Origin: an uncultured bacterium
GTDB taxonomy: Bacteria; Bacteroidota; Bacteroidia; Bacteroidales; Bacteroidaceae
Assembly: GCA_945829425.1 (NCBI GenBank)
Contig: CALZUQ010000023.1
Span: forward strand, 1 to 39,354
Reading direction: 5' to 3'
DNA: 39,354 bases
In this document: piece by piece, positions 1 to 39,354 of the stretch
How the letters are laid out: every line of letters begins with the position of its first letter
Position numbering within the stretch: position 1 is the first letter of the stretch
Notes under the pieces: generated by a model
Database searches by the model: none
What the model was told of the DNA's origin: nothing
The model's input: the letters and a program-made list of their open reading frames with translations, nothing else
Made by a program: the position numbers and the translations under genes

Positions 1-9
1 AATATATTG

Positions 10-100
10 ACTTCTATACATATTTAAATTTGTAACTCTTATACATAATATTAATATATAACTCGTGTACATATTTAAATGTATATGATTCCTATACACA
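10..100. repeat. Four imperfect 25-27 bp AT-rich direct repeats
   Basis: Four units begin at 10, 35, 61 and 88, each starting with a form of ACTnnTRTACATA (the last is ATTCCTATACACA). Units 1 and 3 continue into TATTTAAAT, and unit 3 contains the near-palindrome TACATATTTAAATGTA. The array lies just past the 3' end of the minus-strand HD gene and runs to the window edge, so the gene it might regulate is not visible. Unit similarity is direct observation; any role as an operator or promoter array is a guess. Confidence 0.55.
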
Positions 101-136
101 GGTATGACAGAATCTCCACACTATACCTTCCTCTCT

Positions 137-2242
137 TTACTCCTTTCCCTTTTTTCCTTTTTCTTCCTTCGTTGCGCCTTCCGTTCTTCGTTGCGTCTTC
201 AGTTCCGGGTAGGCTATACGGGTGTGGTAGATAGCTTTCAGACGCTCTATCAGTACGTCCTTAGCCACCTGTATGTCGCGGAACGTTATAGGGCATTCGT
301 GGAAGAATCCCTGCTGCACCTGACTGTCTATCAGCTTGTTTACAAGCGAGGCGATAGACTCTTCGGTGTATTCGCTCAACGAGCGGCTTGCCGCCTCTAC
401 GGTGTCCGCCATCATGAGAATGGCCTGCTCCGTAGTGAATGGGTTAGGTCCGGGATATGTAAACAACTCTTCGTCGATGTCCTCGTCGGGGTGGTTGTTC
501 TTATACTGCACGTAGAAATAGCGTGCCATTCCGGCTCCATGATGCGTGCGTATGAAGTCAAGAATTTGCGTCGGAAGGTTCTCTTTCTCCGCCATGCGTA
601 GGCCTTCTGTTACGTGGCTTATCACGACCTGTGCGCTCTCTGTCTCCGAAATGCGCTTGTGTGGGTTTATGCCCACTTGGTTCTCTGTGAAGAAGACAGG
701 GTGACGCATCTTGCCAATGTCGTGGTATAAGGCACCGACACGCACGAGGAGGGACTTAGCCCCGATTTTCGATGCTATCTCGGCAGCGAGGTTTCCTACG
801 GTTATAGAGTGCTGGAACGTTCCGGGGGCTACCTCAGAGAGTCTGCGAAGCAACGCCTTGTTAGTGTCTGAAAGCTCGAAGAGCGTCACGGCGGAGACGA
901 AACCGAAAACCTTCTCCACGACGAACATCAGAGGGTAAGCCAACAGAAGGAGCACGGCACTGCCAAGGAAATGGTACATCGTATGAGTGTCAAACTCTTG
1001 AAGGTTCTTGACCTGTATGAGCTGCAGAGAGAGGTAGACGAGACATTGCACGGCAGAAACGGTAAATGCAGCAGTGAATATCTGCGAGCGACGTGACAGC
1101 TCGCGCAGAGTATATATTGCTATGAGGCCTCCAGTCACCTCTATCACTATGAAGTCGAACTGTCTCTGTACCGCCAAAGCCGCAAGCATGACTATAGCCA
1201 CATGGGTGAGAAACGCTGTGCGTGAGTCCATGAAAACCCTTACGAACATAGGCACCATACATATTGGCAGGACGTAAACGGTGAAGAACCTGTGCTGTAT
1301 GACGAAAGAGACGAGTATGGGCATCAGTGTGATCAGGATATACAGCATGGCGTAAGAACGGCGGTTGTCGAAATAGTCACGACGGTAGAGGAGGAGGTAG
1401 AGCGTGAAGAGAAGCATTACGATGAAGACGTAGAGCGTCTGTCCTCCGTAAGTCGTGAGAATCTCTGTGCGGGAAGTCGTGCGCTGCTCCTGACTTCTAA
1501 TGTATGCCTTGATGGCAGCGTCCGCCTTGCTGTCCACCACCTCTCCGCGGTCTATGATTTTCTCTCCGGCGAGAATCATTCCCGATGCAACGGGTATGCT
1601 GCTTATTATGTCGTCCCTCTCCATGTTTGAGCGTTGCTCGTCATAGAGAATGTTCGGCTCAAGGAATTCATTTATGTTACACTGTTGTAAAACGTTGTGG
1701 TGAGCCTGTATGAGAGGGTCGTTTGATATCCATTCATACGCAGTCACTGGAGTGAGGAATTCGTTGACGTAGACGCTTGTCGCGGTCTTAACGTTGACGA
1801 GACGTATCGTAAGCGTAGAGTCTTTTGACGCCTTTCCGCCCATGTCGGTGTCGATGATGCCTCTGTCGTATGCCTGTCGTATCAGACGCGAGAGGTGTAT
1901 GACATAGCTTCGCGGCAGTGTCGGAATGCCGTCGGCATATTTCTCCGTAAACTTTTTCAGTGCTTTCTCCCTAACCACGGGCGAGAAGTTGTAATACGGT
2001 TCAAATGTTGCGAGCATGGAGTCCCGTTCAGCCTTCAGTACCTCGTCGGTCTTATACAGAGGTGTCTCGTATCTCGCTATCAACGGGTCGTGAATCCACG
2101 GCTGGTTGATAGTGTAGTCGTAATGTATGCTGTCGCCTTGTGGTAACAGCAAAACTATCACTGCTGTCGTGAGTGCTACAAGCCATAGGCGTGTCAGCAC
2201 TTCATGCCACAGTTCTCCTCTCTGAATGTACGATTTTGCCAT
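137..2242 (-). CDS. 7TM receptor-type HD-domain phosphohydrolase (PgpH-like)
   Basis: This 701-residue inner-membrane protein has an N-terminal transmembrane helix (about residues 15-34), a large extracytoplasmic domain (about 40-265), a block of hydrophobic helices (about 268-445) and a C-terminal cytoplasmic HD domain. The HD signature is ALYHDIGKM with H507-D508, and a downstream HH pair sits near 567-568, as expected for metal-binding HD phosphohydrolases. The order and length match the 7TMR-HDED / 7TM-7TMR_HD / HDIG family, whose Listeria member PgpH degrades cyclic di-AMP. The cyclic-di-AMP activity here is by family analogy only. It is divergent from gltX. Its C-terminus is Lys/Glu-rich and of low complexity. 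Confidence 0.92.
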   Translation of the reverse strand: MAKSYIQRGELWHEVLTRLWLVALTTAVIVLLLPQGDSIHYDYTINQPWIHDPLIARYETPLYKTDEVLKAERDSMLATFEPYYNFSPVVREKALKKFTEKYADGIPTLPRSYVIHLSRLIRQAYDRGIIDTDMGGKASKDSTLTIRLVNVKTATSVYVNEFLTPVTAYEWISNDPLIQAHHNVLQQCNINEFLEPNILYDEQRSNMERDDIISSIPVASGMILAGEKIIDRGEVVDSKADAAIKAYIRSQEQRTTSRTEILTTYGGQTLYVFIVMLLFTLYLLLYRRDYFDNRRSYAMLYILITLMPILVSFVIQHRFFTVYVLPICMVPMFVRVFMDSRTAFLTHVAIVMLAALAVQRQFDFIVIEVTGGLIAIYTLRELSRRSQIFTAAFTVSAVQCLVYLSLQLIQVKNLQEFDTHTMYHFLGSAVLLLLAYPLMFVVEKVFGFVSAVTLFELSDTNKALLRRLSEVAPGTFQHSITVGNLAAEIASKIGAKSLLVRVGALYHDIGKMRHPVFFTENQVGINPHKRISETESAQVVISHVTEGLRMAEKENLPTQILDFIRTHHGAGMARYFYVQYKNNHPDEDIDEELFTYPGPNPFTTEQAILMMADTVEAASRSLSEYTEESIASLVNKLIDSQVQQGFFHECPITFRDIQVAKDVLIERLKAIYHTRIAYPELKTQRRTEGATKEEKGKKGKE

Positions 2243-2313
2243 GTTATTCGTAAATGTTTTGGATTTCGATGCGAAAATACGAAAAAAAATTCGGTTATAT
2301 ATAGGAAAAGTAT

Positions 2314-2321
2314 TAATTTTG
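2314..2321 (+). promoter_or_regulatory. -7 promoter element ahead of gltX
   Basis: TAATTTTG followed by CA matches the Bacteroidetes primary sigma -7 consensus TAnnTTTG. It sits 77 bases before the gltX start. No clear TTG -33 element is seen at the usual distance. Confidence 0.6.
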
Positions 2322-2397
2322 CAGAAAATTCACAAAAATTCGTCACGGAACGCCTTTTACGGGCGTTTTCTAAAGGAAAAGAAACATATATATAATC

Positions 2398-3921
2398 ATG
2401 GAGAGAAAAGTCAGGGTGCGCTTTGCACCGTCACCAACGGGTGCCTTACATATCGGAGGAGTGAGAACGGCACTGTACAACTACCTTTTTGCCAAACAGC
2501 ACGGCGGAGACCTCGTCTTCCGCATTGAGGACACAGACACCAACCGCTTTGTGCCGGGAGCTGAGGAATATATCATAGAGTCTTTCAGATGGCTGGGGAT
2601 AAAGTTCGACGAAGGGGTCAGCTTCGGCGGCAGCTATGGGCCTTACCGCCAGTCGGAGCGTAGGGATATATATAAGCAGTATGTACGCCAGCTTGTGGAC
2701 GCTGGGAAGGCGTATGTCGCCTTCGACACTCCTGAGGAACTGGAAGCCAAGCGCAGGGAGACGGAGAATTTCCAGTATGACGCACGCACACGAGGAGCCA
2801 TGCGTAACTCACTGTCACTGTCGAAGGAAGAGGTCGATGCCCTCATCAGCGACGGCAACCAGTATGTTGTGCGTTTCAAGGTAGAGCCGGGGCGTGAAGT
2901 CGTTGTCGATGACATAATACGTGGCGAGGTGAGGATAAAAAGCGATATCCTCGATGACAAGGTGCTGTATAAAAGCGCTGACGAGCTGCCTACATACCAT
3001 CTGGCGAATATCGTTGACGACCATCTTATGGAGATTACACATGTCATACGTGGCGAGGAGTGGCTTCCTTCCGCTCCGCTCCATGTACTGCTATACGAAG
3101 CCTTCGGCTGGTCAGACACAATGCCGCGATTTGCTCACCTCCCTCTCCTCCTCAAGCCGGAGGGTAAGGGGAAACTCTCGAAGCGTGATGGCGACCGTCT
3201 CGGATTTCCGGTGTTCCCTCTCGAATGGCACGATCCGAAGACGGGAGAGGTGTCTTCAGGATACCGTGAGTCAGGATATTTCCCTGAAGCTGTCGTCAAT
3301 TTCCTTGCCCTCCTCGGATGGAATCCCGGCACAGAGCAGGAAGTATTCACTCTTGACGAGCTTGTGAGCCTCTTCAACCTTGAGAAATGCTCTAAGGCGG
3401 GAGCTAAGTTCGACTATAAGAAATGCCAGTGGTTCAACCATGCATATATTCTCCAGAAGCCTGCTGAAGAAATTGCTGTCCTCTTCGCTCCCGCAGTGGC
3501 GAACAACGGTGTTGACGAGACTATGGAGCGCATCACTGAGGTGGTACGTATGATGAAAGACCGTGTCACGTTTGTATCAGAACTGTGGCCTCTCTGCTCT
3601 TTCTTCTTCATCGCCCCGATGACCTACGACGAGAAGACGGTAAAGAAACGCTGGAAAGACTATTCTCCACAGCAGATGACAGAGTTGCGTGACGTACTTT
3701 CATCACTTGACGACTTCTCTATCGCTACTCAGGAGTCTGCCGTCATGGCGTGGATTGAAGAAAAGGGCTATAAACTTGGAGACGTTATGAATGCCTTCCG
3801 CCTGTGTCTCGTCGGTGAGGGAAAGGGTCCCGGCATGTTCGATATCTCTGCCTTCCTCGGCAAGGATGAGACCCTTCGCCGTCTTGGCTCTGCTATAAAC
3901 ACCCTGCCACAGCAGCAATAA
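2398..3921 (+). CDS. gltX: Glutamate--tRNA ligase
   Basis: This 507-residue class I aminoacyl-tRNA synthetase charges tRNA-Glu in the cytoplasm. The N-terminus [15 protein letters not shown] carries the HIGH-type ATP motif at about residues 7-18, and the second signature [10 protein letters not shown] (KMSKS equivalent) lies near 255-264. The Rossmann catalytic part is followed by an all-helical anticodon-binding C-terminal half. Length is normal for bacterial GluRS. The ATG at 2398 is supported by the conserved [15 protein letters not shown] beginning. kdtA starts 9 bases after the stop, so the two are probably cotranscribed. Whether it also makes Glu-tRNA-Gln depends on gatCAB elsewhere and cannot be judged here. 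Confidence 0.97.
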
Positions 3922-3930
3922 CCATGCGGA

Positions 3931-5163
3931 ATGTATAATATAGCTATTACACTGTATCTTATAGGTGTCGCCATACTGAGCCTCTTCGACAAGAAGGTGC
4001 GAACGATGTGGCGTGGTGAGCGTCGTGCTATCTCTGACGTTAAGCGTAAGCTTGACCCCTCTGCACAGTATATCTGGGTTCATGCCGCATCACTGGGAGA
4101 GTTTGAGCAGGGCAGGCCTATCATGGAGCGCATCAGGGAGAAGCATCCGGAGTATAAGATTCTTCTCACGTTCTTCTCCCCCTCGGGTTATGAGGTCAGG
4201 AAAGACTATAGTGGTGCGGACATAGTCTGTTACCTCCCTCTCGACACTCCGCGTAACGCACGCCGATTCCTCCGTACCATAAAGCCCGTAGGCGCACTGT
4301 TCATTAAGTATGAGTTCTGGTACAACTACCTCCATATCCTCAAAAATCGCAACATTCCCGTCTATAGCGTGTCGAGCATCTTCCGACCGAAGCAGATTTT
4401 CTTCCGTTGGTATGGCAGGCATTATGCCAAGGTGCTGAGATGTTTCAAGCATTTCTTCGTACAGAACGAGGTGAGCAAGGAACTGCTCAATGGCATAGGC
4501 TTGGACAATGTCACCGTAACCGGAGACACCCGTTTCGACCGAGTCCTCGCTATAGCGCAACAGGCTAAGGACCTGACAATCGTAGAGCGTTTCAAAGCGG
4601 GAAAGAAGACCTTCATCGCCGGCAGCTCATGGCAACCGGACGAGGATATATTCATACCGTATATGAAAGGACGTGATGACTGGAAGTTAGTCATTGCTCC
4701 GCACGTCATTGCAGAGGCACACCTCATACAGATAGAACAGCTGCTGAAAGCTAACGGAAGGAGGGCGGTGAGGTATTCTGTGCTGACGGAAGGTACTGTC
4801 TCCGCTGAGGCGTACGACACGCTTGTCGTAGATTGCTTCGGACTACTGTCTTCAATCTACCGCTATGCAGACGTGACATACGTCGGTGGCGGCTTTGGAG
4901 TAGGCATTCACAACCTCCTTGAGGCTGCTGTATGGAGCAAACCGGTAATCTTCGGACCTAACAACACACGCTTTCAGGAGGCTCAGGACCTGAAAGAGTG
5001 CTCGGGGGGACTTGAGATTTCTGATGCGTCGACATTCAAGGCTGTCATGGACGGTCTGATTTGTGACTCAGCAAGGTTAGAGAGATGCTGCAAGGCGGCA
5101 GGAGAGTATGTCAGGGGAAAGGCAGGAGCAACACAGGCTATCCTGAAAGCTCTTGGGCTCTGA
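3931..5163 (+). CDS. waaA: 3-deoxy-D-manno-octulosonic acid (Kdo) transferase
   Basis: This 410-residue glycosyltransferase (family GT30) adds Kdo from CMP-Kdo to lipid A precursor at the cytoplasmic face of the inner membrane. An N-terminal hydrophobic anchor (MYNIAITLYLIGVAILSLF) is followed by WVHAASLGEFEQGRPI, which contains the catalytic-type Glu of GEFEQ. The C-terminal GT-B half carries YVGGGFGVGIHNLLEAAV and KPVIFGPNN, typical of KdtA. It begins 9 bases after gltX and ends before a strong terminator. The number of Kdo residues added cannot be told from sequence. Confidence 0.95.
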   Translation: MYNIAITLYLIGVAILSLFDKKVRTMWRGERRAISDVKRKLDPSAQYIWVHAASLGEFEQGRPIMERIREKHPEYKILLTFFSPSGYEVRKDYSGADIVCYLPLDTPRNARRFLRTIKPVGALFIKYEFWYNYLHILKNRNIPVYSVSSIFRPKQIFFRWYGRHYAKVLRCFKHFFVQNEVSKELLNGIGLDNVTVTGDTRFDRVLAIAQQAKDLTIVERFKAGKKTFIAGSSWQPDEDIFIPYMKGRDDWKLVIAPHVIAEAHLIQIEQLLKANGRRAVRYSVLTEGTVSAEAYDTLVVDCFGLLSSIYRYADVTYVGGGFGVGIHNLLEAAVWSKPVIFGPNNTRFQEAQDLKECSGGLEISDASTFKAVMDGLICDSARLERCCKAAGEYVRGKAGATQAILKALGL

Positions 5164-5208
5164 TCCACTTTAACGTAAGATGACAATTATTGAAAAAGTC
5201 ATAAATTG

Positions 5209-5247
5209 TGCACGGAAAATCACTCTCGCAGGGTGATTTTTTGTGCA
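5209..5247 (+). terminator. Hairpin terminator after waaA
   Basis: A 15-bp stem pairs 5209-5223 with 5233-5247 around a 9-base loop: TGCAC/GTGCA outside, a GG/TT wobble step, then AAAATCAC/GTGATTTT inside. The 3' arm includes a run of six T. It lies 45 bases after the waaA stop and isolates gltX-waaA from the pectate lyase genes. Confidence 0.75.
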
Positions 5248-5318
5248 TATATAGGGTAAAAAACGCCGAAATAGTTTTTTTCTTCCTTTTTCCCTTCTCT
5301 GTTCTCATAAAAAATAAC

Positions 5319-5326
5319 TAAATTTG
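5319..5326 (+). promoter_or_regulatory. -7 promoter element ahead of pectate lyase 1
   Basis: TAAATTTG followed by CACT matches TAnnTTTG. It overlaps the first bases of the 121-bp leader repeat, leaving a predicted 5' leader of roughly 150 bases before the lyase ATG at 5486. No strong -33 TTG is seen. Confidence 0.6.
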
Positions 5327-5443
5327 CACTCGGAAACTTTTATAAACGGACGCCGCTTCCCCGAGCCGCTTCGCTCCTCGGACAATCGACACGCCCTGTT
5401 CCCTTCGAGCGAGTCCTTCAGACAAGTTTGCACTCTGAAACTC
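5323..5443 (+). repeat. 121-bp leader repeat, copy A
   Basis: This segment is 121 bases long and differs from copy B (9994-10114) at only six positions by eye, about 95% identity. Both copies begin with TTTGCACTCGGAAACTTTT, which overlaps a -7 promoter element, and both end with a second, near-identical TTTGCACTCTGAAACTC, so the unit is bounded by short direct repeats. A small CCGAG/CTCGG hairpin is inside. The segment happens to be open in frame with the downstream lyase, but the normal signal-peptide start at 5486 argues that it is untranslated leader. Confidence 0.75.
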
Positions 5444-5485
5444 AATCAAGCTATACATGCTATCAACCTCAAATCTAATTGTTTT

Positions 5486-7603
5486 ATGAGAAAAACCTTA
5501 CTCACTTTTTTCTTGTCGTTACTGACAGGAAGTCTTTTCGCACAGTTTGACTCCGCTCCCGCCTTCCCAGGAGCAGAAGGCCATGGACGTTATACCGTAG
5601 GTGGCCGTGGCGGAGCGGTATATCACGTGACATCCCTTGCCGACGACGGTTCAGAAGGCACCTTCCGTTGGGCTTGCAACAAAGCAGGAAAGCGCACAAT
5701 AGTCTTCGACGTTTCAGGAACGATATACCTGAAGAGCGAGCTGAAATTGCGCAATGGCTATGTCTCTATCCTTGGACAGACAGCCCCTGGCGACGGTATA
5801 TGTATCGCTGACTATCCATTCTCAATAAGTGCGAGCAATGTCGTTATACGTTATATGCGCTTCCGCCTCGGCAACCGTAACGTAGCTTATCATGAAGGCG
5901 ACGGTCTCGGCGGCATTGATCAGGCAAACATCGTCGTTGACCACTGCTCCGTCTCTTGGAGTGTCGACGAGTGCCTGTCGGTGTACGGCTCAAAGAATAT
6001 CTCTGTACAGTGGTGTATAGCCGACCAGAGCATGGTTGACTGCGGACACAGCAAAGGAAAGCACGGCTACGGCGGCAACTGGGGCGGCTCGGGAGCGTCT
6101 TATCATCATAACCTCATAGCCCACCATACATCACGTACCCCACGCCTTGGTCCGCGTCCCGGCACGCAGACCGACGAGCGCATGGATCTCCGTAATAACG
6201 TCATATACAACTGGGGAGGCAACGGATGCTATGGCGGAGAAGGCATGAACGTGAACATCGTGAACAACTACTATAAGCCTGGTCCCGGCTCACCGACAGG
6301 AACGAAGGGCATGCGCATTGCTGCCATAGGCATACGCACTTCGGAATATACGAAACATGACACAGACAGTCCTAACGAGTGGGACAAGATGTGGCACGTA
6401 TGGGGGAAATACTATGTTGACGGAAACGTTAACTCTCTATATGACGAAGTTACGAAGGACAACTGGGAGTATGGTATGTACAACCAGATAAACAATTCCT
6501 CTGTCGACAACACATTCACGCAGGAGACACGTGACACCATGCGTATATACAAGCCTATAACATACGGCAGTATCGTTACTCACAACGCTGCTGCCGCCTA
6601 CGATAAAGTGTTGGCACACGCAGGAGCGTCCTTCCGACGTGACTCTCACGATATGTATATAGTCAACGACGTTACCACAGCGACAGCAAAGTACACGGGA
6701 GCCGGAAACAGTCCTGGCTTCATAAACTCTCAGGATGACGCAGGCGGCTGGCCCGACCTCGCTTCTGCTGAGGCACCTCTCGACACCGACCGCGACGGAA
6801 TGCCGGACGAATGGGAGAAAGCACATGGTCTCAACCCTGAGAACGCTGACGACCGTAACGCCTACAACCTTGACTCCCGCCGTTTTTACACCAACCTTGA
6901 AGTATATTGCAACTCTCTCGTCGAGGAGCAGATGAAGGCTCAGCGTGAAGGTGCGATGAGCGACGTGGAAGGTTATTTCGAGGAGTACTATCCTGACATG
7001 CAGAACGGTGGAGGAGGGGAGATACCTCCAGCGGGTGAGACAACCCAATACAATTGTCCCGGAACATTGGGCAATTCGGTGACTTTCGGCGATGGAGCAA
7101 CGCTGACAATAACAGGAAACGCCTCAAAGGAGATTACCGCAGGTTCAGACATCACCGTAGAGGGTGAAAAGCGTAAGAGCATGAAGGTTTCTAACGGAGC
7201 TCAGAATACTTTCGTGGCACCTTCGGGAAAGCATGTCAGCAAGGTGACGTTCTACAGCTATATCAACAAAGCCTCCGATGCTACGGAGCGCACATCTTTC
7301 TGGGCAGAGATAGACGGTACGACGTATACCGCCGAGACTGCCAGTATTATGAAGAGCTTTAAGGACGGAGAACATCCTGATGTGGCGACGTTTACCATCG
7401 GCGGCAAGAGTCAGTTTACCTTCACCAACTCAGGAGACCAGGTGTGCTACGTCATGGATATAGAATACGGCTCGTCGTCTGGAATAACGACCATTACCGC
7501 CACACCATCGGGTGCTGGGAAGATGTATAACATTCAGGGACAACAGGTGGACGGAAGCCATAAAGGCATAGTAATCCTCGACGGAAAGAAATACATAAAA
7601 TAA
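5486..7603 (+). CDS. Secreted pectate lyase (PL1-type) with C-terminal surface module
   Basis: This is a 705-residue secreted right-handed beta-helix enzyme that probably cleaves polygalacturonate by beta-elimination. I choose the ATG at 5486 because it gives a normal signal peptide (MRKTLLTFFLSLLTGSLFAQ); the longer frame runs into the leader repeat. The catalytic part starts at APAFPGAEGHG and includes VDHCSVSWSVDE (about 151-162), a calcium-site region, and SRTPRLG (about 216-222), the lyase arginine region. A DTDRDGMPDEW calcium-loop motif follows, then a beta-rich module (about 575-680) shared with the next gene, and a short tail MYNIQGQQV...GKKYIK resembling Prevotella surface-protein ends. 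It is followed after 13 bases by its paralogue. The PL1 subfamily is not assigned. Confidence 0.88.
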   Translation: MRKTLLTFFLSLLTGSLFAQFDSAPAFPGAEGHGRYTVGGRGGAVYHVTSLADDGSEGTFRWACNKAGKRTIVFDVSGTIYLKSELKLRNGYVSILGQTAPGDGICIADYPFSISASNVVIRYMRFRLGNRNVAYHEGDGLGGIDQANIVVDHCSVSWSVDECLSVYGSKNISVQWCIADQSMVDCGHSKGKHGYGGNWGGSGASYHHNLIAHHTSRTPRLGPRPGTQTDERMDLRNNVIYNWGGNGCYGGEGMNVNIVNNYYKPGPGSPTGTKGMRIAAIGIRTSEYTKHDTDSPNEWDKMWHVWGKYYVDGNVNSLYDEVTKDNWEYGMYNQINNSSVDNTFTQETRDTMRIYKPITYGSIVTHNAAAAYDKVLAHAGASFRRDSHDMYIVNDVTTATAKYTGAGNSPGFINSQDDAGGWPDLASAEAPLDTDRDGMPDEWEKAHGLNPENADDRNAYNLDSRRFYTNLEVYCNSLVEEQMKAQREGAMSDVEGYFEEYYPDMQNGGGGEIPPAGETTQYNCPGTLGNSVTFGDGATLTITGNASKEITAGSDITVEGEKRKSMKVSNGAQNTFVAPSGKHVSKVTFYSYINKASDATERTSFWAEIDGTTYTAETASIMKSFKDGEHPDVATFTIGGKSQFTFTNSGDQVCYVMDIEYGSSSGITTITATPSGAGKMYNIQGQQVDGSHKGIVILDGKKYIK

Positions 7604-7616
7604 CAGAGACAAATAC

Positions 7617-9836
7617 ATGAAAAAACTATTGACATTATTCTTTGCACTGACAGCTACGATTAGTATGTATGCGCAGTTTGAGTCGGCACCTGCCTTCCCT
7701 GGTGCCGAGGGGCACGGACGCTTTGTTACTGGCGGACGCGGAGGTAAGATAATACATGTTACCAACCTCAACGATAGCGGAGCAGGTTCTCTGCGTGAAG
7801 CTGTCAAAGGCACAGCAAAGAAAATCGTCGTCTTCGATGTTGCCGGAGTGATAGCCCTGAATAGCGAACTCAGTATAGGCGACAACACCACGATACTCGG
7901 ACAGACAGCACCAGAGCCGGGCATAACGGTGCGATACTATACCGTAAAGCCTGGCGGAAACAATATCATACGCTTCATGCGTTTCCGCCGCGGTCAGGAG
8001 AAAGACATCGACGACGGTGCCGACGCATGCTGGCAAAGAAATAAGACGGGTATCATCTTCGACCACTGCTCCTTCTCATGGAGTATCGACGAGGTTGCTT
8101 CGTTCTATGACAACAATAACTTCACCATGCAATGGTGTACTGTAGGCGAAAGCCTTGTAAACGCCGGTCACAACAAGGGTAAGCACGGCTACGGAGGCAT
8201 CTGGGGCGGAAAGTTAGCTTCTTTCCATCATAACATGATTGCCCACGTCGTTAACCGTGGTCCTCGATTCAACGGTGCACGTTTTAAATGGACGGGATAT
8301 CCCGCTAACAAGGACTATAATACATACAACTGGAAGAACACCGTCGAGGCGGAGAACGTCGACTTCCGCAACTGCGTGATGTATAACGCTCAGGGAACAT
8401 GTTACGGCGGTCCCGGCGGTGGACAGATAAACATAGTGAACAATTACTACAAGGCTGGTCCCGGTGGTAGTACAAGCAGCAGCAACCAGGAGCGTGTCAC
8501 CAAGATTTCTGCTGGAGTATCAGACAACAGTACCCCTGCCGATATGACCGGCATGACAAGCCGTTACTACATACAGGGCAATACAACGGTGAAGACTGAC
8601 GGTACAGTGAAGCAAAACCGTGACTGGGACGGCATTTCGTGTGATGACGCAGTGGTATATCAGAACGGCACATACTATAGCGAAGACAACGCCAACTACT
8701 ACACCACTGTTGAGCACGTCACGATAAACGGCAAGAGCTATGTCAACATAAAAATGGATGCAGAATGTCCTAAGGGATATGTCACTACACACAGTGCTGA
8801 AGAGGCATACAACAAGGTGTTGAAATACGTAGGTGCGTCGTTCTACCGTGATGATGTCGACAGCCGTTACGTCCAGGAAGCTCAGAATGGAACGGCGACA
8901 TATAAAGGCAGTGTGACACGTATGGCGGGCCTAATTGACGTAGTGAGTGACTGCAAAGGCTATACAGAGGAAACATTCGGCACCGGAGCGCATCCGGAAG
9001 GTTACGACACCGATGGTGACGGAATGCCTGACTCTTGGGAGACAGCCCATGGACTGAACCCTGCCGACGCTTCTGACGCTGTAAAATATTCTCTTGACGC
9101 TAAGGGGTTATACACCAATATCGAGGTGTATGCCAACGGTCTCGTGGAGGATATCATGAAGGCAGGGAATGCCGATGCCTTGTCAACCTTCGACGAGTAT
9201 TACCCCGACAAGTCGGCTGTCGCAGAGCCTGACGAACCGACAGAGCCTTCCGAGACGACGGAAGTGGTTGTCCTCTCATACCCTGATGTGGATAATGCGA
9301 ATTCCATAACTCTTTCCGACGGTTCTACGCTGACCATTACGGGCAATGCCGGCAAGAATATTTCCTCAGGCAAGGATATTACCGTAAACGGAGTGGCTAT
9401 GAAGAGTATCAAACTGTCTAACGGTGCTCAGAACACCTTCGTGGCTCCTGCGGGAAAGAAGGTCGCTAAGGTGACGTTCTACAGCTATATCAACAAAGCT
9501 GCTGGTGATACAGACCGCACCTCTTTCTGGGGAGAGATAGACGGTACGAAATATACTGCAGAGACAGCGCCAATAATAATGAAGAGTTTCCAGGACGGAG
9601 AACATCCTGACGTGGCGACGTTCACCCTCGGCGGCAAGAGTCAGTTTACGTTTACCAACTCCGGAGACCAGTTGTGTTTCGTCATGGAGATAACGTATGT
9701 AGTTCCTTCTGGCATAGAGGAAATCACCGTCACTCAGGAGCATTACAAAGACCGTGTATTCAACCTGCAAGGACAGCGCGTAAGCGCAAATCATAAGGGT
9801 ATAGTGATACGGAACGGCAGAAAATACATACAGTGA
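7617..9836 (+). CDS. Secreted pectate lyase paralogue with the same C-terminal module
   Basis: This 739-residue protein is a tandem paralogue of the gene before it. It has a signal peptide (MKKLLTLFFALTATISMYAQ), the same APAFPGAEGHGRFVTGGRGG opening, FDHCSFSWSIDE, an NRGPRFN arginine motif in place of SRTPRLG, a DTDGDGMPDSWE calcium-loop motif, the shared C-terminal module and a VFNLQGQRV...GRKYIQ tail. By eye the C-terminal module is more similar between the two genes than the catalytic parts are. The changed residues around the catalytic arginine suggest a different pectin substrate or pattern. The 13-base gap indicates one operon. Confidence 0.87.
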   Translation: MKKLLTLFFALTATISMYAQFESAPAFPGAEGHGRFVTGGRGGKIIHVTNLNDSGAGSLREAVKGTAKKIVVFDVAGVIALNSELSIGDNTTILGQTAPEPGITVRYYTVKPGGNNIIRFMRFRRGQEKDIDDGADACWQRNKTGIIFDHCSFSWSIDEVASFYDNNNFTMQWCTVGESLVNAGHNKGKHGYGGIWGGKLASFHHNMIAHVVNRGPRFNGARFKWTGYPANKDYNTYNWKNTVEAENVDFRNCVMYNAQGTCYGGPGGGQINIVNNYYKAGPGGSTSSSNQERVTKISAGVSDNSTPADMTGMTSRYYIQGNTTVKTDGTVKQNRDWDGISCDDAVVYQNGTYYSEDNANYYTTVEHVTINGKSYVNIKMDAECPKGYVTTHSAEEAYNKVLKYVGASFYRDDVDSRYVQEAQNGTATYKGSVTRMAGLIDVVSDCKGYTEETFGTGAHPEGYDTDGDGMPDSWETAHGLNPADASDAVKYSLDAKGLYTNIEVYANGLVEDIMKAGNADALSTFDEYYPDKSAVAEPDEPTEPSETTEVVVLSYPDVDNANSITLSDGSTLTITGNAGKNISSGKDITVNGVAMKSIKLSNGAQNTFVAPAGKKVAKVTFYSYINKAAGDTDRTSFWGEIDGTKYTAETAPIIMKSFQDGEHPDVATFTLGGKSQFTFTNSGDQLCFVMEITYVVPSGIEEITVTQEHYKDRVFNLQGQRVSANHKGIVIRNGRKYIQ

Positions 9837-9989
9837 GACATTGTAAGGTGGCATATCGTGTCTGTAATACCAAACCGTACCCCTGCACATCGCTAAACGG
9901 TGTGTAGGGGTTTTCTCTTTTTTTGTTCAAATAGGGTTTTCCCCCAGAGATAATAGGGAAAAGTTCTTGCGGAATAAAAAAATAATAAG

Positions 9990-9997
9990 TAATTTTG
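9990..9997 (+). promoter_or_regulatory. Promoter (TTG, 20-base gap, TAATTTTG) on leader repeat copy B
   Basis: TTG at 9967-9969 and TAATTTTG at 9990-9997 are 20 bases apart, close to the Bacteroidetes -33/-7 layout. The -7 element overlaps the start of copy B, exactly as the -7 element does at copy A. Confidence 0.65.
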
Positions 9998-10114
9998 CAC
10001 TCGGAAACTTTTAGAAACGGGCGCCGCTTCCCCGAGCCGCTTCGCTCCTCGGACGATCGACACGCCCTGTTCCCTTCGTGCGAGTCCTTCGGACAAGTTT
10101 GCACTCAGAAACTC
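9994..10114 (+). repeat. 121-bp leader repeat, copy B
   Basis: This is the second full copy of the unit at 5323-5443, with the same length and six mismatches. It fills much of the 421-base gap between the second lyase and the outer-membrane protein at 10258. From 10115 to 10197 I see no gene, only GC-rich sequence of unknown role. Confidence 0.75.
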
Positions 10115-10197
10115 GTCCGGCAGGAGTCACTGACCGGAGCAGCCTTGTCGGCGAAGCCGCCAGGCACTAAGCATAGGAAAGTTAATATGAAATGGGT

Positions 10198-10243
10198 ACC
10201 GCCTCGCTGAGTTGCTTCACTCCTCGGACAAGCGTTATGCCCT
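10198..10243 (+). repeat. Degenerate partial third copy of the leader repeat
   Basis: This stretch matches the middle of the 121-bp unit: ACCGCCTCGCTGAGTTGCTT aligns with GCCGCTTCCCCGAGCCGCTT, then CTCCTCGGACAA is shared and GCCCT closes the match. It ends 14 bases before the next start codon. It is too diverged to be certain of common origin. Confidence 0.45.
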
Positions 10244-10257
10244 AAACACCTTTAGTT

Positions 10258-10962
10258 ATGAAGAAAAACTTGCTTATCCTCGCTGTCCTGACATTTCTCT
10301 CTACGTTGCCGTCATTCTCACAGCACTTCAGAGACAGCAAATACTACAACCCCGCTACCGACCGTTTAGACTATTCGCAGCGTTATCACAGCAGCAGCTA
10401 CGGTCCGTGGACCTATTTTGGTCTTCGTATAGGACCGTCGTTCTCCTCTGTGTCTTCTGACGACCCCGTCCTTGACGGCGGCAGTTCACGTACCGGTTTG
10501 AACCTTGGAGCTTTTGTCGGCTTTGAACTTTCTTCGTCCACCCCGATATACCTTGAGACGGGACTGACGTACACGGAGAAGGGCGGTAAGTCCGGCAGCG
10601 GTGGCGACAAGGTTACATATAGTCTGAACTATCTCGAAGTACCTGTCGTAGTGAAATATATCTACGATATAGACTCAGATTTCTCGATACAGCCTTTTGC
10701 GGGAGGATATATAGCCTGTGGTGTGGGAGGCAGGATAAAAGACTATGGCTTGCGTAAGTCATACTCTTCTTTCGGCAAGGATATTCCAGACTATCCGCGT
10801 TTCCAGCGTTTTGACGGTGGCCTAAAGTTTGGCTGTGGTTTAGGCTATGACGTTTTCTATGCAGACCTCGCCGTAGAGATAGGGCTCTCAAATATTAGTA
10901 ATGACATCTTTGACAGCACGCAAAACCTTGCCTTCTCCATAAATTTCGGAGTGGATTTCTGA
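10258..10962 (+). CDS. Outer membrane beta-barrel protein (PorT-type barrel)
   Basis: This 234-residue protein has a signal peptide ending near SLPSFSQ and alternating beta strands typical of the small OMP_b-brl_2 barrel family. Examples are FGLRIGPSFSSVSS, LGAFVGFELSSSTPIYLETGLTYTEKGG, LEVPVVVKYIY, IQPFAGGYIACGVGG and the terminal LAFSINFGVDF, which ends in aromatic Phe as outer-membrane proteins do. Its cargo or ligand cannot be inferred. It follows the pectate lyases but has its own leader repeat and ends at a perfect hairpin, so it is probably a separate transcription unit. Confidence 0.8.
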   Translation: MKKNLLILAVLTFLSTLPSFSQHFRDSKYYNPATDRLDYSQRYHSSSYGPWTYFGLRIGPSFSSVSSDDPVLDGGSSRTGLNLGAFVGFELSSSTPIYLETGLTYTEKGGKSGSGGDKVTYSLNYLEVPVVVKYIYDIDSDFSIQPFAGGYIACGVGGRIKDYGLRKSYSSFGKDIPDYPRFQRFDGGLKFGCGLGYDVFYADLAVEIGLSNISNDIFDSTQNLAFSINFGVDF

Positions 10963-10992
10963 TCGTCTGTCACTGGGTGATATATATTATAG

Positions 10993-11032
10993 TATCGAGG
11001 GCGTGTCAAAAGTAACTGACACGCCCTCGATA
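10993..11032. terminator. Perfect 16-bp inverted repeat between convergent units
   Basis: TATCGAGGGCGTGTCA at 10993-11008 pairs perfectly with TGACACGCCCTCGATA at 11017-11032 around an 8-base loop. It lies 30 bases after the outer-membrane protein stop and before the end of the minus-strand pseudogene locus. No long T run follows on either strand, so it may act as a bidirectional or Rho-assisted terminator or protect the mRNA 3' end. Confidence 0.65.
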
Positions 11033-11040
11033 TTATATAA

Positions 11041-11077
11041 GTGGGTTCTATTATGGTGGGAGTAAATTGACCCTACC
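11041..11077. repeat. Palindromic GGTGGG/CCTACC motif, degenerate copy 1
   Basis: GTGGGTT, then GGTGGGAGTAAATTGA and CCCTACC, align with the copies at 22806 and 35238 with several changes. It lies between the hairpin at 10993-11032 and the pseudogene stop. Confidence 0.4.
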
Positions 11078-11092
11078 TTAACAGGACACACA

Positions 11093-11311
11093 TTACCCCA
11101 CATTATAACGTTCGACCGTTATTTCTTGTCCGGCTTTGGTGTCTATATCATATTCATAAACACTCGGTATGATTGGACTTTGAGGATTTATTCCTTCTGC
11201 CACCTTTGGTTGTTTGACTACGGCAGGGGCAAGCAATTCGTTTGTGTTTTCACCCATGGCAGGTCTCAGGCCTTCTCCTTTCAGAGGCACATACGAACGT
11301 AAACGAAGCAT
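11093..11311 (-). pseudogene. C-terminal remnant of a second glycoside hydrolase
   Basis: Read on the minus strand, this frame gives LRLRSYVPLKGEGLRPAMG, then ENTNELLAPAVVKQPKVAEG, then a coherent ending VYEYDIDTKAGQEITVERYN before the stop at 11093. It has no start of its own and sits directly after the broken GH43 fragment in another frame. From memory the RLRSYVPL...ENTN and YEYDIDTKAG pattern recalls the C-terminal beta domain of GH95-type enzymes, but this is a weak attribution. Only about 70 residues remain. Confidence 0.5.
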
Positions 11312-11729
11312 TCTACATATCCTGAGAAGTCTGGCTTTATCTCCGTCACCTTCACCGTTCCATACTGGTGGACGGCATAAATCTTGCCGTCGTCGTCGAA
11401 GAGCACGGAGCCCAGAAGCCCTGTCCGTACGCTTCCCTGCCGTTTTCGAGACGGGACTCGTCACCAAGGTCAAACCTCTCCATGCAGTAGCTCATAAACT
11501 CCCAGTTGACAAGGTCTTTGGAGTGGAGTATCACCACGCCCGGCAGACAGTGCATGGTGGTGCCGGCGAGGTAGTAGTCATCGTCCACCCTTATGATGTC
11601 GGGGTCAGAGAACTCGTCGTAGAACAATGGGTTGGTGTAGGTGCCATTGCCGTTGTCGGCGGTCCACGACAGTGCCGCCGCTGTCATAGACAGCATCAGC
11701 AGAAGTATAGAATTTACGATGTGTTTCAT
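11312..11729 (-). pseudogene. Truncated, frameshifted GH43-family glycosidase
   Basis: Starting at the ATG at 11729 there is a signal peptide (MKHIVNSILLLMLSMTAAALSW), then the GH43 opening NGTYTNPLFYDEFSDPDIIRVDDDYYLAG with its catalytic-base Asp, and LVNWEFMSYCM...GFWAPC. After GFWAPC, near 11402, the frame shifts. The family sequence resumes one frame over as FDDDGKIYAVHQYGTVKVTE and then runs into the unrelated remnant near 11311. Roughly 140 codons survive of a gene normally 300-550 codons long. A full-length GH43 gene lies downstream on the other strand. Confidence 0.75.
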
Positions 11730-11935
11730 TTCTGTTATCATAACTTTTGGCTTTTTCATTTTTTAAAAAACAGGCTCGCCAGCATCACTGTGACGAGCCT
11801 GAAACCCTAATTAACCAACAATAAAATTTTGTGTTGGTCTTTTTTAATAGTCATATTTACAATCCTTATTCTCACGAACATGATGTAACCTAAAATAAAT
11901 AACTAACATTATTGCCTTTATGAAACAAATGCAAC

Positions 11936-11995
11936 ATTACTTTACTCAAACTATTATTACTTTACTCAAACTATTATTACTTTACTCAAACTATT
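11936..11995. repeat. Three perfect 20-bp tandem repeats
   Basis: The unit ATTACTTTACTCAAACTATT occurs three times with no mismatch at 11936-11955, 11956-11975 and 11976-11995. It lies in the 980-base non-coding interval between the pseudogene locus and the GH43 operon. The 20-base unit is about two helical turns, so three copies would face the same side of DNA, as in a protein-binding array, but it may equally be a simple slippage repeat. Confidence 0.8.
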
Positions 11996-12212
11996 GTTGT
12001 TTGGACATGCAGAATAATTGTATTACCTTTATACTCCTCTTTGGTACATTCGAGGCTGTAAAGCCCCCATGCGTGATATAGAAAACTGCTGTTCATATTT
12101 GTACATTTGTTTGTAGTTATTCAAATATACAAAAAAGCCGGCAGATTTCTTCGTTATTACTCAACTTTTTTCAACCTATCACTCCATTTTCCGGAAGAGC
12201 CAGTTTTTTTTA

Positions 12213-12313
12213 GGGGTAGTTGTTTTTTAGGGGCGGTATATGATTATGGGGGTGTTGGTTTTTAGTTCTGAGGGGTGCTGGTTGGGACTTCTTGTGGGTT
12301 AGGGTTATGAGGG
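12213..12313 (+). other. Cluster of G runs in non-coding DNA
   Basis: Within 101 bases the plus strand has G runs of 3-5 at 12213, 12230, 12248, 12272, 12284, 12296, 12302 and 12311. The first two sit in a short direct repeat of T-tract plus AGGGG. The loops are long for a strong G-quadruplex. The rest of 11760-12739 holds no gene I can support. Confidence 0.4.
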
Positions 12314-12409
12314 TGTGATATGTAAAAAACTGTCGTTCTTTTAGCAGGCAGATGCTCTGAAGGGCGAATGTTTATACTAAGCCGAAAAGGGAATAACTTT
12401 TTCTAAGTG

Positions 12410-12417
12410 CAAAATTA
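12410..12417 (-). promoter_or_regulatory. Minus-strand -7 promoter element in the long gap
   Basis: The minus strand reads TAATTTTGCACTTAG, matching TAnnTTTG, with an imperfect TTTC at the -33 distance. It points toward the GH43 pseudogene locus, but 680 bases upstream of it. It may be the promoter of a lost gene or of a non-coding RNA. Confidence 0.4.
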
Positions 12418-12596
12418 CATTTTTTTATATTACACTACGAAAATCCTCTCATCGGCGTTAGAATTTGTGTCATTTGCCGTTCTGGGTGATGAAAATGTTA
12501 CATACAATGGGAGTCATTTTTGATGGAAACGGCGGTTATGTTACATTTTCGCTTGTTTATGGAAGATTTCCTGCGGCGGAAAAACAGATTATTACT

Positions 12597-12604
12597 TAAC
12601 TTTG
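12597..12604 (+). promoter_or_regulatory. -7 promoter element ahead of the GH43-GH51-GH31 operon
   Basis: TAACTTTG followed by CAG matches TAnnTTTG and would give a leader of about 130 bases before the GH43 start at 12740. No exact TTG is present at the -33 position, which would fit a promoter that needs an activator. Confidence 0.6.
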
Positions 12605-12739
12605 CAGACAGTAACCAAAAACCTCATGCTGACGCTGGGAATATATTCTGACAATGGTGCTGATACTATACCTTCAGAACCAGCCTTAGCCAAGCGATGA
12701 CTTCTAACAATATATTACCATAACAAAAACTTTGTTACA

Positions 12740-14728
12740 ATGAAGAAAGAAATCCTTACAGCAGCCTTGGCAGTGGCTGCGACATTTGTTTCGGCGCAGA
12801 ACCCCTACCTGCCACTATGGGAGCATCTCCCCGACGGAGAACCGAGAGTCTTCGACGACCCTGACAACCCCGGAAAGAAGAGGGCATACATCGTTGGCTC
12901 GCACGACGTGAAATATACGGAATATTGCGGTAACGACATACGTATATGGTCGGCTCCCGTGGACGACCTCACCGACTGGCGCGATGAGGGACCGGTGTTC
13001 AGCCACTATGTCAACGGAGAGTGGGACACGATGTTTGCTCCCGACCTCGTGGAGGTCGCAGACAAGACTACGGGAAAGAAGACATATTGGCTATACCCCC
13101 ATTCGCGAGGCTGGAGGCGTGTCCCAATGGTCTGCAAGAGCGACAGGCCCGACGGACCTTTTACGCCAGTAAACCTCAATGCCGAAGGTACGGCATGTGT
13201 CGAAGGTTCGCTGATAGACTTCGACCCTTCGGTGTTTGTCGAGAACATCACCGACAAGAAAGACCCGGACTTCAGCCGAGGCTTCCGTGCCTATGTCTAC
13301 TACGGTTTCCGACACTCTACGGCTTACGAGCTTGATCAGGACAATATGTACGCCGTGCGACCGGGGACAGAGATACACGACTACTTCATTCCCGCAAGCG
13401 AGCGTTACGGTGTCATACGCGACCCTGAAGGTACGCAATATCCTGCGCTCTGCAAAGGGCAGAACCCCGGCGACTTCAATTTTTTCGAAGCGTCAAGCAT
13501 ACGTAAGGTGGGTAATAAATATATTATGGTGTTCTCTGGCTACAGCGGACCAGACTACGGGCTTGGCTCGACAAACTCCGCCCTGCGCTATGCCTACGGC
13601 GACTCGCCTCTCGGACCATGGCGTTCAGGCGGTGTTCTGGTAGACTCACGCGGAGTGGTTCCTGACGAAAACGGGCAGCATCTCGTCGGCATGAACGCCG
13701 CACACAACACCCACGGCTCCATTCAGGAAATAAATGGACAGTGGTATGTCTTCTATCATCGTCCGCCACGGGGCTTCGGCTTCGCACGCCAGGCTATGGT
13801 GGCACCGGTGAAAATAGTATGGGACAAGAAACCGGTGGCAAAGGGAGGCAAGGTTACCATAACGGCTTACGACCCATACGCCAAGGACAATGAGTGGACG
13901 GCTGAGGCTGCCGACGGAACGAGATATACCGGGGCTGAGGTGACAAGCGAGGGCTTCAATATTTTCGGACTGCCGCCATATGCGTATTACTCCGCAGGAA
14001 TAGCGTGTTACATGACCGACCAGCGTTGGTTGCAGGACAACTTCGACGTATGGAACAACGGCATGACGCTCGCCAACGTCGCTGACGGAGGTATCGTAGG
14101 GTTTAAGTATTTCGGCTTCGGAGGACTGCAGCAGCACACTAAGGGCATAAAGCCGTTCTGTGGAACAAAGCAGGGTGACGACACACGCCTGTTTGTTGCC
14201 CTCGCCTCGAAAGGCAAAGGGGCAGCACGCATACGTGTTATGCTCGACGGACCTTACGCCAACGAGACATGGAACGGAAAGGAGATTGCCGTAATCGACA
14301 TCAAAGCCGATGCGTCAAAAGAGGTGAAGATGTATGACGTTGCGGTGCCGGCAGTAGAAGGACTGTCGGGGAAACATGCCATTTATCTCAGAATAGAAGG
14401 TGAGGGGAAAGAAGGTCTTGTGGACATTTACGGCATTGGCTTCGGAAAAGACGGCGAGCCGTGTAAGATGCCTGTGGTGCCTGAAGTGAAAATTCTTGTC
14501 GACGGAAAGCCTGTGGCAATGCCCGCCTTGCCATTGTTCTCAACAAACAGAAACGGACTCATGGACCTGACGCATTATCAGCTGTACGCACCCCTGAAGC
14601 CTGACTCAAAGATAAACGTGGTGGTGGAAGGAGCGGAAATAAAGACAGAAGTGGGGAGAATAACCGACGGAAGGGCTAAGGTAAGATGCAGCTACAACGG
14701 AAAGGAGAAGGTGTTTCTTATAAACTAA
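12740..14728 (+). CDS. Secreted GH43-family glycosidase
   Basis: This 662-residue enzyme has a signal peptide (MKKEILTAALAVAATFVSAQ) and a five-bladed propeller of the GH43 type. The likely catalytic triad is the early Asp of PRVFDDP (about 39-40), Asp162 of DFDPSVF and Glu250 of FFEASSIRK. HNTHGSIQEINGQWYVFYHR is a typical blade-five motif. After about residue 365 the remainder is beta-rich (ITAYDPYAKDNEWTAEAADG onward), probably an accessory carbohydrate-binding region. GH43 enzymes release arabinose or xylose from hemicellulose and pectin side chains. GH51 follows after 21 bases, so the two are cotranscribed. Exact substrate and subfamily are not assignable here. Confidence 0.88.
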   Translation: MKKEILTAALAVAATFVSAQNPYLPLWEHLPDGEPRVFDDPDNPGKKRAYIVGSHDVKYTEYCGNDIRIWSAPVDDLTDWRDEGPVFSHYVNGEWDTMFAPDLVEVADKTTGKKTYWLYPHSRGWRRVPMVCKSDRPDGPFTPVNLNAEGTACVEGSLIDFDPSVFVENITDKKDPDFSRGFRAYVYYGFRHSTAYELDQDNMYAVRPGTEIHDYFIPASERYGVIRDPEGTQYPALCKGQNPGDFNFFEASSIRKVGNKYIMVFSGYSGPDYGLGSTNSALRYAYGDSPLGPWRSGGVLVDSRGVVPDENGQHLVGMNAAHNTHGSIQEINGQWYVFYHRPPRGFGFARQAMVAPVKIVWDKKPVAKGGKVTITAYDPYAKDNEWTAEAADGTRYTGAEVTSEGFNIFGLPPYAYYSAGIACYMTDQRWLQDNFDVWNNGMTLANVADGGIVGFKYFGFGGLQQHTKGIKPFCGTKQGDDTRLFVALASKGKGAARIRVMLDGPYANETWNGKEIAVIDIKADASKEVKMYDVAVPAVEGLSGKHAIYLRIEGEGKEGLVDIYGIGFGKDGEPCKMPVVPEVKILVDGKPVAMPALPLFSTNRNGLMDLTHYQLYAPLKPDSKINVVVEGAEIKTEVGRITDGRAKVRCSYNGKEKVFLIN

Positions 14729-14749
14729 TTCTAAAAACGGCATATACTG

Positions 14750-17143
14750 ATGAACAAGCTTTTTATGTCATGTCTTGCCGGCGTGGCATTGTCTGCTACG
14801 GCACAGAAGGCGACGATAACCGTCGACGTGGGTAATCCTGGCCATGAGGTGTCGCCGACGCTCTTCGGAATATTTCTGGAGGACATAAACCTCTCGGTCG
14901 ACGGGGGACTGTATCCTGAGCTGGTGCGCAACCGCTCGTTTGAGGACGCTGACACGCTGGCCTTCTGGCAGTTCAAGGCAGAGAAGGGAGAGGCGAGGGT
15001 GACGAAGGCTGACCTGGCGAACATGAAGAAACCGGTGACACCGCTGAACCCAATGAACAGGCAGTTCCTGAACGTAAAGGCCGACGGTGCTTTCGCGCTG
15101 AGAAACGACGGCTTCTGGGGAATGAACGTTGAGGACGGCGAGAAATATGACTTCTCCATGGCACTGCGTTCTCCCGAGACGTATAACGGAAGTCTGAAGG
15201 CGAAGGTCGTAGACCGTAACAACAGTGTGTTGGCAGAGACTGAGATAAAGGGCGTGACGGGAGAATGGAGATACACCAAAGCCACATTGTCGGCAAAAGG
15301 CTCGGCAACAGATGCCCGACTTGTTATTGAAGGCAACGGCAAGGGTGAGCTGTGCATGGACATGGTGAGCCTCATGCCTCAGAAACGTTGGGGCAAGAGT
15401 GGGGTGCGAGCCGACCTCGGCGAGGCTCTCAAGGCTCTCCGCCCTACGTTCTTCCGCTTCCCCGGCGGCTGTTGGGTAGAGGGTGAGGAGATAGCGTTGC
15501 GCTATCAGTGGAAAAACACCATAGGACCGGTGGACAGCCGCATTCCTTTATGGAATATATGGGAGTATAACGCTACTCACGGCATAGGCTATCACGAATA
15601 CCTGCAACTGGCAGAGGACCTCGGAGCGGAGCCGCTTTTCTGCATAAACGCCGGGGTGTCGCATAAGGAGGTGATTCCACCAGGACAGATAGACCAGTGG
15701 ATACAGGATGCTCTCGACGCTATAGAATACGCCAACGGACCGGTGACGAGCGTTTGGGGAGCGGCGCGTGCCCGCAACGGTCATCCTGAACCGTTCAACA
15801 TGAAATACATTGAGGTGGGCAACGAGAATTTCGGAAGCGTCTATTTCCAAAACTTTGAACTCATCACGAACGCCATCAAGGCACGCTATCCTGAGATGCA
15901 GGTCATAAGCAACGACTGGGGTGGTGCGCATCCTGTTAAGCCCGCCCACGCCATGGTCGACGAGCATTACTACAACAACCCCGACTGGTTCATTCTCAAC
16001 GCCAACAAATATGATAACCGGAAACGTGGCGAGGAGAAGGTGTTTATAGGCGAATATGCCGTGACGAGCAAATGCGGAAAGGGAAACATGCGTGGAGCGG
16101 TAGGCGAAGCGGCGTTCATGACAGGACTGGAGCGCAACGCCGACGTAGTGGCTATGGCAGCCTACGCACCGCTGCTATGTAACGTCAACCACCAGCGGTG
16201 GCCTATAAACCTCATAAACTACGACAGTCACAGTTGGTACGGACTGCCAAGCTATTACGTGCAGCAGATGTTTGCCGAGAACCAGGGCACGCACAACCTG
16301 CCTGTCACCGTCACGGGAAGCCCGCTGATGGACATTCCGTACACGTCGGGAGGCATAGGGCTCGGAACGTGGAAAAACAGTGCCGAATTCAAAGACCTTA
16401 AGGTGACAACGCCGAAGGGCAAGGTGCTGTACCAGACAGACTTCTCGACGGGCATAGACAACTGGGAGCAGATAGGCGACGGCGAATGGTCGGTAAGGGA
16501 CGGAGTGTTGAGGCAGTCGTCGTTTGCCACTGGCGTAACGGCGTTCACAGGCAATAACGCTTGGAAGGAATATGTCATTACATTGAAGGCGCGCAAGCTC
16601 TCAGGTGAGAACGGCTTCCAGATATATTTCCATCATCAGACAGGTGTCAACAATCGGACACGATGGGACATTGGAGGATATGGCAACTCCATAAACGAGA
16701 TGAAGACGGCAATGGACTCCAAGAGCATAAACTACTCCATTGAGGAGGGACGGTGGTATGACATTCGTCTGGAGGTCTCTCCACTGACGGTACGAGGATA
16801 TATAGACGGAAAACTCGTGCAGGAGGAGACGATGACTGACAAAAACCGCAAGACAATCTGTGCAAGTGCTCAGAAGGATGCGAAGACCGGCGACATAATA
16901 GTTAAGGTGGTGAATGCAGCAAATAAGGATATTGCCACTACCATAATTCTCAATGGCGCCGGGCAACTTGCACAGAAGGCAGAGGCAACAGTCCTCTCAT
17001 CAGCAAGCTCTCTTGACGAGAATAGCCTTGACAATCCTACTAAGGTAGCACCTCGTAAGGAGCAGGTGAGCCTCAGCGGTAACTGCATCAGTCGCAAGTT
17101 CCACGCAAACTCCGTGACTGTGCTGAGAATTTCAACTCGGTAG
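14750..17143 (+). CDS. Secreted GH51-type alpha-L-arabinofuranosidase
   Basis: This 797-residue protein has a signal peptide (MNKLFMSCLAGVALSATAQ) and begins with the GH51 signature HEVSPTLFGIFLEDINLSVDGGLYPELVRNRSFED. A small beta domain at about 75-210 precedes the TIM barrel. The acid/base is Glu359 in YIEVGNEN and the nucleophile Glu435 in FIGEYA; FFRFPGGC at about 234-241 is also typical. An extra segment at about 540-697 (TDFSTGIDNWEQIGDGEWSV onward) looks like a concanavalin-type domain inserted before the final beta domain, explaining the length above the usual 500-650. It removes alpha-L-arabinofuranose from arabinan or arabinoxylan. Middle gene of the operon. Confidence 0.93.
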   Translation: MNKLFMSCLAGVALSATAQKATITVDVGNPGHEVSPTLFGIFLEDINLSVDGGLYPELVRNRSFEDADTLAFWQFKAEKGEARVTKADLANMKKPVTPLNPMNRQFLNVKADGAFALRNDGFWGMNVEDGEKYDFSMALRSPETYNGSLKAKVVDRNNSVLAETEIKGVTGEWRYTKATLSAKGSATDARLVIEGNGKGELCMDMVSLMPQKRWGKSGVRADLGEALKALRPTFFRFPGGCWVEGEEIALRYQWKNTIGPVDSRIPLWNIWEYNATHGIGYHEYLQLAEDLGAEPLFCINAGVSHKEVIPPGQIDQWIQDALDAIEYANGPVTSVWGAARARNGHPEPFNMKYIEVGNENFGSVYFQNFELITNAIKARYPEMQVISNDWGGAHPVKPAHAMVDEHYYNNPDWFILNANKYDNRKRGEEKVFIGEYAVTSKCGKGNMRGAVGEAAFMTGLERNADVVAMAAYAPLLCNVNHQRWPINLINYDSHSWYGLPSYYVQQMFAENQGTHNLPVTVTGSPLMDIPYTSGGIGLGTWKNSAEFKDLKVTTPKGKVLYQTDFSTGIDNWEQIGDGEWSVRDGVLRQSSFATGVTAFTGNNAWKEYVITLKARKLSGENGFQIYFHHQTGVNNRTRWDIGGYGNSINEMKTAMDSKSINYSIEEGRWYDIRLEVSPLTVRGYIDGKLVQEETMTDKNRKTICASAQKDAKTGDIIVKVVNAANKDIATTIILNGAGQLAQKAEATVLSSASSLDENSLDNPTKVAPRKEQVSLSGNCISRKFHANSVTVLRISTR

Positions 17144-17169
17144 TTTTGCAGCAATAAAACAAAGATACG

Positions 17170-19692
17170 ATGAGAAAAGTATTATTATGTTTTATCTTGT
17201 TGCTGTTGGGGCAGTTTGTTAATGCCAACAGCGACCGTTTGACCGTGAAGAAAGAGGCAAACGGAGTGGTGATGATCTGTGGTGGCGAACGGCTGAAGGT
17301 GGAGTTCGTTAATCCTTCAGTCGTCAGGGTGCAGTATGTTCCCGAAGGCCAGCTCACGGACAATGGAACGATTGTTTGTCTGCCAGACAGGAAGCAAGGT
17401 GATGTGAAATGGGAACTGGTCGAAAGCAAGGACAAGGCGGTAATCAAATCAAGCCGCATTGTCCTTGAGATTGACCGTACAACGGGTTCTATATGCTACA
17501 AGTCAGCGGATGGCAGGATTCTTCTCAGCGAGAATGTTGAGAGTCCGCGAACGATGGAGAGCATAGCAATAGAAAAGACGGTCTATGACGACAGTAAGAG
17601 CAAGGTGGAGAAGACTGCCAACGGCGACCTTATGGTGAGCGATGTGGCATCGCGCAAGCAGGTGGGCACGGCATGGAAGGCACGTCAGCATTTCCTGTGG
17701 CAGGACGGCGAGGCTCTGTATGGCCTCGGTTCGCATCAGGAGAACTATATGAACCTTCGCGGCACCATGCAGTATCTCTATCAGCACAATATGAAGGCCT
17801 CCATTCCGGTATTGATGTCAACCTGCGGCTATGGTCTGCTGTTCGACGTCGGTTCGACGATGGTCTTCCACGACGATGCCGAGGGCAGTTATATGCAGAT
17901 GGATGCCGTGAACGAGATTGACTATTATTTCATGTATGGTCCTGAAATGGATGAAGTGGTGGCTCACTTCCGCTCGCTGACGGGTAAGGTGGGCATGATG
18001 CCACGATATCTGTTCGGCTATGTGCAGTCGAAGGAGCGTTATCCTGACCAAAACACCATCGACAGTGTTGTGACGAGATTCCGCAACGAGAGGATCCCAC
18101 TCGACGTTATCGTTCAGGACTGGAACTACTGGAATCCCAAATGGTGGGGGCACAAGCAGTTCCGTGCCGATGCCTATCCCGACCCGAAGGGAATGATTGA
18201 CGCAGTTCACAAGAAGAACGCCCACTTCATGCTCTCGCTTTGGCCCACAGCCAACGGCAACGAAGGCGAGGAGATGGGAGCTAAAGGCTATGTGCTGGGA
18301 CGTGGCATTTACGATGCCTACAATCCTGCATCGAGAAAGATGTATTGGGACGAGTATGCCTGTAAGAACCTCTTTTCATGTGGAGTGGATGCGTGGTGGT
18401 GCGACGGCTCTGAGCCTATCGACGGCGACTGGAATTACGCTTCCAACGACATTGCCAACAATCCCAAGGCACGCTATGAGAAGAACGCCAAGGAACTGTA
18501 TGACCTGCTCGGCATAATGCGATCAAACACTTTCTCGCTCTACCATTCGTGTGGCATATATGAAAACCAGCGCCGCACCACCAACGACAAGCGAGTGGTC
18601 AATCTCACTCGTTCCACTTATGCCGGTCAGCAGCGTTACGGTACGATAGTATGGAATGGCGACACGAAAGCCACTTGGCACGACTTCGCACAGCAGATAC
18701 CGTCGGGACTCAACTATATGGCTACGGGGTCGCCCTATTGGACAATAGATGTCGGAGCGTTCTTCGTAAGAAACGACAAGTCATGGTTTTGGCAGGGCAA
18801 CTATCCCAAGGGCACAATGGACAAGGGCTTCCGTGAGTTCTACGTGCGCAACCTGCAGTTCTGTCAGTGGTTGCCGATGTTCCGAAGCCACGGCACCGAC
18901 TGTGCCCGTGAGCCGTGGCAGTTTGGCAAGCCTGGCGAGATGTTCTACGATGCCGTCATCGACCAAATCAACCTACGCTACCGTCTGCTGCCTTACACCT
19001 ATTCCGTGGCGGCATCGATGATGCTCGACGACCGCACAATGACCCGCCCCTTGGTGTTCGACTTCCGCGACGACACCAATGTCTATGACATAAAAGACCA
19101 GCTCCTATTTGGGCCTGCCATCATGGCATGTCCCGTCACCAAGCCTATGTATTACGAGGCAGAGTCAAAGGAGCTTCGCGGCATCGACAAGTCACGTCAG
19201 GTTTATCTACCCAAGGGAACGGAGTGGATAGACTTCCATTCAGGTAAAAGAAACGAAGGCGGACGCATCATCACCGCCTATGCTCCCATCGACCGCATAC
19301 CGGTGTTAGTGCGTGCCGGTGCCATCATTCCTATGGGACCATTGCAGCAGTATTCGTCGGAGAACCCCGATGCTCCTTGGGAGATAAGGATTTACCCCGG
19401 TGCCGACGGCGAATTTACCGTATATGAGGACGAGGGCGACAACTATAACTACGAGCAGGGCAAGTATGCTACATACACACTTCGTTGGAACGACCGCTCC
19501 CGTCGTCTCACTATCAGCAGCCGTAAAGGTGACTTCAAGGGCATGACCCAGTCACGCCGCCTCAACATCGTGATTGTAGGCGAAGGCAAGGGAACCGGCA
19601 TCGACATTTCCAACAATGCTGATGGGGTCGTGGAATACGATGGAACAGAGAAGAGCATAATAATATCGAATGACAATTCCTCAATAAAATAA
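17170..19692 (+). CDS. Secreted GH31 alpha-glucosidase/alpha-xylosidase
   Basis: This 840-residue protein has a signal peptide (MRKVLLCFILLLLGQFVNA) and the full GH31 layout: N-terminal beta-sandwich, TIM barrel with FGYVQSKERY and VIVQDWNYW, and C-terminal beta domains. The nucleophile is Asp412 in WWCDGSEP and the acid/base is Asp498 in WNGDTKATW. The two enzymes before it act on pentose polymers, which favours alpha-xylosidase over alpha-glucosidase, but this is inference from context. It starts 26 bases after GH51 and ends the operon. Its stop codon overlaps the left arm of a 19-bp inverted repeat. Confidence 0.92.
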   Translation: MRKVLLCFILLLLGQFVNANSDRLTVKKEANGVVMICGGERLKVEFVNPSVVRVQYVPEGQLTDNGTIVCLPDRKQGDVKWELVESKDKAVIKSSRIVLEIDRTTGSICYKSADGRILLSENVESPRTMESIAIEKTVYDDSKSKVEKTANGDLMVSDVASRKQVGTAWKARQHFLWQDGEALYGLGSHQENYMNLRGTMQYLYQHNMKASIPVLMSTCGYGLLFDVGSTMVFHDDAEGSYMQMDAVNEIDYYFMYGPEMDEVVAHFRSLTGKVGMMPRYLFGYVQSKERYPDQNTIDSVVTRFRNERIPLDVIVQDWNYWNPKWWGHKQFRADAYPDPKGMIDAVHKKNAHFMLSLWPTANGNEGEEMGAKGYVLGRGIYDAYNPASRKMYWDEYACKNLFSCGVDAWWCDGSEPIDGDWNYASNDIANNPKARYEKNAKELYDLLGIMRSNTFSLYHSCGIYENQRRTTNDKRVVNLTRSTYAGQQRYGTIVWNGDTKATWHDFAQQIPSGLNYMATGSPYWTIDVGAFFVRNDKSWFWQGNYPKGTMDKGFREFYVRNLQFCQWLPMFRSHGTDCAREPWQFGKPGEMFYDAVIDQINLRYRLLPYTYSVAASMMLDDRTMTRPLVFDFRDDTNVYDIKDQLLFGPAIMACPVTKPMYYEAESKELRGIDKSRQVYLPKGTEWIDFHSGKRNEGGRIITAYAPIDRIPVLVRAGAIIPMGPLQQYSSENPDAPWEIRIYPGADGEFTVYEDEGDNYNYEQGKYATYTLRWNDRSRRLTISSRKGDFKGMTQSRRLNIVIVGEGKGTGIDISNNADGVVEYDGTEKSIIISNDNSSIK

Positions 19693-19929
19693 CGTGAGTT
19701 CGATGAATTTGAACTAACAGGAAAGGCGCAACAAGATATATCATCGAAAGGGTTAATATGTCTTCGTTGGCTGCAAGGTTAATAACCTTTCGGCTGCAAG
19801 GTTAATAACCTTTCGGCTGATAGGTTATTAATCTTATCGGCAATGAAGCCAACTTGCCATGGCAACGCAGCAATGTCCCGCCTCTGTCAGGTAAGTCTTA
19901 CTGTATGCAGAATTCATCGAACTGACGTT
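19691..19929. repeat. 239-bp element bounded by 19-bp inverted repeats
   Basis: AACGTGAGTTCGATGAATT at 19691-19709 is the inverse of AATTCATCGAACTGACGTT at 19911-19929 with one mismatch. An 11-base direct repeat AGGAAAGGCGC occurs at 19719-19729 and 19936-19946. Inside are two perfect tandem copies of a 23-base unit (19769-19791, 19792-19814) containing the palindrome AAGGTTAATAACCTT and a decayed third copy. No coding sequence is seen. The size and structure recall a MITE or a large mRNA 3' structure. Confidence 0.6.
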
Positions 19930-19985
19930 AAAATAAGGAAAGGCGCCAGCTCTTTTGGGAACTTAATGACAGAGACATAACGATT

Positions 19986-20055
19986 GCCTAATCCAAATAA
20001 TCAGCTGACATTTTCGAACATAATCCGAAATCTAAGGTGATATTTTGGATTAGGC
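19986..20055. repeat. 12-bp perfect inverted repeat
   Basis: GCCTAATCCAAA at 19986-19997 is exactly inverted as TTTGGATTAGGC at 20044-20055, with 46 bases between. It could be a weak terminator or a binding site pair within the 665-base gap between GH31 and the sensor kinase. The rest of 19930-20154 shows no gene. Confidence 0.45.
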
Positions 20056-20154
20056 GTATTTATTTGGAAAATCTCTTGGTCGTTAGAATTGTATTGAAAG
20101 TGATGTGACGGCAGCCAACCTGTTTATATGGAATAAACAAATAAAATCTCTACA

Positions 20155-20241
20155 ATTTCTTCAGTTGGCTGAATTTTATTTCATCTGATGGCCGTATTTC
20201 ATTTCCTCTGTTGGCATTATTTCTTTCCTCAGTAGGCTGAA
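20155..20241. repeat. Four imperfect 22-23 bp tandem repeats
   Basis: Units starting at 20155, 20178, 20201 and 20223 follow the pattern ATTTCnTCnGTTGGCnG. The TTGGCTG core also recurs nearby at 19767 and, inverted, at 20112. The array lies downstream of the minus-strand sensor kinase. Function is unknown. Confidence 0.5.
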
Positions 20242-20323
20242 TACTTTATGTCTCACTGTGTTCGCGGTAGATGAAACAATATTAATAAAGGAAACATAAT
20301 TCAGCAGACCCTACTTAATATAC

Positions 20324-20350
20324 GCCCCCAGGCTTTTCTGTCCTGGGGGC
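20324..20350. terminator. GC-rich hairpin terminator downstream of the sensor kinase
   Basis: GCCCCCAGG at 20324-20332 pairs with CCTGGGGGC at 20342-20350 around a 9-base loop. It begins 7 bases past the minus-strand stop codon. A short T-rich stretch follows on the plus strand and little on the minus strand, so it may serve both directions. Confidence 0.65.
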
Positions 20351-20357
20351 TTGTTGT

Positions 20358-22661
20358 TTACGTAAGAGGTATTTCTACGACGAACCGTGTGCCAGGTCTG
20401 TTGTAGGTGGTGTCGAGAAAGACTGTTCCACCCATTCGCTCAGCTATTATCCTTACTAAAGACAGTCCGAGTCCTACTCCAGGCACAAAGGTGTCTTCCT
20501 TGTAGAAACGCTCGAAAATCCGTTTTTCATTGTTTTGCGATACCCCTTTTCCCGTATCGGCGACCGTCATCCTCAGTACCCCTTTGTCGTCATCTGCTGT
20601 AAGGTCAAGAGAGATCTCGCCCTTTGCGGTGAACTTGAAGGCGTTGTCGAGAAGACACTGTGCCATTCTAACCATAGCCTTCACATTGACACGGACTATG
20701 CGTTGCGGCATTTCCTGCTTGACAGCCTTCAGTTCTACTCCATTCTTCGGTTTGTCCGCGGCAGCCAGCATCTTTTCGAACAAGTCGCGCATAGTGATGT
20801 CCTCACGTTTGAGTGGTGTCTTGCCGCTTTCATATTCCGTTATCTCCACAAAGTCGTTCACCATTCGTGTCATGTGGTTTGCCTGACTCATAATAATGTT
20901 GTTGAACTGCTCCTTCTCGCTTTGTGCGATGTCAAGCCCCGGTGCCGTCAGCAACTGTGCGAAGCCTGAAATCTGATTTAGCGGAGTACGGATTTCATGG
21001 CTGATGTTTCGCAGCAGGTTACGTTTGAACTCCTCATTGTCCTCCACCTGTTGTTCCTTGTTACGCAGCTTGTTGCTCCATTTCCTGTATTCGAGTGGTG
21101 ATATGCCGTATTTCTTCTCAAAATACCTGCAGAACTCTGCCTCACTCCCCCATCCGCATTCCCGTGCTATCTCTGCCACTGTTTTGTCAGCTCCGCCTTT
21201 GAGCATCTTCACCGCAATGCGCATGTTAACGTCAGAAAGATATTTTTTAAGGTTCTTGGCGCTGTTCTTATTCTTCTCTTCCTGATTCTCCGTGCTGTTT
21301 ATGTGTAGCCCGAGCAGTTCGTCCTTTTGCTCCATAAGCTCTTCGATAGTTTTTACAGTAGCCATATTGCGGCGGCGTATGCGCTTGTTGTAATGCAGCA
21401 CAATTCCTATTACGACAACCAATAATACGCATACTATGCCGACGGCGTATATAAAGAGCCTCATCTGTGACATCTTCAGCGCGTTTTCCCTCAGCATAGC
21501 CTCTTTTTTCTCAGTCTCGTATGCCGTCATCATTTCCAACACCTTCCCGTTGCGTTCCCTCGCCTTGAGACTGTCAGCAAGAACTTTAAGGCGCAGCCCT
21601 ACTGCTGTGGCTTCCCTATACATTCCCAGTTTGTCGTATGCCACCATCTGGTTGTGCAGCACTCCATCTATGAATCCCTCGCTCATGGTATCTTTTGCGT
21701 TGACGTAGTATCTCTCCTGTTCTGCCAGGTTTGCCAGTGCCGCCTTGTATTTCTGCATATACATGAAACACGGTATCACTGTTGTCGTCCCGGCAGGAGT
21801 CTTTGCATACTCCGTTCCGACGACCATGTTAAAGTATCTCTCCGCCTTCTCCCTGTCACCCAATCCGTGGTATACGATACCTCTCAGTGCGGCAGTCTCC
21901 GCCAGCCGGCAGTCAAGATGTCTTTTCGTGACTCCTTCGCATTTTGCCATCGTCTCATACGCCTCCATACATTCCGCTACGGCTTTTTCTGCCTTTTCAA
22001 ACTCTTTTTCCGACACGAACAAGTCTATTTTCTTCATACACGCCATAAGTATATTGTCGGCTGTGTATAAGTCCCTTTGTGCCGCTCCCGTCTGTTTGAA
22101 CAGAGCTATGCTCTCGTCAATGTCCCTCACCGCTTCGTCTGTTGTTCCAAGGGCAGACTTTACGAACCCTAAGTTCATTGTAAAGTAAGCCTCCCCTTCC
22201 ACGTTGCCCGTTTTTCTCGCCACCTCCATGCCTTTTTTCAGATACGTCATTGCGTCAGAGTAATATCCGAGCTGGTAGTTGAGCATTCCGAGTGTCTTGA
22301 GCGTCTTTACGAGCAGAGTGGTGTCAGAGGCACATTCCGGACATTCGTAAACCTTGCGCATGTAGTTGAGGGCTACTGCCGACTGGTTGTAAACATTATT
22401 ATATATAACCGACTTCATTCCGTAAATGTCATATTGCGGAATGAGTTTCCTGTTTTCAGCAGTGTCGAGCATATTCAGTGCTTTGGCTGCGTCGGTTATG
22501 GCAACTGTCCTGATGTTGTCGAGAGTGTATAGGCTGTCGTTGGAGCCGGAGTTTCTTTCTTGACCGTTATGTCCGCAGGCTACAAAGCTGGCGCATATGC
22601 TCATAAGGCATGCTGCGGTCAGCATGGCGAGGCTCGCCTTTGTCAAAAATCTTAAAGTCAT
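20358..22661 (-). CDS. TPR sensor kinase with internal half AraC-type HTH
   Basis: This 767-residue protein joins parts rarely seen in this order. A signal peptide with a lipobox-like SFVAC (about 25-29) leads to a helical TPR-like region (about 45-385) containing paired repeats such as LGMLNYQLGYYSDAMTYLKKG. One transmembrane helix follows (about 400-423), then a single AraC-type HTH (about 480-528, TVAEIARECGWGSEAEFCRYF...ISPLEYRKW). A HisKA domain has His555 in ISHEIRTP, and the ATPase domain has Asn673 (LLDNAFKF), DTGKG 702-706 and GVGLG 728-732. All kinase boxes are intact and there is no receiver domain. The first HTH of a normal AraC domain is not visible. It is divergent from the TolC/MacAB run, which it may control. 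Confidence 0.88.
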   Translation of the reverse strand: MTLRFLTKASLAMLTAACLMSICASFVACGHNGQERNSGSNDSLYTLDNIRTVAITDAAKALNMLDTAENRKLIPQYDIYGMKSVIYNNVYNQSAVALNYMRKVYECPECASDTTLLVKTLKTLGMLNYQLGYYSDAMTYLKKGMEVARKTGNVEGEAYFTMNLGFVKSALGTTDEAVRDIDESIALFKQTGAAQRDLYTADNILMACMKKIDLFVSEKEFEKAEKAVAECMEAYETMAKCEGVTKRHLDCRLAETAALRGIVYHGLGDREKAERYFNMVVGTEYAKTPAGTTTVIPCFMYMQKYKAALANLAEQERYYVNAKDTMSEGFIDGVLHNQMVAYDKLGMYREATAVGLRLKVLADSLKARERNGKVLEMMTAYETEKKEAMLRENALKMSQMRLFIYAVGIVCVLLVVVIGIVLHYNKRIRRRNMATVKTIEELMEQKDELLGLHINSTENQEEKNKNSAKNLKKYLSDVNMRIAVKMLKGGADKTVAEIARECGWGSEAEFCRYFEKKYGISPLEYRKWSNKLRNKEQQVEDNEEFKRNLLRNISHEIRTPLNQISGFAQLLTAPGLDIAQSEKEQFNNIIMSQANHMTRMVNDFVEITEYESGKTPLKREDITMRDLFEKMLAAADKPKNGVELKAVKQEMPQRIVRVNVKAMVRMAQCLLDNAFKFTAKGEISLDLTADDDKGVLRMTVADTGKGVSQNNEKRIFERFYKEDTFVPGVGLGLSLVRIIAERMGGTVFLDTTYNRPGTRFVVEIPLT

Positions 22662-22734
22662 AGTGCTTTACAGTTATGGCGTGTTCTGCAACAATGTTTT
22701 TCTTGTGTATGAGTAAGGTTCTCATATTCCTTTG

Positions 22735-22742
22735 CAAAGGTA
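22735..22742 (-). promoter_or_regulatory. Promoter (TTTG, 20-base gap, TACCTTTG) for the sensor kinase
   Basis: On the minus strand TTTG at 22766-22763 is followed after 20 bases by TACCTTTG at 22742-22735, a full match to the -33/-7 layout. It lies 74 bases upstream of the kinase start. Confidence 0.7.
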
Positions 22743-22805
22743 ATGGTTTTATTTTTCACTGCCAAACACTTGGCTTATTTTTCGCATTATATTTTAAGTT
22801 GGGGT

Positions 22806-22831
22806 AAGGTGGGAATTAATGAACCTACCTT
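22806..22831. repeat. Palindromic GGTGGG/CCTACC motif, copy 2
   Basis: AAGGTGGG at 22806-22813 is inverted as CCTACCTT at 22824-22831 (one G:T-type mismatch), around AATTAATGAA. The same motif appears, degenerate, at 11041-11077 and 35238-35272. Here it sits between two divergent promoters. Confidence 0.5.
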
Positions 22832-22990
22832 AGGCGTAACAGCCAAGTCGGGCACAGTATTTCGCAAATAGATGTTAATTCATGGTGAAAATACGCCATT
22901 TCGTAGATATGGCAGAGGACGCATATCGAAAAGAGATGTAAATTAACATTTTATATGTCTCTGAACCTTTCCTGATAGATAGAAAAGAAG

Positions 22991-22998
22991 TACTTTTG
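22991..22998 (+). promoter_or_regulatory. -7 promoter element ahead of the TolC/MacAB run
   Basis: TACTTTTG followed by CAA matches TAnnTTTG, 48 bases before the TolC-type start at 23046. No good TTG is found at -33. Together with the minus-strand promoter it fills the 384-base divergent interval 22662-23045. Confidence 0.6.
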
Positions 22999-23045
22999 CA
23001 AGGCATAACGAAACGTGGAACGAATTTTTACGGACATTTTTTTAC

Positions 23046-24401
23046 ATGAGAAAAAGACTATTATTCCTGTTTCTGCCCCAGTTGTTCTGTACCAGCCTTT
23101 CGGAAGCCCAGACATGGACCCTTGACGACTGTCTGCGCTACGCCATGGAGAACAATATCTCCCTCGGCAAGGCTGGTGTGACACGTCAGACTGCGGCAGA
23201 AACGACACGCCAGTCGAAGGCGCAGGTGCTCCCCTCACTGAGTTTCTCTACAAGTCATAGCGTGGCATACACCCCATGGCTCCTCGACGGTACGGCGACG
23301 GTAACTGACGGGCGTGTGGAGCAGAGTGTCGACAAGGTGTCGTACAACGGTCAGTACAGCCTCAGCGCAAACTGGACGGTATGGAACGGCAACAGAAACT
23401 ACAACCAGGTGAGGCTTAACGCTCTGGCTGAGCAGCAGGCTCTGATAGACAGCATAATGACAGCGAGGAACATCGAAGAGCAGATCATGCAGCTCTACGT
23501 ACAGATACTCTATACGAAGGAGGCCATCAGCGTGAACAAGGCGACGCTCGAAGCCGCCAAGCTCAACGAGCAACGCGGCAGCCACATGGTGGACGTGGGA
23601 CAGATGAGTCGTGCGGACCTCTCGCTGCTCACGGCAGAAAGGGCTCAGGACGAATATAACGTGGTCGAGGCAGAGAGCCAGGAACGTAACTACAAACGCC
23701 AGCTGAAGGAACTCCTGCAGCTCACCACCGAAGAGCCTTTCGACATCGCCATGCCGGAATATACCGAGGCGATGGCTTTGGAGCCCGTGCCAGCTCTCGC
23801 AACGGTATATAGCGGAGCCTTGGAGAGCCGTCCGGAACTTAAGAGCGCGATGCTGAGCCTGAAGAGCGCAGAGGTGCAGGGCAGGATAGCCCGCGCACAG
23901 CGTATGCCGACGCTGAGCATGACGGCATCTGTCTCTGCTGGCACAAACAGCCTCACCGACGAGGCGTGGGCGGCACAGATGAAAGCCAACGTACGCAGCG
24001 GAGCGTCGCTGTCGCTCAGTGTGCCTCTCTTCGACCAACGCACCACACGCACCGCCGTCAACAAGGCCAAGCTGCAAAGGCAGGATGCGGAACTGGAGAT
24101 ACGCAACCGCCAGACGGCGTTATACAGCACGATAGAAAACTACTGGATACAGGCAGGCAACTACCAGAAACAGTATGTGGCTGCTAAAGTCAGCACGCAG
24201 AGTGCGCAGGACAGCTACGACCTCCTCTCTGAGCAGTTTGCCGTAGGACTGAAGAACATCGTAGAGCTGCAGGACGGCAAGACCCGCCTCTTATCCGCCC
24301 GGCAGAGCGAGCTTCAATCGAAATATATGACGATACTCAATCTGCGTATGCTCGCCTTCTACCGCAACGGAGTGATGAGCGGCGATACGGCGGAACATTA
24401 G
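23046..24401 (+). CDS. TolC-family outer membrane efflux protein
   Basis: This 451-residue protein has a signal peptide (MRKRLLFLFLPQLFCTSLSEA) and the opening WTLDDCLRYAMENNISL, standard for the TolC/OEP family. Long helical stretches rich in Ala, Gln and Glu make two OEP repeats, with PTLSMTASVSAG and LSLSVPLFDQRTTRTAVNKAKLQ marking the second. Trimers form an outer-membrane channel with a periplasmic tunnel. It is the first gene of a run with a MacA-type adaptor and MacB-type ABC parts, so it is probably their dedicated exit duct. Confidence 0.92.
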   Translation: MRKRLLFLFLPQLFCTSLSEAQTWTLDDCLRYAMENNISLGKAGVTRQTAAETTRQSKAQVLPSLSFSTSHSVAYTPWLLDGTATVTDGRVEQSVDKVSYNGQYSLSANWTVWNGNRNYNQVRLNALAEQQALIDSIMTARNIEEQIMQLYVQILYTKEAISVNKATLEAAKLNEQRGSHMVDVGQMSRADLSLLTAERAQDEYNVVEAESQERNYKRQLKELLQLTTEEPFDIAMPEYTEAMALEPVPALATVYSGALESRPELKSAMLSLKSAEVQGRIARAQRMPTLSMTASVSAGTNSLTDEAWAAQMKANVRSGASLSLSVPLFDQRTTRTAVNKAKLQRQDAELEIRNRQTALYSTIENYWIQAGNYQKQYVAAKVSTQSAQDSYDLLSEQFAVGLKNIVELQDGKTRLLSARQSELQSKYMTILNLRMLAFYRNGVMSGDTAEH

Positions 24402-24483
24402 AAACCACTATAAAACGAAGGGAACAGACAGCCCTTCAAGCAGGTAACCATAACAAACAGAATACCACACTAAGCCGAGAGAC

Positions 24484-25662
24484 ATGAAAAAGAAGATATA
24501 TATAATAATAGGTGTAGCAATAGCCGCCATGCTCCTCGTATGGCTGCTGTCAGGAGGAAAGAAAGAGGGCGGCGTGACGTATAACACCGCTGAGGCCGAC
24601 ATGAGGGACATAACGTCGAGCGTGACGGCGACGGGAACCTTGGAGCCGGTGACGAGCGTAACGGTAGGTACGCAGGTCAGCGGCATCGTGGCACACCTCT
24701 ATGTAGATTATAACAGCATAGTGAAGAAAGGACAGGTGATTGCCGAACTCGACAAGACAAACCTCACCAGCGAGCTGGCGTCGGCAAAGGCGCAGAGAGA
24801 GTCGGCGCAAAGCAACCTTGACTATCAGAAAGCCAACTACGAACGCTACAAGACGCTATTCGAAAAAGGACTCGTAGCTGCCAACGACTTCGAGCAGGCG
24901 CGCCTGACATACCTTCAGGCGGTGCAGAGCCTCCGGACATCCAACGAAGGCGTGCGCAAGGCAGAGACAAACCTCGGCTACGCCACCATCACCTCACCCA
25001 TTGACGGCATAGTGCTCTCGAAAGCCGTGGAGGAGGGACAGACCGTGGCAGCGTCGTTCAACACGCCTGAGCTCTTCACCATAGCGCAGGACCTCACGAA
25101 GATGCAGGTCATTGCCGACATTGACGAGGCGGACATCGGCGAGGTGAAGGAGGGAGAGCGCGTGACGTTCACCGTGGACGCTTTCCCTGACGATACCTTC
25201 TCAGGCACGGTGACACAGGTGCGCCAGGTAGCCACGACAGAGAGCAACGTGGTGACATACGAGGTAGTCATCTCGGCACAGAATGACGACCTGAAGCTCA
25301 AGCCGGGTCTTACGGCAAACGTAGTGATATTCACCAAGGAGGTGAAGGACGTGCTCTCGGTGCCAGCGAAAGCTCTGCAGTTCACGCCGAACGAAAAGAT
25401 GCTCAGCGAGGGGCAGACGATAGCCGACTGCAACGCGCAGCATAAGGTGTGGACACTGGAGGGCAATGTCTTCAAGGCACACGCCGTAAGTGTCGGCATG
25501 ACAAACGGCATCCTGACAGAGATAACAGCCGGAGTCAAGAAAGGCATGAGAGTGGTCACGGACTTCTCTATGGCTGCAACGGGAGCACCTGAGCCACAAC
25601 AGGGAGGCGACAACCCCTTTATGCCGAAACCGCCGTCGGCAAACAAGAACAGGAAACAGTAA
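24484..25662 (+). CDS. macA: MacA-type periplasmic adaptor (membrane fusion protein)
   Basis: This 392-residue protein has an N-terminal membrane anchor (MKKKIYIIIGVAIAAMLLVWLLSGG), a biotinyl-lipoyl-like half-motif (VTVGTQVSGIVAHLYVDYNSIVKKGQVIAEL), an alpha-helical hairpin (about 95-165), the second lipoyl half (ATITSPIDGIVLSKAVEEGQTV) and beta-barrel and membrane-proximal domains. These are the HlyD/MacA family parts in the normal order. It links the inner-membrane MacB-type transporter to the TolC-type channel. The C-terminal tail is Pro/Gly/Lys-rich. What the pump exports (antibiotic, peptide, haem or lipid-like molecule) cannot be told from sequence. Confidence 0.92.
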   Translation: MKKKIYIIIGVAIAAMLLVWLLSGGKKEGGVTYNTAEADMRDITSSVTATGTLEPVTSVTVGTQVSGIVAHLYVDYNSIVKKGQVIAELDKTNLTSELASAKAQRESAQSNLDYQKANYERYKTLFEKGLVAANDFEQARLTYLQAVQSLRTSNEGVRKAETNLGYATITSPIDGIVLSKAVEEGQTVAASFNTPELFTIAQDLTKMQVIADIDEADIGEVKEGERVTFTVDAFPDDTFSGTVTQVRQVATTESNVVTYEVVISAQNDDLKLKPGLTANVVIFTKEVKDVLSVPAKALQFTPNEKMLSEGQTIADCNAQHKVWTLEGNVFKAHAVSVGMTNGILTEITAGVKKGMRVVTDFSMAATGAPEPQQGGDNPFMPKPPSANKNRKQ

Positions 25663-25680
25663 GGGAGAGAGTGCAGAGAC

Positions 25681-26469
25681 ATTGACAAGGAAAGAAATAC
25701 CTCACCGACCCCTCCTGCCGACGGCAGGAAGGTCGTCATAGAACTGAACAACGTCCGGCGTGAGTTCAAGGTTGGCTCAGAGACGGTGAAGGCTCTCCGC
25801 GGAATAACGTTTAAGATATACGAAGGAGAGTTCGTAACCATTATGGGAACCTCCGGCTCGGGGAAGTCTACGCTGCTCAACCAGCTTGGGTGTCTTGACA
25901 CTCCGACATCAGGAGAGTATCTGCTTGACGGCATTCCTGTACGCTCAATGTCGAAGAGCAAGCGCGCAAGGCTGCGCAACCGTAAGATAGGCTTCGTCTT
26001 CCAGAACTATAACCTTCTGGCGAAAACGACGGCTGTGGAGAACGTCGAGCTGCCGCTGATGTACAACGCAGAGTATAACGCTAAGCAACGCCGCGAGGCT
26101 GCCGTCAAAGCCCTGCAGGCGGTAGGTCTCGGCAACCGCCTTGGGCATAAGTCGAACCAGATGTCCGGAGGACAGATGCAGCGTGTCGCCATAGCGCGGG
26201 CCTTGGTGAACAACCCCGCCGTAATCCTCGCCGACGAGGCAACGGGAAACCTCGACACCCGCACGTCGTTCGAGATGCTCGTGCTCTTCCAGCAACTGCA
26301 CCGCGAGGGTCGCACGATAATATTCGTGACCCACAATCCTGAGATAGCGCAGTATTCCTCCAGGAACATCACATTGTGCGACGGCAAGATACGCGACGAC
26401 GTAGAGAACCGTAACATCCTCTCTGCTGCGGAAGCACTTGCGGCACTGCCACAGCCTCAGGACGAGTGA
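25681..26469 (+). CDS. MacB-type ABC transporter ATPase, noncanonical start
   Basis: This ATPase (about 262 residues from ATT 25681) powers a MacB-like exporter. It shows the MacB/LolD-type opening VVIELNNVRREFKVGSETVKALRG, Walker A GTSGSGKST, Q-loop FVFQNYNL, signature MSGGQMQRVAIARAL, Walker B AVILADEATGNLD and H-loop FVTHNPE. The conserved first strand lies upstream of the first GTG (25786), yet between the previous stop (25662) and 25786 no in-frame ATG, GTG or TTG exists. ATT at 25681 would give a natural-looking DKERNTSPT beginning; ATA 25738 or CTG 25744 after AGGAAGG are alternatives. A point change or sequence error at the start codon is possible. Confidence 0.88.
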   Translation: MDKERNTSPTPPADGRKVVIELNNVRREFKVGSETVKALRGITFKIYEGEFVTIMGTSGSGKSTLLNQLGCLDTPTSGEYLLDGIPVRSMSKSKRARLRNRKIGFVFQNYNLLAKTTAVENVELPLMYNAEYNAKQRREAAVKALQAVGLGNRLGHKSNQMSGGQMQRVAIARALVNNPAVILADEATGNLDTRTSFEMLVLFQQLHREGRTIIFVTHNPEIAQYSSRNITLCDGKIRDDVENRNILSAAEALAALPQPQDE

Positions 26470-26521
26470 CCAACCAGCCCCCACCAATAATAACAACATA
26501 TAATATTTGCACACCTACTTT

Positions 26522-27742
26522 ATGAATTTCATCAATCTTTTGAAGGTGGCGCTAAAGGCTATTTCAAGCAATAAGTTCCGCTCCTTTCTCTCCATGCTCG
26601 GCATCATAATCGGCGTTGCGGCGGTAATAGTGATGATGGCAATAGGGCAAGGCTCTAAGGAGTCCATACGCGCCAACCTCTCGCAGATGGGTACGAACAT
26701 CATCATGATACGCCCGGGAGCGGACATGAGGGGCGGAATACGCCAGGACCCTTCCGCCATGCAGACGCTGAAGGTCGACGACTACGAGAAGATCCGCAGC
26801 GAGGCGAAATACATCACCTACGTCTCGCCGGAGGTGACAGCCTCAGGGCAGTGTATCAACGGCAACAATAACACGTCGACGACGATGTACGGCGAGTCGC
26901 CGGAATATCTCTCGATAAAACAATGGGAGGTGACAAACGGAGGGGTGTTCACCGACGAGGACATCAAGAAGAGCGCGAAGGTGTGTCTCGTAGGAAAGAC
27001 TGTTGTCGACGAACTCTTCCCCAACGGTCAGGACCCCGTAGGGAAGGTGGTGAGATTCAAAAGCATCCCGTTCAGGATTGTCGGCGTATTGAAGAGCAAG
27101 GGCTACAACAACTTCGGCATGGATCAAGACAACCTGCTCATTGCGCCATACACCACGGTGATGAAACGTCTCACAGCACAGACATACCTCTCAAGCGTCA
27201 ACTGCTCGGCACTCTCTGAGGAGATGACCGATGATGCCATTGACGAATTAACCGCCATACTCCGTCGGCAGCATAAGCTGAAGGACGAGTCTGACGACGA
27301 CTTTACCATACGCTCGCAGCAGGAGATGATGGATACGATGTCGTCTACAATGGACACCGTGACGATAATACTCGTCGTGGCTGCGGCGTTCTCCCTCCTC
27401 GTTGCGGGAATTGGCATCATGAACATCATGCTTGTCAGCGTCACGGAGCGCACGAAGGAGATAGGCCTGCGCATGGCGGTGGGAGCGAGAGGACTGGACA
27501 TAAGCAACCAGTTTCTCATAGAGAGCATAATAATATCGCTGACGGGAGGCGCCTTGGGCGTGGTGCTCGGCATAATGCTCTCGGAGGGCGCACACGCTCT
27601 TTTCAACCTCCCCGTATCCGTACCGATGTGGAGCATAGTGGTGTCGTTCGTGGTATGCACTATAATAGGCGTCGGCTTCGGATATTTCCCGGCACGAAAG
27701 GCCGCACGCATGGACCCTATCGAGGCAATACGCTACGAATGA
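26522..27742 (+). CDS. MacB-type ABC transporter permease
   Basis: This 406-residue permease has one N-terminal transmembrane helix (SFLSMLGIIIGVAAVIVMMAIGQG), a large periplasmic MacB_PCD domain (about 45-270) and three C-terminal helices of the FtsX type (TIILVVAAAFSLLVAGIGIMNIMLVSVTERTKEIGLRMAVGAR onward), ending in ARMDPIEAIRYE, a common end of this family. I prefer ATG 26522 over the upstream TTG 26507. In Escherichia coli MacB the ATPase and permease are fused; here they are two genes 52 bases apart, which is usual in Bacteroidetes. It pairs with the ATPase before it. Confidence 0.92.
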   Translation: MNFINLLKVALKAISSNKFRSFLSMLGIIIGVAAVIVMMAIGQGSKESIRANLSQMGTNIIMIRPGADMRGGIRQDPSAMQTLKVDDYEKIRSEAKYITYVSPEVTASGQCINGNNNTSTTMYGESPEYLSIKQWEVTNGGVFTDEDIKKSAKVCLVGKTVVDELFPNGQDPVGKVVRFKSIPFRIVGVLKSKGYNNFGMDQDNLLIAPYTTVMKRLTAQTYLSSVNCSALSEEMTDDAIDELTAILRRQHKLKDESDDDFTIRSQQEMMDTMSSTMDTVTIILVVAAAFSLLVAGIGIMNIMLVSVTERTKEIGLRMAVGARGLDISNQFLIESIIISLTGGALGVVLGIMLSEGAHALFNLPVSVPMWSIVVSFVVCTIIGVGFGYFPARKAARMDPIEAIRYE

Positions 27743-27790
27743 CGAGGCAGAGCCACACACCCACCATCTTCCAAAACCACCTGACATACT

Positions 27791-28138
27791 ATGCACAGAT
27801 TCTTCTCACAACATGGCGTAATAATCCTGGGATGCTTCATACTGCTCCTCGTACTGCCCCTCACGTTCCTCGGACCGCGTGAGGAGCTCTCGTGGCATAA
27901 CTACATCTTCAAATGCCTCACACCCCTCGCCATGGTCTTTGTCTTCTGCCTGAACTACTACTGGCTAATACCGCGCGTCTTCTCCGTACGAAAGCACGTA
28001 TTCTTCACTGCGAACGCCGCAATGATCATAACATGCGCTCTGCTCCTTGCCGCTACTCACCGCACATGGCCCGAACAAAGCCAGAAACGGAAGAAAGCGA
28101 AAACCGAGATGACGACACCGCCGCCGCCCCCTACGTAA
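27791..28138 (+). CDS. N-terminal membrane part of a split LytS-type kinase
   Basis: This 115-residue reading frame has three hydrophobic segments (GVIILGCFILLLVLPLTFLG, LAMVFVFCLNYYWLIP, ANAAMIITCALLLAA) and a basic, proline-rich tail ending TPPPPPT. It stops at TAA 28136-28138. The histidine kinase frame that follows is in the same reading frame, and together they would give the four-helix membrane region plus kinase usual for Bacteroidetes LytS/YehU-type sensors. It is therefore probably the front half of one gene broken by a nonsense codon, unless both halves are made separately and assemble. Confidence 0.6.
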   Translation: MHRFFSQHGVIILGCFILLLVLPLTFLGPREELSWHNYIFKCLTPLAMVFVFCLNYYWLIPRVFSVRKHVFFTANAAMIITCALLLAATHRTWPEQSQKRKKAKTEMTTPPPPPT

Positions 28139-28177
28139 GCGGAATGGGCGGGCGGACAACAGCATCAGGACAAGGGG

Positions 28178-29020
28178 ATGCACAAGAAAGGAGGAAAGAG
28201 AAAGGGCAGGAAAGACACCGCCCGCGCCACAGGGATTTGTAACGTAAGGAGCTCTGAGAAAACCGTGCTGCATTTCCGTAAGACGACGCGCGACGGCAAG
28301 AAGACAAGCTATTTCTGGTTTTCCACGACCATACTCGGCAGCCTGAACCTGATACTCGCAGCCTCCGTGGCGTTCGCATTGCGTTCCAAAGAGCATATCG
28401 CAGAACTGGAGGAAAGGCAGCGTGAGGCTGAAATGGCACGTCAGGAGGCTGAACTGGCAGGACTCCGCAACAGCATCTCGCCGCATTTCCTGCTCAACAC
28501 CCTAAACAATATCTACGCTCTTGCACAGATTGACGCCGGACGCACGCAATCTGCCGTGCTGCAGCTCTCGCGGCTCCTGCGCCATATCCTCTACGACAAC
28601 CGGCAGGAGAAAGTGTCGCTGTGCTCAGAATGTGACTTCCTCAAGGATTATATAGACCTTATGAAGCTCCGCATGCCAAAGAACGTCAAGGTTTCCACGG
28701 TGATAGACATAGACACTGACGCCAACACCACCGTTGCGCCTCTCATATTCATATCGCTCGTAGAGAACGCCTTCAAACACGGCGTGGCGGCGGGACTGCC
28801 AAGCTTCGTGGCTATTACGGTGACGGAGGACGAACGTAACATAGTATGCCGCACGGAGAACAGCAACAACCCGAAGTCTTCAGCCGACCGTTCCGGACAC
28901 GGCATAGGGCTGCAGCTTGTGAAACAACGCCTCGACGCGCTATATGCCGGACGCTTCACATGGGAGAAAGGTGTCTCCCAGGACAATGTATATTACTCGT
29001 ATCTGACAATAAAGAAATAA
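28178..29020 (+). CDS. LytS/YehU-type sensor histidine kinase (C-terminal part)
   Basis: This 280-residue frame has a very basic start, one transmembrane helix (about 48-68), a coiled-coil linker rich in Glu and Ala (about 70-93), the His_kinase domain with the H-box NSISPHFLLNTLNNIYAL (His103), and an ATPase domain with LVENAFKHG and GHGIGLQLVKQRLDALY. These motifs define the LytS family, which pairs with LytTR regulators. The next gene is one, 11 bases away. Only one membrane helix remains in this frame; three more lie in the frame before the in-frame stop at 28136. The real start is uncertain; ATG 28178 has AGGGG directly next to it. Confidence 0.82.
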   Translation: MHKKGGKRKGRKDTARATGICNVRSSEKTVLHFRKTTRDGKKTSYFWFSTTILGSLNLILAASVAFALRSKEHIAELEERQREAEMARQEAELAGLRNSISPHFLLNTLNNIYALAQIDAGRTQSAVLQLSRLLRHILYDNRQEKVSLCSECDFLKDYIDLMKLRMPKNVKVSTVIDIDTDANTTVAPLIFISLVENAFKHGVAAGLPSFVAITVTEDERNIVCRTENSNNPKSSADRSGHGIGLQLVKQRLDALYAGRFTWEKGVSQDNVYYSYLTIKK

Positions 29021-29031
29021 CTAACCCGCTT

Positions 29032-29745
29032 ATGACATGCGCTATTATTGACGACGAGCCGCTCGCCGCCGACCTCCTCGCCTCCTATGTGGAGAAGACC
29101 CCTTTCCTTCAGCTTGTAGGCACATACAGCAGTGCCGTAGAAGCTATGAAGATGATACGTAACAACGCCGTCGACCTCCTCTTCCTCGACATACAGATGC
29201 CGGAACTCTCAGGACTGGAGTTCGCCACCATACTGCCACAGCATACCATGGTGGTGTTCACAACGGCTTTCGACCGTTATGCCGTAGAAAGCTACCGGGT
29301 CAACGCTCTCGACTATCTGCTCAAGCCTATCTCTTACGACAGCTTCCTGCGCTCGGCAAACAAAGCCTTGCAGAACTATGAACTCATGAACGCCGTATGC
29401 CACGAGGGAAACACAAGGGCGAGGTTCTTCTTCGTCAAAAGCGGATATAAGCTCGTGCGCGTGGACTTCGACGAGATACTATATATTGAAGGTGTAAAAG
29501 ACTATGTAAGACTGTGGCTGACCGGCGAAGACCGTAAGATTGACAGCCTGATGAACATGAAGACACTAGAAGCGCTGTTGCCGAAGACGGACTTCATGAG
29601 AATACACCGCTCGTATATCATTAACCTCAGCAAAGTGCAGCATCTCGACCATCTGCGCATATTGATAGGATGCATCCACCTCCCCGTATCAGACGGATAT
29701 AAGGAGGCTGTGATGAAATATTTCTCGCAGCATACTATTGAATAA
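29032..29745 (+). CDS. LytTR-family response regulator
   Basis: This 237-residue regulator has a receiver domain (1-120) with the acidic pair IIDDEPL, phosphoacceptor Asp53 in LLFLDIQMPELSG, and Lys98 in DYLLKPIS. A LytTR DNA-binding domain (about 135-235) follows with VKSGYKLVRVDFDEILYIEGVKDYV and MRIHRSYIINLSKV. I start it at ATG 29032 because that ATG opens directly into the receiver strand TCAIIDDEP; longer frames overlap the kinase. It is the partner of the kinase just upstream and ends at a terminator, so the pump and its two-component system form one cluster. Confidence 0.94.
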   Translation: MTCAIIDDEPLAADLLASYVEKTPFLQLVGTYSSAVEAMKMIRNNAVDLLFLDIQMPELSGLEFATILPQHTMVVFTTAFDRYAVESYRVNALDYLLKPISYDSFLRSANKALQNYELMNAVCHEGNTRARFFFVKSGYKLVRVDFDEILYIEGVKDYVRLWLTGEDRKIDSLMNMKTLEALLPKTDFMRIHRSYIINLSKVQHLDHLRILIGCIHLPVSDGYKEAVMKYFSQHTIE

Positions 29746-29756
29746 TTATTGTTTTT

Positions 29757-29807
29757 CTCACTCCATTCCTGTCAGCCTTGTGCTGAAGAGGTGGAGTGAG
29801 TTTTTTT
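29757..29807 (+). terminator. Rho-independent terminator closing the pump/two-component cluster
   Basis: CTCACTCCA at 29757-29765 pairs with TGGAGTGAG at 29792-29800 and is followed by seven T (29801-29807). It lies 11 bases after the LytTR regulator stop. Confidence 0.8.
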
Positions 29808-29969
29808 ATGTACTGACCGTAAAGAAAACATTTCCTACAGGGATGATTTTTCTTTTTATAAGGAAGAAATCTTCCTTCCAAGCCTTGGAACGAAGATTTT
29901 ATCCGCATGAAAAATATTTTTCCAGGCATGGACATTAAGATGTGGCATTATTTTTTATTTTTTTTAAAA

Positions 29970-30983
29970 ATGAACGCAATAATACATGTTTTTTCTCGTT
30001 ATAAAATTGTGGCGAATAGTATATCTACGATAATCTATGGGGTCGGAAGGCGTCTCAAGGCGGTTCTCATGACCATTGCCGTGCTCTCCGCTCAGGAGGT
30101 CATGGCGCAGTACGACGTAGTGTTCAGCCACTACTACGATATGGAGCCGAGCTTCAACCCCGCAGCGGTAGGCAAGGACAAGAAACTGAATATACGTGCC
30201 GCATACGCCATGGACCTTGCTGGCTTCGAGCATAACCCGCAGACGGCTTACCTCGGTGCCGACATGCCGTTCCGCTTCCTCAATGCTACGCACGGAGCCG
30301 GTATACAGTTCGTAAACGACAAGCTCGGACTCTTCAACCATACACGCCTGTCGCTGCAATACGCCAACAAGCAGAGACTCTTCGGGGGAACGCTGAGCGT
30401 AGGACTGCAGTTGGCAATGCTCGCAGAGAGCTTCGACGGATCAGACCTTGACCTTGAAGAGAGCAGCGACCCGGCTTTCAGCTCCTCACATATAAACGGG
30501 AACGCCTTCGACATTTCAGCAGGACTTTACTATACGTGGAAAGACCTGTATGTGGGACTCTCGGCGAAACATCTTACAGCACCGAAGGTGGAACTGGGAG
30601 AGCTGAACGAGCTGAAGGTCTCGGCGGCATATTACGCCACGGCGGGCTACACCATAAATCTGCGCAACCCTATGATGACGGTGAAGACATCGGCATTGGC
30701 GAGGACTGACGGTGTCATGACACGTGCCGACTTCACGGCGCGCCTGATATACACCACGGAGAAGAAACGTTTCTACGGAGGATTGTCCTATAGCCCGACA
30801 AACTCCGTAACAGCTCTGCTGGGAATGGACATACAGGGAATACACGTCGGCTACAGCTATGAGTGTTACACCTCGGGATTGAACCCGGGAAACGGCTCCC
30901 ACGAGCTCTTCGTGGCATATCAGATGGATCTCAATATCGTAAAGAAAGGAAAAAACCTGCATAAGTCGGTGAGGTTCTTGTAA
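29970..30983 (+). CDS. PorP/SprF-family type IX secretion outer membrane protein
   Basis: This protein of about 337 residues has the PorP/SprF mature opening AQYDVVFSHYYDMEPSFNPAAVGKDKKLNIRAAY and barrel strands throughout, ending KGKNLHKSVRFL. It is an outer-membrane partner of the type IX secretion or gliding complex and precedes gldK-gldN, the standard order. The start is uncertain. The frame is open from 29907; ATG 29970 and GTG 30009 are both possible, and the cleavable signal is RRLKAVLMTIAVLSAQEVMA. I chose 29970 as a compromise. P. gingivalis PorP is the reference member. Confidence 0.85.
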   Translation: MNAIIHVFSRYKIVANSISTIIYGVGRRLKAVLMTIAVLSAQEVMAQYDVVFSHYYDMEPSFNPAAVGKDKKLNIRAAYAMDLAGFEHNPQTAYLGADMPFRFLNATHGAGIQFVNDKLGLFNHTRLSLQYANKQRLFGGTLSVGLQLAMLAESFDGSDLDLEESSDPAFSSSHINGNAFDISAGLYYTWKDLYVGLSAKHLTAPKVELGELNELKVSAAYYATAGYTINLRNPMMTVKTSALARTDGVMTRADFTARLIYTTEKKRFYGGLSYSPTNSVTALLGMDIQGIHVGYSYECYTSGLNPGNGSHELFVAYQMDLNIVKKGKNLHKSVRFL

Positions 30984-31052
30984 CGACAACAACACCAAAA
31001 AACGTATATATAACACACCATATAACAATATGTTTGAAACCAAGGAGTGGAT

Positions 31053-32510
31053 ATGAAGAAGATATTATATATAATAATGTGCTCACTTGCAGCGTTTGCC
31101 ATAACGGCGTGCATGGGAGGGAAAACAATGACAGGTGCCGGAACAGGAGGAGAAGTGACGGGAGTAGGAGGGGGAAAGCCCTTCACAGAGCCTACACCCT
31201 ATGGCATGACGCTCGTAAAGAGGGGATACCTGAAAATGGGCGTGGAGAAACAGGACTCACTATGGGGAAAGGACGTGCCTGTCAAGGAGATAAGTGTAGA
31301 CGGATTCTGGATGGACGAAACGGAGGTGACAAACTCGAAATACAAGCAGTTTGTCCAGTGGGTGCATGACTCCATACTCCGTACAAGGCTCGCTGACCCG
31401 GCATACGGAGGGGACGAGACGTATATGATAACGGAAGACAAACAGGGAAACCCGGTCACGCCGCACCTCAACTGGAAAAAACCGTTGCCAAGGAAGCCTA
31501 ACGAGGACGAACTGAGGGCAATAGAGAGCTTCTACGTGACAAACCCCGCGACAGGAGAGAAAATGCTCGACGCTTCGCAGATGAACTACAGGTATGAGGT
31601 CTACGACTACACAACGGCGGCGTTGAGACGCAACCGCATCAACCCCGACGAGAGAAACCTGAACACGGACGTTGTGGCCGACCCCGACGAAGTGGTCATG
31701 ATCTCGAAGGACACAGCGTATATCGACGACGAGGGAAGAATAGTGCGAGAGACGATAAACAGGCAGCTCACAGGACCATGGGACTTCCTGAACACGTATA
31801 TCGTGAATATTTATCCGGACACGACATGCTGGGTGAACGACTTCAGAAACTCTGACAACGAGATTTACCTGCGTAACTATTTCAGCAATCCTACATATAA
31901 CGAATATCCCGTCGTAGGAGTGACATGGGAACAGGCTAACGCATTCTGCGCATGGAGGACGGAATTCCTGCTCAAGGGACTCGGACCGCAGGCACGCTAC
32001 GTGCAGAGATACCGCCTGCCTACAGAGGCGGAATGGGAGTATGCCGCAAGGGGAAAGGACGGAACGGAGTTCCCGTGGAACGAGATAGACACGAAGAACA
32101 GCGACGGATGTTTCTTCGCCAACTTCAAACCCGACAAGGGTAACTACACCATGGACGGAAACCTCATAACAAGCCGTGTTGGAAGCTACGGAAGCAACTC
32201 TAACGGGCTCTTCGACATGGCAGGAAACGTGGCGGAATGGACATCAACGGTATATACGGAGGCGGGAGTGTCGGCAATGAACGACATGAACCCGCAACTG
32301 GAATACAAAGCGGCGAAGGAAGACCCCTACCGACTGAAGAAAAAGTCAGTAAGAGGAGGGTCGTGGAAAGACCCGGAGTCCTTCATACGCTCTGCATGGA
32401 GGTCGTGGGAGTACCAGAACCAGCCGCGCTCGTATGTCGGATTCAGATGTGTGCGCTCATTGGCAAGCTCGTCGAACATAAACCAGAAACAGCAGAAGAA
32501 ACGTAAGTAA
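31053..32510 (+). CDS. gldK: Type IX secretion lipoprotein GldK/PorK
   Basis: This 485-residue lipoprotein has the lipobox ITAC after a short hydrophobic stretch, so it is probably anchored in the outer membrane facing the periplasm. The body is a formylglycine-generating-enzyme-like (FGE-sulfatase) fold: GFWMDETEVTNSKYKQFVQW, PVVGVTWEQANAFCAWR, YRLPTEAEWEYAARG, GNVAEWTSTVY, SVRGGSWKDP and YVGFRCVRS. In the family this fold is structural, forming the PorK/PorN ring. ATG 31053 has AAGGAG five bases upstream and is preferred over GTG 31047. gldL follows after 11 bases. Confidence 0.93.
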   Translation: MKKILYIIMCSLAAFAITACMGGKTMTGAGTGGEVTGVGGGKPFTEPTPYGMTLVKRGYLKMGVEKQDSLWGKDVPVKEISVDGFWMDETEVTNSKYKQFVQWVHDSILRTRLADPAYGGDETYMITEDKQGNPVTPHLNWKKPLPRKPNEDELRAIESFYVTNPATGEKMLDASQMNYRYEVYDYTTAALRRNRINPDERNLNTDVVADPDEVVMISKDTAYIDDEGRIVRETINRQLTGPWDFLNTYIVNIYPDTTCWVNDFRNSDNEIYLRNYFSNPTYNEYPVVGVTWEQANAFCAWRTEFLLKGLGPQARYVQRYRLPTEAEWEYAARGKDGTEFPWNEIDTKNSDGCFFANFKPDKGNYTMDGNLITSRVGSYGSNSNGLFDMAGNVAEWTSTVYTEAGVSAMNDMNPQLEYKAAKEDPYRLKKKSVRGGSWKDPESFIRSAWRSWEYQNQPRSYVGFRCVRSLASSSNINQKQQKKRK

Positions 32511-32521
32511 GGAGTAAAAAA

Positions 32522-33427
32522 ATGGCAAAATACAGCAAATACAATTTCGTCTATCTCATGCAGAAATGGATGGACAGCGTGGCAGGACAGACGTTCATGA
32601 ACTATGCATACTCCTGGGGAGCGGCAGTCGTAATTCTCGGTACGTTGTTTAAACTGACACACCTGACAGGAGCGGACATAATGCTCTTCATAGGTATGGG
32701 AACGGAGGTCTTCGTATTCTTCATAGCAGCCTTCGACAGGCCCTTTGACAAAACAACAGACGGAATGGACCTCGCGACAGACACGGAACTGGAGGCAGAA
32801 CGTCAGAGGGCTGAAGGACGCACGACGGAGGACGTAGCAGGACTGACCGGAACAGTGATATTCGGAAACGGAGTGTTCAAGGATAATGGCGGAGAAGCAG
32901 ACGGCAACAATGAGAACGCAACGCAGAAGGGAGGAGGCACAGTAATAGGAGGAGGTACTGTTGTCGGAGGAGGATTCATAAGCGGAGGCATTGTCGGAGG
33001 AGGCATTGTCGGAGGAGGAACTGTAAGCGGTAACGTTTTGGAGAACGCTGAAGGCGAGGCTGTGGAAGGACAGAACGTTGTAATCGGAGCACCAGCTCCT
33101 GCTGTAACTCCAGAGACTGCCATGGCTATGGAAGAGGCTACCACAACGTATGTCGACCGACTGAACGAGCTGAACGAACTGCTCCTGAAGGTAGGAGCGC
33201 AGAGCGAACGCCTCACAACAGACTCGCAGGAGATGGAGAACCTCAACCGCACGCTGACGGGAATATCACGCGTCTATGAGATGCAGCTCAAGTCGGCTTC
33301 GCAGCAGATTACGACACAGGACGAGATAAACGAACAGACAAGAAAACTCGCACAGCAGATTGCCGAACTTAACGCCATATACGCACGTATGATAGAGGCC
33401 ATGTCGGTGAATATGAAGACTGCCTGA
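32522..33427 (+). CDS. gldL: Type IX secretion inner membrane motor protein GldL/PorL
   Basis: This 301-residue protein has two transmembrane helices near the N-terminus (SWGAAVVILGTLFKLTHLTG, IMLFIGMGTEVFVFFIAAFD), the latter containing the conserved Glu of GTEVFVFF, implicated in the proton-driven motor of the GldLM complex. The cytoplasmic tail is helical and predicted to be coiled-coil (about 195-300). Between them lies an odd glycine/valine repeat (about 138-174: GGGTVIGGGTVVGGG, GGIVGGGIVGGG) with a matching tandem DNA repeat. It works with GldM to power secretion. Confidence 0.92.
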   Translation: MAKYSKYNFVYLMQKWMDSVAGQTFMNYAYSWGAAVVILGTLFKLTHLTGADIMLFIGMGTEVFVFFIAAFDRPFDKTTDGMDLATDTELEAERQRAEGRTTEDVAGLTGTVIFGNGVFKDNGGEADGNNENATQKGGGTVIGGGTVVGGGFISGGIVGGGIVGGGTVSGNVLENAEGEAVEGQNVVIGAPAPAVTPETAMAMEEATTTYVDRLNELNELLLKVGAQSERLTTDSQEMENLNRTLTGISRVYEMQLKSASQQITTQDEINEQTRKLAQQIAELNAIYARMIEAMSVNMKTA

Positions 33428-33499
33428 GGGCGGGGTGACAGACCTTGCACGGAGGAGGAAAACGAACGAGGCAAGGGATGAGGCAAACAAAAAACTAAC

Positions 33500-33518
33500 A
33501 AGGTGGAAAAAACACCTT
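33500..33518 (+). other. Small hairpin between gldL and gldM
   Basis: AAGGTG at 33500-33505 pairs with CACCTT at 33513-33518 around seven bases, followed by a TTTA and an A-rich tract. It lies in the 154-base gldL-gldM gap. It may tune mRNA processing or partial termination; the evidence is only the inverted repeat. Confidence 0.35.
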
Positions 33519-33581
33519 TAGAAAAAAAAAGAGAAAACACGTTCTCCTGAACGATACGCAAGGGGACACAGATGAAGAGAA

Positions 33582-35132
33582 ATGGCAATAAAGAAGAATT
33601 ACGTCTCTCCAAGACAGAAGATGATAAACCTGATGTACGTGGTGCTGATGGCTATGTTGGCGATGAACATCTCAAGTGAGGTGCTCGACGGATTCTCTAT
33701 TGTGGAGGAGAGCATGAACAGAACTACCGCCAACTCAACGAAACAGAACGAGGCGATTTACAATACCTTCGAGGAGCAGATGAAGGCAAACCCGCAGAAG
33801 GTGAAGGAATGGTTTCAAAAGGCTACCATGGTGAAGAGCATGAGCGACTCGCTGTATAACCTGACACAGGAACTTAAGGTGGCAATAGTTAAGGAGGCGG
33901 ACGGAAAAGACGGGGACATAAACAACATCGAAGGAAAAGACAACCTCGAGGCGGCAAGTCAGGTCATGCTCGCTCCCGTGACAGGAAGGGGAAAGGAACT
34001 GAGACTCGCCATAGACTCCTTCAGGAAAAGGATACTGTCTATGGTGGCGGACAAAAACCAAAGGGAGATAATAGAGGGAAACCTTGCAACAACGGTAAAG
34101 GGACGCTCAAACCCGCTGAACAAAAACTGGGAGGAGTATATGTTTGAGGGAATGCCTGTGGCGGCGGCTATTACCATGCTTTCAAAACTACAGAGCGACG
34201 TAAGGTATGCAGAGGGCGAGGTGCTCCACGCACTCGTGAGCAACATAGATGTCAAGGACATACGTGTAAACAAACTATCGGCGTTCGTAATACCAAACGC
34301 ACAGACAGTCGTGAGAGGAGACAGATTCTCTGCGCAGATAGTCATGGCGGCGGTGGACACAACTCAGCAGCCGAAAATATTTATAGGGGGAAAAGAGGCT
34401 AACTTGCCAGGAAACACATACGAGATAGTAGCAGGAAAGACGGGAGACTTCACACTGGCAGGATATATAACCATGCAGAACGGAAACGGAGAGGTGATAA
34501 GAAGGGACTTCGAACAGAAATACTCTGTCGTAGACCCTTCGGCAACGGTTTCGGCTGATCTCATGAACGTACTATATGCTGGATATTCAAACCCTATAAG
34601 CATTTCTGTGCCGGGAGTGCCCGTAAATAAAGTGACGGCGACAATGGCGGGAGGAACGCTGACGCCGGTAGCACCGGGAAAATATATTGCAAGACCGGCG
34701 GCGGTAGGGAAGGACGTTACGATAACGGTGGCGTCAATGCAGACAGGAAAGGCACAGCAGATGGGACAGTACACGTTCCATGTAAGAAAACTCCCTGACC
34801 CTACTGCGTATATACCTATGGAGAACGACAGATTTAAGGGGGGAGGACTCCAGAAGGCGGCTCTCATGAAGGCTACAGGAATAAGGGCGGCAATAGACGA
34901 CGGACTGCTCGACATAGAGTTTAAGGTGACGGGATTCGAGGCGGTGTTCTTCGACAATATGGGTAATGCGGTGCCTATGGTAAGCGACGGCGCAGCATTC
35001 TCGGCAAGACAGATGGACGCATTCAGAAAACTCTCACGAAACAAACGTTTCTATATCTCACGCATCACTGCCGTGGGACCTGACGGTATAGCACGTAAGT
35101 TGCCGGCATCTATGGAGGTAATCGTGAAATGA
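33582..35132 (+). CDS. gldM: Type IX secretion motor-shaft protein GldM/PorM
   Basis: This 516-residue protein starts with MAIKKNYVSPRQKMINLMYVVLMAMLAMNISSEVLDGF, the conserved GldM beginning with a single transmembrane helix, followed by a long periplasmic part of four domains (helical D1 with LYNLTQELKVAIVKEA, then Ig-like D2-D4 with ISVPGVPVNKVTATMAGG and FHVRKLPDPTAYIP). It dimerises and spans the periplasm to the GldK/GldN ring, passing on motor torque. Length is typical of the family. It sits in the conserved gldKLMN order. Confidence 0.94.
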   Translation: MAIKKNYVSPRQKMINLMYVVLMAMLAMNISSEVLDGFSIVEESMNRTTANSTKQNEAIYNTFEEQMKANPQKVKEWFQKATMVKSMSDSLYNLTQELKVAIVKEADGKDGDINNIEGKDNLEAASQVMLAPVTGRGKELRLAIDSFRKRILSMVADKNQREIIEGNLATTVKGRSNPLNKNWEEYMFEGMPVAAAITMLSKLQSDVRYAEGEVLHALVSNIDVKDIRVNKLSAFVIPNAQTVVRGDRFSAQIVMAAVDTTQQPKIFIGGKEANLPGNTYEIVAGKTGDFTLAGYITMQNGNGEVIRRDFEQKYSVVDPSATVSADLMNVLYAGYSNPISISVPGVPVNKVTATMAGGTLTPVAPGKYIARPAAVGKDVTITVASMQTGKAQQMGQYTFHVRKLPDPTAYIPMENDRFKGGGLQKAALMKATGIRAAIDDGLLDIEFKVTGFEAVFFDNMGNAVPMVSDGAAFSARQMDAFRKLSRNKRFYISRITAVGPDGIARKLPASMEVIVK

Positions 35133-35237
35133 TAACGCAAGGAACATCGGAAGATGTGAATGACGGAATAAGCAAGCGGAAAGGGGCATTGCATGGCTAT
35201 ATCCTGAAATAGGGGGGGACGTCATGGAACAAACAAT

Positions 35238-35272
35238 AAGGTGGGTTATATCGGGAATTAATGCAACCTACC
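35238..35272. repeat. Palindromic GGTGGG/CCTACC motif, copy 3
   Basis: AAGGTGGGTT at 35238-35247 and AACCTACC at 35265-35272 form the arms, and the centre contains GGGAATTAATG, identical to 22811-22821. It lies in the gldM-gldN gap. Confidence 0.5.
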
Positions 35273-35335
35273 GGAAAGGGAATGAAAAAATACAACCATA
35301 CGGTGGGAGAATACTCCACCAAAACACACAGAGAT

Positions 35336-36409
35336 ATGAATAAAACGATAATAGCGACACTTACAGTCATGATGCTCAGTGCAACATGGGGTGTGACAGA
35401 CGTGGCGGCACAACCGAAGAAAAGCAGGGTGCAGCAGAACAAGGCGCAGCAGAAGGCGAACACGGCCATAACGACAAGGGCACAGATCTCTTTCCCTACC
35501 TCGGCGGCAATGGACCAGGACGTCGTATGGAGAAGAGACATTTACAGGGAGATAAACCTCATGGACGACGAGAATGCCGGACTATATTATCCGGCTGAGC
35601 CGGCAGGAAACGAGGTGAACCTGTTTACATATATTTTCAAGCTGATGCTTTCTGGAAAAGTACCGGCGTATGAATACCGCCTCGACGGAAACGAGGTGTT
35701 CAATGACTCTGCGCGTGTTAAGCCGCTCGCTCTGCTCGACAACTACCATATCTTCTACGAAAGGGTGGACGGAAGGCTAAGAATGGAGAACTCGGACATT
35801 CCGTCAAGGGAGGTGAAATCGTATTATATAAAGGAGTCGGCGTACTACGACCAGGCTAACGCAACATTCCACAAGAAAGTCATCGCTATATGTCCTGTGA
35901 TGGCAAGAGAGGATGACTTCGGAGACGGAACGGCGAAATATCCGCTCTTCTGGATGAAATATGACGACCTCGCACCGTTTCTCTCAGGAAAGACTCTTAT
36001 GACATCAAGCCTGAACAACGCTGCCGTAATGTCGGCTGACGACTATTTCACAAGGAATATGTACAAGGGTGAGATATATAAGACAAACAATATGCTGGGA
36101 CGAACGCTTGCACAGTATTGTACTAACGACTCGGCATTGAAGAGGGAGCAAAAAAGAATAGAGGATGAGCTGATCGCGTTCGAGAAAAACTTGTTTGGAG
36201 ACCAGGCGAAGAAAGACTCACTCGACAGCATAGCAAAGGCAAAGAACATTGACGCAAAGGCTCTGAAGAAAAAGAAAAGTGTCAAGACAATACGAAGAGG
36301 GACAGACAACGCCAAGGCATCTGCAGTAAAGAATAAAAAAGCCTCTTCTGCATCTTCTTCGTCATCAGCATCATCGGCACGAGTGTCGGTTAGGAGACAG
36401 AGGAGGTAA
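35336..36409 (+). CDS. gldN: Type IX secretion periplasmic ring protein GldN/PorN
   Basis: This 357-residue protein has a signal peptide (MNKTIIATLTVMMLSATWGVTDVAA) from ATG 35336; upstream in-frame codons lack a plausible signal and are not used. The body has the GldN pattern VVWRRDIYREINLMDDENAGLYYP, LFTYIFKLMLSGKVPAYEY and FTRNMYKGEIYKTNNMLGRTLAQYC. It forms a ring with GldK in the periplasm. The last 50 or so residues are a basic, Lys/Ser/Ala-rich low-complexity tail (KKKKSVKTIRRG..., ASSASSSSSASSARVSVRRQ), longer than I would expect and of unknown role. Confidence 0.92.
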   Translation: MNKTIIATLTVMMLSATWGVTDVAAQPKKSRVQQNKAQQKANTAITTRAQISFPTSAAMDQDVVWRRDIYREINLMDDENAGLYYPAEPAGNEVNLFTYIFKLMLSGKVPAYEYRLDGNEVFNDSARVKPLALLDNYHIFYERVDGRLRMENSDIPSREVKSYYIKESAYYDQANATFHKKVIAICPVMAREDDFGDGTAKYPLFWMKYDDLAPFLSGKTLMTSSLNNAAVMSADDYFTRNMYKGEIYKTNNMLGRTLAQYCTNDSALKREQKRIEDELIAFEKNLFGDQAKKDSLDSIAKAKNIDAKALKKKKSVKTIRRGTDNAKASAVKNKKASSASSSSSASSARVSVRRQRR

Positions 36410-36537
36410 GTAACGGAAAGCGGAGCATGTCTCATTGTTCTCTTACTTTCTGATGTCGTTATTATTCAGTTACTTTCTATGTGATTTTTATTATTCAGTT
36501 ATTTTACGGATGTTCTAATTATTTTTTTTTACTGCAC

Positions 36538-37137
36538 ATGAAAAGAATTATTGTATTGGCGATAGCCATTATGTCGCTTGCTTCGCTTTCTGAGGCAAAG
36601 GTAAAGTTTGGTATTCGTGGAGGTTTGAACATTACTAATATGTCCTTCAACTATGACGTTATTAATGCAAACAACAAATCAGGAATGTATATTGGACCGA
36701 CAATGAAGGTGGGACTGCCTCTCGGCTTTGATATCGATGCGTCTTTGCTTTACAATAAAATGGAGGTAAAGACTGACATTTACAATGAAAACAATGAATA
36801 TATTAAAATGTCGCGTGAAGCCTTGTCCGTGCCTCTCAATCTAAGAAAAGGGTTCGGACTCGGAGACAAAGCGAGTGTATTTATCTTTGCCGGACCGCAG
36901 TTCTCTGTCAATATCGGCGACAAGAAAATTACAGAATTCGATTGGAAATGGAAGAATGCAGACATCAGCGTAAATGTAGGAGCGGGTGCCATGCTTCTTA
37001 ACTTCCTTGAGCTAAAGGCAAACTACAATATCCCTTGCAGCAATTCCGGATCATCTGAAGATCCTGCAGGAGTAAACGAGTCAAAAGTTACAGGTAAGAC
37101 GGGAGGATGGCAAATAGGCATGGCGTTGTATTTCTAA
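36538..37137 (+). CDS. Small outer membrane beta-barrel protein (PorT-type barrel)
   Basis: This 199-residue protein has a signal peptide (MKRIIVLAIAIMSLASLSEA) starting at ATG 36538, then KVKFGIRGGLNITNM, a common opening of the OMP_b-brl_2 family. Regular amphipathic strands follow (FDIDASLLYNKMEVKT, VFIFAGPQFSVNIG, ADISVNVGAGAMLLNFLELKANYNI) and the protein ends with aromatic Phe. It follows gldN by 128 bases of AT-rich DNA and may be separately transcribed. Its use of A/T-rich codons differs from gldN. The specific role is unknown. Confidence 0.8.
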   Translation: MKRIIVLAIAIMSLASLSEAKVKFGIRGGLNITNMSFNYDVINANNKSGMYIGPTMKVGLPLGFDIDASLLYNKMEVKTDIYNENNEYIKMSREALSVPLNLRKGFGLGDKASVFIFAGPQFSVNIGDKKITEFDWKWKNADISVNVGAGAMLLNFLELKANYNIPCSNSGSSEDPAGVNESKVTGKTGGWQIGMALYF

Positions 37138-37192
37138 GACGCAACGCTTCGAAGTCTTTCTACGACACATACGTCTCACGATATTTACAAAA

Positions 37193-37267
37193 GCCTTGTC
37201 ACGAACGGTTCCTCGATGCCTTGTCAGGAGTGACTCCTTGATACCTTGTCTTGAATGATTTCCCTGA
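37193..37267. repeat. Three imperfect 25-bp tandem repeats
   Basis: Units begin at 37193, 37218 and 37243 with GCCTTGTCA, GCCTTGTCA and ACCTTGTCT, each followed by a (C)GA..G.TTCC/TCCTTGAT-like segment, at an exact 25-base period. They lie in the 357-base gap 37138-37494 between the barrel gene and rpsU. No gene is seen in the gap. Confidence 0.5.
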
Positions 37268-37292
37268 AGCATAGCTTGGGAAGTTCCATTAA

Positions 37293-37323
37293 ACCTCGTC
37301 AACACCTAATCGTTTGATGAGGT
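37293..37323 (+). terminator. Hairpin upstream of the rpsU promoter
   Basis: ACCTCGTCAA at 37293-37302 pairs with TTGATGAGGT at 37314-37323 (one G:T pair). No clear T tract follows, so terminator function is uncertain. Confidence 0.4.
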
Positions 37324-37408
37324 GAAAGATAGAAGACTAATTTAGTTAATTTATTTAAAAAGAAACGGTCCAGTATAGCGATTATTATTGTATTTCAATT
37401 ATTTTCCT

Positions 37409-37416
37409 TAATTTTG
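37409..37416 (+). promoter_or_regulatory. Promoter (TTG, 18-base gap, TAATTTTG) for rpsU
   Basis: TTG at 37388-37390 and TAATTTTG at 37409-37416 are 18 bases apart. A leader of about 75 bases follows, containing AGTGC/GCACT arms (about 37425-37454) that may form a hairpin. No Shine-Dalgarno sequence precedes the ATG at 37495. Confidence 0.65.
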
Positions 37417-37494
37417 CACCGTAATAGTGCGCTGTGATAATTCATGGGGCACTAAAAAATTATGTCTAATTAAAATTTTAACAACAAAAAAAGT

Positions 37495-37686
37495 ATGATT
37501 ATCGTACCAGTAAAAGAGGGCGAGAACATTGAAAGAGCTCTTAAGAAGTTTAAAAGAAAGTTTGAGAAAACAGGTGTAGTGAAGGAATTACGCGCTCGCC
37601 AGCAGTTTAACAAGCCTTCTGTTCTTAAGCGACTCAAAATGGAGCACGCTATCTATGTACAGAAGCTCCGTCAGAATGAAGAATAG
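37495..37686 (+). CDS. rpsU: 30S ribosomal protein bS21
   Basis: This 63-residue basic protein starts MIIVPVKEGENIERALKKFK and continues RKFEKTGVVKELRARQQF, the standard bS21 pattern. It binds the 30S platform near the 3' end of 16S rRNA. In Bacteroidetes ribosomes bS21 helps hold the anti-Shine-Dalgarno tail in a hidden site, and its own mRNA is a candidate for feedback control. The region before this ATG is AT-rich (AACAACAAAAAAAGT) with no purine-rich ribosome-binding site. It has its own promoter and precedes the recombinase gene by 227 bases. Confidence 0.97.
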   Translation: MIIVPVKEGENIERALKKFKRKFEKTGVVKELRARQQFNKPSVLKRLKMEHAIYVQKLRQNEE

Positions 37687-37913
37687 TTCCTTCTGATAAA
37701 GCAATACAAATATTGCTTAAAAGTATGCTGAAAATTTGGTAGTATCGGGATTTTTCCGTAACTTCGTAACCGAATAATTCTCTCGGCGGAAATAATGTGG
37801 AGAAGAGAGTGGCTCTCTTGTCCTTAAGAGAAAGGATGGAAGGGATGGGTGGCAAACCTGGCTTCGATGCCTTTCTTTCTTTTTCCTAAAAGAGCGCAGG
37901 AAAAGCTTAAAAG

Positions 37914-38816
37914 ATGGAGCAACGCCACAGCGAGATAAAAGAACGGTTTTTGCAGTATATCACTGCAGAGAGAAGACTCGCACAACGAACAGTGGAGACG
38001 TATGAAAATACATTGAAACTCTTCGGGGAATTTCTGGCAGCACTCCCAGAACCAAGGACTCTCGTTGAGGCAGATGCCGACAATATAAGGGACTGGATGG
38101 GGTGGATGATGGAAAACAAACGTTCCGTGGCGTATGTCAACCGATTGATAGTTGCACTGCGGACGTTCTATAAGTTCTGCCTCATGGAGGGAACTGTAGA
38201 TAAAGACCCGGCAAGAGCTGTTCTCGGACCTAAGAAACCGAAAAGGCTTCCAAGATTCGTAAGGGAAAAGGATATGGACAGGCTCCTTCAAATCATGGAG
38301 GAGAAAGAGAAGACATTTAATAATGTACGCGCGCGTACTATTATTTATATACTCTATCTTACCGGAATGCGAGCCTCGGAACTCCTCTCGCTCGACGACG
38401 ATATGGTTGACTTTGTCAGTCGCGAGATAAAAGTAACAGGAAAACGCAACAAACAAAGGATAATACCCTTCGGAGAAGAACTCCACAATATATTACGTGA
38501 ATACATCGACTTGCGTGACAAGACGGTTGAAAGAGAGAACAACGCTCTTTTCGTGGGAGATAAAGGGAAAAGAATGACATACGACAAGCTAAGAGTGACG
38601 GTAAAGGATAACCTCGCCTTGGTAAGTGCTATGCAAAAACTTTCTCCTCACCTTCTCAGACATACCTTCGCAACAGCTATGCTCAACCATGATGCCAATC
38701 TTGAGAGTATACAGAAACTTCTCGGGCATCAGAGCCTAAATGCAACGGAGATATATACACACACCACATTCGAGCAGTTGAAACGGATATACAACGAAGC
38801 CCATCCAAGAACATAA
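37914..38816 (+). CDS. XerC/XerD-type tyrosine recombinase
   Basis: This 300-residue protein has an N-terminal SAM-like core-binding domain (about 5-95) and a catalytic domain with all tyrosine recombinase residues: Arg153 (GMRASELLSL), Lys177 (VTGKRNKQRI), His246 and Arg249 (SPHLLRHTFAT), His272 (LLGHQSLNATEIY) and nucleophile Tyr281. Length and GHQSLNATEIYTHTT are typical of the XerC/XerD enzymes that resolve chromosome dimers at dif. The conserved place beside rpsU, hpf and the tRNA cluster points to a housekeeping copy rather than a phage integrase. Which of XerC or XerD it is cannot be fixed here. Confidence 0.93.
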   Translation: MEQRHSEIKERFLQYITAERRLAQRTVETYENTLKLFGEFLAALPEPRTLVEADADNIRDWMGWMMENKRSVAYVNRLIVALRTFYKFCLMEGTVDKDPARAVLGPKKPKRLPRFVREKDMDRLLQIMEEKEKTFNNVRARTIIYILYLTGMRASELLSLDDDMVDFVSREIKVTGKRNKQRIIPFGEELHNILREYIDLRDKTVERENNALFVGDKGKRMTYDKLRVTVKDNLALVSAMQKLSPHLLRHTFATAMLNHDANLESIQKLLGHQSLNATEIYTHTTFEQLKRIYNEAHPRT

Positions 38817-38900
38817 AGCCGGCACATACGCTTGCATATATAATAATGTAAAGGAAACGGCATAAAGATGGGGATGTCAAACCTAATAAATATTTTGACT

Positions 38901-39200
38901 ATGGAAATTACAATCAATGCCATTCATTTCGATGCTACTGAGAAATTACAGGACTTCATACAGAAAAAAGTCCAAAAGTTGGAAAAATCCTACGAGGATA
39001 TAAAGAAAGTTGAGGTGAAACTGACAGTCGTCAAACCCGCTACAGCAATGAACAAGCAGGCGGCAATCTCTGCAAACATTGAAGGAACAACAGTTTTCAT
39101 TGAGAAAACATGCGACACTTTCGAGGAGGCCATAGACCTCGCAGTCGATGCCATGAGGGTCAAAATGACGAAAATTAAAGAAAAATCAAGGAATAGATGA
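38901..39200 (+). CDS. hpf: Short ribosome hibernation promoting factor (HPF/YfiA)
   Basis: This 99-residue protein reads MEITINAIHFDATEKLQDFI and continues QKKVQKLEKSYEDIKKVEVKLTV, matching the HPF/RaiA N-terminal domain. It blocks the mRNA and tRNA channel of idle ribosomes in stationary phase. Only the short form is present, with no C-terminal dimerisation domain. I start it at ATG 38901, since the upstream in-frame codons add only a nonconserved MGMSNLINILT. It follows the recombinase by 84 bases and is probably cotranscribed with it. Confidence 0.92.
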   Translation: MEITINAIHFDATEKLQDFIQKKVQKLEKSYEDIKKVEVKLTVVKPATAMNKQAAISANIEGTTVFIEKTCDTFEEAIDLAVDAMRVKMTKIKEKSRNR

Positions 39201-39241
39201 AAAAAAGTGCTGAAAAATTTGCACGGTTCAAAAAATAGTCG

Positions 39242-39249
39242 TACCTTTG
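39242..39249 (+). promoter_or_regulatory. Promoter (TTG, 20-base gap, TACCTTTG) for the tRNA cluster
   Basis: TTG at 39219-39221 and TACCTTTG at 39242-39249 are 20 bases apart, a full match to the Bacteroidetes layout. It lies 53 bases before the tRNA gene. Confidence 0.75.
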
Positions 39250-39302
39250 CACCCGCTTAGAAACAAAAAGCATATCGCAAGCCTAACGGCTGCAAAGGTC
39301 TT

Positions 39303-39354
39303 GCCTCTTTAGCTCAGTTGGCCAGAGCACGTGATTTGTAATCTCGGGGTCGTT
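39303..39354 (+). tRNA. tRNA-Thr(UGU), cut by the window end
   Basis: The first 52 bases of a tRNA are present: acceptor strand GCCTCTT, D arm TAGCTCAGTTGG...AGAGCA, and an anticodon arm with loop TTTGTAA giving anticodon TGT (Thr). The T arm and 3' acceptor are beyond the window. In Bacteroidales the cluster after hpf normally holds further tRNAs and tuf, which would lie just outside. Confidence 0.88.

Follow-up and report, generated by a model that had tools for sequence, protein, structure and literature searches.

The gene at 20358..22661 of the window, a 39,354-nucleotide contig, is predicted to encode a sensor histidine kinase in which half of an AraC-type DNA-binding domain sits as a neck between the membrane and the kinase. 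This half domain probably derives from a TPR-membrane-AraC regulator that lost its first HTH (HTH1) and gained a kinase, and probably now serves protein contacts rather than DNA reading. The reading frame begins with ATG on the minus strand and encodes 767 aa, laid out in Table 1. The order proposed by the initial annotation (lipoprotein-like signal, TPR, transmembrane helix, AraC HTH, HisKA with His555, HATPase) is borne out by Pfam and the sequence.

Table 1. Features of the half-AraC kinase gene, with window coordinates
Feature	Position	Strand	Basis or remark
Whole gene	20358..22661	minus	Predicted sensor histidine kinase with lipoprotein-like start, TPRs and half an AraC domain
Signal peptide with lipobox-like Cys29 (residues 1-29)	22575..22661	minus	Sequence reading
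TPR sensor region (residues 46-390), predicted periplasmic	21492..22526	minus	Pfam TPR matches and AF2
Transmembrane helix (~residues 402-423)	21393..21458	minus	Sequence reading; helix in AF2 model
Conserved juxtamembrane coil (residues 424-452)	21306..21392	minus	Common to TPR-TM-full-AraC relatives
Linker at expected HTH1 place (residues 453-472)	21246..21305	minus	Variable, low-confidence in AF2
Half AraC domain (residues 464-528), from helix 4 through HTH2 into helix 7	21078..21272	minus	HTH_18, AF2, Foldseek/VIA
Former recognition helix of HTH2 (residues 507-518)	21108..21143	minus	Glu at 507, 509, 515
Family signature Y-x-x-W (residues 525-528), invariant Trp528 in helix 7	21078..21089	minus	20/20 nonredundant rows
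HisKA (residues 546-612), phospho-acceptor His555	20826..21026	minus	Pfam, 54.1 bits
HATPase_c (residues 662-766)	20364..20678	minus	Pfam, 73.8 bits; C-terminal end of protein

The assignment as a predicted HisKA-type sensor histidine kinase is based on the combination of HisKA, its histidine and HATPase_c. His555 lies within a SHEIRTPLNQI motif that is invariant in the family alignments, the N, G1, F and G2 boxes of HATPase_c can be read in the sequence, and a Foldseek search with the full AF2 model (full-length pTM only 0.45) matched solved kinases. Upstream, the lipobox-like cysteine is invariant in all 23 aligned rows, and both TPR_12 and TPR_8 pass their Pfam cut-offs; the AF2 model of this region is all-helical, with block pLDDT mostly 82-95 to about residue 360 and at most 60 from there to 390. 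The absence of a receiver, also part of the initial annotation, holds: Pfam finds no receiver family in this protein at E<=1 and none in the 23 aligned members at E<=0.001.

The half domain itself is defined by profile, fold and alignment. HTH_18 matches residues 467-527 with 42.1 bits (cut-off 33.6), covering profile positions 20-79 of 80, and HTH_AraC matches residues 492-527 with 27.2 bits (cut-off 26.6). Structure prediction gives residues 464-537 the fold of AraC helix 4, HTH2 and helix 7, with matches in Foldseek and VIA, so that the HTH annotated at about residues 480-528 stands; comparison of sequences likewise places it at the second half of AraC domains. In the genome to which the window belongs, 20 of the 22 HTH_18 matches begin at profile position 1-4, which marks the half domain as real and as unusual there; the two late starters are this gene (start 19) and a paralog lacking TPRs (start 30). 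About 48 alignment columns that include HTH1 are absent from 13 kinase rows and present in L028, a full-AraC relative (alignment A2), which additionally carries a separate low-complexity insert of about 44 columns. After helix 7 the kinases run on into HisKA. By this alignment, HTH1 is absent rather than merely unrecognised, and only the second HTH of the AraC pair remains, as first annotated. Two other accounts of the domain were ruled out: a degenerate HTH1 that is still present, by length and by the alignment with L028, and an HTH arising by chance or artefact, by the curated cut-off passed, the fold match, the conservation and the presence of HTH_18 in 23/23 members.

The half domain is conserved. 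Between the two clades of the family, identity is 33% in the HTH and lower in the TPR region (22%), the transmembrane helix (20%) and the preceding linker (18%); it is higher in the coil (38%), HATPase (47%) and HisKA (54%). Among 15 ortholog pairs, all from the sister clade rather than from the window's own, dN/dS is 0.14 for the HTH and 0.16 for HATPase, so the HTH and the catalytic domain are about equally well preserved. The corresponding values are 0.24 for the TPR region and 0.21 for the linker, which makes the contrast between linker and HTH a modest one, and the coil (0.09) and HisKA (0.03) are under stricter constraint than the HTH. The variable flanking linkers and the nearness of the preceding linker's ratio to that of the HTH would suit an inert spacer, a leftover of fusion tolerated without a task. 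This is improbable in view of the HTH ratio itself, of core residues and Trp528 that stay invariant across both clades at 33% HTH identity, and of the retention of the half-HTH in the paralog that has shed its TPRs. The spacing from Trp528 to the phospho-acceptor His takes the values 24, 27, 28, 29, 34 and 35 among members, which hints at helical-repeat steps, too few for a claim.

What has changed is the charge of the half domain. The mean net charge of HTH2 is −1.2 in 26 family segments and +2.6 in the 13 full AraC segments available from the window's genome, 7 of its 20 full AraC loci having gone unparsed. Merging two duplicate helices left 24 distinct family helices for comparison at individual positions, which we take to face DNA by the MarA structure. 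The residue after the helix's second Phe is basic in 10/13 full domains and in 1/24 family helices, and an acidic residue directly precedes the first Phe (x5) in 14/24 family helices as against 0/13. All eight members of the window's own clade carry the three Glu residues listed in Table 1. Position x7 is basic about equally often in the two sets (14/24 and 8/13), while x8 is basic in 14/24 family helices and 0/13 full domains; many sister-clade members are basic at x7 and have acquired a basic residue at x8, so loss of DNA affinity would not be uniform. The compared rows are related, and p-values of these charge and residue tests are therefore optimistic. Judged by these residues, much of the basicity typical of AraC readers is gone from the half-HTH, and the charge evidence leans against specific DNA binding by it.

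This bears on whether the kinase could still be a DNA reader, with the two HTH2 of a dimer replacing the HTH1-HTH2 pair and with phosphorylation state or dimer geometry gating promoter binding without a response regulator. The HTH2 fold is predicted intact, the sister-clade helix has basic residues, the full-AraC relatives suggest a DNA-binding ancestor, and a scan of 10 genes flanking six other family loci found no Response_reg. Set against these are the negative mean charge of HTH2, the loss of the common basic residue from 23 of 24 distinct helices and the acidic recognition helix of the window's clade. The promoter region speaks against it as well: the gene diverges from an efflux run at 23046-27742 (genes for an outer-membrane efflux protein, HlyD, ABC and MacB/FtsX), and the 384 bases between them (22662-23045) hold short or imperfect repeats and no convincing operator-like repeat. 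A DNA-reading kinase is therefore unlikely, and its fullest form, a membrane-anchored dimer acting as sensor, switch and transcription factor with one half-AraC per chain and no response regulator, is quite unlikely. Of the two options offered by the initial annotation, the charge data agree better with an HTH turned into a signalling or dimerisation linker than with a kinase that also binds DNA, and DNA binding by the kinase dimer appears the less likely course.

The probable origin of the half domain is suggested by regulators that have a lipoprotein-like start, a homologous sensor region, a transmembrane helix and the same coil motif, followed by a full AraC domain and no kinase (L028, L103, L107 and L108). 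In a tree of kinase modules, the 27 family rows form one clade (100/100) apart from 26 others, which fits a single fusion; the nearest module is that of L003, a kinase of the same genome with no HTH. In a tree of the sensor alone with outgroups the kinases do not come together and three regulators fall among them, implying two changes with weak support, and a rough sensor tree without outgroups, in which the sensor was cut faultily for several rows, implies one change (80/83). A further alternative is that the half-HTH docks the AraC-type HTH of another protein, a TPR-TM-AraC relative or a response regulator, in mixed complexes. Of seven kinase-bearing genomes, G079 and G130 contain a TPR-TM-full-AraC relative as well (E<=1e-40), but the other five have none at that threshold, and G087 and G123 encode such a regulator without matching the kinase. 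Docking of this kind is hardly probable.

Judged by its recurring domain order, a family of predicted half-HTH membrane sensor kinases exists in some Prevotella. A protein search that scored the 7996 candidates with most words in common returned seven full-length relatives (59-98% identical), and residues 300-541 used as query (1848 candidates) led to the same seven; among 200 genomes of the genus, seven match across nearly the whole protein. The genome of the window also encodes the TPR-less paralog (L002:1321-2649, contig C5), a 442 aa protein with signal-like start, transmembrane helix, half-HTH and kinase. A genus-level search matched 24 of 398 genomes, nine of which were counted as carriers of the full linker-HTH region, a divergent family with best matches of 192-251 bits over that region. 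The other 15 were set aside as matches of at most 54 bits, mainly over the HTH, and five loci read from them (L079, L081, L082, L087 and L090) have no kinase behind the HTH. No further carrier appeared among 399 genomes at family level, where five matched, four of them over the HTH part only at no more than 51.4 bits as judged by the match alone, or among 395 at phylum level, where the window's own genome was the single match. Wide taxonomic spread was thus not found in the genomes sampled at these three levels. The HTH-only model (A5) was made without P0002-P0008.

A scan of named genomes with one peptide pattern found at least eleven loci, all in Prevotella. Ten hold 15 complete kinases; L041, cut by its contig, was left out. 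Pfam detects HTH_18, HisKA and HATPase in every one of the 23 aligned members and TPR_12 over threshold in 11, so that in members without a TPR match, as in regulators L107 and L108, which have no Pfam TPR match, the label follows homology of the sensor region. Two loci carry three half-HTH kinase paralogs in tandem each (L031:6816-13639 and L032:251-7080). At five loci (L031, L034, L035, L036 and L040) members lie between FMN oxidoreductase-like and short-chain dehydrogenase-like genes, the pair being typed by Pfam in L031 only; this recurring context possibly points to a redox or lipid-like cue.

The preferred reading, a half AraC neck used for protein contacts, implies a path of signalling. 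The periplasmic TPR region would sense a ligand or partner, and the signal would travel through the transmembrane coil to a half-HTH placed atop the DHp helices of the dimer. There the half-HTH might touch the core of its own kinase or a response regulator encoded elsewhere, and this contact would set kinase or phosphatase output. A rigid mechanical relay from the membrane to the HTH is made less likely by the segment that joins coil and HTH, which is variable and modelled with low confidence. A precedent comes from HTCS proteins of the same phylum: one AraC-domain recognition helix is predicted to pack on the receiver, and this contact lowers phosphorylation rates and DNA binding (PMC11253607). 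The window's own genome (92.7% complete) contains 14 receiver domains. In the window, about 6 kb from the half-HTH kinase gene, a REC-LytTR gene overlaps a His_kinase-type gene of its own (PF06580); this pair of overlapping ORFs (28178-29745) lies downstream of the efflux genes.

Elsewhere in the window, two short tandem arrays of 23-base units (19769-19841 and 20155-20237) occur in the interval from a GH31 gene to the kinase gene's 3' end. The GH31 gene, assigned by Pfam, is part of a glycoside-hydrolase-like run (12740-19692) whose other members were assigned by reading, as were two pectate-lyase-like proteins at 5324-9836; together these genes likely form a plant-polysaccharide locus. On the far side, the ORFs at 29907-36409 read in an order like PorP/SprF followed by GldK, GldL, GldM and GldN of the type IX secretion system.

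As read here, the family lets one trace how a transcription regulator of the one-component, membrane-held type seems to have become a two-component sensor, by losing part of its DNA reader and acquiring a kinase after what was left. Should the remaining half be a protein interface, it would show a DNA-binding module becoming a signalling neck; should it bind DNA after all, the kinase would need no response regulator. Natural controls exist in the full-AraC relatives, the TPR-less paralog and the tandem sister copies. The initial annotation regarded both of its functional options as new, and no paper describing this domain order was among the matches listed in open-access full text, judged by title and start of abstract.

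Several known systems resemble the protein in part. With the TPR sensor histidine kinases of Bacteroidota, such as L003, whose TPR_12 match falls below the Pfam cut-off, it shares a transmembrane helix, HisKA, HATPase and a TPR-like sensor, but those kinases have no HTH between membrane and HisKA. The HTCS of Bacteroides and Prevotella likewise join a membrane kinase and an AraC-type HTH in one chain. Theirs, however, runs from kinase to receiver to a full C-terminal AraC domain, while here half a domain precedes the kinase; a standard HTCS was ruled out because no receiver follows the kinase, the domain order is wrong and a full C-terminal AraC is missing. The predicted fold of helix 4, HTH2 and helix 7 is that of the AraC/XylS DNA-binding domain (HTH_18; MarA, ToxT, AraC), from which it differs in the missing HTH1 with helices 1-3 and in the changed charges of the recognition helix. 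Finally, the TPR-membrane-AraC one-component regulators resemble it in lipoprotein-like start, sensor, transmembrane helix, coil and HTH2. They end in a full C-terminal AraC domain and carry no kinase, whereas here half of that domain is joined to one.
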